From Scatolibacter rhodanostii (GTDB lineage Bacteria; Bacillota; Clostridia; Oscillospirales; Acutalibacteraceae), in contig NZ_FZLO01000005.1 of assembly GCF_900197595.1 (NCBI RefSeq), positions 1-64,000 of the forward strand: a stretch of DNA of 64,000 nt, in the 5' to 3' direction. The position numbers and the translations under genes were made by a program. The notes under the pieces are model-generated. The model did no database searches. It was not told where the DNA came from and was given only the letters and a program-made list of their open reading frames with translations. Positions 1 to 64,000 of this stretch are shown one piece after another; the stretch's first letter is position 1; each line of letters starts with the position of its first letter.

Positions 1-2
1 CA

Positions 3-122
3 TGGCACAATGTGATTAATACTGGAAATATCCCGCTAAAAATTTATACTATTTATGCGCCCCCTCATCATCCGTGGGGCACCATTCAAAGAACAAAAGC
101 GGATGCAGAGGCAGCAGAATAG
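3..122 (+). CDS. Cupin-domain protein, 3' end only
   Basis: The frame is open from the window edge to TAG at 120-122 and encodes the last 39 residues of a small cupin. The tail WHNVINTGNIPLKIYTIY followed by APPHHPWGT and an Ala/Glu-rich end is typical of single-domain cupin_2 proteins. These are usually stand-alone metal-binding beta-barrel proteins of unknown substrate. The 5' part lies outside the window. This is an ordinary chromosomal gene type, so it marks the left limit of the phage DNA, only about 70 bp before the terminase small subunit. Family assignment is good; function is unknown. Confidence 0.8.
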   Translation, partial: WHNVINTGNIPLKIYTIYAPPHHPWGTIQRTKADAEAAE

Positions 123-193
123 TTAAGTAGCGTATCGTTTCGGCGGTGCGCTTTTCTTATACCCAAAAATCAATCACAGGAGGTGGTGACGAT

Positions 194-688
194 GTGGCGA
201 AAGGCAAATATCAAGAGTGGCTAACACCTGATGGAATATTACGGCTTGAAGCTTGGGCAAGAGATGGTTTAACCGATGAACAGCTTGCTAAGAAAATGAA
301 TATTACGCCGTCTACTCTCTATGATTGGAAAAAGAAGTATTCGGAGATTTCGGAGGCCTTAAAAAAGGGCAAGGAAGTTGTTGATATTGAAGTCGAAAAC
401 GCACTTCTTAAACGAGCTAAAGGCTTTGAATATTGCGAAGAAAAAATAGAGATGGAAACTAACGGTGCCGGGCAGGTACTATCAAGAAAAGTTGTACAGG
501 TTGTGAAGCAAGTAGCTCCTGATGTGGGGGCTGCTGTTTTTTGGCTTAAAAATCGTAAGCCGGATGCTTGGAGAGATAAAAAAGATATTGCGGTTGAGGG
601 TGATATAGGCATGAATCTTTCCAATGAGCAGCTGGACACCGAAATTGAAAAATTGAACGGATTGCTTGGGATTGATGAAAGTGGATAG
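194..688 (+). CDS. Phage terminase small subunit
   Basis: This is the DNA-recognition subunit of the phage packaging motor, 164 residues long. The N-terminal helix-turn-helix (LTDEQLAKKMNITPSTLYDW, near residues 23-42) resembles the XtmA/terminase_2 family, and the C-terminal half is the expected acidic oligomerisation/large-subunit-binding region. I chose GTG at 194 because AGGAGGT lies at 178-184, nine bases upstream; an in-frame GTG at 146 has no ribosome site. The gene overlaps the large-subunit start, as in other packaging modules. It is the first phage gene after the cupin; no HNH nuclease or early gene precedes it. Confidence 0.85.
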   Translation: MAKGKYQEWLTPDGILRLEAWARDGLTDEQLAKKMNITPSTLYDWKKKYSEISEALKKGKEVVDIEVENALLKRAKGFEYCEEKIEMETNGAGQVLSRKVVQVVKQVAPDVGAAVFWLKNRKPDAWRDKKDIAVEGDIGMNLSNEQLDTEIEKLNGLLGIDESG

Positions 689-2093
689 AATGGCTGAATA
701 TCAGGCCAAAAAGAAGAAGGTGCTTTTGCAGTCGCAAAGGCGCTTTTTTAATTACTGCAACGTAAAAGCTCCCGACTTTTATAAGCGTGAGAGGCGGTTT
801 CTCGTTGATTTCTGCGACGATTTGCAAGCTTTTTATGAGGGTGAAGATGAAGTATTAGTAGTCAACATGCCGCCAAGACACGGGAAATCACGTACAGTAG
901 GCTGCTTTGTAGAGTGGGTTTTAGGCCGTAATCAAAGAGAAAAGATTATGACAGGCTCCTATAACGAAACACTTTCAACAGTTTTTTCCAAGAATGTTAG
1001 AAATACAATTTTGGAACAGAAAGCGGATGCCACAAAGCTAGTATATTCTGATATCTTCCCTGGGGTAAGAATCAAATATGGCGATGCTGCTATGAATATG
1101 TGGTCCCTAGAGGGTGGATATAACAATTATTTGGCAACATCCCCTACCGGTACTGCAACAGGCTTTGGCGCTTCTCTGCTGATTATTGATGATGTTATCA
1201 AGTCGGCACTAGAAGCCAATAATGCCGATGTGTTAGAAAAGCACTGGGAATGGTTCACAAACACAATGCTTTCCCGTTTGGAGGAAGGCGGCAAGATAAT
1301 TATTGTCATGACGCGCTGGCATAGTCAAGACTTAGCCGGTCGAGCATTGGCGCATTATACGAAAATCGGTGCTAGAATCAAGCATATCACCTACAAAGCT
1401 CTGCAAGATGATGGCACAATGCTGTGTGACGAAATCTTATCACGCAAATCATATGAAGATAAACGTGGTTTAATGGGAATTGATATTGCTGAAGCAAACT
1501 ATCAGCAAAGCCCGATTGATATTAAAGGCAGACTGTATACCAGTTTCAAGACATATGACAAGATACCGATAGATAGTAATAACAACCCATTGTTTACTCG
1601 TATCAGCAATTATACCGATACAGCCGACACTGGCAGCGACTATCTATGCAGTATTAACTACGGAGAGTATAACGGTGAGGCTTATGTTTTAGACGTGCTT
1701 TACACAAAAGATGGCATGGAAATCACAGAACCGGCAACGGCCAAAATGCTGCATGGAAGCCATGTAAATGTCAGCGACATTGAATCCAATAACGGCGGTA
1801 GGGGATTTGCTAGGAATGTGGAGAGGGAGCTAAAAGAAAGATATAGCTCTAACCGTTGTCAGATTCGTCCTTTCCACCAATCCAAAAACAAAATTGCACG
1901 AATCCTTACTAACAGCACATGGGTAATGAATCACATCTACTTTCCAGCTAACTGGAAGGATCGGTGGCCAGAATATTACGAAGCCATGAATCGATACCAA
2001 AAAGAGGGTAAGAATGCTCATGATGATGCCCCCGATGCCACGACGGGTATTGCTGAAAAAATAGGAACAAACGAAATTTATAGCTTTATGTAA
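675..2093 (+). CDS. Phage terminase large subunit
   Basis: ATPase and nuclease of the DNA packaging motor, about 472 residues, full length for the family. A Walker A-like loop PPRHGKS is at residues 66-72 and Walker B LLIIDD at 168-173. The C-terminal RNase-H-like nuclease domain shows the acidic positions DTADTGSDY, ESNNGGRG and HDDAPDAT. The start is uncertain: ATG 675 overlaps the small subunit, and ATG 690 directly after its stop is also possible with GAAAGTGG upstream. The reading frame is intact, so packaging ATPase function may survive even though the phage looks defective elsewhere. Confidence 0.93.
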   Translation: MKVDRMAEYQAKKKKVLLQSQRRFFNYCNVKAPDFYKRERRFLVDFCDDLQAFYEGEDEVLVVNMPPRHGKSRTVGCFVEWVLGRNQREKIMTGSYNETLSTVFSKNVRNTILEQKADATKLVYSDIFPGVRIKYGDAAMNMWSLEGGYNNYLATSPTGTATGFGASLLIIDDVIKSALEANNADVLEKHWEWFTNTMLSRLEEGGKIIIVMTRWHSQDLAGRALAHYTKIGARIKHITYKALQDDGTMLCDEILSRKSYEDKRGLMGIDIAEANYQQSPIDIKGRLYTSFKTYDKIPIDSNNNPLFTRISNYTDTADTGSDYLCSINYGEYNGEAYVLDVLYTKDGMEITEPATAKMLHGSHVNVSDIESNNGGRGFARNVERELKERYSSNRCQIRPFHQSKNKIARILTNSTWVMNHIYFPANWKDRWPEYYEAMNRYQKEGKNAHDDAPDATTGIAEKIGTNEIYSFM

Positions 2094-2105
2094 CGAGGTG
2101 AAAAT

Positions 2106-3593
2106 GTGTTTTTTGGCAGAGATGAAAATAGAAGATTGGCAAAGATCATAAAAAAAGGGGCTGCTGCGGCTATACCTGAGCAAAGATTTATTGAACTTGA
2201 AATATCTCGTTGGAAGCGTTCTCCTCAGAGGAAAGCGGCAATTCAGGGGGAACGATACTACAGAGGGCAGCATGATGTTTTAAAGCGAAAGCGGATGGCA
2301 ATAGGAAAAGGTGGAGAATTGGTAGAACTGCATAATTTGCCTAACAATCGGGTTATGGATAATCAATATGCAAAAATGGTGAATCAGAAAACCAACTATT
2401 TGTTAGGTAAGCCACTCACTTTTGACGGCAAGAACGAAACCTATACAGAACTGCTGAAAAATATTTTCAATCGAAGATTTCAGCGCACCTTCCGCAACAT
2501 GGGAGAAGATTGTTTTAACGGCAGTATCGCATGGTTGTATCCGTACATAGAGGACGATACTCTTAAAATTAGTACATTTAAATCATATGAGATTCTGCCG
2601 TTTTGGAAAAATAGAGAACACACAGAAATTGATATGGCTGTGAGATTGTATCAAGTTGAGGTTTATGAGGGCATTAATTATCGCATAGCCGAAAAAGTAG
2701 AAATATACCGTGATACCGGCATTGAATATTATGACTTGGTCAATGGTTCGCTAGTTGCTGATTCCACAAAAAGTAATGCGCAATATCTGTATACAGAATC
2801 TAAAGAGGGAATCACATCCATGAATTGGGGACGGATCCCCCTTATTGCATTCAAGTGCAATAATAGCGAGATTCCTCTTATCACCAAAATAAAGAGCCTG
2901 CAAGACGGAATCAATGCCATTCTTTCAGATTTCCAGAACAATATGCAGGAAGATTATCGCAATACCATACTGATTATTAAAAACTTTGGCGGAACAGATT
3001 TGTCAGAGTTTCGGCATAATCTTATGGTTGCGGGTGCTGTCAACGTAAAGTCCACGCAAGAGGCCCAGGGAGGAGTCGATGCACTGGAAATAAACGTGAA
3101 TTCGGAGAACTATAAAGCAATACTGGACATTTTCAAAAGAGCGTTGGTATCTAACGCTATGGGATATGATGCTGCAGATTTGCGGACAAGTGGATCTCCT
3201 AATCAGATGAATATTAAGTCAGTGCTAAATGATATTGATTTAGATGCCAACAGCATGGAAACGGAATTTCAGGCAGCTTTTGAAGATTTATTGTGGTTTG
3301 TCAATCAGTTTTTAGCGTTTACAGGGCAAGGGGATTTTCTAAAAGAACAGGTTAATGTAGTGTTTAACCGTGATACCATTATTTCAGAATCCGAGGTCAT
3401 AACGGACATTAAAAATTCTGTGGGTATTCTTTCGGACGAAACCTTGATTGCTCAACATCCCTATGTTACCAATGTGCAAGAAGAGTTGGAGCGGATACAG
3501 CAGCAGGAGCAGCGCAATTTGGAAAAAGCCACGCAAAGCTTAAATTATCCAAATGCACATACTCACGGAGAGGACGAAGATGAAGAATCGTGA
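2106..3593 (+). CDS. Phage portal protein, SPP1 Gp6 family
   Basis: Dodecameric portal at the capsid vertex through which DNA enters and leaves; 495 residues, usual length for SPP1-type portals. Typical segments are a basic N-terminus, YYRGQHDVLKRKR, the VNQKTNYLLGKPLTF block near residue 97, and a Gln/Glu-rich C-terminal tail. The GTG at 2106 is preceded by ACGAGGTG; an ATG two bases upstream is in another frame and closes after a few codons. It follows the terminase by 12 bp and overlaps the next gene slightly, giving the standard packaging-portal-head order. Confidence 0.92.
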   Translation: MFFGRDENRRLAKIIKKGAAAAIPEQRFIELEISRWKRSPQRKAAIQGERYYRGQHDVLKRKRMAIGKGGELVELHNLPNNRVMDNQYAKMVNQKTNYLLGKPLTFDGKNETYTELLKNIFNRRFQRTFRNMGEDCFNGSIAWLYPYIEDDTLKISTFKSYEILPFWKNREHTEIDMAVRLYQVEVYEGINYRIAEKVEIYRDTGIEYYDLVNGSLVADSTKSNAQYLYTESKEGITSMNWGRIPLIAFKCNNSEIPLITKIKSLQDGINAILSDFQNNMQEDYRNTILIIKNFGGTDLSEFRHNLMVAGAVNVKSTQEAQGGVDALEINVNSENYKAILDIFKRALVSNAMGYDAADLRTSGSPNQMNIKSVLNDIDLDANSMETEFQAAFEDLLWFVNQFLAFTGQGDFLKEQVNVVFNRDTIISESEVITDIKNSVGILSDETLIAQHPYVTNVQEELERIQQQEQRNLEKATQSLNYPNAHTHGEDEDEES

Positions 3594-5073
3594 TTATTGG
3601 CGAAAGCGGATTATAGAAGTGAAAAAGCGGCAGCTTCGGCAAGACGATGTTTTGATAGAATCTCTAAACAGAGAGTATAAAAAAGCACTGCATTCTCTCA
3701 CAGAGGATATTGACAGATGGTTTGAAAGAATTGCAAAAAACAACAGCATAGGCCTTGCTGATGCCAGAAAAATGCTGTCAGCCAACGAATTGGAGGAATT
3801 CCATTGGACCGTAGAAGAATATATCAAGTATGGCCAAGCAAATGGTGTTTCTGCTGATTGGAAAAAACAGCTTGAGAATGCTTCTGCTAAGGTACATATC
3901 AGCCGTTTGGAATCACTAGAAATGCAAGTCCGGCATGAACTGGAAATGCTTGAAAACAAGCAGGTACAAGGCATAGAAAAGCACCTTAATAGTACATACA
4001 CAGAAAATTATTATCGCACAGCTTTTGAGATTCAAAAAGGGGTGGGGTACGGGGTTCAGCTCAATCGGTTCAGTCCCTCACAGGTACAAAGGGTACTGGA
4101 TAAGCCATGGACACCGGACAACTTCACTTTTAAGGACCGCTGCTGGACAAACAAAGAAAAACTTATTGCAGAGCTAGAAACAGGCATTGCTCAAACGCTA
4201 ATTCGAGGTGATTCCCCTGACCAACTCATTAAACGTATATCTAAAACGTTCAATGTACAAATGCATAAAGCTGCCACGTTGGTTTCTAATGAATCAGCTT
4301 ATTTCAGTGCGGAAGCCGAAAAACAGTGTTATGAAGATTTAGACGTTGAGCAGTATGAAATAGATGCCACGCTTGATTCCACTACCTGCTCGGAATGCGG
4401 CGATATGGACGGTCGAGTCTTTGATATGAAAGACTACACTGTGGGTGTTACGGCACCACCATTTCATGTACGTTGCCGTTGTGATAAAGTCCCTTATTTT
4501 GATGATAATATCGGCACACGCTTTGCACGAGATGCAGACAGCAAAACAACCTTTGTGCCGGAGGGCATGAAATACAAGGAATGGAAAGAAAAAATTCTTG
4601 TGAGCAAAGATTTAAAAGAATATAATTCTTTCGTTGAAACCTTGGGGAAGAACGCGCCTGAATCAATTGATATTTTCAAAGAAATAAAGTATAATAATAA
4701 AAAATACGAACTGTTTAAAGCATACGCAAGGAGCTTAGAGAGTGGCGAATTAACTGCACTTGCGGACTTTACTCTTTATGAACATACCAGCGATAAAATT
4801 GATAATATATTGATTAGGCTAACAACATCAAAAGGAACACAGATAACCTCTAAATCGAATCATTTTATAAACCGTGTTATTGGGTCGGTGGAAGAAAAGA
4901 GGTCTGGTGTTGATATTGAGGATATAAAGCAAGCATTGACTAATCCTGAAAAAATAGATTCAAGGGTAGGAAAAACTGTTTCTAGTGACCGGTATTTTGG
5001 TGAAAGGGTTATTGTAACAGCGAACCCCGATACAGGTAAATTAATACAAGCGAATCCTAGACACAGAAAGTGA
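3580..5073 (+). CDS. Phage minor head protein (SPP1 gp7/MuF) with C-terminal toxin-like domain
   Basis: A 497-residue protein from ATG 3580 (GGAGAGG upstream). Residues 1-310 are a head morphogenesis protein of the SPP1 gp7/Mu F type, with the zinc-ligand-like pattern CSEC (270-273) and HVRCRC (296-301). Beyond residue 320 comes an extension of about 180 residues not needed in simple gp7 proteins. Its end has NHFINRVIG around His428, then DIEDIKQALTNPEKI and a GKLIQANPRHRK terminus. This layout resembles the BECR-type (barnase/EndoU/colicin E5/RelE-like) RNase tails described on MuF polymorphic toxins of temperate Firmicute phages. That assignment is inference from motif spacing. The DNA of the extension is visibly more AT-rich than the head part, suggesting domain exchange. 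A small acidic gene follows at once. Confidence 0.85.
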   Translation: MKNRDYWRKRIIEVKKRQLRQDDVLIESLNREYKKALHSLTEDIDRWFERIAKNNSIGLADARKMLSANELEEFHWTVEEYIKYGQANGVSADWKKQLENASAKVHISRLESLEMQVRHELEMLENKQVQGIEKHLNSTYTENYYRTAFEIQKGVGYGVQLNRFSPSQVQRVLDKPWTPDNFTFKDRCWTNKEKLIAELETGIAQTLIRGDSPDQLIKRISKTFNVQMHKAATLVSNESAYFSAEAEKQCYEDLDVEQYEIDATLDSTTCSECGDMDGRVFDMKDYTVGVTAPPFHVRCRCDKVPYFDDNIGTRFARDADSKTTFVPEGMKYKEWKEKILVSKDLKEYNSFVETLGKNAPESIDIFKEIKYNNKKYELFKAYARSLESGELTALADFTLYEHTSDKIDNILIRLTTSKGTQITSKSNHFINRVIGSVEEKRSGVDIEDIKQALTNPEKIDSRVGKTVSSDRYFGERVIVTANPDTGKLIQANPRHRK

Positions 5074-5081
5074 GGTGGCTC

Positions 5082-5291
5082 ATGATAAAAATTACTACTG
5101 CTCAAAAAGAATATTTGTCTTCGTATATTGATGATATAGACGATTTACTCACAAAAGAAACGGATGAACAGCTGCTTTCCTCGATTGATGATGTAATTGT
5201 TAATGAGTATGATGACCAACAGGAGAACCTATCTGAAGAAGGCGTAAAGCTCCAAAAAATATATGATGAGATTTTTGAGATGAACGATTAA
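5082..5291 (+). CDS. Small acidic protein, candidate immunity protein for the MuF toxin domain
   Basis: A 69-residue, strongly acidic protein with runs such as YIDDIDDLL and SSIDDVIVNEYDD and no membrane segment. ATG 5082 has GAGG eight bases upstream; the gene begins 8 bp after the minor head stop. I do not recognise the family. Position, size and charge fit an immunity protein that binds a basic nuclease domain: in MuF polymorphic toxin loci a small immunity gene directly follows the toxin-bearing head gene. It is the last gene before a terminator at 5317-5347. The functional call is inference from context only. Confidence 0.6.
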   Translation: MIKITTAQKEYLSSYIDDIDDLLTKETDEQLLSSIDDVIVNEYDDQQENLSEEGVKLQKIYDEIFEMND

Positions 5292-5316
5292 GTATAAATT
5301 TAATATCCGTTAACAC

Positions 5317-5347
5317 GCACGCTTCCTTTTGGGGGCGTGCTGTTTTT
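5317..5347 (+). terminator. Rho-independent terminator after MuF toxin/immunity pair
   Basis: GCACGC (5317-5322) pairs with GCGTGC (5335-5340), extended by CC/GG pairs, and is followed by TGTTTTT. It separates the packaging and MuF unit from the scaffold-capsid genes, so those may have their own promoter or depend on read-through. Confidence 0.75.
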
Positions 5348-5389
5348 ATACAATTTTTTAACCCCCATAAGGGAAGAAAGGAAGGTTTT

Positions 5390-5941
5390 ATGAAGAAAGA
5401 AGAATTATTGGCTCTTGGTGTTCCGGAGGATAAAGTAGAAAAAATCTTGGAAATCAACAAAAATGATGTTGAGGAGGAGCAGGGTAAAACAACCGAGTTG
5501 CAGGGTCAGCTTACCACGGTGCAGACACAGCTGAAAAGCTTTGAGGGTGTGGATGTGGAAAAACTGCAGGGTAAAATCACAGAGCTGCAGACTGATTTAC
5601 AGACAAAAGAAACAGAATATCAGCAGAAATTGGCAGAGCAAGCTTTTAGTGCGCTGGTCAATGAGCAAGCGATGTCCGCAAAGTGTAAAAACGCAAAAGC
5701 GGTTATGGCTTTGCTTGATTTAGATAGTCTGAAATCCAGCCAAAACCAAAAAGAGGATATTGCAAAAGCTATCAAGACACTGCAGGAATCAGACGGGTAT
5801 CTGTTTGAATCTACTAAGCCGGCGACACGACACCTTAACAGTACAAAGCCTGGGCAGGGTAGAGATGGTTTGCCCGATGATACACCCACACCGCTTACAC
5901 TGGAAGAGGCGGTCAGAAACACACTAGAAAAATCTGAATAA
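5390..5941 (+). CDS. Phage capsid scaffolding protein (GP20-like)
   Basis: A 183-residue, mostly helical, Gln/Glu/Lys-rich protein with a long predicted coiled coil from about residue 20 to 90 and a loop-rich C-terminus (residues 150-170 with GQGRDGLPDDTPTP). This matches phage minor structural protein GP20, the scaffold that guides capsid assembly. ATG 5390 follows AAGGAAGG. It sits directly before the major capsid gene, the usual order. Its basic/acidic C-terminal segment would be the part that contacts capsid subunits. Confidence 0.85.
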   Translation: MKKEELLALGVPEDKVEKILEINKNDVEEEQGKTTELQGQLTTVQTQLKSFEGVDVEKLQGKITELQTDLQTKETEYQQKLAEQAFSALVNEQAMSAKCKNAKAVMALLDLDSLKSSQNQKEDIAKAIKTLQESDGYLFESTKPATRHLNSTKPGQGRDGLPDDTPTPLTLEEAVRNTLEKSE

Positions 5942-5959
5942 AGAGAGGAATTTAACATT

Positions 5960-6913
5960 ATGGCAGTAACATTAGCACAAGCAAGGCTCAACGTACAGGA
6001 TGATTTGCAGGTGGGAGTCATTGACGAATTTGCAAAATCAAACTTTTTGTTTAACAATCTTACTTTTGATGATTGCGTATCACCTACAGGAGGCGGAGCA
6101 ACGCTCACTTATGGCTATACTCGTTTAATCACACAGCCGAAAGCTGAGTTTAGAGCTGTCAATAACGAATACAGCACTCACGAGGTAGACAAACAGCGCC
6201 ATACCGTAGACTTGAAAGTGTTCGGTGGTGCATTTGCGGTGGACCGTATTATTGCCGGTATGGGCGGCATTGTATCAGAGGTTACTCTTCAGATGCAGCA
6301 GAAAATTAAAGCGGCATCTGCTCTTTTCAACGATACAGTAATCAACGGAGATTCAGCGGTAGAAGAAAAAGCTTTTGACGGTTTGGAAAAAGCCATTGCC
6401 GGTTCTTCCACGGAATATATTCCCTCAGCTGTCATTGATTTATCCACGTCAGCGGCAGTAGACAGCAACTATAAAGAATTTTTGGATATTCTGGATGAAT
6501 TCCTAATGGGATTGGACGGTACTCCCTCGGCTATTATGGGAAATCTCAAACTAATTGCCAAAATCAGAGCTTGCGCCAGACGTGCCGGTATGTATCAAAC
6601 AAGCAAAAACAACTTCGGCCAGCAGATTGAACATTACGGCTCAACTCCATTAATCGATTTGGGAGAGAAACCCGGCGAAAATAAGCCTGTATCAGGTATT
6701 GATGCGGAAGGCACAACTTCCCTCTATGCGGTGCGTTTTGGTTTAGACGGGTTCCATGCGGTTTCTATGTCAGGTCAGCCTCCTGTTAAAACATGGCTGC
6801 CTGATTACAGCACATCAGGTGCCGTCAAAAAAGGCGAGGTCGAAATGGTGGCAGCGGTTGCCTTAAAAGCCACAAAAGCAGCCGGGGCATTAAGACAAAT
6901 TAAAGTGAAATAA
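5960..6913 (+). CDS. Phage major capsid protein
   Basis: A 317-residue protein with no homologue-specific motif I can quote, but its place immediately after the scaffold, its high expression-type RBS (AGAGAGG), and segments such as DKQRHTVDLKVFGGAFAVDR and FLMGLDGTPSAIMGNLKL are typical of HK97-fold capsid proteins of Firmicute prophages. No long N-terminal delta domain is present, consistent with use of a separate scaffold. The frame is intact. Confidence 0.85.
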   Translation: MAVTLAQARLNVQDDLQVGVIDEFAKSNFLFNNLTFDDCVSPTGGGATLTYGYTRLITQPKAEFRAVNNEYSTHEVDKQRHTVDLKVFGGAFAVDRIIAGMGGIVSEVTLQMQQKIKAASALFNDTVINGDSAVEEKAFDGLEKAIAGSSTEYIPSAVIDLSTSAAVDSNYKEFLDILDEFLMGLDGTPSAIMGNLKLIAKIRACARRAGMYQTSKNNFGQQIEHYGSTPLIDLGEKPGENKPVSGIDAEGTTSLYAVRFGLDGFHAVSMSGQPPVKTWLPDYSTSGAVKKGEVEMVAAVALKATKAAGALRQIKVK

Positions 6914-6925
6914 GGAGGTTTTATC

Positions 6926-7243
6926 ATGACTAAGATTATCGCTCCCAACAAGCAATATGCCGGTGTTTCTGCCGGCATTACGTTTGTAAATGGCGTTGGT
7001 GAAACGGAAGACGAACATTTAATAAAATGGTTTGAGTCAAAGGGGTATAACATAGAACGGGAAGAACCTTTGCCAGAACAGGAAGAAGAGCCTGAAGAAG
7101 AAATTCCTGCTGAAGGAGTTTTAATAGAGGGAGAATCACAAGAACAAGAAGAAATCCCTCCAGTACAGGAAGAGGTTGTAGAAATTGATGAAGCGGCTTC
7201 TGCAGAAGAGAAAAAGCCCAAGAGCAGCAAAAGAAAGGGATAA
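6926..7243 (+). CDS. Conserved phage head-region protein, Glu-rich C-terminus
   Basis: A 105-residue protein starting ATG 6926 with AAGGAGG upstream. The first 45 residues (IIAPNKQYAGVSAGITF, then DEHLIKWFESKGYNIE) match a small module common just after major capsid genes in Clostridia and Bacillus prophages. It may be a LEM/YqbF-like fold. The rest is low-complexity Glu/Pro and ends in a Lys/Ser-rich tail, so it is probably disordered. Role unknown; perhaps a head decoration or connector accessory. Confidence 0.65.
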   Translation: MTKIIAPNKQYAGVSAGITFVNGVGETEDEHLIKWFESKGYNIEREEPLPEQEEEPEEEIPAEGVLIEGESQEQEEIPPVQEEVVEIDEAASAEEKKPKSSKRKG

Positions 7244-7245
7244 CA

Positions 7246-7632
7246 ATGGAAATCAAAGATCAAGTCAGCAAAAGAATTCTTGGCTTTGGTTATGCCGTCG
7301 CAGATTCTGACGGATTCATGCTTGATTTTTCTATTGAGAAAGCGGAAACAGAAATTCAGAATATCTGTAATATTTCTGATATTCCAGTAGGTTTAAAATA
7401 TGTGTGGATTGACCGTGCGGCCGGCATATTTCTTTCTGAAAAAGCAGCTGTTTCTGCAGACGGATTTATTCCGCAAATCACAGCCGGCAGTGTGAAGCAA
7501 ATCAAAGAGGGAGATGTCACAGTGTCTTATACAGACGAAGAAACTCCTTTGCAAAAATTTGAAAGGTTGATTTCTACTCTGAAGAACAGCGGAAAAGGGC
7601 AGTTTGAACAATATAGGCGCCTAACATGGTGA
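7246..7632 (+). CDS. Head-tail connector protein, YqbG-like
   Basis: A 128-residue protein in the slot of YqbG/gp6-type connector subunits, between the capsid genes and the stopper. The helical N-terminus, DRAAGIFLSEKAA segment and YTDEETPLQKFERLI C-terminal helix fit this family. It should form a ring below the portal. It starts 2 bp after the preceding stop and overlaps the next gene by 7 bp, so translation is coupled. Confidence 0.7.
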   Translation: MEIKDQVSKRILGFGYAVADSDGFMLDFSIEKAETEIQNICNISDIPVGLKYVWIDRAAGIFLSEKAAVSADGFIPQITAGSVKQIKEGDVTVSYTDEETPLQKFERLISTLKNSGKGQFEQYRRLTW

Positions 7633-7985
7633 CAACCTATCAAAGAACAGTCTTCAGTATGTTTACTGCAAGCTGTACAGTAAAAGTTAGAAAAGGCAGA
7701 ACCAATCCTGTGACAGAAATGGAAGAATTTACAGAGAATATGATTTTTGAAAATGAACCTTGCCGCATTTCTTTTCAGTCTACATCGCCTTCTTCTGACG
7801 GTGATACACCAAAGATATTCCAGCAAGTCAAGCTATTGATATCCAAAGACAAAGAAATCCCTTCCGGCTCTAAAATTACAGTAACCCAAAATAGGCATAC
7901 CGAAACCTACACAAGGAGCGGTATGCCCTCTATTTATTCTGTTCATCAAGAAATTCCCGTTGAACTGTTCAAAGGGTGGGCGTAG
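7626..7985 (+). CDS. Head-completion/stopper protein, YqbH/XkdH-like
   Basis: A 119-residue, beta-rich protein (CRISFQSTSPSSDGDTPKIF, then VKLLISKDKEIPSGSKITV) that matches the XkdH/YqbH group in order and composition. These proteins close the connector after DNA packaging. The start overlaps the YqbG-like gene end, and the stop lies at the start of the next gene. No anomalies seen. Confidence 0.7.
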   Translation: MVTTYQRTVFSMFTASCTVKVRKGRTNPVTEMEEFTENMIFENEPCRISFQSTSPSSDGDTPKIFQQVKLLISKDKEIPSGSKITVTQNRHTETYTRSGMPSIYSVHQEIPVELFKGWA

Positions 7986-8488
7986 TGAGTAAAAATGTAA
8001 ACTATGAGGATTTAAAGAATTTGCTGAAACGCTTGGAAGCAGCGGAACAGGAAAGTCCTGCATTTGTTGAAAAGCTAGCTAAACAAATAGCAGCACGGCT
8101 TTTAAGAGCGTTAAAAAAGAATACTCCGGTTTATGAAACTCCGGATTATCTTAATCCTATTAAGGATTATGAAAAAAGAGCGCAGTATCAGTTTAAACGA
8201 ACAGGCGGCACTTTGCGGAGAGCATGGACAGCAGAACGTGTCCAAATCAAAGGCGATATAGTTCAAATCACAATTTTTAATCCAATGGAATATGCCTCTT
8301 ACGTTAATTATGGTCATCGGCAAACACCAGGGAGATATGTTCCGCAAATTGGATTAAGGCTCAAAAAGTCATGGGTTCAAGGTAGTTTCTTCATGGAAAA
8401 ATCGGAAAATCAGACAGAACAGTATATTCAACAAATGCTAGAACCGCAAATTATGCAATTCTTGAAAGGGGTATTTGATGGTAAATGA
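7985..8488 (+). CDS. HK97 gp10-like / XkdI tail completion protein
   Basis: A 167-residue protein. The block NYEDLKNLLKRLEAAE followed by KTGGTLRRAWT-like and NPMEYASYVNYGHRQ motifs is characteristic of the HK97 gp10/XkdI family (tail-terminator or head-tail joining factor). GTG 7985 has AAGGGTGG about seven bases upstream; the GTG at 7976 is too close to that site. It overlaps the next gene by 11 bp. Confidence 0.8.
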   Translation: MSKNVNYEDLKNLLKRLEAAEQESPAFVEKLAKQIAARLLRALKKNTPVYETPDYLNPIKDYEKRAQYQFKRTGGTLRRAWTAERVQIKGDIVQITIFNPMEYASYVNYGHRQTPGRYVPQIGLRLKKSWVQGSFFMEKSENQTEQYIQQMLEPQIMQFLKGVFDGK

Positions 8489-8903
8489 GGTAATTGGTGC
8501 CGTCAGCCGTAAGCTAAAACAAGTTTATGGTCATACGGTTTATGGCGCAGAAAAGCCGATGCAGGAATTTAAGACACCCTCTTTTTTGATTACTTTATTG
8601 GATATGTCTGATACAGCAAAACTAGGAAAGCGGTTTAGCCGCCAAATTGCACTTAATATTCAGCACTTTTCGGAAAATGAAGAGAATTTAGTGGAAGCGT
8701 GGACTATTTCCGGCACAATTCTGAAAGAGTTGGAATGGCTAACGCTACCAAACAATGACCTCATTAGAGCAGAAGCGATGCGATGTGAAGTGATAGACGG
8801 CACATTAAACGCTTTTTTGACGTATACACTTCCAATGACAGAAAAAGTAGTGGCCGAACCCGATATGGAAAATTTAGAGCTTATCGCAAGAAAGGAACCG
8901 TAA
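8478..8903 (+). CDS. XkdJ/YqbJ-like minor structural protein
   Basis: A 141-residue protein in the XkdJ slot just before the sheath. It has a helical start (VNEVIGAVSRKLKQVYG), a central beta pattern (PSFLITLLDMSDTAKLG) and a FLTYTLPM C-terminal strand, which resembles tail-terminator folds. ATG 8478 has AAAGGGG upstream and overlaps the XkdI-like stop. The likely role is capping the tail tube; this is inferred from order. Confidence 0.65.
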   Translation: MVNEVIGAVSRKLKQVYGHTVYGAEKPMQEFKTPSFLITLLDMSDTAKLGKRFSRQIALNIQHFSENEENLVEAWTISGTILKELEWLTLPNNDLIRAEAMRCEVIDGTLNAFLTYTLPMTEKVVAEPDMENLELIARKEP

Positions 8904-8904
8904 T

Positions 8905-9084
8905 ATGGCAAAAGCAAACCTTGAAAAAGAGGAATCAGTATTTTCTAAAAATCAGCTTTTACAAGCAAAGCGATTTAAAGAAAAAACAGACATTTTGCAA
9001 GCAGTGCTAAACGAGAAAGAAAACTATACGATTGAACAAGCAGAAAAGCTTATCAATCAATTTTTACAAAGGAGGCTAAAATAA
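8905..9084 (+). CDS. Small conserved protein upstream of tail sheath
   Basis: A 59-residue protein, ATG 8905 to TAA 9082-9084, whose stop overlaps the sheath ATG (TAATG). Segments FSKNQLLQAKRFKEKTDILQAVL and YTIEQAEKLINQFL match a short helical protein that nearly always precedes XkdK-type sheath genes in Firmicute prophages. Its function is not known to me. AGGAGG within its last codons is the ribosome site for the sheath gene. Confidence 0.75.
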   Translation: MAKANLEKEESVFSKNQLLQAKRFKEKTDILQAVLNEKENYTIEQAEKLINQFLQRRLK

Positions 9085-10397
9085 TGGCTTTAGGTGGCGG
9101 AACATTTCAAACAATCAATAAACCTTTGCCAGGTATTTATCACAATTTTGTGAGTGCGGCAAAAGTAGGAAGCACACTTTCAGAAAGAGGGACAGCTGCA
9201 GTACCTTTCATCGGAGACTGGGGTGCTGAAGAGACAGTTATAAAACTAACAGCAGAAGATTTCCAAAAAGATTCTTTAGAGATTTTGGGGTATTCGGTAG
9301 ACAATCCTAAGCTTGTCATGTGGCGAGAGCTGTTTCGTCATGCCAATACCGTCTATGCATATCGGCTCAACGGTGGCGCAAAAGCAGAAAATATCTTTTG
9401 CACAGCAAGATATGGCGGTATAGGAGGGAATCATCTAAAGACGGTGATTTATGCCAATGTAGACAATCCGTCACAATTTGACGTGTGCACGTATTTGGAT
9501 ATTACTTTGGTAGATAAACAGACGGTGCAAGATATCAGTGAACTGCATAGTAATGAATACGTCACCTGGAAAAAAGAAGTGGAGCTCAAGACAGAAGCAG
9601 GAGTTCCACTGGTGAATGGGACAAATGAAATCGCATCAGCTGCAGGATATCAGAATTTTCTCGGCGTAATGGAAAGCTATCATTTTGACGCTTTATGCTG
9701 TCCTTCAGAAGATGATACAGTCAAAGCTCTTTTTGTGGCTTATACAAAACGACTCCGGGAAGAAACGGGGGTAAAATTTCAGACTGTTTTATTCCAGCAT
9801 TCCACGGCCGACTATGAAGGTGTTATATCCGTTGAAAATGAGATAGAAAGCGGAGATACATCTGTGTTGACAAAAAGCGGATTAATTTACTGGGTGACTG
9901 GTATGATTGCCGGTTGTACGGTAAATGAGTCTAATACCAACTGTAAATATGACGGCGAACTAAGCGTAAAAGCGGACTATACGCAGGAGCAGCTTGCAGA
10001 AGCTCTTAATACAGGTAAGTTTGTCCTGCACAATGTCAGCGGCGATATTAGGGTGCTAGAGGATATCAATACACTAGTGACCTACACGGAAGAAAAAAAT
10101 ATTGATTTTAAGCAAAATCAAGTGGTTCGAGTGCTTGACCAGATTGCTAACGATACGGCTACAATCTTTGCACAGAAATATCTTGGCAAAGTCCCAAATG
10201 ATGCTGCCGGAAGAACCAGCTTGTGGAATGATATTCTGCGCAATCGCCAGCAGCTTGAAGAGATAAGGGCCATAGAGAACTATGACAAAGAATCTTTGGT
10301 TATAGAGGCATATGGCAAAAAAGCAGTAGTGGCAAAAGAAGCTGTACAGGTTATTAATGCAATGACACAGCTTTATATGACAACAACCGTTGAATAA
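9084..10397 (+). CDS. xkdK: Contractile tail sheath protein, XkdK-like
   Basis: A 437-residue tail sheath subunit, usual length for PBSX XkdK. The start ALGGGTFQTINKPLPGIYHNF is the family's hallmark N-terminal arm; the C-terminal half has VNAMTQLYMTTT, the strand exchanged between subunits. It polymerises around the tube and contracts on infection. Its presence shows a contractile (myovirus or tailocin type) tail. The frame is intact and translation is coupled to the upstream small protein. Confidence 0.93.
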   Translation: MALGGGTFQTINKPLPGIYHNFVSAAKVGSTLSERGTAAVPFIGDWGAEETVIKLTAEDFQKDSLEILGYSVDNPKLVMWRELFRHANTVYAYRLNGGAKAENIFCTARYGGIGGNHLKTVIYANVDNPSQFDVCTYLDITLVDKQTVQDISELHSNEYVTWKKEVELKTEAGVPLVNGTNEIASAAGYQNFLGVMESYHFDALCCPSEDDTVKALFVAYTKRLREETGVKFQTVLFQHSTADYEGVISVENEIESGDTSVLTKSGLIYWVTGMIAGCTVNESNTNCKYDGELSVKADYTQEQLAEALNTGKFVLHNVSGDIRVLEDINTLVTYTEEKNIDFKQNQVVRVLDQIANDTATIFAQKYLGKVPNDAAGRTSLWNDILRNRQQLEEIRAIENYDKESLVIEAYGKKAVVAKEAVQVINAMTQLYMTTTVE

Positions 10398-10409
10398 GGA
10401 GGAATTTAT

Positions 10410-10877
10410 ATGGCTTTTATGAAAGCAATGGATGTCTTGTCGGCTTCGTTGGCAGAATGTTATGTGACAATGCAAGGGCAGCGGTATAAGTTTGCCCAAG
10501 CTCTAAACCTAGAAGCAAAAATGGAAAAAACAAAAGATGAAGTGCCGATTTTGGGCAAGACAGGCAAGGGGAATCGCTCTACCGGCTGGAAAGGAACAGG
10601 CTCAGCCACTTTCTATTTCAATACCTCGATTTTCCGTGAACTTTTATATCGTTATAAAGAGAGCGGCGAAGATGTTTATTTTGATATCCAAGTGACCAAT
10701 GAGGACCCGACTTCTTCTGCTGGCCGTCAAACCGTAATCTTAAAAGATTGCAATATGGACAGCGGTATTTTGGCTAAATTTGATGCAGAGGGCGGATATT
10801 TGGAAGAAGAAATGGACTTCACTTTCGAAGATTGGGAAATGCCGGAAAAATTTAAACCGATTCCGGGCATGCAATAA
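10410..10877 (+). CDS. xkdM: Tail tube protein, XkdM-like
   Basis: A 155-residue inner tube subunit, 12 bp after the sheath gene with AAGGAGG. Features include AQALNLEAKMEKTKDEVPI, KTGKGNRSTGWKGTG and a beta-rich C-terminal part ending EDWEMPEKFKPIPG, all typical of XkdM. It would stack as hexameric rings inside the sheath. Confidence 0.92.
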   Translation: MAFMKAMDVLSASLAECYVTMQGQRYKFAQALNLEAKMEKTKDEVPILGKTGKGNRSTGWKGTGSATFYFNTSIFRELLYRYKESGEDVYFDIQVTNEDPTSSAGRQTVILKDCNMDSGILAKFDAEGGYLEEEMDFTFEDWEMPEKFKPIPGMQ

Positions 10878-10899
10878 GAATAAGAAAGGATAATGTGAT

Positions 10900-11313
10900 A
10901 TGGATTTGAAAGCTTTTTTAAGAGAAAATGTTGAGGCAGTTGAGCCGGTAAAGGTGGCAGTGTCAAAACGAATGAAAGATGAAAACGGGGCGCCTGTTCC
11001 ATGGGTAATTGGCTGTATTTCCAGCAACGAGGACAGTATTTTGCGCAAAGAATGCACCAAGACAGTAAAAAAAGGAAAGAAACAATCGGCAGAATTTGAC
11101 TATCCTGCATATCAAACAAAATTAGCCGTTAAATGTATTCAATTCCCCGATCTAGCGGATGCTGTCTTGCAAGACAGTTATGGTGTGATGTGCGCAGAAG
11201 ACTTGCTGAACGCTATGCTTTTGCCGGGAGAGATGAGTGATTTAGCCCAAGCTGTAACCGATATCAATGGGTTTGCCAGTTTTGAAGAAGAGGTAGACGA
11301 AGCAAAAAACTAA
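10900..11313 (+). CDS. xkdN: Tail assembly chaperone, XkdN-like (zero-frame product)
   Basis: A 137-residue protein with N-terminal DLKAFLRENVEAVEP and VSKRMKD blocks of the XkdN/YqbN chaperone family, located between tube and tape measure where G/GT-type chaperones always sit. It ends EEEVDEAKN at TAA 11311. The last codons contain the slippery heptamer A AAA AAC, and the -1 frame stays open afterwards, so a longer frameshift product is expected. Both forms would coat the tape measure during tail assembly. Confidence 0.87.
   Translation: MDLKAFLRENVEAVEPVKVAVSKRMKDENGAPVPWVIGCISSNEDSILRKECTKTVKKGKKQSAEFDYPAYQTKLAVKCIQFPDLADAVLQDSYGVMCAEDLLNAMLLPGEMSDLAQAVTDINGFASFEEEVDEAKN
11304..11310 (+). 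promoter_or_regulatory. Slippery heptamer for programmed -1 frameshift
   Basis: A AAA AAC in the zero frame of the XkdN-like gene, immediately followed by the zero-frame stop TAA. It obeys the X XXY YYZ rule, and the -1 frame downstream encodes the expected chaperone extension. I see no strong pseudoknot by eye. Confidence 0.75.
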
Positions 11314-11486
11314 TCAACGAGGGTGACTATGAAGCGAATATAGCGTACTATTGCTTACACAAATTCCATATGTTGCCCTCGCAATATTTATCTTTACCTC
11401 GTGAAGAAAAAGCGTTTATTGTGGCTGCCATTGAAATCAGAGTAGAAAATGAGAAAAAGGAAGCGGCGAAAGTACGAAAACATTAA
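11304..11486 (+). CDS. -1 frameshift extension of the tail assembly chaperone
   Basis: After a -1 slip at A AAA AAC (11304-11310) the reading continues KKLINEGDYEANIAYYCLHK and then FHMLPSQYLSLPREEKAF to TAA 11484-11486, adding about 60 residues for a fusion of about 195. There is no good start codon or ribosome site for independent translation. The extension, with its LPREEKAFIVAAIEIR helix, looks like the T domain of GT-type chaperones. This is the conserved dsDNA-phage tail frameshift; usage in vivo is inferred. Confidence 0.8.
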   Translation, partial: KKLINEGDYEANIAYYCLHKFHMLPSQYLSLPREEKAFIVAAIEIRVENEKKEAAKVRKH

Positions 11487-11552
11487 TATCCCTAGACTTT
11501 ATTTTAAAATTGGTTTATTATGGTAATATTCAATAATGTTTTGGAGGGTATT

Positions 11553-12215
11553 ATGAACGGTAAAAAAATAGCTGGAATTATTCTCTTGTGTATTACAAGC
11601 TTCGTACTGGTAGTAGAACTTGCAAGGGGCACTCTTGATTTAGTGGAAACGCTTCCGATTACAATTATTTTTATGATAATAGGGCTGATTTTACTTGTGA
11701 GTAAATCTAAGAAACAAAAAGAAGAAAAGCTGATACAAAATCAAGAACGAAATAAAATAAAAAGCAAAGAGGCTCTTGAGCGGGGTACAACTCTCTACTT
11801 AAAACATGCTACAGGTTTGCCATTGGCCGAAGGGACTTTCTGTACTTTGACAGTTAACTTAGACGGATTCAACATTGCGGGCGGCGGGGCTGATTTTAAG
11901 CTTTCAAAAGAAAAAATTACAGTTGTTGATATTGTTTCTGATGTAGATGTCCAAAAGCATTATGTGTCAAGCGCTGGAGGAGCCGTTGGAGGGGCAATTT
12001 TATTTGGTGGTTTGGGCGCGTTGGTTGGAGGAAGAACAAAGGAAAAGACTTCTACGAGTATTACAAATTATTTGATTATCAATTTTCTTAAAGATAATCA
12101 AATTAATAATATCAGTTTTGAAATTCCAGAAAGTGAATATTTTAAGGCGACAACAATGAAGAATCATTTTGGAAGAGCTTTTAGCAACGATACAAAAACG
12201 GCGATAGACCTATAA
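11553..12215 (+). CDS. Membrane protein of unknown function inserted in the tail module (moron-like)
   Basis: A 220-residue protein from ATG 11553 (GGAGGGT upstream). Two membrane helices (GIILLCITSFVLVVEL, ITIIFMIIGLILLV) are followed by a charged coil of about 25 residues. The soluble domain contains SSAGGAVGGAILFGG and LVGGRTKEKTSTSITNYLII. This Gly-rich hairpin plus TNYL strand recurs in small Firmicute membrane/PH-like proteins of unknown role. It is not a tail gene: it sits between chaperone and tape measure, has its own ribosome site and is closed by a strong terminator, the layout of a moron. It may be expressed in the lysogen. I cannot name a function. Confidence 0.65.
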   Translation: MNGKKIAGIILLCITSFVLVVELARGTLDLVETLPITIIFMIIGLILLVSKSKKQKEEKLIQNQERNKIKSKEALERGTTLYLKHATGLPLAEGTFCTLTVNLDGFNIAGGGADFKLSKEKITVVDIVSDVDVQKHYVSSAGGAVGGAILFGGLGALVGGRTKEKTSTSITNYLIINFLKDNQINNISFEIPESEYFKATTMKNHFGRAFSNDTKTAIDL

Positions 12216-12240
12216 AGTATATATAGAAAAAAAACGAAAG

Positions 12241-12268
12241 AAGCACCCTTGCTATTGCGGGGTGCTTT
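12241..12268 (+). terminator. Rho-independent terminator after moron-like gene
   Basis: AAGCACCC (12241-12248) pairs with GGGTGCTT (12260-12267), followed by TCCTTAT. It lies between the inserted membrane gene and the tape measure gene, so it would limit read-through of the insert into the tail operon. Confidence 0.75.
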
Positions 12269-12286
12269 CCTTATATCCAAAAGGAG

Positions 12287-14464
12287 GTGGTAATAATCGG
12301 AACTCTACGCAGCTCGGTAGATTTACAAGACAGAATGACACCTGTTTTTCGTTCAATGATAAGTGTCATGAATTCGGTGATTAATTCTTTCGATTCCTTG
12401 GACAACGCTTCTCAAAGTGCCTTAGATCCTGCACAGATACAATCGGCACAACAAGAATTATCTAAAATGAATGGTGTTTTAGATAACATTGAAAATGAAA
12501 TCTCACAGAATAAGAATGAACAAGAACGTTTTAATAATTCAATTAGAAATGGTCAATCTGCAATGGGAGGGCTTGAAAAGAAAGTTCTTGGTTTAGCAGC
12601 TGCCTATCTATCGGTTCAGAGTGCACAGAAAGTTATTGGGTTATCAGATACTATGACCCAAACAACAGCACGATTAAATATGATGAATGACGGCTTGCAA
12701 ACCACAAAACAATTGCAGGATAAAATTTTCTTGGCCGCAGAGCGTTCTCGTGGTGCCTATCTTAATACAGCTGATGCCGTTTCTAAAATGGGGATTATGG
12801 CTAAAGATGCTTTTGGCAGTAATGATGAACTAATCGCTTTTTCAGAACAACTTAACAAACAGTTTGTTATTGCAGGTACATCTACACAAGGGGTAGATGC
12901 TGCCATGCTTCAGCTTACACAAGCCATGGGTTCAGGGGTGCTTAGAGGGGAAGAACTTAATAGTGTATTTGAACAAGCTCCTACGATTATTCAGACCATT
13001 GCAGATTATATGGACGTTCCCATCGGGCAAATTCGGGACATGGCAAGTGAAGGGCAAATAACTGCCGATATTGTAAAATCGGCACTGCTTTCTGCAGCGG
13101 ATGAAACCAACGCAAAATTTGAGCAGATGCCGATGACCTTTGCACAAATAGGAACCAGCATACAGAATAATGCCCTGATGGCTTTTCAACCAGTATTGGA
13201 ACGATTAAACGAGATAGCCAATAGTGAGCGGTTTCAAAATTTGGTGTCGGGTGTAATAAATGCATTGGTAACTGTTTCAGGCATTGTCATGACAATATTC
13301 GATTTGGTGGCAACGGTTGGCAGTTTTATGTATGATAACTGGTCGATATTAGAACCAATTATTATGGGAGTTGTGAGTGCTTTAATGCTGTATATGTTGT
13401 ACTTAGGTATTTCTAATGTTATGGAGGCAGCAAACAATATTTCCAAAGGTATTGCAGCTGTAAGAGCATACGCAGCCGCAGCTGCAAACACAGCTCTTGC
13501 GGCAGCTGAAAGAAATGAAGCCATGGCAAAGGCGAGTGCCACAGCTGCACAATACGGATTTAATGCAGCACTACTAGCTTCTCCTGTCACATGGATTGTC
13601 CTTGCAATTATTGCTTTAATAGTTGTTATATATGCGGTGGTAGCAGCCATTAACAAAGTAACAGGTTCAACTATTTCAGCTACCGGAATTATTATGGGTG
13701 CGTTTGCATTTGTTGGTGCTGCTATCTGGAACATCATTGTGGGTGTAGTCAATGCAGTAATTGGTATTGGTATTGAACTGTATAATCTGATTGCAACATT
13801 CGCAAATTTCTTTGCGAATGTGTTCAATGACCCTGTTGGTGCAATCATCAATTTATTCAGTGGAATGTTTGACTTTATTCTTGGGATTGTTCAAGCAGCA
13901 GCAAAATTAATTGATACAATACTGAAAACTGATATGGCAGGTGCAGTTGAAGGATTCAGGAATACGGTTGCTGAAAAAACGGCTGAAATTGTTGGCGACC
14001 AAGTTGTCGTTATGGAAAAATTGAATGCTTCTGATTATCAGTTTAGTGGTCTTGACTATGGCGAAGCTTGGGATGCGGGTTATAATTTTGGCGAAGGAAT
14101 AGAAAATAAGGTCGGAAATATGTTTAATCCAGATGACCTTACAAGTAATATTCCAAACCCAGGAGATTATCCTGCCTATGACCTTAGTGGGTACGGTGGC
14201 ACAGCAGGAAACATAGCGGATACAGCTGATAATACCGGACGTATGGCGGACACAATGGACAAATCTGAAACGGAACTAAAATATCTCCGTGAAATTGCAG
14301 AAAGACAGGCAATCAACAAATTCACCACGGCAGAAGTAAAAATTGATATGACAGGAATGCGTAATGAGATTAAGTCAGATGATGATATTGACGGCTTAGT
14401 CTATAAATTCACAAATAAGTTAGAAGAAGTTCTTCTGATTACTGCAGAGGGGGTACCAGTGTAA
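12287..14464 (+). CDS. Tail tape measure protein, XkdO-like
   Basis: A protein of about 725 residues that sets tail length. It has a tape-measure N-terminal domain (LNMMNDGLQTTKQLQDKIF, LNKQFVIAGTSTQGVDAAML, GEELNSVFEQAPTIIQTIAD), then several hydrophobic helices around residues 320-530 and an Ala-rich coil. The translation start is odd: the perfect AGGAGG (12282-12287) overlaps the only canonical in-frame start, GTG 12287. The family start (GT-LR-SVDLQD) begins at codons ATA ATC GGA, at proper spacing. Either a near-cognate ATA/ATC start is used or the ATG has mutated. It is short compared with the roughly 1300 residues of B. subtilis XkdO, implying a short tail. Confidence 0.88.
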   Translation: MVIIGTLRSSVDLQDRMTPVFRSMISVMNSVINSFDSLDNASQSALDPAQIQSAQQELSKMNGVLDNIENEISQNKNEQERFNNSIRNGQSAMGGLEKKVLGLAAAYLSVQSAQKVIGLSDTMTQTTARLNMMNDGLQTTKQLQDKIFLAAERSRGAYLNTADAVSKMGIMAKDAFGSNDELIAFSEQLNKQFVIAGTSTQGVDAAMLQLTQAMGSGVLRGEELNSVFEQAPTIIQTIADYMDVPIGQIRDMASEGQITADIVKSALLSAADETNAKFEQMPMTFAQIGTSIQNNALMAFQPVLERLNEIANSERFQNLVSGVINALVTVSGIVMTIFDLVATVGSFMYDNWSILEPIIMGVVSALMLYMLYLGISNVMEAANNISKGIAAVRAYAAAAANTALAAAERNEAMAKASATAAQYGFNAALLASPVTWIVLAIIALIVVIYAVVAAINKVTGSTISATGIIMGAFAFVGAAIWNIIVGVVNAVIGIGIELYNLIATFANFFANVFNDPVGAIINLFSGMFDFILGIVQAAAKLIDTILKTDMAGAVEGFRNTVAEKTAEIVGDQVVVMEKLNASDYQFSGLDYGEAWDAGYNFGEGIENKVGNMFNPDDLTSNIPNPGDYPAYDLSGYGGTAGNIADTADNTGRMADTMDKSETELKYLREIAERQAINKFTTAEVKIDMTGMRNEIKSDDDIDGLVYKFTNKLEEVLLITAEGVPV

Positions 14465-15156
14465 TGTATCAATTCTATCTCAATGATGTGTTATTTCCGA
14501 TTGCTCCCGGAAGCGTAAAAATTAAAACCAGCAATAAGAACAAGACATTAAACTTGATTAATGACGGAGAAATCAATATCTTAAAGGCACCAGGGCTCTC
14601 TGAAATCAGTTTCAAACTGCTTTTACCCAACGTAGAATATCCCTTTGCTCGCTATGCAAAAGCTGGCAAGGGGACTTTTAAAGAAGGAGCTTATTATTTA
14701 GCTTTGTTCAACAAAATTAAGGCAGAAAGAAAAATAGTACCTTTTGTCATTCTGCGTACACTGGATAATGGCCGTCAGCTTGACTGGGATACATCCATGA
14801 AAGTGAGTATTGAAGATTACACGATTGAGGAAAATGCCAAAGAGGGAATTGACTTCGTGGTCGATTTGAAGCTTAAGCAGTATCGGGAATATGGCACTAA
14901 AATTGTAGTTATTCAGCAGAAAAAAGCTTCGGTGCAAAATAATCGTGATACATCCACCAAACCAGCTGTAAAAAGCTATACGATAAAATCAGGTGATACA
15001 CTATGGGATATCGCTCGCACACAGCTTGGCAATGGTACAAAATGGACAGCAATTTATAATGCTAACAAAATACTAATAGACGATACCGCTCGAAAAAGAG
15101 GGTTGTCTACTGGCGGACACTGGATTTTTCCGGGTACTGTCTTGACAATTCCGTGA
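14464..15156 (+). CDS. xkdP: LysM-containing tail protein, XkdP-like
   Basis: A 230-residue baseplate/tail-hub protein with a C-terminal LysM domain (SYTIKSGDTLWDIARTQLG, residues about 175-230) that may bind peptidoglycan or tail components. The N-terminal part (FYLNDVLFPIAPGSVKIK) is the XkdP/YqbP signature. GTGTAATG overlaps the tape measure stop. The frame is intact. Confidence 0.9.
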   Translation: MYQFYLNDVLFPIAPGSVKIKTSNKNKTLNLINDGEINILKAPGLSEISFKLLLPNVEYPFARYAKAGKGTFKEGAYYLALFNKIKAERKIVPFVILRTLDNGRQLDWDTSMKVSIEDYTIEENAKEGIDFVVDLKLKQYREYGTKIVVIQQKKASVQNNRDTSTKPAVKSYTIKSGDTLWDIARTQLGNGTKWTAIYNANKILIDDTARKRGLSTGGHWIFPGTVLTIP

Positions 15157-15164
15157 GGTGAACG

Positions 15165-16199
15165 ATGAGCAGAGTTTTACAAAATTACGGAAATCAAGTC
15201 ACACAGGGGTATCATAGCTCTCATCATGGCATTGACCTGATTGGCAGTCACGGCGGCACGGATTATGTGGTAGCACATTCTGCCGGAACGGTGACGGCCG
15301 CTGTTTCAGGCTATGGAAATCGTCAAGGTTCTTCCGGTATGACGGCTTATGGAAATTATGTGGATGTAACGCATACAGACGGCAGCTTTACCCGATATGC
15401 CCATTTGCAGTATGTTTCTGTCAGCAAGGGTAAAAAGGTGAATAGCGGCGATGTGCTGGGATATATGGGCAATACAGGAAATTCTTATGGAGCGCATTTG
15501 CATTTTGAATATTGGAACGCTTCGGGAGTGAGAAGTGACCCTACACCATATATTGATGCAGATTTACCGGGACTAAATTCTAGCACAACCGCAAACTCCT
15601 CTAAAGCAAAGGCAGAGAAAGAAACCAAAGATATTACAAAAGTAGTCGTGAAATCTGTGGAGGGCAGTACCGCACAGCATAGCACAGGAAACTTAACTGA
15701 CACAAAAATGCTTTCGGCAGGTGTGGAAATCTTGATTCAAAACGGAGACAAAATCATGCTGCCCTGTGTAAAAGATGATATAACGCTAGAGTCGCACCGC
15801 AAGGGAAGCCCTGCGGTGCTTAAATTTTCCTGTGTGAAAGACAGTAACCTGAACTTTCAAGAGGGAAATGCTGTTTCTTTGCGTGTGAACAAAGCCAATG
15901 TGTTTTATGGTTATATATTCGAGAAAAAGCATTCATCAGATATGCCAGTCATTCAGGTGACTTGCTATGACCAACTCCGGTACTTCAAAAATAAAGATAC
16001 CTACATTTATACCAATAAAAAGTATTCTGATTTGATCCGTATGCTGGTAGGCGATTTTCATTTGGCTCTCGGTACGATTGAAGACACAGGGTATCCGATG
16101 AGCAGAGCAGAAGAAACAACCTTGTTTGATATTTGCGGCAATGCTTCAGATGAAACCGTACTCAATACAGGCAAAGTATTGGTACAGACGACGTGGTGA
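15165..16199 (+). pseudogene. M23 peptidase/XkdQ-like tail hub protein, 3'-truncated at a recombination junction
   Basis: Residues 1-140 form an M23 (LytM-type) zinc endopeptidase with HHGIDL and HLHFEYW metal-site motifs; this would cut cell-wall peptide bridges. Residues about 180-340 begin an XkdQ/gpD-like hub (SAGVEILIQNGDKIML, VTCYDQLRYFKNKDTYIY, AEETTLFDICGNA). XkdQ should continue after LNTGKV with a long conserved second half. Instead the protein stops at TGA 16197 after VLVQTTW. The DNA after about 16187 encodes, in another frame, the second half of an unrelated siphophage tail protein. I read this as a deletion/recombination scar. The peptidase domain could still be made. GAGGTG precedes ATG 15165. 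Confidence 0.75.
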
Positions 16200-17353
16200 T
16201 TACAGGCATACAGGTAACGGAAGATACCGAAGAATCGGACTCACCAACGTTTATGTCAGGAACACCCGGCTATGTGCTTGGAATTGACGGCAATCCTTTT
16301 GTTCAAGCAGGACAGGGACAGACGGTGGCCAATTATCTCGGCGCCAAAATAGTCGGATTGCGGTTTAGACCATTATCCGTGTCGGCATTGTCAGACCCTA
16401 GCATTGAAGCTGGTGACGTAGCTATCGTATCAGACCGCAAAGGCAATTCGTATCGCTGCCATCTATCGAATCTCTCTTTCACTGTGGGGCAAATGGAGAA
16501 CTTTTCATGCGATGCGGCCACGCCCAGCCGCAAAAGTGCAGCCAGTTATTCAGCTGTTACAAAAGCAATTGTAGAGATGCGAAATCGGGTAAAAGTTGAA
16601 ACCACCGCTCGTGAGCAGGCAATCGCTGATTTAACCAATACACTGGCAAACAGTTCAGGATTATTTAGTACAGATGTTACTCAACCGGATGGCTCTAAAA
16701 TCCGCTATGCCCACGATAAAAAGACACTGGCAGAATCCACGATTGTATGGAAGTTTACAGCCGAAGCATGGGCGGTTAGCACAGATGGAGGCAAGACTTA
16801 TCCAACCGGATTTACCATGAACGGTGATATGGTGGCGAGAATGCTATCTGTTGTGGGACTGGATGCAGATTGGATAAAAGCTGGTAATTTAAAGGCACTT
16901 AACGGCAAGACCGAAATTAATATGAATACAGGTGTTGCAAAGCTGACAGGTAGTCTAACCACAGCCAGTAGTGATGGAGTTTATACTGCCGATACATCGG
17001 GCGGTGGCATTTGGGTAAAAAAAGACGGGCAAAATGTAGGGTGGCTTGCTGGTATGAATCATCCGACAGACGGATATATTACATGGTTAAAAACGCAAAG
17101 AATCGATGCAACCTCTATTGATGTAAAAAGTATGTGGATACCTAAGACAGATGGCAAAACATATCAGTTTTTACAATCTAGTGATGACGCAGTTACACTA
17201 AGAAATGTGGGGTCTATAGGTGGGGCATCCGGAGGCATGGATGTTTATGACGTTAAAAAGATGTATCTAAAAGCTGGAAACGGCGGCGAAGTCAAATGGA
17301 AGCAAGTCAGATTAGCGGATGGTGGCACAGCACAAGCATTGTGCTTAGTATAG
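16187..17353 (+). pseudogene. Siphophage-type tail (endopeptidase/spike) protein, 5'-truncated
   Basis: The open frame begins without a ribosome site inside the end of the XkdQ-like gene and reads DDVVITGIQVTE, then YLGAKIVGLRFRPLSVSAL, EAGDVAIVSDRKGNSY, REQAIADLTNTLANSSG, and an ending repeat-like VKSMWIPKTDGKTYQF. These are the C-terminal portion of siphophage minor tail proteins (phi11/TP901-1 Tal or gp58-like), whose N-terminal half is missing. GTG 16193 could be reached by termination-reinitiation (GTGGTGA overlap). About 385 residues remain; the gene would normally exceed 700. It replaces the XkdS/XkdT baseplate region expected in a contractile phage. Confidence 0.75.
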
Positions 17354-17365
17354 GGAGGAATAATT

Positions 17366-18565
17366 ATGGCAATTGTAATGCGCCGAGGGAAGTATAATGA
17401 CTTCGATGCAAGTAAAATGTTGCCTGGCGAAATAGCGGTGGTACTTTCGGGTGATTCTTCCGCTGTGGATGGAAGAACATTCTACATCTGCTTTGAGCCG
17501 GGCAAGGTCAAACGTTTAATGACCTTTGAAGATTTAAAACGAGAAATTGACAGCGTAACAGCGGACATTGTGGAACAGGTTACAGTGGTAGCCGATAAAG
17601 CCGAAAACGCAGGCGATAGGCTAGATGCTGCGGATGATATTTTGGATTTACTAACGCAGAAAACGACGGCAGCAAATACAGCTAAAACACAGTTAGAAAG
17701 CGCCACAGGAACAGCCAATACGGCACGCGCAAATCTTGTAACTGTTACAACCGCTGCCAATACTGCAAAGGGTCAGCTTGATACTAGCACTACGGCAGCA
17801 AATACAGCACGCACAAATCTTGTAAATACAACTACCGCCGCAGATACCGCTAAGAATAATCTTACTACGGCAACTACAGCGGCCAACACCGCAAAAGGTC
17901 AATTGGATACTGCCACAAGCACAGCCAATACCGCTCGAACCAACCTTGCAAATGTGACTACTACTGCAAACACAGTAAAAACAGATTTGAATACTGCTGT
18001 CAGCAAGGCAAATGAAGCAATTGGAAATCTTAATCCGATTCAAGAACAAATTGACGGAATAAAAAACACGAAAGTCAACGGTAAAATATTATCATCAGAT
18101 ATCACTCTGAATGGTAGTGATATCCACGCTGGGATTCAAGGAGAGACACTGACAGTTGCCCAGTATCTGCAAAGTTTGGCAGACAATAAGCTTGAGAAGG
18201 CTTCTTTGCTAAATCTTGTCTATCCCGTTGGAGCAATCTATATCAGCATTACCAGCACAAATCCATCAACTATAATTGGCGGTACTTGGGTGGCATTTGC
18301 ACAAGGACAGACTCTAGTCGGTGTCAATCCGTCCGATGCAGATTTTAATATGGCGCAAAAAACTGGTGGCAGTAAAACCATATCGTTAACAGATACTCAA
18401 GTTGGTGCAAAGAAATCAGGCGTAGAAGCTACAGGTTATGGGTTAGGCTCAGCAGCAGCTTTTGCTAATCGTGTATTAGTTGGGTATAGCCATAGCAATC
18501 CACGAGAGGAAATCAACCAATTACAGCCTTACATTACTGTATATATGTGGCGCAGGACAGCGTAA
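17366..18565 (+). CDS. Tail fibre protein with 14-residue repeats and gp10-like C-terminal domain
   Basis: A 399-residue protein. The N-terminal 55 residues (MAIVMRRGKYNDFDASKMLP, then GEIAVVLSGD) are the fibre-attachment module common to siphophage baseplate fibres. Residues 100-225 consist of nine 14-residue units of the form TTAANTAKxQLxxA, alternating AK..QL and AR..NL types. The C-terminal domain (YPVGAIYISITSTNPSTIIG, ending LQPYITVYMWRR) is the phage baseplate gp10/collar receptor-binding type. It is likely a trimeric fibre that contacts the host surface. ATG 17366 follows GGGAGGA. The frame is intact. Confidence 0.83.
   Translation: MAIVMRRGKYNDFDASKMLPGEIAVVLSGDSSAVDGRTFYICFEPGKVKRLMTFEDLKREIDSVTADIVEQVTVVADKAENAGDRLDAADDILDLLTQKTTAANTAKTQLESATGTANTARANLVTVTTAANTAKGQLDTSTTAANTARTNLVNTTTAADTAKNNLTTATTAANTAKGQLDTATSTANTARTNLANVTTTANTVKTDLNTAVSKANEAIGNLNPIQEQIDGIKNTKVNGKILSSDITLNGSDIHAGIQGETLTVAQYLQSLADNKLEKASLLNLVYPVGAIYISITSTNPSTIIGGTWVAFAQGQTLVGVNPSDADFNMAQKTGGSKTISLTDTQVGAKKSGVEATGYGLGSAAAFANRVLVGYSHSNPREEINQLQPYITVYMWRRTA
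17663..18040 (+). repeat. In-frame 42-bp tandem repeats in tail fibre gene
   Basis: Nine degenerate 42-bp units encode the 14-residue repeats; units alternate in a 28-residue super-period (AK..QL then AR..NL). The heptad-compatible period indicates a trimeric coiled-coil shaft. Copy number is likely to vary between strains. Confidence 0.8.
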
Positions 18566-18581
18566 AAGAAAGGCAATCAAA

Positions 18582-19043
18582 ATGAAAGAAAATGCGTTGA
18601 TAAAAGTTTTATCCGTTATACAAGAAAACAGCGTGTCTACCGTCATTGGAATTATCGGCAGCACAATTGCTGCTCTATTTGGAGGTTGGGACGTGGCCTT
18701 GACTACACTAATCATTTTTATGGCAATTGACTACATATCAGGACTTGTCGTTGCAAAGCTTGGCAAATCGCTTAAATCACCAAATGGAGGTTTAGATAGC
18801 AGGACTGGGTTTAAAGGACTTATGCGCAAAGGCATGATTTTAGTTATGGTATTGGTTGCAGCGCTACTGGACAAAGTCATTGGGACAAGCTTTGTCCGTG
18901 ATGCCGTTGTCATTGCGTATTTAGCCAATGAGGCGATATCTATCACAGAAAATGCTGGGCTTATGGGTGTGCCTATCAATCCTGCCATTACAAAGTCGAT
19001 TGACATACTAAAAAACAAGTCTAAAGAGGCGCAGGAAAAATGA
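18582..19043 (+). CDS. Phage holin, toxin-secretion/holin 4 family
   Basis: A 153-residue membrane protein from ATG 18582 (AAAGAAAGG upstream). Three to four hydrophobic segments (VIGIIGSTIAALFG, TLIIFMAIDYISGLVVAKL, GMILVMVLVAALLDKVIG, VIAYLANEAISITENAGLMG) and the motif DSRTGFKGLMRKG match the Bacteriophage_holin_4/TcdE-like family, which forms pores for endolysin release. It is the last phage gene; no endolysin follows, although an amidase or lysozyme gene is normally next. Confidence 0.88.
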   Translation: MKENALIKVLSVIQENSVSTVIGIIGSTIAALFGGWDVALTTLIIFMAIDYISGLVVAKLGKSLKSPNGGLDSRTGFKGLMRKGMILVMVLVAALLDKVIGTSFVRDAVVIAYLANEAISITENAGLMGVPINPAITKSIDILKNKSKEAQEK

Positions 19044-19095
19044 GATGCTGGCTAAAGTGATGGGAACAGAGCTCTCTTGTGCAAGTGGCAATGTA

Positions 19096-19115
19096 GATTC
19101 TCAAATTTGAGAATC
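19096..19115. repeat. Perfect 20-bp palindrome after holin
   Basis: GATTCTCAAA followed by its exact reverse complement TTTGAGAATC. It lies where an endolysin gene or the phage right end is expected. It could be a recombination site, protein-binding site or part of a degraded gene; no function is assigned. Confidence 0.6.
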
Positions 19116-19140
19116 CGTCGTTTGCTGCTCAATACAGGAC

Positions 19141-19184
19141 GGGCTAGCAATATTATCTTTACTAAAAACAAGATTGCTAGCCCC
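19141..19184. repeat. Inverted repeat between holin and terminator
   Basis: GGGCTAGCAAT (19141-19151) pairs with ATTGCTAGCCC (19173-19183) around a 21-nt A/T-rich loop. There is no T-run, so it is not a classical terminator. It may be a structured RNA end or a phage-end site. Confidence 0.5.
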
Positions 19185-19208
19185 ATTCCAAGCTATTAGA
19201 ATTTGATT

Positions 19209-19245
19209 AGCCCCTCTTTGCGTTATGCAGAGAGGGGCTTTCTTA
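19209..19245 (+). terminator. Rho-independent terminator of prophage late operon
   Basis: AGCCCCTCT (19209-19217) pairs with AGAGGGGCT (19231-19239) and is followed by TTCTTATT. It closes the late gene run and probably lies near the phage-host border. Confidence 0.85.
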
Positions 19246-19328
19246 TTGATTTATAAAGTGAAGCTAAAACCTTTCAAAACGGTTTTAATTATATTTTTGT
19301 AAATTTGGCGGCTACACAAAAATGTTTA

Positions 19329-20573
19329 TTAATGATAACAATTTTTACAAGGTCTGCTTTTGCCAGATGCGCCGATTGACCCTGAATAAATATTTTTTGA
19401 CCTACCCAGTGAAGGACAATCTTTTGTACTATGGTAAACTTCACCGCTAGAGACCCAATACACAGTCTGACCGACTGCAGCTGATTCTTGCTCTTGTGCT
19501 GCCGCTTCAGCTGCTGCTCTTTCCTCTTGCGCAGCAGCTTCGGTAGCTGCAGCTTTTTCTTCTGATATTCGCTGGTATTCTTGCTCGTTTGTCATTAAGT
19601 TTTCATAATTGGTAACATATTGTTTCACTTTATCTGGTAAAGCATCATACGTTGTCCTTGCCTGTGTAATGCTTGCTTGGCTATCAATTGATATGTGGTT
19701 GATTGCTTCTACAACAGGAGCTGCCGCAGCCTCTAGTTTTAGTACATTTAGACCCTTTTCTGCTTCAATCAGTATAGTGACAGATTCATTAGGTATCTTC
19801 GCTTTTATACTATGGTCACTTTCATCATAGAGAGCTCTTGCTTTTACAATCGTTGGCTCGCTGTCAAGTGTGACATCGCCTATTGCTTTAATAGCGGCAC
19901 TAATAGGCTCAATCAATTGATTATATCGCGCTTCAATTTCCTGTTCAGCCTTTTCTAACTGATTGACACTCGAGACAGTTTTTTTCCATTCTGAATCCAT
20001 AGAATCATAAAGCTGTCTGACTTGCTTTATATCATTTTCCTTATCAATGGTAACAGGGGATAATGCAGCTATTTTCTCTTCTAAAGAGGAGACAGCTTCT
20101 ACACGGGCGGTATTCACAACTTGTACTTCCAAAATATTGCTGCTTATATCGCCATAACCTATTGTAATGTCAGCATTGCCTTCAGCAGTTTGGCTTTGAA
20201 TAGCTAGGCGGTACTCTTTGTTTTCATAGTCTGATAGGTCTTTTACTGCCAGTAAATTATTAGGAGAAACTAGAAAAGATAGTTCACCTTCATTAATTTT
20301 AGCGCTGGCAGGCGACACGGTGAACGTCACTTCTTTGCTTGTGTTCAAATCAAATGAAACAATATTGCTGTCAATTTCAATAGATTCTGGCTTAGGGGGT
20401 TTTCCAAAAATAGCAGCAATAAAAATAAGAGTCCAAAAACTTAGGAGAACATACAAAGAGATATTTTTCCACTTTTTTAACCCCGGATATTTCTTTTTAA
20501 TTAAGAAAAATCCTAAAGGAAAGAACACGATAGAACTTAAGATAATGACCCATCTTTTCTGATACCAGACCAT
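19329..20573 (-). CDS. Membrane-anchored protein with FIVAR-like helices and C-terminal Cys/His motif
   Basis: A 414-residue protein with two N-terminal membrane helices (VIILSSIVFFPLGFFLI, LYVLLSFWTLIFIAAIF), a beta-rich Ig-like domain (residues about 65-150), and three to four helical repeats with an ALYDE/TYDALPDKVKQYV pattern like FIVAR/G5-linker modules of Gram-positive surface proteins. An Ala/Glu coil follows. The C-terminus is VYHSTKDCPSLGRSKN, then GKSRPCKNCYH, a compact CxxC/His motif often attached to such proteins and probably metal-binding. GGAGGGG precedes the start. It faces the prophage on the opposite strand and is the first clear non-phage gene. Function unknown. Confidence 0.7.
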   Translation of the reverse strand: MVWYQKRWVIILSSIVFFPLGFFLIKKKYPGLKKWKNISLYVLLSFWTLIFIAAIFGKPPKPESIEIDSNIVSFDLNTSKEVTFTVSPASAKINEGELSFLVSPNNLLAVKDLSDYENKEYRLAIQSQTAEGNADITIGYGDISSNILEVQVVNTARVEAVSSLEEKIAALSPVTIDKENDIKQVRQLYDSMDSEWKKTVSSVNQLEKAEQEIEARYNQLIEPISAAIKAIGDVTLDSEPTIVKARALYDESDHSIKAKIPNESVTILIEAEKGLNVLKLEAAAAPVVEAINHISIDSQASITQARTTYDALPDKVKQYVTNYENLMTNEQEYQRISEEKAAATEAAAQEERAAAEAAAQEQESAAVGQTVYWVSSGEVYHSTKDCPSLGRSKNIYSGSIGASGKSRPCKNCYH

Positions 20574-20930
20574 AAAATAAACCCCTCCATTTATAGTGAT
20601 AATATGTCACAATTGTATCTTAAATGGGATTGTTTTACAATATAATTTTAAAAAGTAAATGAATTGAAACTATTTGCTTTGATTCAATCTACCAACACTA
20701 ACCCGACTAACCATCTATTTTGATGTTTGAATAAGCAATAAAATTTTTTATCAAAACCGATTTTTAATGTTTGTATCTTTGATGTGTATAAATCTCTTTA
20801 TACATTAATCAACATATACGGTACAGCTATCTGAGCCAATCTTTTCCCCGTGTTTGTATTCTAAAATAGATTGATAAAACCGTACATATATCGCTGCATG
20901 ATGGAATAAAATAACCAAGAGGTGATAAAA
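20574..20930. other. Intergenic region, no gene seen
   Basis: A 357-bp AT-rich spacer between two divergent genes (the membrane protein on minus and tspO on plus). It must hold both promoters. I see no strong -35/-10 pair, no RNA gene and no open frame with a ribosome site. Confidence 0.5.
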
Positions 20931-21404
20931 TTGCAGAATAAAAAGAATAAATTTGTGCCTTTTGTTTTATTTGTTATTGGAACTGAATTGGTTGGATATA
21001 TCAGTAGTTTGCTGTCAGGTGATATTAGTCAGAAATATGCTCAATTAAATAAACCACCGTTCTCCCCAGCGGGGCAATTGTTTGGCATTGTCTGGCCAAT
21101 ACTCTATGCCGGTATGGGTATAGCCGTGGCAATAGTATATAATCAAAATACGATAGAATCGAAACAAGCTCTAAAATGGTATTTTATGCAGCTTAGCGTG
21201 AATTTCTTTTGGAGTATTCTCTTCTTTGGGTTAACATTGCACTGGGTAGCTCTTCTAGTCTTGGTTATCCTAGATATTTTGGTAGGTTATTTGCTGGCAA
21301 TCTATTTCAAAATTAATAAACTAAGCTTTTGGCTAACTCTGCCTTACTTAATTTGGATTTTATTTGCGACGTATCTAAATTTAGGCATAGCACTTTTAAA
21401 ATAA
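20931..21404 (+). CDS. tspO: TspO/MBR family tryptophan-rich sensory protein
   Basis: A 157-residue, five-helix membrane protein. Family marks are ELVGYISSLL, the loop YAQLNKPPFSPAGQLFGIVW with the conserved PPxxP-like and W residues, NFFWSILFFG and PYLIWILFATYLNLGI. TspO proteins bind porphyrins and cholesterol-like ligands; their bacterial role is in stress and tetrapyrrole handling. TTG 20931 is chosen because AAGAGGTG lies 6 bases upstream; GTG 20922 is inside that site. It is monocistronic. Confidence 0.9.
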   Translation: MQNKKNKFVPFVLFVIGTELVGYISSLLSGDISQKYAQLNKPPFSPAGQLFGIVWPILYAGMGIAVAIVYNQNTIESKQALKWYFMQLSVNFFWSILFFGLTLHWVALLVLVILDILVGYLLAIYFKINKLSFWLTLPYLIWILFATYLNLGIALLK

Positions 21405-21596
21405 TGTAATTTATGCTCTCAATAAAATTAATAATGGGAAATAATGTGAAATATTTTCTCTTTTAGATTGCTACAGTAGAACAAATATGCTATAGTTAAA
21501 TGGAATTAATTACTATAAAAATAGCTAACTATACAATATTAAGCGACAAGTCACTTCTGTTTAACTTAAATGTCTAAATAAAAGAGAGGGAATCCT

Positions 21597-21971
21597 ATGA
21601 TTGATTTTCAAAACGCAAGTTTTATGAAATTGAGAGAAGCGGACCCAAGAGGAGCGGCACAACTCATTACCCCATTGTTTGTCAATGAAGAAAAAATCTT
21701 GATTGCATTCCAGTCTATTCGTGATATGGTCGTTTTTACCAACTATAGAATTATCGCGATCAATGTGCAAGGAATGACGGGGAAGAAAAAAGATTTTACT
21801 TCTATGCCGTATAGCAAAATACAGACCTTTTCAGTCGAAACCGCAGGTGTTTTTGATTTGGATAGTGAGCTTGAATTGTGGTTTTCAGGTATGGGAAAAG
21901 TGAAATTTGAATTCACTGGGCAAACAGATGTATCAGGGATATGCCGATTGATATCCAGTTTTGTGTTATAA
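21597..21971 (+). CDS. Bacterial PH-domain protein
   Basis: A 124-residue soluble protein matching small stand-alone bacterial PH-domain (bPH_1, YvbH-like) proteins. The pattern EEKILIAFQSIRDMVVFTNY, then MTGKKKDFTSMPYSKIQTF and a SELELWFSG strand shows the seven-strand barrel plus C-terminal helix. Partners and ligand are unknown; these domains usually mediate protein contacts at the membrane. AGAGAGGG precedes the ATG. Confidence 0.8.
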   Translation: MIDFQNASFMKLREADPRGAAQLITPLFVNEEKILIAFQSIRDMVVFTNYRIIAINVQGMTGKKKDFTSMPYSKIQTFSVETAGVFDLDSELELWFSGMGKVKFEFTGQTDVSGICRLISSFVL

Positions 21972-22066
21972 AAAATTTGATCTTTAAGAGCTGATGATAG
22001 TATGATTCATTTAGCCTATTTAGTTTTTTGAAAAATTTACTTATAGCCCAAGAAAGGTATAATTTC

Positions 22067-22924
22067 ATGAATAAGACCGTGGTTTTAGCCGGTTTTACGC
22101 TTATGGCCGTACTAACGTTATCTGGGTGCAAAAGTAAGCCAATTGCAGAGTATGTATCCAATGTATCAAAAGTTGAGAGCTCTTCAACATCTTCACAAAA
22201 AACAAAAAGTGAAATTTCCTCAAAAGCGACTTCCACGCCGGTGGCCACTTCTACGCCGAAGTCTATGGATGAAGCAAGCACTGAGGCAACAAAATCTACA
22301 CCAGAACCTACCATAGAACCAGCTACGGCTGTTGAGTCTTCCAGTAAACCAACATCCACTCCGGCTACGGAAGTGATATCCAAATCAACTCCCAAACCCG
22401 CTCCTAATCTCGAACCTACACCTAAACCCACAGTTGAAAGTACTCCAACTCCAACTTTCTCCGAATCAACAGATGGGGGTAACAATTCAGTGACTGAAGC
22501 TTATGAAGCAGCGCAATTGTATGCGTATGTTTCGCATTTTTCTTTTGGCGGTTTGGTTGATCAACTGGTAGAGTATGACGGCTTTACTAGGGAAGCCGCA
22601 AGAGCAGCCGCAGAACAATGCGGCGATATTTGGGCAGAAAATGCACTGTCACAGGCGAACCTATATTTGAGTATTGTTCCGTTTTCTTATCAACGACTAA
22701 GCGAACAGTTAGGATATGATCAATTCACAGCTAGTGAGATTAGCTATGCAGTGGAAAATTGTGGAGCCGATTGGTATGAACAAGCTGCAAAACAAGCAAA
22801 GGCATATGCTGACTCAGCTTATCCCTACTCTTTTTCAAGAGCAGAGTTGATAGAACAATTAGAATTTGAAGGTTATACTAGCGAGCAGGCTGTTTACGGC
22901 GCTGATGCTGCAGGAATCAATTAA
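22067..22924 (+). CDS. Ltp-like host-cell-surface lipoprotein
   Basis: A 285-residue lipoprotein: signal peptide with lipobox LSGC (Cys21), a long Ser/Thr/Pro/Glu spacer (residues about 30-140), then three tandem helix-turn-helix-like repeats of about 47 residues (YAYVSHFSFGGLVDQLVEYD, YLSIVPFSYQRLSEQLGYD, YADSAYPYSFSRAELIEQLE). These repeats match the Lipoprotein_Ltp domain. The prototype, Ltp of Streptococcus thermophilus phage TP-J34, is a surface protein that blocks DNA injection of incoming phages. The gene lies about 3 kb beyond the prophage terminator on the same strand, so it may be a prophage lysogenic-conversion gene left behind or an independent gene. ATG 22067 is chosen for the signal peptide. 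Exclusion function is inferred. Confidence 0.8.
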   Translation: MNKTVVLAGFTLMAVLTLSGCKSKPIAEYVSNVSKVESSSTSSQKTKSEISSKATSTPVATSTPKSMDEASTEATKSTPEPTIEPATAVESSSKPTSTPATEVISKSTPKPAPNLEPTPKPTVESTPTPTFSESTDGGNNSVTEAYEAAQLYAYVSHFSFGGLVDQLVEYDGFTREAARAAAEQCGDIWAENALSQANLYLSIVPFSYQRLSEQLGYDQFTASEISYAVENCGADWYEQAAKQAKAYADSAYPYSFSRAELIEQLEFEGYTSEQAVYGADAAGIN

Positions 22925-22966
22925 AATCGTCACAGGTTCTGATTGAAAAAATACTAAAATTAAAAA

Positions 22967-23021
22967 AACACGTTAAGCATATTCGGCAGCATTGTGCTGC
23001 TAAATGCTTAGCGTGTTTTTA
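22967..23021. terminator. Bidirectional terminator between ltp-like and namA-like genes
   Basis: AACACGTTAAGCAT (22967-22980) pairs with ATGCTTAGCGTGTT (23004-23017), with a second hairpin GCAGCA/TGCTGC in the loop and T/A runs on both sides. It serves the convergent genes. Confidence 0.85.
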
Positions 23022-23041
23022 TGATTATTATTCGTTATCTG

Positions 23042-24064
23042 TCATTTTCGCAATCTAAAGGCACGCTGATATTGTTTAGGAATATCAATCGATTCTGAAA
23101 GATGTTCAGCGGCATGCAATACCCAATAGGGGTCGTTTAAAAGACCTCGCCCGACAGCTACAAAATCGGCTTTGTTTTCTTGAATCACTGATTGTGCAAT
23201 ATCGGGGTCTTCCAGGATACCAACAGTGATAACAGGAATATCAAGTGCATTTTTTATGCTTTCAGCCAAGGATACTTGATAGCCGGGGAAAACGTTATCC
23301 GGTCCTTTTGGTGATTCTCCACCGCTGCTGACATGGAAAACATCAACACCGGCTTCTTTATATTTCTTTGCCAGTTCAATGCCGTAGTCAATCCCATATC
23401 CACCATCGAGGTATTCAGCTGCAGAAATTCTGAATAATAAGGGCATTTCTGCGGGAAGGACATCTTTGATAGCAGAGATTATTTCTGTTCCGAATCTTGA
23501 CAAATCTTCGCCGTATTTGTCATCGCGCTTATTCATAGAGGGCGATTGGAATTCATGAATGAGGTAACCATGTGCACCGTGTATTTCAACAAAATCTACG
23601 CCAGCCTGCACAGCACGTTTTGCGGCATCTTGAAATTTAACCACCATGGCTTCGGTTTCGGCAGTGGTTAATGCGTGAGGTGTTTTGGAATCTGCTGAAA
23701 AGGGGATACTAGACGGTGCAACCGGTGTATCGGCATCTTGCGCTTTTCTTCCGGCATGAGCAATCTGTATGCCGACGGCAGCTCCATATTTTTGACATTC
23801 TTCCACAATCTTTTTGAGTGGAGCAACGTGATCGTCAGACCAAAGCCCTAAATCAAGGTCGCTGATACGGCCATCAGGCTCGACATCAGCCATTTCGATA
23901 ATGATCATGCCAACACCGCCGACAGCTCGGCTGACATAGTGCTGAAAATGCCAATCGTTTACAATGCCATCCTTCTTCTCAACAGAAAACTGACACATGG
24001 GCGGCATGACAATTCGGTTTTTAAGTTTCAAACTTTTTAGAGTAACAGAATCAAAAATATTCAT
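23042..24064 (-). CDS. Old Yellow Enzyme family NADH:flavin oxidoreductase, NamA/YqjM-like
   Basis: A 340-residue FMN-dependent ene-reductase TIM barrel. Marks are LKNRIVMPPMCQF at the N-terminus (with the Cys of the YqjM class), QIAHAGRKA, the substrate-site HGAHGYLIHEFQSP, and the FMN-phosphate region DFVAVGRGLLNDPYW. It reduces activated C=C bonds of enones/enals using NAD(P)H, perhaps in detoxification. I start at ATG 24064 with GGAAAGGA upstream; an in-frame ATG seven codons earlier is less likely. It is a single gene ended by the 22967-23021 terminator. Confidence 0.92.
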   Translation of the reverse strand: MNIFDSVTLKSLKLKNRIVMPPMCQFSVEKKDGIVNDWHFQHYVSRAVGGVGMIIIEMADVEPDGRISDLDLGLWSDDHVAPLKKIVEECQKYGAAVGIQIAHAGRKAQDADTPVAPSSIPFSADSKTPHALTTAETEAMVVKFQDAAKRAVQAGVDFVEIHGAHGYLIHEFQSPSMNKRDDKYGEDLSRFGTEIISAIKDVLPAEMPLLFRISAAEYLDGGYGIDYGIELAKKYKEAGVDVFHVSSGGESPKGPDNVFPGYQVSLAESIKNALDIPVITVGILEDPDIAQSVIQENKADFVAVGRGLLNDPYWVLHAAEHLSESIDIPKQYQRAFRLRK

Positions 24065-24256
24065 GCAGATATCAATCCTTTCCAAAATGAGATTTAGTAT
24101 ACTTTATTATATAACAAACATAATCAAATGAATAGCATGCACTTTTTTGTAAGATACTTTCCCAAAGAGAATTGAATGAAGTTTTCTGGTTATTTTCTAG
24201 TCAGAAGATAGAAGATTACGACGGTTCAATTGGATACAAATCTTTCTATAACTATG

Positions 24257-24296
24257 AAAAAGCCGTTGGATTTATACAATCCAGCGGCTTTTTTTA
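24257..24296. terminator. Terminator downstream of the diaminopentanoate-dehydrogenase-like gene
   Basis: AAAAAGCCGTTGGATT (24257-24272) pairs with AATCCAGCGGCTTTTT (24279-24294). It has T-runs on both strands; on the minus strand it ends the gene at 24308-25384. Confidence 0.85.
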
Positions 24297-24307
24297 AAAC
24301 ATAATCT

Positions 24308-25384
24308 TTATTTAATGTATTCGTTCATAGGCTGAGATAGATATACGTTATTAGGCATTTTATCGGTGGAAACATAACCCGGAGCAGCAGCGATGAGAGC
24401 GGGAATGCGATTGACCAAATTAGCACAAGTCAGCTGTACGGTTGCAGGACGGTTTACGTTGATTGTCGTTTCGGGCTCACCAAAGAAAGTCCAATCATTC
24501 CTGTCAAATTCATCGGGGGCATAAACCTTGCCGACACATTCTGTTTCAAGGGTAATACCTTCTTTTGTTTCGGTAGTGACAACGGCCGACATACCGGTGG
24601 GTTGGCCTGCTTTCACAGTCATGTTTAATGTGGAGGAATGAATATCCTCTGTGTGGGTGGTAGGAACACATTTCTGAACTTGTGACACAACAGTCAGACC
24701 CATTTTGCTGCATAGCCAGCCATTTTGATTCCACATATAACTCGGTACATATTCGCCATTCTCGACCAATTTCTGTTGTTCATCTGAAGAAAGCGAATTA
24801 TACTTGCCGATTTCTTGCTCAAACTCTTCAGAGGATAACCCTGCACCATGTCCTTTGGCTAAAGCGATACCATAATCTTCGACATTATAGCTGCTGAAAC
24901 CTTTGATTTTTGTAAGCGTCTGCATAGAACCTGAAAGTGTATCAATTAATACACCCCAGAACATATCGGGATAACCACTGCCTGCCAAGGTGACACCATT
25001 TTCTTTTGCCAGCTTATCCAGTTCTTCTGTAATGGCTGGTGATGAGTTCCAAGGGTAGAGCGATTCTTCACAGGTAGAGATAGCGTTGATACCATTTTTT
25101 GCACATACCGCAAAGGCATCTTTGATATCAGCCATGGTGCTTAGCGTTGCCACAACACAAACATCGGCTTGCAAGTTTGCCATCATGGTATCGGCTTCTT
25201 TGGAATCTGACACCAAAATGCCGACTTTTTCGCCGCCAATGATTTCGCCAATGTCCTTGCCAATGACAGCAGGGCTGGCATCAAATGCAGCAACAATTTC
25301 AACATCCTTTTCCATCATGTAACGAATGAGATACACACTCATTTTTCCACAGCCATACTGAATTGCTCTCACTTTCCGATCCAT
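24308..25384 (-). CDS. NAD(P)-binding dehydrogenase, 2,4-diaminopentanoate dehydrogenase-like
   Basis: A 358-residue protein with an N-terminal Rossmann fold (IQYGCGKMSVYLIRYM), a CEESLYPWNSSPAI segment and the AGSGYPDMFWGVL block typical of the 2,4-diaminopentanoate dehydrogenase/dihydrodipicolinate-reductase-like family. The characterised enzyme oxidises (2R,4S)-2,4-diaminopentanoate in clostridial ornithine fermentation. No other ornithine-pathway genes (ortAB, oraSE) are here, so the real substrate may be another amino or hydroxy acid. It has AGGAGG before ATG and a promoter with a 19-bp spacer directly downstream of a MerR-family gene, implying induction by a small ligand. Confidence 0.75.
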   Translation of the reverse strand: MDRKVRAIQYGCGKMSVYLIRYMMEKDVEIVAAFDASPAVIGKDIGEIIGGEKVGILVSDSKEADTMMANLQADVCVVATLSTMADIKDAFAVCAKNGINAISTCEESLYPWNSSPAITEELDKLAKENGVTLAGSGYPDMFWGVLIDTLSGSMQTLTKIKGFSSYNVEDYGIALAKGHGAGLSSEEFEQEIGKYNSLSSDEQQKLVENGEYVPSYMWNQNGWLCSKMGLTVVSQVQKCVPTTHTEDIHSSTLNMTVKAGQPTGMSAVVTTETKEGITLETECVGKVYAPDEFDRNDWTFFGEPETTINVNRPATVQLTCANLVNRIPALIAAAPGYVSTDKMPNNVYLSQPMNEYIK

Positions 25385-25448
25385 ACAATTACCTCCTGAA
25401 TTAAATTAAAATAGGTTTCCAACACGAAATTGATATTTCCTTAACAAT

Positions 25449-25479
25449 AGTATAGACCCTTTTGTTACAAAAATGTCAA
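25449..25479 (-). promoter_or_regulatory. MerR-type promoter with 19-bp spacer
   Basis: On the minus strand TTGACA (25474-25479) and TATACT (25449-25454) are near-consensus but separated by 19 bp instead of 17. The spacer contains the inverted repeat TTTTGT-A-ACAAAA. Long spacers with an internal dyad are the hallmark of promoters activated by MerR regulators, which untwist the DNA. It drives the dehydrogenase at 25384; the MerR-family gene ends 9 bp upstream of the -35. Confidence 0.75.
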
Positions 25480-25487
25480 GCGCTATT

Positions 25488-26327
25488 TTAATGATTTACG
25501 ACAGGAATTTGTATTTTAAAGAACAAATCACGCGGAGCATCATTGAGACACGGTAATTCTTCAATGACTTCACACACATAATCGCCCGCAATCGTGTGGC
25601 CTGATTTACCTAGATGATGTAAGAGCAGGCGAGCGTAATCGATTTCCTTTGCAAAATCATTGGCACACAGGCATAGATAGAGTCCATCTGGGAGAGTTTC
25701 TACTTGCCCCGGGCCTTCATAATCGTCTTCGACAAAGAAGAACGCTTCATTTGAAAAAAAGTGATTGTTTGCAAGATTTCCTTGTCGTATCATTGTGCCC
25801 ACATTTCGAAAGTAGGTAAAAGGGAGATTGTTGACCACAACGTCTTGCTTTAATTCCCGCAGCATTAATTCATAGCCAGTGTCATCTTGGTCAAAGAAGT
25901 TCTTATCAGATTGATGGACAAAGATTTGTCGTTTCGGCATATATTCGTAAAAGATAGTGCCGGCAGGGGGGAGATTTCTGTGGTGTTCATGATTGACAAT
26001 CATGCGCTCAATCGCTTTGCGGCTTCTTTTGAGGTGTTTGATTCTTTTGTCTATGGTTTGCATTTGTTCACGAAGCAAGCTGCACAATGAATCAGAGTCA
26101 TTTGTATCAAGCTGCACACGAATTTCTTCCAAAGATACACCATACGCTTGCAGATATTGAATCATATCGAGCCTGGCACTTTGATTGATGTGGTAGTAGC
26201 GATAGCCAGTTTCCTTATCAATCAGCCAAGGGTGTAGTAGCCCTGTTCGGTCATAATGACGCAAGGTTTCGGGAGTGACTCTGTTTAGCTTTGCCATTTG
26301 TCCGATTGTCAGTCTTTCTATCTCCAT
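25488..26327 (-). CDS. MerR family transcriptional regulator with GyrI-like effector domain
   Basis: A 279-residue regulator. The N-terminal winged helix (LTIGQMAKLNRVTPETLRHY, residues 5-24, then GYRYYHINQ) is the MerR DNA-binding domain, followed by a dimerisation helix (REQMQTIDKRIKHLKRSR). The C-terminal 150 residues form a GyrI/BmrR-like small-molecule-binding domain. ATG 26327 has GGAGGTT upstream. It is in line with the dehydrogenase gene and probably activates the 19-bp-spacer promoter between them. The ligand is unknown; the regulator resembles multidrug/metabolite sensors rather than metal sensors (no metal-binding Cys pattern). Confidence 0.88.
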   Translation of the reverse strand: MEIERLTIGQMAKLNRVTPETLRHYDRTGLLHPWLIDKETGYRYYHINQSARLDMIQYLQAYGVSLEEIRVQLDTNDSDSLCSLLREQMQTIDKRIKHLKRSRKAIERMIVNHEHHRNLPPAGTIFYEYMPKRQIFVHQSDKNFFDQDDTGYELMLRELKQDVVVNNLPFTYFRNVGTMIRQGNLANNHFFSNEAFFFVEDDYEGPGQVETLPDGLYLCLCANDFAKEIDYARLLLHHLGKSGHTIAGDYVCEVIEELPCLNDAPRDLFFKIQIPVVNH

Positions 26328-26498
26328 TTTAACCTCCAAACCTTTGTGTTAGACAAATAATCTTATGACAAAATTCTACCATATATACCGATAAAAAACA
26401 ATTTTTTTGTGGAATGAAAGTAGTTCTCCCCATGAGATTATCCAACGATTTACAAGTTATGCAGAAACATAGTGGGGACAGATAAAGCTTTTTGTTAT

Positions 26499-27179
26499 TT
26501 AAAGTGTCTTATCACTACTTTTGCTGTAACAGGGAATGCTACCGTCTGAGCTGATTCTGATGAGAAAAGAATCAAATATAAAGCGAGCCATGTCTTGTGG
26601 AGGCATACCATATTTAATGGCGATAGACATGTTGTCTTTGCTGAGTCCAACCAAAAGATAAATGCTTGAATAGACTGCTGAAACAGCTGTCAGTTCGGCA
26701 TCTAATGTAGGCTTGAGAGAGCCGTCATGAAAATTTTTTTGCAGAAATCTAGCGGTATCATGCGTTCCGAAATCTTTGTCATGAAAAACTCTCTCATAAA
26801 TTGCACTTTCAGATTTTAAGGTTTCTCCTTGATAGGTTTTGCTGAATAAATCAAAGAAAAGAAAATTGTTTGGATTCACCTGAAAACCTTGCAGCATGAC
26901 ATCAAAATAGAGAGCATAACGCTCCAAAGCGGACAGCTGTTGTTCCGAATCTTGCTTTCTAAGGGATTCTCCGAATTGTTGGAAAGAACGGCGCTGAATC
27001 TCCCACAAAAGGGTTTCTTTGTCGGGAAAGTACTTATACAAAGTGGCTCGGGCAATACCGCAAGCCTCTGCCAGCACACTAAAGCTTACATTTTTAATGC
27101 CTTCTTCTATAAAAAGTTGTTGAGCGGTGTCTAAAATGAGTTTATACCGCAACTCGCTATGTTTTACATATCTTCCCAT
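26499..27179 (-). CDS. TetR/AcrR family transcriptional regulator
   Basis: A 226-residue repressor with an N-terminal TetR helix-turn-helix (ILDTAQQLFIEEGIKNVSF, then ACGIARATLYKYFPDKETL) and a helical ligand-binding C-terminal domain. It is transcribed divergently from the PHP/ABC operon that starts at 27424, so it likely controls that operon and itself. A 22-bp imperfect palindrome lies just upstream of its start. Confidence 0.88.
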   Translation of the reverse strand: MGRYVKHSELRYKLILDTAQQLFIEEGIKNVSFSVLAEACGIARATLYKYFPDKETLLWEIQRRSFQQFGESLRKQDSEQQLSALERYALYFDVMLQGFQVNPNNFLFFDLFSKTYQGETLKSESAIYERVFHDKDFGTHDTARFLQKNFHDGSLKPTLDAELTAVSAVYSSIYLLVGLSKDNMSIAIKYGMPPQDMARFIFDSFLIRISSDGSIPCYSKSSDKTL

Positions 27180-27204
27180 AGGTACAATTTCCTTTATTTA
27201 TATA

Positions 27205-27226
27205 GTTTGTCATCAGTATAGCAAAC
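27205..27226. promoter_or_regulatory. Candidate TetR operator
   Basis: GTTTGTCATCA-GTATAGCAAAC: arms GTTTG/CAAAC with internal AT/AT symmetry, 26 bp upstream of the tetR start and in the intergenic region shared with the PHP/ABC operon. It is the best dyad I see there; binding is inferred. Confidence 0.4.
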
Positions 27227-27423
27227 GAGTAAATTGCTGTAAACCAATTCGTATTAAGCTTGTGTTTAGGTTGTGTAAAAAGTTAAACAATATCAAATAA
27301 ACTGTATAATATTGAACAGTATTCGGTGAGTTTTTCCGTTTTTAACAATCATTTAACGACTTCATGTCTTGTTTAAATCTTTCATCTCTTGTTAAAATGA
27401 GCCTGTAAAAAAGGAGAGTACAA

Positions 27424-27927
27424 GTGAATGAAAGGAAAGATTTTATGGCGATAAAATCAAAGAAACCATTATATAAGGTATCAAGCCAATTAGAGAAAGG
27501 ATTTCAGGGACATATCACCTACACCACTATTTTGCCTGATGATTTATCCCGTCTGAAGGTTACATTTTCATTTGACAAGCTTCATGCAGAGCAGGACATA
27601 GAGGAATTGCAGGCAGGCTGTCGTGAGGCTTTAATGAAAAACCTTGAAGAGGAAACAGAGTTATTAGAATGTATGGCCAGTGCAGTTTATCATCTGCCAA
27701 AATCAGAAATCAATGTCTCGCTGTTTTTAAATGATGTTTGTGTTGGGTCTGCCCACCGTAATCAGCTGACCAAAGAAATATGGATTTCTGAAGAAGAATC
27801 CTCGCTGGGTTTTAACAATTGCCGACCCGCTGGAGTATTCAGTATCGTATTGCATGTGCTGAATATATTGAACGATGATACAGCATGTATCCTCACAGTG
27901 GAAGGAGTGGAAAGAGTATGTTTGTAA
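27424..27927 (+). CDS. Uncharacterised protein, first gene of PHP/ABC operon
   Basis: A 167-residue soluble alpha/beta protein that I do not recognise. It starts LYKVSSQLEKGFQGHITYTT, has a helical LEEETELLECMASAVYHLP middle and a C-terminal VFSIVLHVLNILNDDTACIL segment. GTG 27424 is preceded by AAGGAG. It overlaps the PHP gene by 10 bp, so the two are coupled; it may be an accessory subunit or regulator of the phosphoesterase. It has no signal peptide. Confidence 0.7.
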   Translation: MNERKDFMAIKSKKPLYKVSSQLEKGFQGHITYTTILPDDLSRLKVTFSFDKLHAEQDIEELQAGCREALMKNLEEETELLECMASAVYHLPKSEINVSLFLNDVCVGSAHRNQLTKEIWISEEESSLGFNNCRPAGVFSIVLHVLNILNDDTACILTVEGVERVCL

Positions 27928-28901
27928 GAGCAGAGCTTCACAATCATTCCACACATTCTGACGGAACCATGACAGTGGAAGAACTAATTGACTTTGCCGC
28001 CCAAAATAAGTTTGGAACACTGGCGCTGACAGATCATAACACGGTTTCAGGACATAGCCTTGCCAGTGAAATCACCCAACAAAAGGGGCATGAATTATCT
28101 TTTTTGCCGGGTGTAGAAGTAACGACCTTTTTTGGCCACATACTGGCACTGGGACTTACTCAGATGATTCCTTTCACGCATCTCAACCCGAAACACCCAG
28201 AGGCATTTTTGGCAGAGCTTCATGCAGCAGGGGCAAGAGCGGTAGGAATTGCACATCCCTATTGTGTCGGAGAGCCGATTATGATAGGTTGCCGTTTTGG
28301 AATGACAATTCACGACTGGTCGGTTGTGGATTACATTGAAGTGGTCAATACCTCCATAGCAGAATCAGAGATGGGAAATCACCCGCTGGCTGAAGCTCTT
28401 TCCGGCAATGAGCAGGCGCTTGCTTTGTGGGAAATCTTGGTGCTTGGCGGACACAGAATAGCGGCTGTGACCGGTAAAGATATCCATAAACCGCCGCTAG
28501 AGGCCAATGTGTTTACTACCTTTGTGCAAATTGAGGACAAGCTTGCTGTTTCTCGTGCAGATGCAGTCATTGGGGCGATACTTTCGCAGAAAACGATGAT
28601 TACCAAAGGCCCGCTGTTTGAAACAAGCTTGCAAGAAGACAAATTGGTTGTCAAGTTTGACAATAGCTCTGATTATCTGAACTGGAACAACTTATATGCA
28701 GACCGTACCTTTATTCTTGAACTAACAGACAGTGTGGGAAATGTCATCTGTTGTGACACGGATATGGCAGAAGCGGTTTCTTTTCCTTTTTCATTAGAAG
28801 CGCAAAGTGCCGTAGTCAAATTATATGAAGACAAACGGGATTATGAGCATCTGCTGGCAGTTGGTTCACCTATTTATAGAACGGGAGGAAATCTGCATTG
28901 A
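27918..28901 (+). CDS. PHP-domain phosphoesterase (CehA/McbA-like metallohydrolase)
   Basis: A 327-residue metal-dependent hydrolase. The PHP motifs are visible: ELHNHSTHSDG (residues 6-16; metal ligands His8, His10, Asp15) and LTDHN (37-41), then GVEVTT, a GIAHP motif and GKDIH near the C-terminus of the domain. The fold hydrolyses phosphoesters; relatives act on cyclic phosphoribosyl phosphates, phosphodiesters or histidinol phosphate. It has a C-terminal beta domain of about 90 residues. It sits in an operon with an ABC importer and a second phosphatase, so it probably processes the imported compound. No signal peptide: cytoplasmic. Confidence 0.82.
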   Translation: MFVRAELHNHSTHSDGTMTVEELIDFAAQNKFGTLALTDHNTVSGHSLASEITQQKGHELSFLPGVEVTTFFGHILALGLTQMIPFTHLNPKHPEAFLAELHAAGARAVGIAHPYCVGEPIMIGCRFGMTIHDWSVVDYIEVVNTSIAESEMGNHPLAEALSGNEQALALWEILVLGGHRIAAVTGKDIHKPPLEANVFTTFVQIEDKLAVSRADAVIGAILSQKTMITKGPLFETSLQEDKLVVKFDNSSDYLNWNNLYADRTFILELTDSVGNVICCDTDMAEAVSFPFSLEAQSAVVKLYEDKRDYEHLLAVGSPIYRTGGNLH

Positions 28902-29719
28902 AACGTTTATATTACGGTTTAGGGAAAAAGCAGTTTTGGGAATATCTTCTATTTATTGTCTTTATGCTTTTTTTCTATGGACCTCTGCTCAATATGGTTC
29001 TTTTGTCATTTGCGGGTAAGTACGAATACCCAGATGTCATTCCGCAAAGCTATGGTTTGAAGTGGTGGGACTATGTTTTATCCAAAGCACAGCTCGTGCA
29101 GTCCATCAGTACTTCGCTGATTTTGGCCATCGTGGTGACACTGGTGTCACTGATTGTCTGTTTGCCGGCGGCCTACGCATTGGCACGTTTTCAGTTCAAG
29201 GGTCGCAGCTTGGTGCGGTTAAGCTTTCTGCTAACCAATGCCTTCCCTAAAATGGGGATTTACACTGCTATGACCGTGATTTTTTATAAGCTGGATTTGG
29301 TCGGTACTTTTGCAGGAGTCGTGCTGGTTCATCTCGTCAACACAATGATGTTCATGGTGTGGATTCCCAGCGGTTCATTTCGCACGGTGCACATTCAGCA
29401 GGAAGAAAGCGCAAGAGATGTGGGTGCTTCACCACTGCGCACTTTCTTTTCCATCACACTCCCCATGGCAAAACCGGGCATTATTGTGGCGGCGCTCTAC
29501 ACCTTTCTAGGTTCTATGGAGGAAGCGCAAGGCTCTTTGCTCATCGGACTGCCTGCCATTCATACCATGCCCAGTGAGCTATATGGTATTATCATGTCTT
29601 TTCCCGAAACAGCCGGCTCGGTTTTTGCCATTATTCTTTTGGTGCCGTCTATTATTTTATTGATTATATTCCGCAAATATTTGAGTGCCGAAGCTCTTTC
29701 CAACGGCATGAAAATGTAA
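28898..29719 (+). CDS. ABC transporter permease (PotC/UgpE-like)
   Basis: A 273-residue, six-helix inner-membrane permease with the ABC coupling loop EESARDVGASPLRTFFSITLP (residues about 165-185). TTG 28898 with GGGAGG upstream overlaps the PHP stop. It pairs with the second permease at 32070 and the ATPase at 29748. The pair resembles the polyamine/iron/phosphonate-type importers. Confidence 0.88.
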   Translation: MKRLYYGLGKKQFWEYLLFIVFMLFFYGPLLNMVLLSFAGKYEYPDVIPQSYGLKWWDYVLSKAQLVQSISTSLILAIVVTLVSLIVCLPAAYALARFQFKGRSLVRLSFLLTNAFPKMGIYTAMTVIFYKLDLVGTFAGVVLVHLVNTMMFMVWIPSGSFRTVHIQQEESARDVGASPLRTFFSITLPMAKPGIIVAALYTFLGSMEEAQGSLLIGLPAIHTMPSELYGIIMSFPETAGSVFAIILLVPSIILLIIFRKYLSAEALSNGMKM

Positions 29720-29747
29720 GCAAAGCGGTTAGGATAAGGAGAAAAAT

Positions 29748-30728
29748 ATGCCGAACTTGAAACTAGATATACAAGGTCTGACTAAAAAATACAGTGCCAA
29801 AGAAGGTGTAGGAAATATCAATCTGCAAGTAAATGAAGGGGAGCTGCTGACACTTTTGGGCCCCTCGGGTTGTGGCAAGACGACGATTCTGCGTTCGATT
29901 GGTGGGTTTAATAAGATTGACAGCGGAAAACTGATTTTAGACGGGCAGGAGATTCAGACGCTTCCTCCCGAAAAAAGACCTACAGGCATGGTTTTTCAAA
30001 GCTATAACCTGTGGCCGCATATGACGGTATACGAAAACATGGCATTCGGTCCAAAGCTGCGCAAAACACCGTCTGCTCAAATTAAACAGCAGATTGCCGA
30101 TATGCTGGCACTGGTTAAAATGTCGGGCTGCGAAAAGAAATATCCAACGCAGCTTTCAGGCGGACAACAGCAACGAATCGCTATTGCAAGAGCATTAATG
30201 CTCAAACCTTCATTGCTTCTTTTAGACGAACCTTTTTCGGCACTAGATGCTAAAATCCGTGCCCAAATGCGTGTGGAGCTGAAAAATATTCAGGAAGAAG
30301 CCGGCTTGACGATTATTTTTGTCACGCACGACCAAGAAGAAGCGATGGCTATTTCAGACCGCATTGCTGTTATGAATCAAGGCTGTATCGAACAGCTAGG
30401 CAGCCCAACTGAAATCTACAACAATCCTGCCAGTCGGTTTGTGGCTGAATTTATAGGAGAAATGAACTTTGTAGAAGACACAAACGGCACTTTAGCGGTA
30501 CGCCCTGAAGATGTTGTATTAAAACCAGCAAGCGGTGAGGGAATGGCACGTATCCAGAATGTGATGCCGCTTGGGCATTACACACAAATTGTGCTTTCAT
30601 GCCGCAATGGTGCAGCGCTAAAGGCTTTTGTGCCCAAAGAGCAGGCCTTATATTTCACAGAGAACCAAGCGGTCGATTACATTTTTAATCATTTCAGACA
30701 TTTTGATGTTCTGGCACACACAGCTTAA
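29748..30728 (+). CDS. ABC transporter ATP-binding protein (PotA/UgpC type)
   Basis: A 326-residue ATPase with Walker A GPSGCGKTT (38-46), signature LSGGQ (136-140), Walker B LLLLDE (156-161), and a short TOBE/MOP-like C-terminal domain that may carry regulation. It energises the importer formed by the flanking permeases. Its family members serve polyamines, phosphonates, sn-glycerol-3-phosphate or ferric iron; the motif pattern alone does not decide the substrate. Confidence 0.92.
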   Translation: MPNLKLDIQGLTKKYSAKEGVGNINLQVNEGELLTLLGPSGCGKTTILRSIGGFNKIDSGKLILDGQEIQTLPPEKRPTGMVFQSYNLWPHMTVYENMAFGPKLRKTPSAQIKQQIADMLALVKMSGCEKKYPTQLSGGQQQRIAIARALMLKPSLLLLDEPFSALDAKIRAQMRVELKNIQEEAGLTIIFVTHDQEEAMAISDRIAVMNQGCIEQLGSPTEIYNNPASRFVAEFIGEMNFVEDTNGTLAVRPEDVVLKPASGEGMARIQNVMPLGHYTQIVLSCRNGAALKAFVPKEQALYFTENQAVDYIFNHFRHFDVLAHTA

Positions 30729-30813
30729 CGACCTAAAATTCTAATCTTTGAATGAGGGTATTAAGATAAATAAACGCATAATAGTTGCTTTCAAAAAGAA
30801 AGGATGTATCCAC

Positions 30814-32058
30814 ATGAACCAATCTGTTAAAAAGATGGTAAGTTCCGTGCTTGTCATTCTCATGACCATGGTTTTTACTGCTTGTAGTTCTGCTCCGCAA
30901 AATTCCTCTTCAAAGTCGGTTTCTTCCGGTGAAAAATCGACTGCACAGAGTGAAACAAAACAAGAAACTTCCGGCGAAATTCCCACTGTTACCATTTGGG
31001 GAAGCGGCGGTCAAGAAGTCCGTGAATCACTGCAGGCTGTGGCAGACGCTTTTAATGTGGATGCTGATTACAATACCAAAGCCAAAGTGGAAGTTCAATT
31101 TGTTGTGTCGGGTACCAGTGAGCAAAGTTTGGTAGACCGTATTACGGCGGCTAATCAAGCAGGTGAAACAGACACAGATTATGACTTGATTGCGCTGGAT
31201 GACAGCGGTATTTCTCCAATAATCGCTCAAAATGGTGAAGATTTCTTTGTTCCGATTGATACGACAAAAATCCCAAATTATGAAAATGTTGTATTCAAAG
31301 ATAATATCATTGGCGATACTTTTGTTCCTTATCGTGGAACAACCGTCATGCTGGCGTATAACTCAGAAGTGGTTTCAAATCCTCCCAAAACGACAGAAGA
31401 ACTGTATCAATGGATTAAAGACAACCCCGGACGCTTTACCTATTGTGATCCTTCTACAGGCGGTTCAGGCTATACTTTTGCCACAACAGCCATCTATAAC
31501 CAACTGCCGGAAGAGGCCGCTACCTCTCCTGACACCAAATGGAAAACAGAACATACAGAAGAATGGGACAAAGGTTTCTCCTTGCTGGCAGAACTGCATC
31601 CTTATCTTTATCAAACTGCAGGCAAGGTGCAATATCCCATGAAAAATGCAGGATCTCTTGATTTACTCGCCAACAAACAAGTTGACATGACAACTGCTTT
31701 CGTTAATATGGTACTGACTAACAAGAGCATGGGAACTTTGCCCGAATCCATTAAGCTGCAGCAGTTAGACCCCGCCTTTTCCGGTGCGCTGGCTGGCTTC
31801 ACCATTCCTAAAATCGGAAAAGACAAAGAAGCAGCTTTGAGTGTTATCGATTATTATCTGAGCTATGAAGCACAGTCAATCAGCTGGAATACCATGTATG
31901 CTTCTCCTGTAGTTGATACAAATAAACTTGAGAATTTGGATCATAGTGATTGGCTTAAAGAAACCAACATCAGCACACTGCGCTACTTTGCTATCGGCTC
32001 ACTCCAAAAAGATATTGCGGTGCGTTGGACAGAAGAAATTGCTCCTCTGGCACAATGA
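30814..32058 (+). CDS. Extracellular solute-binding lipoprotein (ABC importer)
   Basis: A 414-residue family-1 type substrate-binding protein. The signal peptide ends in lipobox FTAC (Cys24) and is followed by a Ser-rich linker. The mature domain starts IPTVTIWGSGGQEVRE and has DYDLIALDDSGISP and GDTFVPYRGTTVMLAYNS hinge-type motifs. ATG 30814 has AAAGGA upstream. It lies between the ATPase and the second permease. The substrate is unknown; neighbours suggest a phosphorylated small molecule. Confidence 0.9.
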   Translation: MNQSVKKMVSSVLVILMTMVFTACSSAPQNSSSKSVSSGEKSTAQSETKQETSGEIPTVTIWGSGGQEVRESLQAVADAFNVDADYNTKAKVEVQFVVSGTSEQSLVDRITAANQAGETDTDYDLIALDDSGISPIIAQNGEDFFVPIDTTKIPNYENVVFKDNIIGDTFVPYRGTTVMLAYNSEVVSNPPKTTEELYQWIKDNPGRFTYCDPSTGGSGYTFATTAIYNQLPEEAATSPDTKWKTEHTEEWDKGFSLLAELHPYLYQTAGKVQYPMKNAGSLDLLANKQVDMTTAFVNMVLTNKSMGTLPESIKLQQLDPAFSGALAGFTIPKIGKDKEAALSVIDYYLSYEAQSISWNTMYASPVVDTNKLENLDHSDWLKETNISTLRYFAIGSLQKDIAVRWTEEIAPLAQ

Positions 32059-32069
32059 GGGTATGCTAC

Positions 32070-32918
32070 ATGATAAACCAAAAAGTAAGACCATGGCTGC
32101 CATGGTTAATGGTGCTGCCGGCATTCTCCATCATGTTGTTTGTCGTGATACTGCCGATTTTCAATACAGTTTTCAAGTCTTTTCATAATACATCGGGTGA
32201 GCTTACGCTAGAAAACTACACCTACTTTTTTGGCAGCGCAGAAGCCTTTCAAAGCTTGATTTTCACTGCCATTGTAGCTTTAGCCGTTATGATTTTGAGT
32301 GTGGTGCTAAGTTTTTTACTCGCTTTGTATCTGCGGTTCTCCAAAAGCTGGATTAGCAGACTGCTGGGAAAGCTCTATCTGCTCCCAAGATTCATTCCTG
32401 GCATTGCAGCTGTTTATGCGGTTATGAATGTCATCAAAGATTCTGGTACAATCAACCGTGTCAGTATGTCTTTAGGGGTCGATTTTAAGCCCGGGTTGCT
32501 GTATGATATAAAAGGAATTATTCTATGCAATCTGTGGTTCAGCATTCCGTTTGCTGCTATGATGATGAGCGCTGCTCTTTCCGCCGTCAATGATTCTTAT
32601 ATTGAAAGCGCACGTGATGTAGGAAGCTCATGGGGGTCTATCCTAACCAAAATCATCTTGCCTCTTACTTATAAGGACATCATTGTTTCGGCGACCTTTG
32701 TACTGATGGGACAAATTGGTGCTTTCACAATACCGTATCTGACAGGCCCCAATAATCCAAAAATGCTGGGTATTTTGCTGTACCAACAGGCGGCTACCTA
32801 CATGGACTATGAACGTGCCGCTGCTCTTTCTGTATTGATTTTTCTACTGTGTTTGGGCGGAGCTATTGTGTATATCCGTGCGAACATGAGAGATGAGGTT
32901 TGGGAAAGAGGAAAATAA
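32070..32918 (+). CDS. ABC transporter permease (PotB/UgpA-like)
   Basis: A 282-residue, six-helix permease with coupling loop SARDVGSSWGSILTKIILP near residue 190. ATG 32070 with GAGGG upstream follows the binding-protein gene by 11 bp; an ATG overlapping that stop (32055) is an alternative. It completes the importer: two permeases, one ATPase and one binding protein. Confidence 0.88.
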   Translation: MINQKVRPWLPWLMVLPAFSIMLFVVILPIFNTVFKSFHNTSGELTLENYTYFFGSAEAFQSLIFTAIVALAVMILSVVLSFLLALYLRFSKSWISRLLGKLYLLPRFIPGIAAVYAVMNVIKDSGTINRVSMSLGVDFKPGLLYDIKGIILCNLWFSIPFAAMMMSAALSAVNDSYIESARDVGSSWGSILTKIILPLTYKDIIVSATFVLMGQIGAFTIPYLTGPNNPKMLGILLYQQAATYMDYERAAALSVLIFLLCLGGAIVYIRANMRDEVWERGK

Positions 32919-33007
32919 CAAGTAACAAATAAATTTGACAGATTTGGCAGGAGAGGTGATCGGTGTTCTCCTGTTATTTATTTTTAATCAGTAAAGGAGA
33001 TTTTCAA

Positions 33008-33769
33008 ATGAGCACTTTGAGGGATACCAATATAGTGGTAGCTAAACCTTTGCCACTGACAGGAACTCGCAATACCCGCGATTTAGGGGGATATATTATA
33101 GAGGGAGGCAGCAAAACCCGAACACATGTCTTTTTACGTTCGGATTCCCCAGCCAATCTTACCAATGAGGATATTGAAGCTTTGAAAGCATATGGCGTAA
33201 GGTGCGTCGTTGATTTACGCACTGAAACAGAGATGGTGGCTTTTCCCTCTCGATTGAAAGACGTTATGGGTATTGATTATTATCATGTCTCTATTGCTGA
33301 CGGTATTGCTTCAGAAGGCTTCCAATTAGATAAGATTCCTAAAAATATGGGAGAGATGTATGTCCGTATCCTCTCGGAGCAATCAGAAGTTCTTGCTAGG
33401 CTGATTCATATTTTTGCCAGTTATAAGAATGAAACGGTTCTGTTTAACTGTGCTGCTGGAAAAGACCGTACAGGTGTTGTAGCCATGCTTCTATTATTGT
33501 TGGCTGGTGTGGGGGAGGAAACTATCATAGCAGATTACAGCATGACAGAAGTGTATATGACCGACATTTTTGACCAGCAAAGAAAAAATCTTGAGCAAAC
33601 TTACGGCTTTCTGCCTCCTGACTATCTTTTTTCGTCAGCTCCCAAGCAAATAGAGACGGCGCTAAAATATCTTACTAGTCATTATGGAAGTGCAGAAGAT
33701 TATCTAAAGAGAGCAGGAGCGTCAATCCAAGATTTGGAGATAGTGAAAAAAATGCTAATATCAAAATAA
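33008..33769 (+). CDS. Cys-dependent tyrosine-phosphatase-family protein
   Basis: A 253-residue dual-specificity/PTP-superfamily phosphatase. The active-site loop NCAAGKDRTG holds catalytic Cys148 and Arg154 (C-x5-R); the GKDRTG form is seen in bacterial lipid/inositide-type phosphatases such as LipA and in TYR-phosphatase 2 family enzymes. The N-terminal GTRNTRDLGGY motif and the general-acid Asp region (VVDLRTETEM) are present. It is last in the TetR-linked operon; together with the PHP enzyme it would strip phosphate from the imported molecule. AAAGGAG precedes ATG 33008. Confidence 0.88.
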   Translation: MSTLRDTNIVVAKPLPLTGTRNTRDLGGYIIEGGSKTRTHVFLRSDSPANLTNEDIEALKAYGVRCVVDLRTETEMVAFPSRLKDVMGIDYYHVSIADGIASEGFQLDKIPKNMGEMYVRILSEQSEVLARLIHIFASYKNETVLFNCAAGKDRTGVVAMLLLLLAGVGEETIIADYSMTEVYMTDIFDQQRKNLEQTYGFLPPDYLFSSAPKQIETALKYLTSHYGSAEDYLKRAGASIQDLEIVKKMLISK

Positions 33770-33802
33770 ATCAGCTAGAGCGCAATAAGTTAAAATGAAT
33801 AT

Positions 33803-33853
33803 AAAAAACCACTTCTCGATACAGAATTGAAATGTAGAGAAGTGGTTTTTTAG
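33803..33853 (+). terminator. Terminator of PHP/ABC/phosphatase operon
   Basis: AACCACTTCTC (33807-33817) pairs with GAGAAGTGGTT (33837-33847), followed by TTTTT. A-run upstream makes it partly bidirectional. Confidence 0.85.
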
Positions 33854-34298
33854 CCGTTCATAATTTCAAAAGATAGATTTAAAATAGGTGTGGTATAAAG
33901 GAGTGGCATTTTGATTTAATCTTGCCCTCCTTACAGATTGAGAGATTTTAAAATAAATCTATAATGTCTTTGTGGAAATATTTCACGCAAGATAAGCCAT
34001 AAAAACAAAATAAATTTATTCTATTTTAAAAAAATACACCTTAATTCTATAAATATTCTGTTAAAAATACTAAAATTTAAATAAAAATACCTGAAAATCC
34101 TAGACTTTGTAGCCTATGTCATATATAATAAAAATAATGTGAATTTAGTAATATCAATGAAATTTAAGCGAACTTGTGTCAATTTGCGGATAATTGATAG
34201 ACTTTTAATAGATAAGCGTAAAGGTGAATCGATTTTACGTTTATGCTTGAATGGCGTAAAAAAGGGAAGAATTTCTTCCTTGAGGAGGTACAAATAAA
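33854..34298. other. Leader/intergenic region before polysaccharide operon
   Basis: A 445-bp AT-rich region without a gene. Near its 3' end ATAAGCGTAAA (34212-34222) can pair with TTTACGTTTAT (34234-34244), and a short bulged hairpin (AGGGAAGAA/TTCTTCCT, 34263-34280) ends just before the ribosome site GAGGAGGT (34282-34289). TATAAT occurs near 34126, but I see no good -35. The structures could form a regulatory 5' leader; no known riboswitch is recognised. Confidence 0.4.
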
Positions 34299-36239
34299 TT
34301 GAAAAGTAGACAAGACCTGAGAAAATGGACTTTAATGGGAATTGATTTAACGTTGTTTATTTTTTCTTATCTCATCACTGTTTGGGTGTCTTTGAATTCC
34401 AGCACTAGCATTATTCTTTCTGGGCGTGAATACATTGTTAATAGTGTCATTTTTTTGCTGTCTGTTTTTTCTATGCGGTTAATTAGCAAATTGTATGTTA
34501 ATGTTTGGCGCTATGCCAACTCGGCAGCCTATATGATGATTATTTTTTCAGATTTTTTAGGTGGATTAATCGCTATATTGTTCACTAGGTTTATTGTTTT
34601 TACTTCTTATTTTGGGATTTGGCAAAGCATTTTTCTGGTTGCTATTTTCGATATTGCTACCTTGTTTTCTCGTTTCATTTACCAACAACATTATAAACAT
34701 CTTAATGTTTCACTGAATGATATCAATAAAATTGGCGTAGCGATTGTAGGCGCTGGGCAGGTTGGCTCCATTTTAGCAGAAGAGTTGCGCTATAATGCAA
34801 ATTCTCACTATAAACCAGTTTGCTTTATTGATGTAAATAAAAGTAAAATTGGAAAATACATAAGCGGACTCCCTGTGTATGCAGAGGATGATACCATAAT
34901 AGGCAAGCTCAAGGTTATGCCGATTCAGGAAATTTTTATAGCACTTCCTCGTGCCGACACAAACACCATAAAAGAGCTTTTGGCTTTTTACGCAAAAAGT
35001 GATTGCAAAGTGAAGTTCTATGATATTCCTTTGCAAGAGAGTGTAGATAAGAAAATATCACTGAAAGAAATGCTGCGAGAAGTTAAGGTGGAAGACCTGT
35101 TGTTTCGCAAGACAGTCTCCTTGGACAATACAAAGGCGCAGTCCTATTTTTCTGACAAAACCATTTTAGTGACTGGTGGCGGTGGCTCAATCGGCAGTGA
35201 ACTTTGCCGGCAATTGGCGAATATGCGCCCCAAAAAACTTGTTATTTTTGATGTTTATGAGAATGGCGCTTATGAAATTCAGCAAGATTTGTTAAGTCAA
35301 TATAGTGGCGAAATCGAGATTAAAGTTGAAATCGGTACTGTATGTGACAAGGCCTGCTTAGAGACTCTTTTTAATACGTATAAACCACAAATCGTCTTTC
35401 ATGCAGCGGCACATAAACATGTGCCGCTGATGGAGCATAATCTGGTGGAAGCCATTAAAAACAACGTGTTTGGTACCTATAATGTGGCAAATGCTGCAGA
35501 AAAATACGGAGTGGAGAAGTTTATATTGATTTCAACCGATAAAGCCGTGAATCCAACAAATGTCATGGGAGCAACCAAACGTCTTTGCGAGATGATTGTT
35601 CTGTGCCGAAAAGACAGTGAAACCACTTCTTTTGCTGCTGTTCGTTTTGGCAATGTTTTGGGTTCCAACGGCTCAGTTGTTCCTCTCTTTAAAAAGCAAA
35701 TTGAAAGAGGCGGTCCGATTACGATAACAGATAAGCGAATTATCCGCTATTTTATGACGATTCCGGAGGCTTCTCAGCTTGTCATGCAGGCAGGTGTTAT
35801 GGCGAATTCCGGCGAACTCTTTGTGCTCAATATGGGTGATCCCGTTAAAATTCTTGATTTAGCCGAAAATATGGTTTTGCTTTCAGGGTTAAAACCCTAT
35901 GAAGATATTGATATCATCGAAACAGGGCTTAGACCCGGCGAAAAACTTTATGAAGAGCTTCTGATTAACACTGAAAATTGCACCAAAACAGAGAATGAAA
36001 GAATTTTCATTGAAAGTCAAGTAGTGTTGTCAAGAGAAGAGGTAGAAAGAAAGCTCGAGATTTTGCGTACGGCTACCCAGATGTATAATAAACAAGGTGA
36101 CAACAGCAAAATCAAGAAAGTATTGAAGCAAGTGGTTCCTACTTATTATACTCCGAATGAAATAAACGAGAGAAAAGAAACAAAGCAAATATTGCACAAA
36201 GAAGAGGACTTTGCGGCAAAAAAAGTAGCCGCAGTGTGA
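34299..36239 (+). CDS. Membrane-bound nucleotide-sugar 4,6-dehydratase (CapD/PglF-like)
   Basis: A 646-residue protein with four N-terminal membrane helices, a first Rossmann-like domain (VAIVGAGQVGSILAEEL, residue about 150) and a second SDR domain (ILVTGGGGSIGSELC near residue 290; STDKAVNPTNVMGATKR near 410). It matches PglF/CapD/WbpM enzymes that convert UDP-GlcNAc to UDP-4-keto-6-deoxy-GlcNAc. It opens the polysaccharide operon. TTG 34299 has GAGGAGGT 9 bases upstream. A C-terminal extension of about 40 residues is low complexity. Confidence 0.92.
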   Translation: MKSRQDLRKWTLMGIDLTLFIFSYLITVWVSLNSSTSIILSGREYIVNSVIFLLSVFSMRLISKLYVNVWRYANSAAYMMIIFSDFLGGLIAILFTRFIVFTSYFGIWQSIFLVAIFDIATLFSRFIYQQHYKHLNVSLNDINKIGVAIVGAGQVGSILAEELRYNANSHYKPVCFIDVNKSKIGKYISGLPVYAEDDTIIGKLKVMPIQEIFIALPRADTNTIKELLAFYAKSDCKVKFYDIPLQESVDKKISLKEMLREVKVEDLLFRKTVSLDNTKAQSYFSDKTILVTGGGGSIGSELCRQLANMRPKKLVIFDVYENGAYEIQQDLLSQYSGEIEIKVEIGTVCDKACLETLFNTYKPQIVFHAAAHKHVPLMEHNLVEAIKNNVFGTYNVANAAEKYGVEKFILISTDKAVNPTNVMGATKRLCEMIVLCRKDSETTSFAAVRFGNVLGSNGSVVPLFKKQIERGGPITITDKRIIRYFMTIPEASQLVMQAGVMANSGELFVLNMGDPVKILDLAENMVLLSGLKPYEDIDIIETGLRPGEKLYEELLINTENCTKTENERIFIESQVVLSREEVERKLEILRTATQMYNKQGDNSKIKKVLKQVVPTYYTPNEINERKETKQILHKEEDFAAKKVAAV

Positions 36240-36262
36240 TTTTGACTGAATAGGGGGGCTTT

Positions 36263-36916
36263 ATGTATAACAAATATATAAAGAGATGGGGAGATATAGT
36301 GCTTTCATTGATAGCGCTGATTATTTTGTCGCCCATAATGATAGTGACAGCAGTTATCATTAAACTTGATTCACCCGGCCCCGTTTTTTTTAAACAAAAA
36401 CGAGTAGGACTTCACAAAACCTATTTTAATATGTTGAAATTTCGAACTATGAAAATAGACACTCCCAAGGATATGCCGACGCATTTGCTTGAAAATCCAG
36501 AACAATATATAAGCCGTGCAGGCCGTATACTACGTAAGACATCACTGGATGAGCTGCCTCAAATTATACATATATTGACAGGTAAAATGAGTATCATTGG
36601 TCCTCGCCCTGCTTTATGGAACCAAGAAGACTTGCTAGCAGAGCGCGATAGATATGGTGCAAATGATATTCGCCCGGGACTGACTGGTTGGGCGCAAATT
36701 AATGGGCGAGACGAGCTGGAAATTGACGCAAAAGCGAAGTTAGACGGCGAATATACAAGACGAGTTAGCTTTTTGTTTGATGTTAAGTGCTTTTTAGGCA
36801 CTATTTTTTCTGTCTTGCGCTCTGACGGCGTAGTAGAGGGTGGGACGGGTCCTGCAAACAAGCAAATCGAAGAGTATGATAAAGATACTACAACAGCAAA
36901 TGAGGTGATCTTGTGA
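36263..36916 (+). CDS. Priming sugar-phosphate transferase (PglC/WcaJ family)
   Basis: A 217-residue monotopic membrane enzyme that moves a sugar-1-phosphate onto undecaprenyl phosphate, starting each repeat unit. Marks: re-entrant helix LSLIALIILSPIMIVTAVII, FKQKRVGLHKTYFNMLKFR, DELPQIIHILTGKMSIIGPR and RPGLTGWAQINGRDEL. The short size is that of PglC-type single-domain enzymes, so the primed sugar is probably derived from UDP-4-keto-6-deoxy-GlcNAc. It overlaps the next gene by 4 bp. Confidence 0.92.
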   Translation: MYNKYIKRWGDIVLSLIALIILSPIMIVTAVIIKLDSPGPVFFKQKRVGLHKTYFNMLKFRTMKIDTPKDMPTHLLENPEQYISRAGRILRKTSLDELPQIIHILTGKMSIIGPRPALWNQEDLLAERDRYGANDIRPGLTGWAQINGRDELEIDAKAKLDGEYTRRVSFLFDVKCFLGTIFSVLRSDGVVEGGTGPANKQIEEYDKDTTTANEVIL

Positions 36917-37827
36917 ATAAGGTATTAGCCATTACAGGCGCCACTGGCAAAAAATCAGGTGGATACTTTACACAAGTACTTTCTGAACACGCAGACCAGA
37001 TAAGTAGCATGTTTCCTGGTGGAATCCGTGCAACTATAAGAGCATCATCAGATACATCACTACTTGACAAATCTTCTATACATTTTCAAAAATGCATGGG
37101 TATACTGGAGGATAGTAATTTTCTGAAAACAGTATTTAGTGGTGTCGATACAATTGTTCATATTGCAGGGATTCAACTTTCAATGACTATTGTAGAAACT
37201 GCTATAAGCTGTGGTGTTCGCCGCTTAATATTGGTTCATACAACTGGAATTTATTCCAAATATAAGCAAGCGGGAGAAGGATACCGCAAAATAGAAGATT
37301 ATATATATAAAGCTTGTAAAGATGCAGGTATTATACTTACCATACTTCGCCCGACAATGATATATGGTAACCTGCATGACAATAATGTAGTTCAGTTTAT
37401 CCAAATGGTCGACAAATTTCCGCTAATGCCTGTAGTTAATGGCGCAAGATATGATTTACAACCAGTACACTATTCTGATTTAAGTAAAGCATATTATCAA
37501 GTGTTAATGCATGAAGAAACTACAGCAAATAAGGATTTTATCCTCTCGGGAGGTTCACCAATCACATTGCGAGATATGCTGACTACAATCGGCAAACAGT
37601 TGGGAAAAAGAGTTCGTTTTGTAAGTTGTCCATATCCTATTGCATATGTTGGGGCTATTGTTTTATACGGGGTGTCTTTAACGAAAATTGATTATCGAGA
37701 AAAAGTTCAACGCCTTTGTGAGCCAAGAGTTTTTTCTTATCAAGAGGCAAAAGAAGCGTTTGGGTATTCTCCGATAGTTTTTGAAGAAGGAATAACTAAT
37801 GAAATTAAAGACTATAAAAGAGGGTAA
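36913..37827 (+). CDS. NAD(P)-dependent atypical SDR epimerase/reductase
   Basis: A 304-residue Rossmann-fold protein (ITGATGKKSGGYF at the start, DTIVHIAGIQ, VRRLILVHTTGIYS, TILRPTMIYGN). In this position it could reduce the 4-keto-6-deoxy sugar made by the first gene, giving a QuiNAc- or FucNAc-type nucleotide sugar, as WbpV-like enzymes do. Substrate is inferred. GTG 36913 overlaps the preceding stop. Confidence 0.8.
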   Translation: MNKVLAITGATGKKSGGYFTQVLSEHADQISSMFPGGIRATIRASSDTSLLDKSSIHFQKCMGILEDSNFLKTVFSGVDTIVHIAGIQLSMTIVETAISCGVRRLILVHTTGIYSKYKQAGEGYRKIEDYIYKACKDAGIILTILRPTMIYGNLHDNNVVQFIQMVDKFPLMPVVNGARYDLQPVHYSDLSKAYYQVLMHEETTANKDFILSGGSPITLRDMLTTIGKQLGKRVRFVSCPYPIAYVGAIVLYGVSLTKIDYREKVQRLCEPRVFSYQEAKEAFGYSPIVFEEGITNEIKDYKRG

Positions 37828-37833
37828 TTAGTG

Positions 37834-39021
37834 ATGAAAATACTTGTAATTTGCCAATATTATTATCCTGAACCTTTTCGTATTCAAGACATATGTGAAG
37901 AAATGGTAAAACGAGGCCACGAGGTTACGGTTGTTACTGGGTTACCCAATTATCCTATGGGTGAAATATATGACGGATACAGGCATGGAGAAAAACGTGA
38001 TGAAATTATTAATGGGGTCAATGTTCATCGCTGTTTTACTTTTGGTAGAAAGACTGGCGTAATCAGACGATTTTTAAACTATTATAGCTACTCTATTTCT
38101 TCGTATTTGTATATTTCGCATATTCGAGAAAAGTTTGATGTGGTTTTTGTTAATCAATTATCGCCAATTATGATGGCAAATGCAGGGGTTAAATATAAAC
38201 GAAGACGTAACAAAAAAATGATTTTATACTGCTTAGATCTGTGGCCTGAGAGTTTGGCTGTAGGAGGAATAAAAAGAGCTTCTCCTTTATATAAGCATTA
38301 CCACAAAGTTTCAAAAAAAATATACAATTGTGCTGATACTATTTTTATCTCGTCAAAACTTTTTCAAAATTACCTTAGTAAGGAATTTGATATTTCACCT
38401 GAAAAAATTATTTACTTACCTCAATTTGCGGAAGAAATATTTATAAAAAATGACTTAATCAAAGAAGGAGATAAAAAGCAAATAACAAACTTTGTATTTG
38501 CTGGTAATATTGGTTCAGCACAAAGTGTTGAAACAATAATTGAGTCTGCTAATATTCTTCGCCAAAGAACGGATATACATTTTCATATTTTAGGCGACGG
38601 ATCTAGTTTAAAAGGATGTAAATCTTTGGTAGAAAAATTTGCACTTACAAATGTAACTTTTTACGGAAGAAAGCCTTTAAAAGATATGGTTTACTATTAT
38701 AAGATGGCAGATGCTATGTTAATTACAATGGTAAAAAATCCTACATTATCTTTAACTTTACCGGGTAAAGTACAATCTTATTTGGCAGCAGGAAAGCCAA
38801 TAATAGGTGCAATTGATGGAGAAGGTGCGGATCTTATTCATCGTGCTCAGTGCGGCTATTGCAGTTCTGCTGAAGATTCAAAAGAACTTGCATTATGTTT
38901 ACTGAAATTTACTGATGGGAATCAAAAAAAGGAGTTTTCATTTAATGCTAAAAACTATTATAAACATTATTTCAGTAAAGAAAGATTTATTAATGAGTTC
39001 GAAAAAATACTCTACGAATGA
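37834..39021 (+). CDS. Glycosyltransferase family 4 (WbuB-like)
   Basis: A 395-residue GT-B enzyme. N-terminal KILVICQYYYPEPFRIQDIC and VTVVTGLPNYPMGEIYDGY are typical of WbuB-like L-FucNAc or amino-sugar transferases; the C-terminal half has FVFAGNIGSAQSVETIIE and TLPGKVQSYLAAGKPIIGAI. It adds the second or a later sugar of the repeat unit. A WbuB-type enzyme fits well with the UDP-L-FucNAc genes at the end of the operon. ATG 37834 follows GAGGG. Confidence 0.88.
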   Translation: MKILVICQYYYPEPFRIQDICEEMVKRGHEVTVVTGLPNYPMGEIYDGYRHGEKRDEIINGVNVHRCFTFGRKTGVIRRFLNYYSYSISSYLYISHIREKFDVVFVNQLSPIMMANAGVKYKRRRNKKMILYCLDLWPESLAVGGIKRASPLYKHYHKVSKKIYNCADTIFISSKLFQNYLSKEFDISPEKIIYLPQFAEEIFIKNDLIKEGDKKQITNFVFAGNIGSAQSVETIIESANILRQRTDIHFHILGDGSSLKGCKSLVEKFALTNVTFYGRKPLKDMVYYYKMADAMLITMVKNPTLSLTLPGKVQSYLAAGKPIIGAIDGEGADLIHRAQCGYCSSAEDSKELALCLLKFTDGNQKKEFSFNAKNYYKHYFSKERFINEFEKILYE

Positions 39022-39053
39022 GATAGACAAAATGATATATTGAAAGGCAAAAA

Positions 39054-40142
39054 ATGAAAATATTAATTCTAGGTTTTGCAAAATTAAAATATATGCCTTA
39101 TATAAATTTTTACCTCAATAACATAGATTCTCATAGAAATGAAGTGCACATCTTATATTGGAATAGAGATTTAAAAGATGAGGATAAATTAGGAACTCAA
39201 TATATGTATCATGAATTTCAAAAAAATCAAGAAGATGATATTTTTAAATTGAAAAAAGTAGAATCTTTTTTGGAATACAGAAAATATGCTTTGGACTTAC
39301 TAAAAAAGAATGTCTTTGATAAAGTGATTGTCTTACACTCTTTGCCTGGTATATTACTGCATAGTTACTTAATTAAAAATTATAAACAACGTTATATCTT
39401 TGATTTTCGCGACTTGACTTATGAGAGAAATTTTTTATTTAAGCGGATTATTGGAAAACTGGTTCAAAATTCAGCGGCGACTTTTGTTAGTTCAGATGGT
39501 TTTAGAGAGTATCTTCCTAAACTTGATAAAATATACACTTCTCATAATATCTTAATAGAATCTTTAGATCACAGAATAATAAAGTCTGAAAAAGAAAGAA
39601 GAAATTTGCCGATTCGGATTGCATTTTGGGGATTCATTAGGCATGAAGAACTTAATCGCAAAATAGTAGAAAAAATTGCTAAAGACAATCGATTTGAACT
39701 TCATTATTATGGCAGAGAACAAAAAGTTGCATTAAATCTTAAAAAATATGTACAAGAGATTTCGGCTCAAAATGTTTTCTTTCATGGTGAATATAAACCG
39801 GAAGATCGATATGAATTTGTAAAAAACACGGATATAATTCATAATATATATGATGATTTTAATATGAAATTAGCAATGGCTAATAAATATTATGACGGCA
39901 TAATATTTCATCTTCCTCAGCTATGTATGCCAAATTCTTTTATGGGTGATATGGTTACAACAAAAGGGTTGGGACTAGTTTGTTCGCCTTATGAAGATGA
40001 TTTTATAAATAAAATCTATAGCTATGTAAATGAGTTAGATTTACATCAATTACATAGTAATTGTAAATTTGAATTGGAGCGAGTTATGTTTGAATATAAA
40101 TTAGGAGTGCAAATTATAAATGCAAAATCACAAATTTTCTAA
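39054..40142 (+). CDS. Glycosyltransferase, GT4-like
   Basis: A 362-residue protein with a divergent GT-B fold. N-terminal KILILGFAKLKYMPYINFYL; central RYIFDFRDLTYERNFLF; C-terminal IRIAFWGFIRHEEL and YYGREQK phosphosugar-binding type segments. The donor is unknown. The DNA is very AT-rich. It overlaps the polymerase gene by 23 bp. Confidence 0.75.
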   Translation: MKILILGFAKLKYMPYINFYLNNIDSHRNEVHILYWNRDLKDEDKLGTQYMYHEFQKNQEDDIFKLKKVESFLEYRKYALDLLKKNVFDKVIVLHSLPGILLHSYLIKNYKQRYIFDFRDLTYERNFLFKRIIGKLVQNSAATFVSSDGFREYLPKLDKIYTSHNILIESLDHRIIKSEKERRNLPIRIAFWGFIRHEELNRKIVEKIAKDNRFELHYYGREQKVALNLKKYVQEISAQNVFFHGEYKPEDRYEFVKNTDIIHNIYDDFNMKLAMANKYYDGIIFHLPQLCMPNSFMGDMVTTKGLGLVCSPYEDDFINKIYSYVNELDLHQLHSNCKFELERVMFEYKLGVQIINAKSQIF

Positions 40143-41328
40143 TTTAGAAAATAAACAATTTTTTTTGTCGATAATTCTTTTTTTAATATTAGTAATAGAT
40201 TCTTCTTTTTGGTTCATGGAACATCTTTCTGGTACAATGAGAATATCAATAAATTTTATATCAATACTATTCTTATTAGGGTATAAAAGGAAATTTGTAT
40301 TAAGTAAAAAAACCTATATCATATTTTTTTACTTAATTCTTTTTGTAGTAATATCCGGTTTAATATCAAAAAATTCAAAACAAACAATAATTATTACTTT
40401 TTCAATAGTTAATGGATTTTTATTTACTGCGCTATTGGATTTTGAAGTATTTGTTTTTATTTATAAAAAAATAATTATTTTTTTATCTGTTTTTTCTTTA
40501 GTCACTTTTTCAATAAATATCTTATTTCCGCAGTTACTTTATTTTTTGCCAATTATTACGGTTAGATCCGGCATTACTTATTATAATGCTTTTTTTTCAG
40601 TATTGTCTAGCAATACATATGTTGTAAGAAATTTTGGATTATTTTGGGAACCTGGAGCGTACTCAATTTTCTTAAATATAGCTTTATTCTTTGAACTTTA
40701 TGCTTTAAAGAATAAAAAGAATGAAGTGAATATAAAGCGTATAACTATCCTTCTTATCACTATTATTACTACTCTTTCGACTCTTGGAATTATTACTATG
40801 ACAGCTCTTTTTATATCTTTTTATCCACAACTCAGAAAATTACCTCGAAAGTATCAATATTTATATTGGCTATCCATGCTTATATTGCTTTTTGTCGGGA
40901 TAACATCGGATAGATTTTCTTTTCATGTGTTTCAAAAGTTAAATATGAGTAACGGGAGGATCGATGAAAGTACTTCTGTAAGAATAAATTCTTTCATTTA
41001 TCCAGGTTTAGAATTTATCCACTCACCTGTTTTTGGAACAGGTTATAATAATTACCTATACATTGAAAAAAGTAAGTGCAATAATATGGCAACGTTTACG
41101 TACATGAACTGGCTTTGCATATATGGAATATTAGGTGGAATTCCGTATATTTTAGGATGCCTAAAATTCTTTATAGTAAAAAACAGTTCTTCCTATACTA
41201 AATTTTTTCTTTTAATTTTTTCTGTATTAATTTTTAGCACTGAAAATTTTATTGTAATTACATTTATATATATTCTTGTATTTTATGCTTTTAAGGATAG
41301 TAATGGGGTGTATGCGCATGTCGAATAA
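40120..41328 (+). CDS. Wzy-like O-antigen/capsule polymerase
   Basis: A 402-residue membrane protein with about 10-12 helices and a large extracellular loop, ending with a GTGYNNYLYIEKSKCNNMAT segment (residues about 306-325) of the kind found in the O-antigen ligase/Wzy periplasmic loop, and FTYMNWLCIYGILGGIPYIL. It should join lipid-linked repeat units outside the membrane. Sequence in this family is poorly conserved, so the call rests on topology, loop and operon position between transferases and a flippase. Confidence 0.8.
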   Translation: MQNHKFSNLENKQFFLSIILFLILVIDSSFWFMEHLSGTMRISINFISILFLLGYKRKFVLSKKTYIIFFYLILFVVISGLISKNSKQTIIITFSIVNGFLFTALLDFEVFVFIYKKIIIFLSVFSLVTFSINILFPQLLYFLPIITVRSGITYYNAFFSVLSSNTYVVRNFGLFWEPGAYSIFLNIALFFELYALKNKKNEVNIKRITILLITIITTLSTLGIITMTALFISFYPQLRKLPRKYQYLYWLSMLILLFVGITSDRFSFHVFQKLNMSNGRIDESTSVRINSFIYPGLEFIHSPVFGTGYNNYLYIEKSKCNNMATFTYMNWLCIYGILGGIPYILGCLKFFIVKNSSSYTKFFLLIFSVLIFSTENFIVITFIYILVFYAFKDSNGVYAHVE

Positions 41329-42568
41329 AATTCTATTTCTTGTAAATGAGCTGGAATCAGCAAATGGGATTTGCTGTAAGGCTGTAATGGATGAACTAGT
41401 AATGCATGGCATGCAAATTCATTGCATCTCTAATCGTGAGTATCATATGAAAAAAGAGTTTTTAGAGAATGAAATACATTTCTATACAGTCAAGTCAAGA
41501 CTTACCTATCGAATAGATTCTTACATTAATCATAAAGTCTTGCCGCATTTCTGGAATCGGATTTTGTCAGCATTTAAATTTGCGATTAATAAAATGAAAT
41601 TATTGCTTACTTATCCAATATGGCCACTAATTGCACCTTCCTATACAAGTCGTATTTATAGAAAAGCAAAAAAGATTTGCCGAGAGGAAAAGATTAATTA
41701 TATTATTCCTGTTTACACCCAGATTGATACATTGATTGCTGCAAATCTGGTTAAAAGAAAGATGCTAGAAATTACTTATATCCCCTATTTTTTAGATTCA
41801 TTATCAGGAGGATATGGGCCTAAAATATTTTCTAAAAACTGGCTTGTTAAGCGTGGCTTGAAATGGGAGAGAATTTTACTGAATAAAGCCGATAAAATTA
41901 TTGCTATGGAGTCTAGTAAGGAACATCACAAAGAATATAGTGTGGATGAGAATTATTACAATAAATTTGTTTTTTTGGATATTCCTTTGTTAAAAAAGCC
42001 GAGATTTAATCTTGCTACCAAACAACATGATAGCAAGATTAAAACAATTGTTTATGTTGGCACTTTGCCAGAGGGAATTCGTTCTCCTAAGTATTTTTTA
42101 AAGTTATTTGCTCAGTTAACAAATCTTAATTGGCAACTATGGTTTATTGGGACAGATCAATGTGGGTTGTTAAATGCTGCTGCAGCTAAAGACCCTAGAA
42201 TCCATATTGTAGGAAGATGCACCCATCAACAGGCTTTGGAATATGAAGCGCAGGCAGATATTTTGTTAAATATAGGAAATACGAATCCTTCTATGACTCC
42301 TTCAAAAATATTTGAGTATATGTCCTGGGGCCAAAAGATTGTATCCACTTATCCTGCAAAAGATGATCCTAGTAATATGTATTTAAAGAAATATCCGAAT
42401 GCTTTACTTTTAGATGAATCAGATACAAACTATTTAAAGACGGCAGAAACACTTGTTAAATTTATAGAGAATTCGGATTTGGTAAATATATCGCAAGATC
42501 AATTGACTGACACTTTCTATAAAAACACACCAAGTGCTTTTGTTGAGGCCATTATGAAAGAGGTATAG
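41318..42568 (+). CDS. Glycosyltransferase family 4/1-like
   Basis: A 416-residue GT-B enzyme. NKILFLVNELESANGICCKA at the start and IKTIVYVGTLPEGIRSPKYF, ILLNIGNTNPSMTPSKIFEY, MSWGQKIVSTYP in the nucleotide-sugar domain. It starts inside the last codons of the polymerase gene (11-bp overlap). Acceptor and donor are unknown. Confidence 0.82.
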   Translation: MSNKILFLVNELESANGICCKAVMDELVMHGMQIHCISNREYHMKKEFLENEIHFYTVKSRLTYRIDSYINHKVLPHFWNRILSAFKFAINKMKLLLTYPIWPLIAPSYTSRIYRKAKKICREEKINYIIPVYTQIDTLIAANLVKRKMLEITYIPYFLDSLSGGYGPKIFSKNWLVKRGLKWERILLNKADKIIAMESSKEHHKEYSVDENYYNKFVFLDIPLLKKPRFNLATKQHDSKIKTIVYVGTLPEGIRSPKYFLKLFAQLTNLNWQLWFIGTDQCGLLNAAAAKDPRIHIVGRCTHQQALEYEAQADILLNIGNTNPSMTPSKIFEYMSWGQKIVSTYPAKDDPSNMYLKKYPNALLLDESDTNYLKTAETLVKFIENSDLVNISQDQLTDTFYKNTPSAFVEAIMKEV

Positions 42569-42569
42569 A

Positions 42570-43778
42570 TTGAAAATACTTGAGATTAATTCATGCAATT
42601 TTGGCAGTACAGGAAATATTATGCTCGGCATCGCCGAATTGGGAAGAATATCAAAAAATATAGTATATACTGCGTGTCCAGCAGGAAAAAGTATGAAAAA
42701 AGCAAATTCATCTTACCACATTTTTATAGGTAATAGATTGAATCGTAATATACATTTATTATTGGGTAAAATGACAGGTTTTATGGGATGTTTTTCTTGG
42801 TTGGCAACAAAGAAATTTTTAAGTACAATCTCAAATATTAAGCCAGATATAATACATCTTCATAACTTACATAATGGATATATTAATTTGCCTATGCTCT
42901 TTTCCTACATAAAAAAAAATAATATTAAAGTTGTTTGGACTTTACATGATTGCTGGGCCTTTACAGCTCAATGTCCACATTTTACTATCGCTAGATGCGA
43001 AAAATGGAAAAATCAATGTCATCACTGCCCACAATATAAATCCTATCCCCAAACTCTTATAGATTGTACACGGAGAATGTATAAACTTAAAAGAAAATGG
43101 TTTACAGGTATTAAGAGTATGACCATTGTAACTCCCTCAAATTGGTTATCAAATTTGGTTAAGCAATCATTTCTAAAGGACTATTCTACTAAAGTATTGC
43201 AAAACGGCATTGATTTAAATATTTTTAAGCCAATACAAAGCGACTTTAGAAAAGAAAAAGGATGGGAAAATAAGTTTATCATATTAGGGGTAGCGCTAGG
43301 GTGGGAAATGCGCAAAGGCTTGGATGTGTTTATTAAGCTTGCAGAAAAACTAGATACGCAATTTCAAATTATCCTTGTGGGAACAACTGAAGAAATTGAT
43401 AAAGTGCTTCCTGCTAATATATATTCAATTCATCGGACTCAAAATCAACAAGAACTTGCTCGCATTTATTCAGCAGCAGATGTTTTTGTGAACCCGACAA
43501 GAGAAGAAAATTATCCTACTGTAAACATGGAGGCCGTTGCTTGTGGAACGCCAGTAATAACATTTAATACAGGTGGCAGTGCAGAAATGCTAGATGAATC
43601 TTGTGGTATAGTGGTAGAATGCAATGATATAGAAATATTAATTGAAAAAATAAAAGGGCTTGGTAGAAGCAATAATTTAACATCAGAAAATTGTTTAAAA
43701 AAATCGAAGTCCTTTGATGCAACAAAAAGATTAGGCGAATACATTTCATTATATAAGGATATTTATTATGAAAATTAA
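42570..43778 (+). CDS. Glycosyltransferase family 4
   Basis: A 402-residue GT-B enzyme with VWTLHDCWAFTAQCPHF, NGIDLNIFKP, FIILGVALGWEMRKGLDVF and NPTREENYPTVNMEAVACGT (the EX7E-type site). It resembles WcaL/EpsD-like transferases with the LHDCWAFTGxC motif. TTG 42570 follows AGAGG one base after the previous stop. It overlaps the pyruvyltransferase-like gene by 11 bp. Confidence 0.88.
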   Translation: MKILEINSCNFGSTGNIMLGIAELGRISKNIVYTACPAGKSMKKANSSYHIFIGNRLNRNIHLLLGKMTGFMGCFSWLATKKFLSTISNIKPDIIHLHNLHNGYINLPMLFSYIKKNNIKVVWTLHDCWAFTAQCPHFTIARCEKWKNQCHHCPQYKSYPQTLIDCTRRMYKLKRKWFTGIKSMTIVTPSNWLSNLVKQSFLKDYSTKVLQNGIDLNIFKPIQSDFRKEKGWENKFIILGVALGWEMRKGLDVFIKLAEKLDTQFQIILVGTTEEIDKVLPANIYSIHRTQNQQELARIYSAADVFVNPTREENYPTVNMEAVACGTPVITFNTGGSAEMLDESCGIVVECNDIEILIEKIKGLGRSNNLTSENCLKKSKSFDATKRLGEYISLYKDIYYEN

Positions 43779-44868
43779 AGCTTTTATACTAAAGCATAAA
43801 CGGCTATTCAAATTATTACTTCCTCTTCGCAATATCTATCATCAGACGGCACTTTTTGTTCAGTATAAAAGGATATTAAAAAAAACTTCAGCCCAGAAAA
43901 AATATATCTTTTATATAGGAATTCCGGTACATAACAATCTAGGAGATCTTGCTCAAGGAGTATGTATACGCAAGTGGATACGTGAAAGTTATCCAAATAG
44001 AGAGGTAATTGAACTAGAGACAGACTGTCTGGTGAATACCAAGTTACCCTTAATAAATCAATTGAAACAATGCTACCAAAAAGATGACATTATTATCTTT
44101 CAAAGTGGTTACACAACGACAGACTTAGGCGGATTTGCCGATGAAATGCACCGTGCTGTGATTACAGCACTTCCAAATGCAAAAATTCTGATGATGCCTC
44201 AAACCATTTTTTTTCAAGACCAACAAAAACAAAATGAAACTTCATTTGTGTATAATCGAGCAAAAAACATGTTATTTCTTGCTCGGGATAGAATTTCTTT
44301 TGAGCTTGCAATAAAAATGTTTCCGGATATAAGGGTCAAACTTTTTCCAGATATTGTAACGTCGATGATTGGTACAAGGGTGCCAAGTCTTCAAAGAGAG
44401 GGTATATTATTTTGTTGTCGTGATGACACAGAAAAATATTATAGTGAAGAAGAGTTAAATGGTTTAATTGAGAAGTGTAGAAAACAAGTTCTTGTGCATA
44501 TAACAGACACAACTAAGAAAGGCAATGCAAAAGACATCGTTAGAGATGCAAAAAAGTACATTGAAAAAGAGATTGATAGTTATGGAAAATATAAACTTAT
44601 TATAACCGATCGATATCACGGCACTATATTTTCATTAATAGCTGGAACGCCAGTTATTCTTATTAAAACAACAGATCACAAAGTTATTACTGGTGGAGAG
44701 TGGTTCAAAGGGGTATATGATACCCATGTATTTATTGCTAATGATTTAGATGAAGCTTATGATTTGGCAACAAAAATAATAGACACCAATATTAATTATA
44801 CATTGGTACCCTATTTTAAAGAAAAATATTATGATAAACTCAGAAAAATACTAGAAGAGGAAAATTAA
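43768..44868 (+). CDS. Polysaccharide pyruvyl transferase family protein
   Basis: A 366-residue protein of the PS_pyruv_trans (CsaB/WcaK) family: YIGIPVHNNLGDLAQGVCIR near the start, MMPQTIFFQDQ, RVKLFPDIVTSM, and the C-terminal LIITDRYHGTIFSLIAGTPV motif. Such enzymes transfer pyruvate from PEP as a ketal onto a sugar, although many family members in EPS operons act as glycosyltransferases. It would decorate the repeat unit with a charged group. Confidence 0.85.
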   Translation: MKIKAFILKHKRLFKLLLPLRNIYHQTALFVQYKRILKKTSAQKKYIFYIGIPVHNNLGDLAQGVCIRKWIRESYPNREVIELETDCLVNTKLPLINQLKQCYQKDDIIIFQSGYTTTDLGGFADEMHRAVITALPNAKILMMPQTIFFQDQQKQNETSFVYNRAKNMLFLARDRISFELAIKMFPDIRVKLFPDIVTSMIGTRVPSLQREGILFCCRDDTEKYYSEEELNGLIEKCRKQVLVHITDTTKKGNAKDIVRDAKKYIEKEIDSYGKYKLIITDRYHGTIFSLIAGTPVILIKTTDHKVITGGEWFKGVYDTHVFIANDLDEAYDLATKIIDTNINYTLVPYFKEKYYDKLRKILEEEN

Positions 44869-44874
44869 ACAGAA

Positions 44875-46047
44875 ATGCTCAATATTTGTGAAGAAGAAAA
44901 TTGTACAGGTTGCGGATTATGTGAAAATGTCTGCCCTAAAAAAGCAATTCATATGTCTGTTAACCATAAGGGCTTTCTGCATCCAATAATTGATGCGGCT
45001 GCTTGTATTGATTGTTTGCTCTGTCAAGCGAAATGTCCTGCGAACTCAAATCGTACGCCGAATGGAACGAATCCGGTTGTATTTGCAGCTTGGAATAAGA
45101 ATAAAAAAATTAGGAAAAAGTCCTCTTCAGGAGGAGTTTTTACACTTTTAGCTGAATCTGTCATAGAAGCAGGAGGAATTGTAGCAGGAGTACGCTGGAA
45201 AGAAAACTATCAGGCAGAGCATTGTTTAATAGAAAGAAAAGAAGATTTACACCTATTAAGAGGTTCGAAGTATGTGCAAAGCCATACAGGGAATGTCTAT
45301 AGAGACATAAAATCTATTTTGCAAACAGGTCGGAGTGTACTTTTTTCAGGAACCCCTTGTCAAGTTGATGCACTCCAAATCTTTCTTGGTAAAAATTATG
45401 AGAATCTATATACTATAGATTTAGTCTGTCATGGGGTACCTTCTGAAGCCGTGTTTCACAGATATCTTGAGGAACAATCAAAAGGAAGAATAGAAAATAT
45501 TCAGAATATTTATTTACGATATAAATCACCATATTGGAACTATAGTAATGTGAGAATTGATTTTAAAGAAGGGAATCCTTATCAAAGACCAGCGGTAATG
45601 GATGGCTATTATAATTTGTTCAATTTTAATTATACTTTGCGTAATTGTTGTTATAGCTGTCCCTATACGACATTGAATAGGCAGGGAGATATTACTTTAG
45701 CTGATTTTTGGAACTACTCCCTTTCTGAGTTTAAAATGAGAGATTTTAATTTTGGACTTTCTTGTGTATTAATTAACAATGATAAAGGAAATCAACTATT
45801 TGACCAAATCAAAAATCAATTAGTATATAATAAAGAATCGATTGCAGCTGCTCTAAAAGCAAATAGAAACCTAGAGAAATCATGTGAAAAACCATCTGAT
45901 CAAGATGATTTTTGGCAAGATTATCAAGAAGGATATGCGGTACAAGCCTTATGTGATAAATATATAACCCATCCATATGTATATCCTTCAGTATTGTGGT
46001 TAAGAAATCTTAAAAATAGATATAGGTGGCTATTTAAACATGAGTAG
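44875..46047 (+). CDS. F420 hydrogenase/dehydrogenase beta-subunit-like protein with ferredoxin domain
   Basis: A 390-residue protein: an N-terminal 2[4Fe-4S] ferredoxin domain (CTGCGLCENVCPKKAI and CIDCLLCQAKCP) followed by FrhB-type N- and C-terminal domains (SSSGGVFTLLAESVIEAGG, LFSGTPCQVDAL, DLVCHGVPSEAVFHRYL). The family is common beside pyruvyl transferases in Firmicute and Bacteroides polysaccharide loci, where its redox role is unresolved; it is not evidence for F420. Short 6-bp spacing upstream and overlap with the flippase show it belongs to the operon. Confidence 0.88.
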   Translation: MLNICEEENCTGCGLCENVCPKKAIHMSVNHKGFLHPIIDAAACIDCLLCQAKCPANSNRTPNGTNPVVFAAWNKNKKIRKKSSSGGVFTLLAESVIEAGGIVAGVRWKENYQAEHCLIERKEDLHLLRGSKYVQSHTGNVYRDIKSILQTGRSVLFSGTPCQVDALQIFLGKNYENLYTIDLVCHGVPSEAVFHRYLEEQSKGRIENIQNIYLRYKSPYWNYSNVRIDFKEGNPYQRPAVMDGYYNLFNFNYTLRNCCYSCPYTTLNRQGDITLADFWNYSLSEFKMRDFNFGLSCVLINNDKGNQLFDQIKNQLVYNKESIAAALKANRNLEKSCEKPSDQDDFWQDYQEGYAVQALCDKYITHPYVYPSVLWLRNLKNRYRWLFKHE

Positions 46048-47566
46048 TTCAAGAAGTAAAAATGCTGTTTTAAATATATTATTTGGCTATATTTCACAGA
46101 TAGGAATTATAATATTAACCTTTATCGGTAGAAAAATATTTCTGCATTTTCTATCGGTTGAATATCTAGGAGTTAATGGTCTATATTCTAATATTTTGAC
46201 TGTTCTTTCATTAGTGGAATTAGGATTGGATAATGCTGTTTTATTTTCTCTTTATAAGCCTGTCTCTGAAAACAATCAGCCACTTATTTCTTCTATGCTA
46301 CATTACTTTAAGAAAATATATATTTTTTTAGCGTTTATCATTACGGCAATTGGGTTAATGCTCTTGCCTTTTTTAAAATATATTATAGACAGTGACTTAA
46401 ATCAAAACGAACTGAATGGATATTATATCTTATTTCTAATTAATACGGTAATGTCTTATTTTGTAGCACATAAAGTTGCGTTGTTATCAGCTTATCAAGA
46501 GCTTCGTATTCAAAAAATAACAATGTTAACGGTCAACTTTATACAACAAATACTTTATATATTAGTACTTGTATTTTGGAAAAACTACATGATCTATATT
46601 ATTATGACCATAGTAGGTACCTTAATTAATAATTTTATTTTAACCTTACTCTGCAATCGATATCACCCTTTTCTTAAGAACAAAAGTGAAATAGTCGAAT
46701 TTGATAAAAAAGAAATTTTAAAAAATGTATGGTCAACGCTACTTTATAAGTTAGGAGCTGTTGCTATTAACAATACAGATAACATATTAATTTCTGTAAT
46801 TGTGGGCATTACAGCGGTGGGAAAGTATTCAAACTATCTTATGATTGTCAATGCCATTCAGGGATTTATCTCAGTTGTTACAACATCCTTGATTAGTGGA
46901 ATTGGTAATTTGGGTACAACAGGAAATAAAAAACAACAATTGAAAATTTTTGAGGTCTCATTACTTGTTTATCATTTTATAGCGATAGTAGGATCAATTT
47001 GTTTCTATCTGCTTTTAAACGACTTAATTCCGTTTTGGCTAGGGTCACAATATTTGCTTGGCAGGGATGTAGTATTTGCGATAGCTTTGAACTTCTATGT
47101 TATTACAGCTGTTAGCCCTGTTTGGATGTATCGAGAGGCAAATGGATTATTTTCAAAAGTTAAATATTTAATGCTAATAACAGCAGCTCTTAATATCATT
47201 CTATCCATTGTTTTCGGGAAATTATGGGGTATTTTTGGTATTTTAATTGCAAGTTCTGTTAGTCGTCTTCTAACAGGAATTTGGTATGAACCCCAAATAC
47301 TTTATCGCTATGTTTTTAACAATTCTGCAAATTCTTATTATAAAAAACAAGGTAAATATTTTATTCTTTCTGTTTTTTCGTTTGTACTTTGTTGCTTAGC
47401 AACTTCTAATTTTTGGCAGAAATCGTTGCTGTTTATGATAATTAAAATTATAATTATTCTGCTAATTTGTGGATTGATTTTTTTTGTATTTTGTTTTGCG
47501 AGCAATGAAGTAAAAGAGTTGAAAAATAAAGTAGGGATAACGATAAAAAATAAGTCTAAGTTTTAA
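46040..47566 (+). CDS. Wzx-type flippase
   Basis: A 508-residue, 12-14 helix polysaccharide exporter of the MOP/Wzx superfamily. The start KNAVLNILFGYISQIGIIIL and the FLSVEYLGVNGLYSNILTVL, LGLDNAVLFSLYKPV motifs are the typical N-terminal signature of Gram-positive EPS flippases. It moves lipid-linked repeat units across the membrane to the Wzy-like polymerase. Confidence 0.92.
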   Translation: MSSSRSKNAVLNILFGYISQIGIIILTFIGRKIFLHFLSVEYLGVNGLYSNILTVLSLVELGLDNAVLFSLYKPVSENNQPLISSMLHYFKKIYIFLAFIITAIGLMLLPFLKYIIDSDLNQNELNGYYILFLINTVMSYFVAHKVALLSAYQELRIQKITMLTVNFIQQILYILVLVFWKNYMIYIIMTIVGTLINNFILTLLCNRYHPFLKNKSEIVEFDKKEILKNVWSTLLYKLGAVAINNTDNILISVIVGITAVGKYSNYLMIVNAIQGFISVVTTSLISGIGNLGTTGNKKQQLKIFEVSLLVYHFIAIVGSICFYLLLNDLIPFWLGSQYLLGRDVVFAIALNFYVITAVSPVWMYREANGLFSKVKYLMLITAALNIILSIVFGKLWGIFGILIASSVSRLLTGIWYEPQILYRYVFNNSANSYYKKQGKYFILSVFSFVLCCLATSNFWQKSLLFMIIKIIIILLICGLIFFVFCFASNEVKELKNKVGITIKNKSKF

Positions 47567-47582
47567 GATAAGGAGATTCATT

Positions 47583-48626
47583 ATGTTTTCAAGCAAAACA
47601 CTTTTAATTACTGGTGGTACAGGATCATTTGGAAATGCCGTATTAAACCGCTTTTTAAATACAGACATCGGTGAAATTCGTATTTTTTCTCGCGATGAAA
47701 AGAAACAAGATGATATGCGGCACGAATTTCAATCTAATATGCCAGAAGTAGCGGATAAAATCAAGTTTTTTATTGGCGATGTTCGTGATATTGCTTCTGT
47801 TAAAAATGCTATGCACGGTGTCGATTACATATTTCATGCTGCTGCACTTAAGCAGGTACCATCTTGCGAGTTTTTTCCGATGGAAGCAGTCAAAACAAAT
47901 GTGATAGGAACAGACAATGTGCTGACGGCAGCAATTGACGAGGGTGTAAAAGCTGTTATCTGCCTTTCAACCGATAAGGCCGCCTATCCTGTCAATGCTA
48001 TGGGGACAAGCAAAGCAATGATGGAGAAGGTCATTGTAGCGAAATCAAGGATTGTTTCGCCTGAAAAAACTAAAATCTGCTGCACTCGTTATGGTAATGT
48101 GATGTGCAGCCGTGGTTCGGTTATTCCTCTTTGGATTGAACAAATTAAATCAGGCAAACCAATCACTATTACAGAACCAAGCATGACTCGGTTTATTATG
48201 TCGCTGGATGAAGCGGTAGATTTAGTTTTGTTTGCGTTTAAAGAGGGGACAAGTGGGGATATATTAGTACAGAAGGCACCTGCTTGCACAATAGAAATTT
48301 TGGCTCAGGCAGTCAAAGAGTTGTTTTACTCGACAGATGAAATTAAGACAATTGGCATTCGTCACGGTGAAAAAATGTATGAAACATTACTTACGAACGA
48401 AGAATGTGCGGGTGCTGTTGATTTAGGAGATTTTTATCGTGTGCCTTGTGACAAACGTGATTTGAATTATGACAAGTACTTTAAAGATGGCGATACAGAA
48501 CGGAACGTATTAACTGAATTCAACTCGAATAACACTGAACTACTAAGCGTAGAACAAGTCAAAGAAAAACTGCTTTCGCTAGCGTATATTCAAGAGGAGC
48601 TTTCTAGTTGGGAGAAAAGCGTATGA
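47583..48626 (+). CDS. capE: UDP-GlcNAc 4,6-dehydratase/5-epimerase, CapE
   Basis: A 347-residue soluble SDR: TGGTGSFGNAVLNRFL (residues 9-24), STDKAAYPVNAMGTSKAM and SRGSVIPLWIEQI. CapE/FnlA converts UDP-GlcNAc to UDP-2-acetamido-2,6-dideoxy-beta-L-arabino-4-hexulose, the first step to UDP-N-acetyl-L-fucosamine. The following two genes complete the pathway in the S. aureus capEFG order. It overlaps capF by 4 bp. Confidence 0.92.
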   Translation: MFSSKTLLITGGTGSFGNAVLNRFLNTDIGEIRIFSRDEKKQDDMRHEFQSNMPEVADKIKFFIGDVRDIASVKNAMHGVDYIFHAAALKQVPSCEFFPMEAVKTNVIGTDNVLTAAIDEGVKAVICLSTDKAAYPVNAMGTSKAMMEKVIVAKSRIVSPEKTKICCTRYGNVMCSRGSVIPLWIEQIKSGKPITITEPSMTRFIMSLDEAVDLVLFAFKEGTSGDILVQKAPACTIEILAQAVKELFYSTDEIKTIGIRHGEKMYETLLTNEECAGAVDLGDFYRVPCDKRDLNYDKYFKDGDTERNVLTEFNSNNTELLSVEQVKEKLLSLAYIQEELSSWEKSV

Positions 48627-49816
48627 AAGTGTTGGTAACGGGTGCTAGGGGATTTGTAGGAAGAAATTTAGTTGCGACTCTGGAAGCTATTCGTGACGCT
48701 AAAGATAAGTCACATAACTTATCTCGAATTCAAAACCCTCAAAAACTCACTATTTATGAGTATGATGTTGATACGGAAAAAAACCTGTTAGATACTTTCT
48801 GCTCAGACTGTGATTTTGTGTTTAACCTGGCTGGCGTTAATCGCCCCAAAGAGACAAGTGAGTTTATGTCAGGAAATTTTGGGTTCGCATCTGAACTCCT
48901 CAATACACTGAAAAAACATGGAAATACTTGCCCTGTTATGTTATCCAGTTCGGTCCAAGCTAGCTTGACAGGTCGCTATGCTGACTCTGAATATGGCAAA
49001 AGCAAAAAATCGGGGGAAGATTTATTTTTTTCCTATGCAAAAGAGAGGGGAGCTAAGGTTCTAGTTTATCGTTTTCCCAATTTATTTGGAAAATGGTGCA
49101 AACCAAATTACAATTCAGCCGTTGCCACTTTTTGTCATAATGTGGCGAATGATTTGCCAATTCAAGTGAACGATCCATCAGTGAAAATGAATCTTGTCTA
49201 TATTGATGACCTTGTAGACGAAATGATTCGTGCCTTGAACGGAGAAGAAACAAGAGATGAAGATTTCTGCTGTGTACCAATTGAATATGAAATCAAGCTT
49301 GGTTTTTTAGCAGAAATTATAAGTGGTTTTCCAAAAATTAGAGGTTCTTTGGAAGTTCCTAAATTTAGTGATTCACTGACAAAAAAACTTTATAGTACGT
49401 GGCTATCTTATTTACCAGCAGACAAGTTTATTTATAATCTTCACATGAATATAGATGACAGAGGAAGTTTTACAGAGATTCTGCGTACATCAGATCGAGG
49501 TCAATTTAGTGTGAATATATCTAAACCTAACATTACAAAAGGCAACCATTGGCACCATACCAAGAACGAAAAGTTTGTGGTGGTAAAAGGCAATGGTCTC
49601 ATTCAGTTGCGCAAAATTGGAAAAGATGAAAATGGGAATGACTATCCTGTGGTAGAATATCACGTCAGTGGGGAAAAAATACAAGCAGTTGAAATGATTC
49701 CGGGATATACGCATAATATTATTAATCTATCTGATACAGAGGATTTGGTGACGTTCATGTGGGCAAATGAATGTTTTGACTCCAATAAACCGGATACTTT
49801 TTTTGAGGAAGTGTAA
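48623..49816 (+). CDS. capF: CapF, bifunctional C3-epimerase/C4-reductase
   Basis: A 397-residue, two-domain enzyme: N-terminal SDR (VTGARGFVGRNLVATL; NLAGVNRPKETSEFMSGN) and C-terminal cupin (GNHWHHTKNEKFVVVKGNGL, residues about 310-397). In S. aureus CapF the cupin epimerises at C3 and the SDR domain reduces at C4, giving UDP-N-acetyl-6-deoxy-L-talosamine. ATG 48623 has GGGAG upstream. Confidence 0.92.
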   Translation: MKVLVTGARGFVGRNLVATLEAIRDAKDKSHNLSRIQNPQKLTIYEYDVDTEKNLLDTFCSDCDFVFNLAGVNRPKETSEFMSGNFGFASELLNTLKKHGNTCPVMLSSSVQASLTGRYADSEYGKSKKSGEDLFFSYAKERGAKVLVYRFPNLFGKWCKPNYNSAVATFCHNVANDLPIQVNDPSVKMNLVYIDDLVDEMIRALNGEETRDEDFCCVPIEYEIKLGFLAEIISGFPKIRGSLEVPKFSDSLTKKLYSTWLSYLPADKFIYNLHMNIDDRGSFTEILRTSDRGQFSVNISKPNITKGNHWHHTKNEKFVVVKGNGLIQLRKIGKDENGNDYPVVEYHVSGEKIQAVEMIPGYTHNIINLSDTEDLVTFMWANECFDSNKPDTFFEEV

Positions 49817-49817
49817 C

Positions 49818-50960
49818 ATGGGAAAATTAAAGCTAATGACCATTTTAGGGACAAGACCAGAAATTATTCGATTAGCGGCTGTTATCAAAAAATGTGATAC
49901 CTATTTTGAACAGGTTTTGGTGCATACTGGTCAAAACTATGACTATGAGTTAAATCAGGTCTTTTTTGACGATTTAGGGTTAAGAAAGCCAAATTTTTAT
50001 CTGGATGCAGTAGGTTCTGATTTGGGAGAAACCATTGGAAATATCATAGCAAAATCGTATCAATTGATGGTTAAAGAAAAACCAGATGCCTTGCTCATTT
50101 TGGGTGATACGAATTCTTGTTTGTCCGCGATATCTGCCAAACGACTTCACATTCCTATTTTTCATATGGAAGCGGGTAATCGCTGTTTTGACGAGTGCTT
50201 GCCGGAAGAAACCAATCGGCGAATTGTAGATCATATTTCAGACGTGAATCTTTGCTACAGTGAGCATGCACGCCGCTATCTAAATAGTGAAGGCACAGCC
50301 AAAGAGCGTACCTATGTAACGGGTTCTCCTATGGCCGAAGTCTTGGAAAGTAACCTCAATCAAATCAAAACTAGTGTGATTTTGGAAAAGTTAGGGTTAA
50401 AGAAAGGCAAATATATACTTCTTTCAGCGCACCGAGAAGAAAATATAGATACCGAGAAGAATTTTTTCAGCCTGATGGATGCTGTTAATGCTATGGCAGA
50501 AAAATATGATATGCCGATTCTCTATTCTTGTCATCCAAGAAGTGCTAAACTGATTGAAAAGCATAACTTTATTTTTGATAAGCGTGTAATACAAAACAAA
50601 CCACTTGGGTTTCATGATTATAATCATTTGCAGATGAATGCTTTTGCGGTTGTGTCGGACAGCGGAACTTTACCAGAGGAAAGCAGTTACTTTTTATCGG
50701 TAGGTTCGCCGTTTCCGGCGGTGTGTATTCGAACTTCAACGGAACGTCCTGAAGCGTTAGATAAAGGGAATTTTATTTTAGCTGGTATTACCACGGAGCA
50801 GGTTTTACAGGCAGTAGATACAGCAGTAGAAATGAATCAAAATGGGGACTATGGAATCCCTGTTCCAGACTATGCGGAACAAAATGTCAGCACCAAAGTT
50901 GTGAAAATCATTCAGTCTTATACAGGTGTAATTGATCGAATGGTATGGAAAAAATATTAA
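49818..50960 (+). CDS. capG: CapG, UDP-sugar 2-epimerase (UDP-L-FucNAc synthesis)
   Basis: A 380-residue UDP-GlcNAc 2-epimerase-type GT-B enzyme: ILGTRPEIIRLAAVI (residues 8-22), LILGDTNSCLSA, HMEAGNRCFDECLPEETNRR. CapG/FnlC/WbjD epimerises UDP-L-TalNAc (pneumosamine) to UDP-L-FucNAc. It is last in the operon; no strong terminator is seen before the ridA promoter. Confidence 0.9.
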   Translation: MGKLKLMTILGTRPEIIRLAAVIKKCDTYFEQVLVHTGQNYDYELNQVFFDDLGLRKPNFYLDAVGSDLGETIGNIIAKSYQLMVKEKPDALLILGDTNSCLSAISAKRLHIPIFHMEAGNRCFDECLPEETNRRIVDHISDVNLCYSEHARRYLNSEGTAKERTYVTGSPMAEVLESNLNQIKTSVILEKLGLKKGKYILLSAHREENIDTEKNFFSLMDAVNAMAEKYDMPILYSCHPRSAKLIEKHNFIFDKRVIQNKPLGFHDYNHLQMNAFAVVSDSGTLPEESSYFLSVGSPFPAVCIRTSTERPEALDKGNFILAGITTEQVLQAVDTAVEMNQNGDYGIPVPDYAEQNVSTKVVKIIQSYTGVIDRMVWKKY

Positions 50961-51027
50961 TTTTAAGAACTTGATTTTATATTTGACGCAACTTATCGAT
51001 AAAAAAGTAATGATTTTCTTGTAACAC

Positions 51028-51056
51028 TTGAATATCACTATTTTTTGTTGTACAAT
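51028..51056 (+). promoter_or_regulatory. Promoter for ridA
   Basis: TTGAAT (51028-51033), 17-bp spacer, TACAAT (51051-51056). It lies 60 bp before ridA and separates it from the polysaccharide operon. Confidence 0.75.
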
Positions 51057-51115
51057 ATTAAATTGAGAAGATTTGTTGCAACTCTTCTGCAATTGAAATA
51101 ACAAGGAGGTAAAAG

Positions 51116-51493
51116 GTGAAAAAAGTAATCAAAACAGATCAAGCACCATCGGCAATTGGACCTTATTCGCAAGGGATTGATTTGGGAAACCTCGTGTTTA
51201 CGTCCGGTCAAATTCCGCTGAACCCAAAGACTGGTCAATTAGTTGCAGACGACATTCAAGCAGCAGCTCGTCAATCTATGGATAATGTAAAGGCGGTTTT
51301 AGAAGCTGCTGGCACATCTTTACAGAATGTAATCAAAACTACTGTGTTCGTCAAAGATTTAAACGATTTTGCAGCAGTGAATGAAGTGTACGGTTCTTAT
51401 TTTGAGGGGGATTGCCCGGCAAGATCATGTGTGCAAGTGGCAAAACTTCCGATGGATGCACTTGTTGAAATTGAAGCTATTGCAATAAAATAA
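51116..51493 (+). CDS. ridA: RidA family enamine/imine deaminase
   Basis: A 125-residue YjgF/YER057c/UK114 protein. Marks: APSAIGPYSQGIDLGNLVFT, SGQIPLNPKTG, and the Arg of CPARSCVQVAKLP that binds the substrate carboxylate. It hydrolyses reactive 2-aminoacrylate and other enamines made by PLP enzymes. GTG 51116 follows AAGGAGG. A GU-rich hairpin (51501-51511 with 51529-51539) lies between it and the next gene without a T-run. Confidence 0.93.
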   Translation: MKKVIKTDQAPSAIGPYSQGIDLGNLVFTSGQIPLNPKTGQLVADDIQAAARQSMDNVKAVLEAAGTSLQNVIKTTVFVKDLNDFAAVNEVYGSYFEGDCPARSCVQVAKLPMDALVEIEAIAIK

Positions 51494-51500
51494 GATTAAA

Positions 51501-51539
51501 ATGTCTTGCACGTTGTAACTAGTCTAAAGTGCGGGGCAT
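51501..51539 (+). other. RNA hairpin between ridA and the Nfn/GltA gene
   Basis: ATGTCTTGCAC (51501-51511) can pair over 11 bp with GTGCGGGGCAT (51529-51539) using G-U pairs. It lacks a T-run, so it may be an attenuator, processing site or nothing. Confidence 0.3.
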
Positions 51540-51597
51540 GATAATACATCATAAGGCAGCAGGAAGTATAGAATTTTAAGGGAAAGAAAGGTTTTGT

Positions 51598-53880
51598 ATG
51601 TTTGAGATTGTAAAGAGAAAACAGCTAAGTCAAGATATTTTTAGAATGGATATTAAAGCTCCTAGAGTAGCAGAGTCTGCTCTTCCTGGTCAATTTGTTA
51701 TCATCATGGATGACAAACAGGGTGAGAGAATTCCGCTGACGATTTGTGACTATGATAAAGAAGCCGGTACAGTAGCCATTGTTATTCAGGCAATCGGCGA
51801 TTCTACCAAAGAGCTTGGTAAATACCAAGAAGGCGATTTCCTTGCTGATTTCGTTGGCCCTCTGGGAAACGCTTCTGAATTTGTTTATGAAGATGTTGAA
51901 GAACTCAAGAAAACACGCCGCCTGTTTATCGCTGGTGGTTTAGGTGCTGCTCCTGTTTATCCTCAGGTAAAATGGCTGCACGAGCACGGTGTTCCTTGTG
52001 ACGTCATCATCGGTGCACGTTCCAAAGATATTTTGATTATGGAAGAAGAAATGGCTGAAGTTTGCGAAAACCTGTATATTGGTACCGATGACGGCAGCTA
52101 TGGTTTCCATGGTAATGTAACAGTTTTGCTCAAAGATTTAGTTGAAAATCAGGGCAAAGTATATGATGAAGTTGTGGCAATTGGCCCGATGATCATGATG
52201 AAATTCGTCTGCTTGACCACAAAAGAATTGGGCATCAAAACAATCGTTAGTATGAACCCAATCATGGTCGACGGTACCGGTATGTGCGGTGCTTGCCGTA
52301 TTACAGTCGGTGATAAAGTTAAATTTGCTTGCGTAGATGGCCCTGAGTTTGATGGACATTTGGTTGACTTTGATGAAGCAATGAAGCGCCAAAGTTTGTA
52401 TAAAACACCGGCAGGCCGTGAAGAGCTTGAAAGAACCACTCCCGAGCCTAAGCATGCTGATTATTGCAGTTATCCCCATGAATTGCTTGAAAACAAAGAT
52501 GTTTGGAAACGTATTCCAATGCCGGAACAAGATCCAAAAGTGCGTGCTACTAACTTTGAAGAAGTTAGCTTTGGCTATGATTTTGAACTTGCGAAAGCAG
52601 AAGCAGAACGCTGCTTAGATTGTAAAAATGCAAAATGTATCAAAGCTTGCCCTGTTTCCATTAATATTCCTGCTTTCATTCAGGAGCTTAAAAAAGGAAA
52701 CATGAATGAAGCTGTTAGTATCATTGGTGAATCCTCTAGCTTGCCTGCTGTTTGCGGACGTGTTTGCCCACAGGAGAATCAGTGCGAAGGTTCTTGTATC
52801 CGTGGCATTAAAGGTGAACCAATTGCAATTGGTCGTCTAGAGCGCTTTGTTGGCGATTATGCCATTGAAAATGACGTATTTAACGCTAAAATTGCTCCGA
52901 GCAATGGCAAAAAAGTAGCAATTGTTGGCTGTGGCCCTGCTGGACTTGCTTGTGCCGGCGACCTTGCTAAATTAGGCTATCAAGTTAAAGTATTTGAAGT
53001 TCTTCATGAGCCAGGCGGCGTTTTGGTCTATGGTATTCCTGAATTCCGTTTGCCGAAGCAAAAAGTTGTTGCCAAAGAAATCAACAATGTGAAGAAGCTT
53101 GGCGTTGAAATCGAAACAGACGTTGTTATCGGACGTACTGTCACAATCGATAAATTGATGGCAGAAGAAGGATATGACGCTGTATTCATCGGTTCAGGTG
53201 CTGGTCTGCCAAAGTTTATGAATATTCCTGGCGAAAACTCCAATGGTGTGTTCTCTGCTAACGAATATCTGACTCGTTCAAACCTCATGAAAGCCTATCG
53301 TACCGACTACAAAACTCCTATTACCAGAGGTAAGAAAGTAGCGGTTGTTGGCGGCGGAAACGTGGCTATGGATGCTGCTAGAACAGCTCTTCGTTTGGGT
53401 GCAGAAGTGCATGTTGTCTATCGTCGTGGTTTGGAAGAATTGCCAGCCCGTGCGGAAGAAGTGCATCACGCAAAAGAAGAAGGCGTTATTTTCGATACAC
53501 TCACCAATCCAATTCGCATTATTGCTGATGAAAACGGTTGGGTTAAGGGTATGGAATGCATCAAGATGGAACTTGGCGAACCTGATGCTTCTGGCAGAAG
53601 AAAACCTGTCGAAGTTGAAGGCAGTGAGTTTGTCATGGAAGTTGACACCGTGCTGATGTCCTTAGGTACTTCACCGAACCCCATGGTTTCTTCCACTTCT
53701 AAGGGCATTGACCTCAATAGATGGAACGGCATCGTTGTCGATGAAGAAACAGGCGCAACTTCACGTCCTGGTGTTTATGCTGGTGGTGATGCTGTTACTG
53801 GTGCTGCTACGGTTATCCTTGCAATGGGTGCTGGTCGTAAGGCAGCTAAGGGTATTCATGAATATCTATCTGCTAAATAA
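51598..53880 (+). CDS. Fused NfnA-NfnB-type flavo-iron-sulfur oxidoreductase (GltA-like)
   Basis: A 760-residue fusion. Residues 1-260 are a ferredoxin-NADP reductase/PyrK-like module: FAD site RIPLTICD, NAD site AGGLGAAPVYPQ, [2Fe-2S] cysteines 230, 233 and 245. Residues about 285-760 are the GltD/NfnB module: two [4Fe-4S] sites (Cys339, 342, 347, 351 and 386, 390, 396, 400), FAD fold VGCGPAGLACAG, and NADP fold VVGGGNVAMDAAR. In Nfn these two parts are separate subunits of an electron-bifurcating NADH-dependent ferredoxin:NADP reductase; the fused form is usual in many Clostridia. It is often mislabelled glutamate synthase, but no large GltB amidotransferase is here. AAAGAAAGG precedes ATG. 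Confidence 0.9.
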   Translation: MFEIVKRKQLSQDIFRMDIKAPRVAESALPGQFVIIMDDKQGERIPLTICDYDKEAGTVAIVIQAIGDSTKELGKYQEGDFLADFVGPLGNASEFVYEDVEELKKTRRLFIAGGLGAAPVYPQVKWLHEHGVPCDVIIGARSKDILIMEEEMAEVCENLYIGTDDGSYGFHGNVTVLLKDLVENQGKVYDEVVAIGPMIMMKFVCLTTKELGIKTIVSMNPIMVDGTGMCGACRITVGDKVKFACVDGPEFDGHLVDFDEAMKRQSLYKTPAGREELERTTPEPKHADYCSYPHELLENKDVWKRIPMPEQDPKVRATNFEEVSFGYDFELAKAEAERCLDCKNAKCIKACPVSINIPAFIQELKKGNMNEAVSIIGESSSLPAVCGRVCPQENQCEGSCIRGIKGEPIAIGRLERFVGDYAIENDVFNAKIAPSNGKKVAIVGCGPAGLACAGDLAKLGYQVKVFEVLHEPGGVLVYGIPEFRLPKQKVVAKEINNVKKLGVEIETDVVIGRTVTIDKLMAEEGYDAVFIGSGAGLPKFMNIPGENSNGVFSANEYLTRSNLMKAYRTDYKTPITRGKKVAVVGGGNVAMDAARTALRLGAEVHVVYRRGLEELPARAEEVHHAKEEGVIFDTLTNPIRIIADENGWVKGMECIKMELGEPDASGRRKPVEVEGSEFVMEVDTVLMSLGTSPNPMVSSTSKGIDLNRWNGIVVDEETGATSRPGVYAGGDAVTGAATVILAMGAGRKAAKGIHEYLSAK

Positions 53881-53905
53881 GTAATCTCAATCGATTTAAA
53901 ATAGA

Positions 53906-53937
53906 GGCATGACATCTTTTTAGGTGTCATGCCTTTT
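53906..53937 (+). terminator. Terminator after Nfn/GltA gene
   Basis: GGCATGACATC (53906-53916) pairs with GGTGTCATGCC (53923-53933), followed by TTTT. Confidence 0.85.
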
Positions 53938-54566
53938 CATATTGGATAAAATTCAATTTTACATAATGAGAATAAAGTATCGCTTCAAGCTGATAATAAA
54001 AAAGGGAGGTGAGATATTTTGGATTTAAAAAAGCAAAAAGAAGAAAAGAAAAGAAGAAATGTACTGAAGTATGGCCGTTCAGGATTAATATGTCATGTTT
54101 TTTCAAGATATCTTACTCAGCATAATAACAAAGGATTTTATTAATATTGTGCACCTATCTTGCTACTGTTTTCAAACAAGCTTAGAAAATTCTTTGTTTG
54201 AAAGCAGTGTTTTTTATCTAGCAATTTATTTTATCGTATGTATTTACATAGGCATGATAAAAATATATAGGATAAGGATACAATGGAAAATTGGTCATCT
54301 TATGTAAAGGTATATAACTTCACATAAGCCGAAATAATAAATAAGTTAGTCGAAACTACCCTTAGATGGTGCTACATCTCAAACATGTAATGATAAAATA
54401 CTTTACATAGATTATATAGGGTTGTATTTTGTCAAATTTTAAGATTTATATCTTTATTAGCGTGAAAAACGAGATATCTCTTGCAATATCACAGCATTTA
54501 ACTTACACTTTTAGGGGACAAGTTATCTTTAGAAATTTATGTAAGTAGCTAGAAAGGGAGAAGAAT
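53938..54566. other. Gene-poor region
   Basis: A 629-bp AT-rich stretch. It holds one doubtful small open frame (54019-54144). A second frame at 54095-54307 (70 residues, hydrophobic) lacks a ribosome site. The two might be remains of one decayed membrane-protein gene. No tRNA or terminator is seen. Confidence 0.4.
54019..54144 (+). CDS. Possible small protein, basic N-terminus
   Basis: TTG 54019 is preceded by a very good GGGAGGTGAG ribosome site and encodes 41 residues beginning MDLKKQKEEKKRRNVLKYGR. I recognise no family. It may be the 5' end of a decayed gene, since the following DNA is open in another frame for 70 hydrophobic residues. Confidence 0.3.
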   Translation: MDLKKQKEEKKRRNVLKYGRSGLICHVFSRYLTQHNNKGFY

Positions 54567-55313
54567 ATGTCAGCAGACAATCAAAAATTTTTAGAAGCCT
54601 GTGATACGGTTATTGGTAAATCTCCTGTAAGAACTGGTATTGGGACATTAGGAGAAAAGACATTGCATGCAGTATTAAAAAATTATTTTGAACCTTATGC
54701 AGATAACCATGAAATTAAGATTGGTTCGTATGTAGCTGACATTGTTTCTGAACAGGGGATTATTGAAATTCAAACGCAGGGTTTCAATAAGTTAAGAAAA
54801 AAGTTGGAAAGCTTTTTAGCCTGTACGGATGTAACGGTGGTTTATCCCATTGCACAAACAAAGTGGTTGTGTTGGATAGACCAAGAAACCGGAGAAGTGA
54901 CAAAAAAGCGGAAAAGTCCCAAACGGGGACAAATCTACGATGCTTTTTTTGAGCTGTATAAAATCAAGCCGTTACTGAATCACCCTAACTTACATTTCTG
55001 TTTTACTTTATTAGAGCTTACAGAATATCGCTATCTCAATGGTTGGAGCGCCAATAAGAAAAAAGGTTCTTCAAGGTGTGACCGTATCCCCAAAAACCTG
55101 ATAGAGGAATGCTGGATTCACTCTGCTTATGATTATTCTGCGATGATACCTCAAAATCTCCCAGATAGTTTCACAACAAAAGATTTCTCTCAATTGGCTA
55201 AAATTTCACTTCGTGCGGCACAAACGGCAATGAATGTGCTGTATGCAGTAAATGCTGTTGAACGAGTGGGCAAGATAGGAAATGCATATTGCTATCAAAG
55301 GTCAAATCATTAA
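54567..55313 (+). CDS. Uncharacterised protein with PD-(D/E)XK-like core
   Basis: A 248-residue protein. The N-terminal 80 residues have a nuclease-like pattern: Glu30 in a first helix (GIGTLGEKTLHAVLKNYF), then YVADIVSEQGIIEIQT with Asp58 and Glu67-x-Gln69, followed by a helix rich in Lys (NKLRKKLESFLA). That order is the core of PD-(D/E)XK folds (E...D...ExQ). The middle has WLCWIDQETGEVTKKRKSPK, and the C-terminus a winged-helix-like region (TKDFSQLAKISLRAAQTAMN). No partner gene is adjacent. Function is unknown; DNA or RNA cleavage is a hypothesis. GGGAG precedes ATG. Confidence 0.7.
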   Translation: MSADNQKFLEACDTVIGKSPVRTGIGTLGEKTLHAVLKNYFEPYADNHEIKIGSYVADIVSEQGIIEIQTQGFNKLRKKLESFLACTDVTVVYPIAQTKWLCWIDQETGEVTKKRKSPKRGQIYDAFFELYKIKPLLNHPNLHFCFTLLELTEYRYLNGWSANKKKGSSRCDRIPKNLIEECWIHSAYDYSAMIPQNLPDSFTTKDFSQLAKISLRAAQTAMNVLYAVNAVERVGKIGNAYCYQRSNH

Positions 55314-55324
55314 AATACATAAAT

Positions 55325-55364
55325 AAAAGAACAGTTCAAGTACTTTCACTTGAACTGTTCTTTT
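55325..55364. terminator. Bidirectional terminator between orphan nuclease-like gene and gtfA
   Basis: AAAAGAACAGTTCAAGT (55325-55341) pairs perfectly with ACTTGAACTGTTCTTTT (55348-55364). It serves the two convergent genes. Confidence 0.9.
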
Positions 55365-55403
55365 AAAATTAAGTCTATATAAAGTAGCAAAGTAGAGATA
55401 AAA

Positions 55404-56852
55404 TTAGAAGCTCATAACTTCTTTGGCAATCCCATTTTCAGTGCAATTAATTTTCAAAGTTTTTTCTTTGAAATTGACACATAATTCGGCACGGCCGCCA
55501 TTATGCTCACGGATAATGTGAATGCTGTCATCTTCGCTAGGAGCTAATACGAATTCACCGTTAAAGGCATCGCAATTGTTACGGAAACGCATGAGGGAGA
55601 GGAGTGAATCGACAACAGGGCGCTCAATTTCGGTTTTGATTTCATCAACGGAATAATAATGACGGTTAATATCTCTGCCTACTTTTGTTTTTTCCAAAAG
55701 CTCAAGGTCGTTCTGACCGGCTAGCATACCGACATAATAGACTTGAGGAATACCGGGAGCAAAGAACTGGACAGCTCTTGCAATCAAGTAGTCTTTATCA
55801 TGGTTGCCTAGAGCAGAATAGTAGGTGCAGTTCACTTGATAAATATCCAAATTGTTGTAAGCAGAAGAGCTGTAAATCTTCTTGACGTTAGCACCAAATT
55901 TATAAATGTCTTCCTGTGTCTTTTTAATTTCATCATCAGGCAGCAGGTCTTTTACGTCGACAACACCAATGCCGTCATGTGTATCGAGAGTGGTAAACTG
56001 CTTACGTGGGCAAATGGTGAGCCAGTGTTTGAGATATTGGCTTTGGCCGTAATAGAGTGCGTTTAAAAGCAACATTGGCAGTGCAAAGTCGTATACATAA
56101 AAATCTTTGGATTCAATTTTCTGCTGCATCGTGTAGTGCTCATGAATCTCAGGGAGCAATGTCACACCTTGTGGTTTAAGAACATCATCCGCACGATAGA
56201 GCAACTCCCAAACATCCGGTTCAACAAAGAAGCAAGAGGTATCTGCTCGTTTGGTTGCATAAGCAAAGGCATCCAGACGAACAATAGAAACACCTTGTGC
56301 GGTTAAAAATTCAAGATTATCCTGAATAAACTTTTTGCCTGTATCAGAATTGCAGTTAATGTCAATTTGCTCTTCATCAAAGGTACACCAAACTTTTTCG
56401 CTGGTGCCGTCAGCAAAGTTTGCCATAACATAGGGAGCACGAGGCTTTCTTTTATAAATTAAATCGACTTGCTCTTCGGTTGGCTCGCCGCCTTCCCAAA
56501 AATCTTTATAGCGAATAAACAAATCTTTGTAAACAGAATTGTCTTTGTTTTTTAAGAAATCCTGATAATACTCACTCTTAGCCGAGATATGATTAATCAT
56601 ATAGTCTGCCATGAAGTAATAATTTTTAGTTAAAGCTTTGATGTCATCCCAGTCACCAAAAGCGGGGTCAACTTCGCGATAATTAAGAGGGGCAAAGCCA
56701 CGGTCACCAGAAGAGGGAAAGAAAGGAAGCAGATGAACTCCGCCTACAGCGTCACCAATCAGATTTTCCAAAACGTATTTTAAATCTTTCAGATTATCTC
56801 CCATAGAGTCGGAATAGGTGATAAGCATAATCTTGTTTTCAATTTTTTTCAT
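55404..56852 (-). CDS. gtfA: Sucrose phosphorylase (GH13_18)
   Basis: A 482-residue GH13 enzyme that splits sucrose with phosphate into alpha-glucose-1-phosphate and fructose. The catalytic set is visible: nucleophile Asp194 in VRLDAF, acid/base Glu235 in LLPEIHEHY, and transition-state Asp290 in TTLDTHDGIG; length fits sucrose phosphorylase (about 480-505). Related GH13_18 members act on sucrose-6-phosphate or glucosylglycerate, so specificity should be held loosely. It diverges from the LacI gene, has its own promoter and a CAAACGGTTG operator, and shares the operator type with the sugar importer. Starts at ATG 56852. Confidence 0.92.
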   Translation of the reverse strand: MKKIENKIMLITYSDSMGDNLKDLKYVLENLIGDAVGGVHLLPFFPSSGDRGFAPLNYREVDPAFGDWDDIKALTKNYYFMADYMINHISAKSEYYQDFLKNKDNSVYKDLFIRYKDFWEGGEPTEEQVDLIYKRKPRAPYVMANFADGTSEKVWCTFDEEQIDINCNSDTGKKFIQDNLEFLTAQGVSIVRLDAFAYATKRADTSCFFVEPDVWELLYRADDVLKPQGVTLLPEIHEHYTMQQKIESKDFYVYDFALPMLLLNALYYGQSQYLKHWLTICPRKQFTTLDTHDGIGVVDVKDLLPDDEIKKTQEDIYKFGANVKKIYSSSAYNNLDIYQVNCTYYSALGNHDKDYLIARAVQFFAPGIPQVYYVGMLAGQNDLELLEKTKVGRDINRHYYSVDEIKTEIERPVVDSLLSLMRFRNNCDAFNGEFVLAPSEDDSIHIIREHNGGRAELCVNFKEKTLKINCTENGIAKEVMSF

Positions 56853-56882
56853 AATTTGTAGCTCCTAAGTTATTCGATATAT

Positions 56883-56892
56883 CAAACGGTTG
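56883..56892. promoter_or_regulatory. LacI-family operator in gtfA promoter
   Basis: CAAACGGTTG with flanking TATC and TCAT. The same core, TAAACGATTGACAT, occurs at 58192. It lies 10-20 bp downstream of the gtfA -10 (minus strand), a position that blocks transcription. Confidence 0.7.
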
Positions 56893-56902
56893 TCATATAC
56901 TA

Positions 56903-56931
56903 AAAATAAGGTATTTCATAAAAATTGTCAA
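56903..56931 (-). promoter_or_regulatory. gtfA promoter
   Basis: Minus strand TTGACA (56926-56931), 17-bp spacer, TATTTT (56903-56908), followed by the operator and then the gtfA start. Confidence 0.7.
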
Positions 56932-57011
56932 TACTAAGGGTGCAAAAGCATTAATTTAGTGTTAGAATGTCAATTAATTTAACAATTAATCATTTAAATT
57001 ATGTAAATTTA

Positions 57012-57041
57012 TTGAAAATAAGAGCGGTTATCTGCTATAAT
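57012..57041 (+). promoter_or_regulatory. lacI-type regulator promoter
   Basis: TTGAAA (57012-57017), 18-bp spacer, TATAAT (57036-57041), 68 bp before the regulator. A related dyad, ATGTCATCGATTGCAT (57064-57079), lies downstream and may allow autoregulation. Confidence 0.7.
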
Positions 57042-57109
57042 GTAAACATAAACCCATGTCAATATGTCATCGATTGCATAAACACAAGGGAAAATGAGGG
57101 GAATTACAC

Positions 57110-58096
57110 ATGGCAACACTAAAAGATATTGCGCAAAAAGCGGGCGTAACCACCACAACAGTATCACGTGTCATTAATAATCGCGGATATATTAGTGAAC
57201 AAACCAGAGCAAAAGTGTTTCAAGTAATGGAAGAATTAAACTATCACCCAAATGAATTGGCTAGGGCACTGGCAAAAAAGCATAATAGTACAATTGGAGT
57301 GATTGTTCCTCATATTTCTCATCCTTTTTTTGCCAATTTAATCAGTAATTTAGAGTCATCAGCCATGAAAAAAGGCTATAAAATTCTTTTGTGCAATTCG
57401 AAAGATAAGCAGTCCAAAGAAATGGAATATTTGGAAATGTGCATATCAAACCGAGTGGCGGGCATTATATTGTGTAGCAAATATGTTGATGCAAAAAAAT
57501 TCTCAAAACTGAACATTCCCATTGTCAATTTAGAGCAGGAAGATAGCTTTAACGCCATTAGCATTCAGTGTGATAACTACGAAGGTGGCAGAATGGCCGC
57601 ACAGCACCTGATTTCTTGCGGATGTAAGAAGATTTTGCATTTTGGTGGTATTGCAGGGAAAAACATGCCTGCCGACCAAAGGGCACAAGGTTTTACAGAT
57701 GTTTGTGAGAGTCATAAGGTGCTTAGTAAGGTAGTGCTCACAGATCAATCTGCTTATGGCACTATGAATTATCACGGTGTAATTGAGTCTGTGTTAGAAG
57801 AAAACAGAGATGCAGATGGCATCTTTGCCAGCAGCGATTTGATAGCAGCACAGGTGGTTCAGGTTTGTAATGCAATGGATATTAAAGTGCCGGAAGATGT
57901 ATGCTTGGTTGGCTTCGATGATGTCTATATTGCTCAATTAACAACACCTACAATCACGAGCATTCATCAACCCATTCGTAAAATGGCAGAATTATCAATC
58001 GATTGCATTGATAAAACCCTAAATGGAGAAGTTGTGCCTTCAAAAATCACTTTACCGGTTACATTAATAAAAAGAAATTCTACTAAAATTGATTGA
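57110..58096 (+). CDS. LacI family transcriptional regulator (sugar utilisation)
   Basis: A 328-residue repressor with the LacI helix-turn-helix and hinge (LKDIAQKAGVTTTTVSRVIN, residues 4-23; LARALAKKHNSTIGV) and a periplasmic-binding-protein-like effector domain (VPHISHPFFANLISNL; LVGFDDVYIAQLTTPTITSI). It is flanked by gtfA (divergent) and the ABC sugar importer (same direction), both with matching operators, so it very likely controls sucrose or related sugar use. GAGGGG lies about 12 bases before the ATG. Confidence 0.92.
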   Translation: MATLKDIAQKAGVTTTTVSRVINNRGYISEQTRAKVFQVMEELNYHPNELARALAKKHNSTIGVIVPHISHPFFANLISNLESSAMKKGYKILLCNSKDKQSKEMEYLEMCISNRVAGIILCSKYVDAKKFSKLNIPIVNLEQEDSFNAISIQCDNYEGGRMAAQHLISCGCKKILHFGGIAGKNMPADQRAQGFTDVCESHKVLSKVVLTDQSAYGTMNYHGVIESVLEENRDADGIFASSDLIAAQVVQVCNAMDIKVPEDVCLVGFDDVYIAQLTTPTITSIHQPIRKMAELSIDCIDKTLNGEVVPSKITLPVTLIKRNSTKID

Positions 58097-58191
58097 TATA
58101 AAGCATTTTTACTGCGATTATTGACTTTTTATTTAGGATAGTATCTAATAAAATAGCTCAAATAACTTGATAAATATAAAAAATAGCTATG

Positions 58192-58207
58192 TAAACGATT
58201 GACATAA
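58192..58207. promoter_or_regulatory. LacI-family operator overlapping importer -35
   Basis: TAAACGATTGACAT shares AAACGnTTGnCAT with the gtfA operator at 56883. It overlaps the -35 TTGACA, so bound repressor would exclude RNA polymerase. Confidence 0.7.
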
Positions 58208-58227
58208 AAGAAAGTAAGGTGTATAAT
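58199..58227 (+). promoter_or_regulatory. Consensus promoter of sugar ABC importer
   Basis: TTGACA (58199-58204), 17-bp spacer, TATAAT (58222-58227): a perfect sigma-A consensus, suggesting strong expression when derepressed. Confidence 0.85.
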
Positions 58228-58310
58228 CACGGCATAGTCCAATATTTTTGGTTAGGACATCTTTATTTTTATTGTAAAAATGTCTAAAGATTTTAGGAGG
58301 TAAAATTCAC

Positions 58311-59843
58311 ATGAAAAAAACAAAGAGAATTTTATCACTTCTTTTAGTTGCCGTTATGGTGTTTGCTCTTGCATCATGTGGCTCAAAAGGCAGTGACAAT
58401 TCTAAAACCAGTTCAACAGGTTCCGAAGCATCTGGTGCTGCGGAGAAGCCTACCGCTACTGGAGACTATGACTTATACATTTTCAACACCAAGGGTGAAA
58501 ATGCTGACGCCATGGAAGCTGCCGGTAAAGCGTTTGGCGAAGAAAAAGGCGTTACTGTTAAAGTTTTCTCACTGGGTTCAGGTACAAATAGTGATGATAC
58601 ACTGAGAACAGAAATGAACTCCAAAAACAAACCCGCTATTTTCTCTACCATGAATTCACAAGCTTTGGTTGAATGGGTTGAAGGCGGCTTTGCTATGGAT
58701 CATGCCAAAGCAACCAACGAAGAATTCAAAAAGCTTGTCAGTGAAATTCCAGAAGGATTCAACTTAACCGACGGTACAGCTAACTATGGTGTTCCTTATA
58801 ACGTAGAAGGTTATGGTTATATTGCTGACACACAAATGCTCAGCGATTTATTCGGTGCTGATAAGCTAGATTCTTTCCTCGCTGCTTTCAAAACAGCAAC
58901 CTATGAAGAATTTGAAGCAATGGTTCACACTCTTGAAGCTTATATCAAAGAGGGAACAGCCGGTACAGTAACACTCAGCGGAACAGACTTTGCAACAGCT
59001 GCTGAAAAAACCGGTAAAGCTACAAGCCTCGAAGGCGTTTTCTCTGTTGCCGGTTCTGAAAAATGGACATATGGCGACCACTTTGTAAACATCGCAGTTG
59101 ATGCAGTTTTTGCTAACTCTAAAGCCGCTTCACAAGCTACACTGGCTGATTTAGAAGCTGGCAAAGGCGCTTTCAAAGCTTATGCAAAAGCACTTGATTT
59201 GAAAACTGCAAATGCTACCACAGAAAGAGGACCGGAACTGATCAACGCTACTACAAACGGCTATGATCCTTCTGTTGCCAACTTTGCAAACAGCAAAGCT
59301 ATTTTCTTGAAACAAGGCAACTGGGCTTATGAGAACATTAAGAAAGCCAACGCTGAAATTGCTGACAATCTAACATTCTTACCGGTTAAAATGCCTTTCA
59401 CACAGGATGATATCAAGGTAGAAGGTTTGACTGTTGACCATATGTTAGAATCTATTCCGGTATTTGTACCAAACTATTATGTAATTAACGACAAAGTAAG
59501 CGATGAAGAAAAAGAATTGGCACAAGAATTCCTTGTATGGCTCAATACTTCAGAAGCTGGACAAAAATTTGTTGTAGAAGACATGGCATTCATTCCTTAT
59601 AATGCTGACCCTGCAACAACTTCTGCTGGTTATAGCTTAGGCGATTCTATCATTTCTTATATTGCTGATGGCAAAACGCTCACCAATGCTTATGCTGGTG
59701 CACCGGCTGGTTGGTCAACCGATACTTTTGGTCAGTATATGATGGAAAACTATGTTAACAAAACAGAGTGGACTGATGCTGACTATGACACCATTGCTGA
59801 TTATATCATTTCAAGCTGGGCAGAGATGGCTAACCTTTCCTAA
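58311..59843 (+). CDS. Sugar ABC transporter substrate-binding lipoprotein
   Basis: A 510-residue family-1 binding protein. The signal peptide has lipobox LASC (Cys23) and a Ser/Gly linker. The mature part (YDLYIFNTKGENADAMEAAG, GVPYNVEGYGYIADTQML, KQGNWAYENIKKA, VPNYYVINDKVSDEEKELAQ) is typical of MalE-like oligosaccharide binders. AGGAGG precedes ATG. It is first in a three-gene importer unit under a LacI-type operator; with sucrose phosphorylase nearby, sucrose or a glucoside is the likely ligand. No ATPase is encoded here, so it probably shares a MsmK-type ATPase from elsewhere. Confidence 0.92.
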   Translation: MKKTKRILSLLLVAVMVFALASCGSKGSDNSKTSSTGSEASGAAEKPTATGDYDLYIFNTKGENADAMEAAGKAFGEEKGVTVKVFSLGSGTNSDDTLRTEMNSKNKPAIFSTMNSQALVEWVEGGFAMDHAKATNEEFKKLVSEIPEGFNLTDGTANYGVPYNVEGYGYIADTQMLSDLFGADKLDSFLAAFKTATYEEFEAMVHTLEAYIKEGTAGTVTLSGTDFATAAEKTGKATSLEGVFSVAGSEKWTYGDHFVNIAVDAVFANSKAASQATLADLEAGKGAFKAYAKALDLKTANATTERGPELINATTNGYDPSVANFANSKAIFLKQGNWAYENIKKANAEIADNLTFLPVKMPFTQDDIKVEGLTVDHMLESIPVFVPNYYVINDKVSDEEKELAQEFLVWLNTSEAGQKFVVEDMAFIPYNADPATTSAGYSLGDSIISYIADGKTLTNAYAGAPAGWSTDTFGQYMMENYVNKTEWTDADYDTIADYIISSWAEMANLS

Positions 59844-59979
59844 GCACAAAGGTCTTATGAAGTTTTGTTTCATAGACGCTAACATTAACTGAAAACAGTT
59901 TGGCAAGAGGCCGCACGGGAGAATCTAAGTTCATATTTAGAGTCTTATGTGCGGCATTCTTGAATAAATGGAGGACAAA

Positions 59980-60876
59980 ATGGACAGATATTATCGAAAA
60001 AAATTCCTGCCGTTGGCTCTTCCTGCTTTAATTTTATTCTTCTTGGTAATCATCATACCTTTTGTGGTGGGAGTTATATATTCGTTTACCGGTTGGAGAG
60101 GCACCTATTTTGCAGGCGGAGAACATTTTTGGGAAGCTTTTGTCGGTTTTGACAATTATATAAAAGCATTCAAATCAAAGAAATTTATAGATGCTTTTAT
60201 TTATACCCTTAAATTCACTTTGGTGGCTGTTATTGTCATCAATATAGTTTCTTTAGGAATGTCATTGATTGCAACAAAGCTTAGACATGCAGCGTCAATT
60301 TATCGCACAATTTATTTTTTGCCCAACCTCTTGGGCGGTTTAGCATTAGGCTATATTTGGCAATTTGTATATGAAATCATTTTTTCTAAGATTCTTTTTG
60401 CGAAAGACGGTTTGATATCCATTCCCGCACTTGTAAATATGACGCAAGACAACACAAAGGCTCTTTTTGCCCTTGTTATCTTGTTTACATGGCAGATGGC
60501 TGGCTATATGATGATTATCTATACAACCGGCCTGAACAACATCCCCAAAGATTTGCCTGAAGCAGCATCGATTGATGGAGCAAATGCATGGCAAGAATTC
60601 AGACATATTACAGTGCCTATGCTCATGCCTTCTTTCACCATTGTTTTCTTCCTCACTTTGTCCAAATGTTTTATGTTGTTGGACCAAAACGTTGCCTTGA
60701 CAGACGGCAATTTTGGAACGAGAATGTTGGCGATGCAAATTTTGAGAACCACAAGAGACGGTTCTCCGCCTGATTATGGTCTTGCACAGGCACAAGCCGT
60801 TATATTCTTTGTGCTGATTGCAGTTGTAAGCCTGATTCAAGTATCAATTACTTCTAAGCAGGAGGTGGAAATGTAA
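59980..60876 (+). CDS. Sugar ABC transporter permease (MalF-like)
   Basis: A 298-residue, six-helix permease with coupling loop LPEAASIDGANAWQEFRHIT (about residues 195-214). ATG 59980 follows GGAGG; it overlaps the second permease by one base. Confidence 0.92.
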   Translation: MDRYYRKKFLPLALPALILFFLVIIIPFVVGVIYSFTGWRGTYFAGGEHFWEAFVGFDNYIKAFKSKKFIDAFIYTLKFTLVAVIVINIVSLGMSLIATKLRHAASIYRTIYFLPNLLGGLALGYIWQFVYEIIFSKILFAKDGLISIPALVNMTQDNTKALFALVILFTWQMAGYMMIIYTTGLNNIPKDLPEAASIDGANAWQEFRHITVPMLMPSFTIVFFLTLSKCFMLLDQNVALTDGNFGTRMLAMQILRTTRDGSPPDYGLAQAQAVIFFVLIAVVSLIQVSITSKQEVEM

Positions 60877-61721
60877 TGACACTGGGAAAACAAAAGAAGG
60901 TTGGACAAATTTTCTCTCACATTCTGCTTGCCGTGATTGCGCTTTCCACTTTGGCACCGCTTGTGCTGCTTGTGATTAACTCCTTTAAATCAAATAGTGA
61001 AATCGTAGACTCGCCTGTTGCTTTGCCAACCGAATGGTCTCTGAAGTATATCATCAGTGCCACAGAACAAATCAACTTTTTTAAATCCATATGGATTACT
61101 TTTGCCATTACTTTTATTTCTGTTTTGCTGCTTGTTATGGTGTCGTCCTTGTCAGCATGGGTTATGGTTCGCAGTAAGAGCAAGCTGGCCGTGTTCATGT
61201 ATTTAGGTTTTACAGCTGCTATGCTGATTCCTTTTCAGTCCGTTATGTATCCTTTGCTTGACATCTTTGAGAAGCTTGGTCTGAAAAATATCCCAGGGCT
61301 TATCATCATGTACGGCGGATTTGGTCTTAGTATGTCCGTTTTCCTTTATCACGGCTTTATTAAGAGCGTACCTCAATCTTTAGAAGAAGCTGCCATTATT
61401 GATGGAGCAAACATATTCCAGATGTTTTTCAAGGTAGTATTCCCGCTGCTAAAGAGTATTACAGTGACCGTAGTTGTTATCAATAGTATGTGGATTTGGA
61501 ATGACTACTTGCTTCCATTCTTGGTTATCGGAAACCGTGAGGGTGTCAAAACGCTGACCTTGGAGCTTTATTTTGCCAAGCTGACTTCTGGTCAATACGG
61601 CAATCCGTGGGAACTCATTTTCCCGGCTGTATTTGTAACCATTATTCCGATTGTCATCTTGTATATCTTCTTGCAGAAATACATTGTGGCCGGTGTGGTA
61701 GACGGAGCAGTTAAACAATAA
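60876..61721 (+). CDS. Sugar ABC transporter permease (MalG-like)
   Basis: A 281-residue, six-helix permease. Coupling loop LEEAAIIDGANIFQMFFKVV, and a WNDYLLPFLVIG segment typical of MalG. It ends the importer operon before the terminator at 61728. Confidence 0.92.
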   Translation: MTLGKQKKVGQIFSHILLAVIALSTLAPLVLLVINSFKSNSEIVDSPVALPTEWSLKYIISATEQINFFKSIWITFAITFISVLLLVMVSSLSAWVMVRSKSKLAVFMYLGFTAAMLIPFQSVMYPLLDIFEKLGLKNIPGLIIMYGGFGLSMSVFLYHGFIKSVPQSLEEAAIIDGANIFQMFFKVVFPLLKSITVTVVVINSMWIWNDYLLPFLVIGNREGVKTLTLELYFAKLTSGQYGNPWELIFPAVFVTIIPIVILYIFLQKYIVAGVVDGAVKQ

Positions 61722-61727
61722 AAAAGT

Positions 61728-61764
61728 ATCGGACATAACTGAAAAAGTTATGTCCGATTTTTCT
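61728..61764 (+). terminator. Terminator of sugar importer operon
   Basis: ATCGGACATAACT (61728-61740) pairs with AGTTATGTCCGAT (61746-61758), then TTTTCTT. Confidence 0.9.
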
Positions 61765-61792
61765 TGCCTGCTGATAATATAAATAAACATTA

Positions 61793-61829
61793 AAAGCGGG
61801 ATACAAGATGGATTCTTGTATCCCGTTTA
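61793..61829 (-). terminator. Terminator of ferritin gene
   Basis: GCGGGATACAAGA (61796-61808) pairs with TCTTGTATCCCG (61813-61824); on the minus strand it is followed by CTTTTAA. Confidence 0.8.
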
Positions 61830-61838
61830 GCAAATCTA

Positions 61839-62351
61839 TTAAAGCGTGAGGGAAGGGGCGCTGTAGGCACGAGAACCCAACTCTTGGTCTAGCATATAAA
61901 GTCCTTTGGGGTCTGAACCGAACAAATCCATACGAAGCAGCAAATCGCTTGCTGTGGCTTCCTCTTCGCCTTGCTCTTTGATAAACCAATCTAAAAACTG
62001 GCAAGTACGATAATCTTTTGCCTCAGAAGCAGCTTCATAAATAGCATGAATTTGTGAGGTAACATATTTCTCGTGTTCAAGAGAAATCTTGAGCGGAGAA
62101 ACCAGTGATTCAAGACTCGTATTAGGTTTTGCGATGGCTTCAAGTGTGACAGCGAGATCATTGTTTTGCATATACTGCATGAATAACAAAGCATGGTCAC
62201 GTTCTTCTTGTGCCTGAACTTGATACCAGTTGGCAAAGCCTTTTAGGCCCTTTTCAGCAAAATAATTCGAAAAATTTAAGTATAAATAGGCTGAATAAAA
62301 TTCTTTGTTTACTTGTTCGTTGAGTAGGTTAGATACTTTTTCATTTAACAT
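61839..62351 (-). CDS. ftnA: Ferritin
   Basis: A 170-residue, four-helix iron-storage protein of the FtnA type. Ferroxidase ligands are seen as Glu17 (VNKEFYSAYLYL), EERDH in the second helix, and later Glu residues in EHEKYVTSQIHAIYE and DWFIKEQGEEEATA. It stores iron as a 24-mer cage and protects from oxidative stress. GGAGAATG-type ribosome site precedes the ATG. It is a single gene; no Fur box was confirmed. Confidence 0.93.
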   Translation of the reverse strand: MLNEKVSNLLNEQVNKEFYSAYLYLNFSNYFAEKGLKGFANWYQVQAQEERDHALLFMQYMQNNDLAVTLEAIAKPNTSLESLVSPLKISLEHEKYVTSQIHAIYEAASEAKDYRTCQFLDWFIKEQGEEEATASDLLLRMDLFGSDPKGLYMLDQELGSRAYSAPSLTL

Positions 62352-62506
62352 GATAACATTCTCCTTTTTTAATTAAATTGAGAGGGTATCGACCGTTTGT
62401 CATAGTTCCTCTCATGTACATATTTTGACAATTCCATTATATACTGGCTACGTGATAAATACAATCCCTTAGCAAAAATTGAACGACAAACTAGATGAAT
62501 AAAATG

Positions 62507-62536
62507 AAAAGCCGTTCTTTTGAAAGAACAGCTTTT
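62507..62536 (-). terminator. Terminator after sigE
   Basis: AAAAGCCGTTCTTT pairs with AAAGAACAGCTTTT with one mismatch (62507-62536); T-runs occur on both strands. It lies 17 bp after the sigE stop on the minus strand. Confidence 0.75.
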
Positions 62537-62552
62537 ATAACAGAATAAACTT

Positions 62553-63278
62553 TTAACTTGCTTTTTCTAAGTCTTTTTTTAGGCGGTCAATTATTTTTTT
62601 CTCAAGGCGGGAGATATAAGATTGAGAAATGCCCAATTCGTCAGCAACCTCTTTCTGTGTGTGTTCTTTTCGAGAGTAAAGACCAAAACGAAGTTCCATA
62701 ATCTGTTTTTCACGGGAGGGAAGCCTTTGAATCGCATTCATAAGCATTGTTTTTTCGGTTTCGGTTTCAATATCACGATTAACTGAATCTGGCTCGCTGC
62801 CTAAAAGATCTGAAAGAAGCAGTTTGTTGCCGTCCCAATCGACATTCAGCGGATCATCAATAGAGATTTCATGTCTAAGCTGTGAATTCTTGCGTAAAAA
62901 CATCAAGATTTCGTTTTCAATACAGCGAGAAGCATAGGTAGCAAGCTTAATGTTTCGTTCTATGCTGAAAGTCTTAACAGCTTTTATCAAACCAATGGTG
63001 CCAATAGAAATGAGGTCTTCAATGTTAACCCCAGGGCTTTCAAATTTTTTGGCTATGTACACGACTAAACGGAGATTATGAGTAATGAGCGGCTCACGAG
63101 CGCCAGGAACATCGTTGCGAATGTTTTCCATTACTTTGATTTCTTCGTCTTTTGTCAACGGAGGAGGGAGTGTTTCAGGACCGTTAATGTAATAACATCC
63201 CTGCGAGTTGATTTTTTGGAAATATCTTTCTAAGAAAGCCTGTATTTTGTCCTTAAAAAAGCAGATAAATTTACCCAT
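62553..63278 (-). CDS. sigE: Sporulation sigma factor SigE (pro-sigma-E)
   Basis: A 241-residue sigma factor, close to the 239 of B. subtilis SigE. Region 2 ([20 protein letters not shown], then [12 protein letters not shown]) and region 4 ([20 protein letters not shown], then [14 protein letters not shown]) are intact. The N-terminal 25-30 residues form the pro-sequence that SpoIIGA cleaves. It directs early mother-cell gene expression in sporulation. The upstream neighbour is spoIIGA, the usual pair. Confidence 0.95.
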
Positions 63279-63362
63279 AAAATCCTTTCCGGCTCGTGTA
63301 TTTTACCAAAACCTTGAGCCAGTGGGTTTCAGTGTTTTGATTTATAGATTAATAGGTCATTG

Positions 63363-64000
63363 CTAGGCAGAAGGGAATAAATCTGGATTGAACAGTGCTT
63401 GAAATTGACCCGAAGAGAGCTTACCTTTGCAGACGGCAATATAACAGCTAAGCGGAGTATCGAGCTTGTCAAAATAGACAGCATCAGCCTGAAAAGCCGG
63501 TAGAATACCACTGCCGCCCATACCGTCAAAAGGAATTAATCGCAGTAAGCCTTCACCGCCGCCCTCCCAAAACTGATTGACAGCCTCTGGTATGATACCT
63601 TGTAAAGCGTCTTGTTCTACAATGATGACAGGTAGCCCTGAAAATGGTTCGCACAGGGCATTGCCGGTATCCGCTTTGGCAGGCACAGTCACTCTTTTGC
63701 CTGCCTTGTTAATATGTATCTTGCAGAAACGCAAATCGGATTCTTTTGGCCCTAAAATCTTTTGCAACAGCGTGAGAATAATATAGGCCAAAAGTGTCAA
63801 CCCAAACAGCATGAAAGGCGAAATGTTGAGATAGACAACGCCGCGAATAACTGCCAAGTTGTTGACAGCAAAGAGCTGATAAACAAGCATAAAGAAACCG
63901 GCAAATAGAAAACTGAAAAACCAATAACAGACGGCAAGTTTTAAAAACATTTGCTCTTTTACAGGAGCATAAGCCGCACCGGTCACTAAAATGGCAGCAA
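63363..64000 (-). CDS. spoIIGA: Sigma-E processing peptidase SpoIIGA, partial
   Basis: The C-terminal part of the aspartic protease that activates pro-sigma-E. Two or three membrane helices (VCYWFFSFLFAGFFMLVYQL; FMLFGLTLLAYIILTLL) are followed by the protease domain with the catalytic motif ADTGNALCEP and the IPFDGMGGSG segment. The frame is still open at the window edge, so the 5' end with the first membrane helices is missing. It is cotranscribed with sigE, 84 bp upstream of it. Confidence 0.9.
   Translation of the reverse strand, partial: AAILVTGAAYAPVKEQMFLKLAVCYWFFSFLFAGFFMLVYQLFAVNNLAVIRGVVYLNISPFMLFGLTLLAYIILTLLQKILGPKESDLRFCKIHINKAGKRVTVPAKADTGNALCEPFSGLPVIIVEQDALQGIIPEAVNQFWEGGGEGLLRLIPFDGMGGSGILPAFQADAVYFDKLDTPLSCYIAVCKGKLSSGQFQALFNPDLFPSA

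Follow-up and report, generated by a model that had tools for sequence, protein, structure and literature searches.

The window, that is the whole stretch analysed here, comprises the initial 64 kb of contig C7, which belongs to a draft genome of 2.7 Mb in 13 contigs, and phage structural genes fill it from the contig start to about 19 kb. Their order is presumed small terminase, large terminase, portal, head genes, sheath, tube, XkdN-type chaperone, tape measure and LysM protein, followed in that order by ORF A, ORF B, fibre and holin. Some of the head genes were labelled from position only. The presumed small terminase matched helix-turn-helix families, with no terminase family above cut-off, and owes its label to its position. 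The + strand encodes a tail sheath protein of a contractile tail (9084–10397; PF04984, 1.6e-30, and three further sheath domains; the genome has no other sheath match), an XkdM-type tail tube protein (10410–10877; PF09393, 3.8e-54), an XkdN-like tail assembly chaperone (10900–11313; PF08890, 1.1e-44), a tape measure protein (12287–14464; PF20155, 3.8e-46; phrog_1068, 2.3e-232) and an XkdP-like LysM protein (14464–15156; LysM, 9.3e-9). A 231-residue protein (11520–12215) lies between chaperone and tape measure; it gave a weak PHROG match only (phrog_17658, function unknown, 1.3e-10) and no blastp match in the XkdQ or Tal locus sets described below, and is possibly the product of a cargo gene. 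Behind ORF B, also on the + strand, lie a tail fibre with a Gp10_C-like C-terminal domain (17366–18565; PF21939, 8.7e-25), in whose translation the middle is a long series of T-, A- and N-rich repeats that resemble one another, and a holin (18582–19043; PF05105, 4e-36), whose start at ATG 18582 was our choice inside the listed ORF 18480–19043. The next long ORF (19329–20573) is on the opposite strand and had no Pfam match. A separate phage-tail-like cluster with Baseplate_J was found on contig C4 of the same genome (L102, 10437–18726), where by our reading of the ORFs hub-like and head-like genes are also present. The end of contig C3, with the start of a large-terminase-like gene (L254, 18195–18467; TerL_ATPase, 1.8e-4, just below cut-off), probably carries another phage element.

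ORF A (15165–16199, + strand) joins an M23 peptidase domain (about 15219–15530; PF01551, 8.4e-22) to an XkdQ hub of which only the first half is present (15780–16181). It matched PF24032, the XkdQ / YQBQ-like hub family, over positions 1–136 of 294 (E=2.2e-42), and its score of 145.9 bits against a curated cut-off of 27 places it in the family. It is not a full-length hub of about 294 positions in one frame, 158 of the 294 profile positions being unmatched. In an alignment with ten XkdQ relatives, nine from viral loci plus phiC2, ORF A was family-like up to NTGKVLV, from which the relatives proceed with LYDDFGKL or similar. A few out-of-family residues follow the XkdQ part before the stop; the frame reads ...NASDETVLNTGKVLVQTTW and ends at the TGA of 16197–16199, confirming the original prediction that the XkdQ-like frame runs to LNTGKV and stops at 16199. 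Clostridioides phage phiC2, whose tail module is PBSX-type contractile and is annotated as similar to EJ-1 and XkdM, shows the same order of sheath, tube, tape measure, LysM protein and XkdQ-type gene, and the sheath, tube, chaperone, tape measure, LysM and XkdQ parts of the two are 39–71% identical. However, phiC2 has a full XkdQ followed by XkdR/S/T/U, whereas XkdQ of the window ends half-way and the remainder is missing. M23 is fused in front of XkdQ in the window, while phiC2 has extra sequence behind instead. Peptidoglycan-hydrolase domains were seen fused ahead of XkdQ hubs in several phages (the window at 15219–15530; L040, 9296–10966; L026; L045; L046), the hydrolase types being M23, glucosaminidase with NlpC/P60 or Amidase_5, and ELLD with 3D.

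ORF B (16193–17353, + strand) corresponds to a siphophage Tal minus its N-terminal part. Its match to phrog_6616 covered positions 230–498 of 991 (E=1.4e-81, 275.8 bits), identifying it as Tal by sequence, and in the whole-genome scan this match extended to profile position 225, at window position 16172. Like the PF24032 match of ORF A, it lies far outside what chance would give. Its frame, which reads ...QSIGTDDVVITGIQVTE..., stays open between 16154 and the stop at 17351–17353. Like siphophage Tal proteins of the phrog_6616 kind, ORF B aligns over the final part of the hub and into the beginning of the extension. Unlike them, it lacks profile positions 1 to about 225–229, where the XkdQ half stands in the other frame; no N-terminal Tal hub part precedes it in frame, which opens at 16154, 11 residues ahead of the match. 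When aligned with eight Tal sequences, one of which, the Tal of contig C9, aligns poorly in the hub part, ORF B was family-like from TDDVVITG. A tail protein of Blautia phage Montmirail is 32% identical to it over ORF B residues 1–236. GTG 16193 and GTG 16196 are the start candidates, the latter codon (16196–16198) overlapping the TGA of ORF A, and no Shine-Dalgarno sequence was seen by eye ahead of either. From the alignments (10 XkdQ, 8 Tal) and the ends of the profile matches, the junction was placed between about 16172 and 16187 on the + strand, where homology changes from XkdQ, with NTGKVLV as the last residues, to Tal, with TDDVVITG as the first in the −1 frame relative to ORF A. A different frame had been predicted from about 16187; the Tal-like −1 frame is indeed there, but the switch may lie up to 15 bases further left. 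Neither G+C nor third-position G+C showed a clear step at the junction, and composition was discarded as an uninformative marker of it.

The remaining parts of both hubs were searched for in the genome. Profiles of XkdR, XkdS, XkdT and XkdU gave no match in window positions 1–22000, and the single Baseplate_J match of the genome was that on contig C4. PF24032 had one further match in the genome (C7:162375; 18.1 bits, below the cut-off of 27), which was rejected as the missing XkdQ half and attributed to chance; we read its neighbours as regulator-like and methyltransferase-like. The profile phrog_6616 matched ORF B and the prophage of C9 only. With the one sub-cut-off PF24032 match and phrog_6616 confined to these two places, neither missing half turned up at another place in the assembly. 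The earlier statements that neither half has its partner and that the XkdR/S/T baseplate genes are absent after XkdQ are thus borne out, and XkdU is absent too.

Each gene of the window was compared by blastp with 79 XkdQ and 80 Tal viral loci. Among the 79 XkdQ loci, matches were found for the sheath in 51, the tube in 52, the chaperone in 53, the tape measure in 74, and the LysM protein and the XkdQ part in all 79, while none of these six matched in the Tal loci (0/80). ORF B residues 1–125 and 125–265 matched in 80/80 Tal loci and in no XkdQ locus; the sole match to the last third of ORF B was C9. Because the loci were selected with XkdQ and ORF B, the counts for these two genes are bound to be high. 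The fibre matched in 37/80 Tal loci versus 1/79 XkdQ loci and the holin in 7/80 versus 2/79. The tail genes therefore change class at the junction, with matches in contractile-phage loci before it and mainly in Tal loci after it. The head genes do not sort cleanly by phage type: the presumed capsid protein matched in seven XkdQ loci and one Tal locus (identity 80% in an XkdQ locus and 67% in the Tal locus), the presumed scaffold in 13 XkdQ and two Tal loci, and the small terminase, large terminase and portal in neither set. The M23 part matched in one XkdQ locus and six other loci.

The same loci were surveyed for a second case of the arrangement, using profiles built in this analysis with a threshold of E 1e-6. 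The sheath, XkdQ and XkdR–U profiles were seeded from the same locus sets (plus phiC2) and the Tal profile came from an alignment that included ORF B, so that these profiles favour presence, and it is the absences that carry information. The viral XkdQ set (80 of 219 loci kept, one being the window's own record, hence n=79) represents 42 loci at 90% identity, and 58/79 reach at least 2 kb behind XkdQ. XkdQ was full-length in 75/79, the remaining four ending at a contig end, and was accompanied by XkdR in 71, XkdS in 66, XkdT in 62, XkdU in 57 and a sheath by profile in 51. In 63 XkdQ loci from genomes, XkdQ was full in 61, cut by the contig end in one, and in one (L327) broken in frame near its end, where the rest continues in another frame without Tal; XkdR was present in 61, XkdS in 59, XkdT in 58, XkdU in 56 and the sheath in 53. 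A Tal part near XkdQ was found in 0/79 viral and 0/63 genome loci. Of 100 viral Tal loci 80 were kept (65 at 90% identity), 60 of which reach at least 6.2 kb (6200 bases) upstream. The Tal N-terminal part was in frame, with at least 183 residues ahead of the ORF B part, in 80/80 (five at a contig end), and a sheath or XkdQ was present in 0/80. ORF B had a match in 17/398 genomes of the family, its own included; five of the other 16 had a sheath match, always on a different contig of these drafts. Partial XkdQ without Tal in the fetched stretch was seen in two other genomes of the family (G148, G175), and in a third (G143) XkdQ was cut by the contig end. Since the XkdQ of G148, G175 and L327 is truncated without Tal, the event in the window is not the only one in which XkdQ has lost parts. 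The half-XkdQ/half-Tal arrangement, as judged from these sequences, has no second example among the loci examined (79 and 63 XkdQ, 80 Tal), and a recurrent two-part organisation in many phages, which would have spoken against the original prediction, was not seen. No XkdQ-Tal hybrid was found in titles and abstract openings of the literature, and we do not claim that none is in print.

The structural relationship of the two halves was examined on relatives. A comparison of the Tal and XkdQ profiles gave one collinear alignment (E 0.0014) with a probability of only 18%, which is weak alone. AlphaFold models were made of relatives rather than of the window halves, one of a full XkdQ (mean pLDDT 86.4) and one of a Tal (81.5). 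The XkdQ-related structure 9g8s_q was matched by the XkdQ model with Z 25.0 (288 aligned, rmsd 3.8) and by the Tal model with Z 19.6 (279 aligned, rmsd 4.0). Z scores were 17.8 and 16.9, respectively, for T4 gp27 (1k28_D), and 14.1 and 15.2 for Listeria prophage gp18 (3gs9). The resemblance of Tal N-terminal domains to gp27 is already on record, as outlined in PMC9437275. In these models the relatives of both halves have the same gp27/VgrG-like hub fold, indicating that the halves are not unrelated and that the join sits inside equivalent proteins. By our estimate, made from the order of secondary-structure strands by eye rather than from a computed superposition, the join would link residue ~173 of the XkdQ model to residue ~281 of the Tal model (XkdQ counterpart ~213), so that it would skip about 40 hub residues and fall short of collinear.

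The left edge of the contractile block lies at the end of the first 202 bases, in which a cupin-type gene ends (3–119) and the presumed small terminase begins with its first codons. The starts of C7 and C9 are identical over the first 127 bases and 98.5% identical over 203 aligned bases, after which they diverge. The cupin label is the annotation of tblastn matches in plasmids, and Pfam gave no match for the 39 cupin-type residues. In C9 the gene after the shared stretch is a small terminase (Terminase_2), and the contig carries a prophage with its own Tal, which we take as siphophage-type because of this Tal and because the window holds the genome's single sheath match. Two prophages of one genome share sequence ahead of the first packaging gene. 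Within the assembly the first 200 bases of the window occur in C7 and C9 only; the contig ends of C3 and C12 have no 20-base word in common with the window start, and an exact 47-base piece of this start had no match in viral contigs. Between window positions 1–20000 and the first 40 kb of C9, the sole other DNA similarity was at 16649–17165 (+ strand) within ORF B, 79% identical over 519 aligned bases to the C9 Tal gene. The C9 prophage was rejected as direct donor of the right arm, as only this stretch is similar and the hub parts differ. The C9 Tal (L093, 14862–16715), compared with window 16562–17350, has another hub part and a similar extension (62% identical residues over ORF B 127–388); in these phages the two parts seem to be swapped independently of each other.

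Siphophage-like DNA thus flanks the contractile block on both sides, which argues for replacement or insertion of the block over simple deletion. We consider it highly probable that the window holds a mosaic, most likely defective prophage, with a contractile-phage block in a siphophage-like backbone and a crossover inside the tail-hub gene. A phiC2/PBSX-type contractile block, beginning with the presumed small terminase and ending midway in xkdQ (about 203–16180), would have been set in a siphophage-like backbone, of which the 202 bases ahead of the block and the Tal C-terminal part, fibre and holin behind it would be what is seen. The right-hand crossover would have fallen inside the hub gene on both sides, with loss of the second half of XkdQ and XkdR-S-T-U on one side and of the Tal N-terminal part on the other, and would have left the join one base out of frame. 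Replacement of about 203 to 16180 would account for both ends. We infer this direction of exchange, and the mechanism would have been non-homologous (illegitimate). Close relatives of the two parents, from which the crossovers and any microhomology at them could have been read, were not found. A contractile tail requires a hub and an XkdT-type (Baseplate_J) wedge, and judging from the gene content no working tail would therefore be expected to form. The predicted defective contractile tail was soundly drawn from the genes, and the siphophage-type fibre set also stands, fibre and holin matching mainly Tal loci.

Deletion between two side-by-side prophages of the same orientation, joining a contractile left arm to a siphophage right arm, would yield an identical right-hand product, and several phage elements are present in this genome; on its own it leaves the 98.5% match to C9 ahead of the block unexplained, unless the contractile phage already had it, and we regard it as improbable. 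The original prediction of deletion or recombination between two prophages is accordingly well supported as regards recombination of a contractile phage with a siphophage, but not as regards plain deletion of neighbours. That the join at 16180 is an assembly chimera absent from the cell deserves little credence. The draft is in 13 contigs, the common 127-base start of C7 and C9 looks like, and probably is, an assembly fork, and the other copy of the join, in IMG/VR contig 2788500071, is 100% identical and probably stems from the same assembly. On the other hand, no repeat was found at the join: window 15700–16700 gave no genome match other than itself at E ≤ 0.001 (26/26 candidates scored), and 16080–16299 gave short weak matches in the parts of the assembly examined, the best by E-value being 25 bases at 84%, so that there was no evident repeat on which an assembler could have switched.

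It is very unlikely that ORF A and ORF B, co-translated via the overlap of TGA 16197–16199 and GTG 16196–16198, form a functional two-chain hub that places a siphophage tip on a sheathed tail. Both frames are open, the modelled relatives of both are gp27-like, and the split would fall between strands in roughly the right order; however, an estimated 40 or so hub residues would be missing at the split, the XkdR–U genes are absent and none of the relatives examined has such an arrangement. Hardly any probability attaches to a tail with a split gp27-like hub, a sheath without XkdT wedges and a siphophage tip, which would stem from a contractile/non-contractile crossover at near-equivalent places of the hub. 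A programmed −1 frameshift giving an A-B fusion can practically be dismissed. Frame B does lie at −1 relative to A, and from its opening at 16154 the two frames run together for 46 bases, up to the last base of the ORF A stop; but the overlap (16150–16199) contains no X XXY YYZ slippery heptamer and no such fusion occurs in the examined loci.

Defective mosaic prophages ('grounded' or cryptic), arising by exchange between phages and gene loss, are outlined in PMC6379469. The mosaic prophage of the window resembles them in that phages have exchanged DNA and genes were lost, and differs from those described in that its join falls within the hub gene and connects tail modules of the contractile and the non-contractile type. 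As a case of phage gene shuffling and decay the event is clear but ordinary, one more example of a kind already known. It provides a mapped case in which a contractile and a non-contractile phage exchanged DNA with the break inside the hub fold common to both. For annotation it is a warning that a sheath gene beside siphophage-tip genes need not mean a new tail type. The join in the window appears to be a failed one, with baseplate genes and reading frame lost, and joins of this sort are the raw material by which tail types could change.
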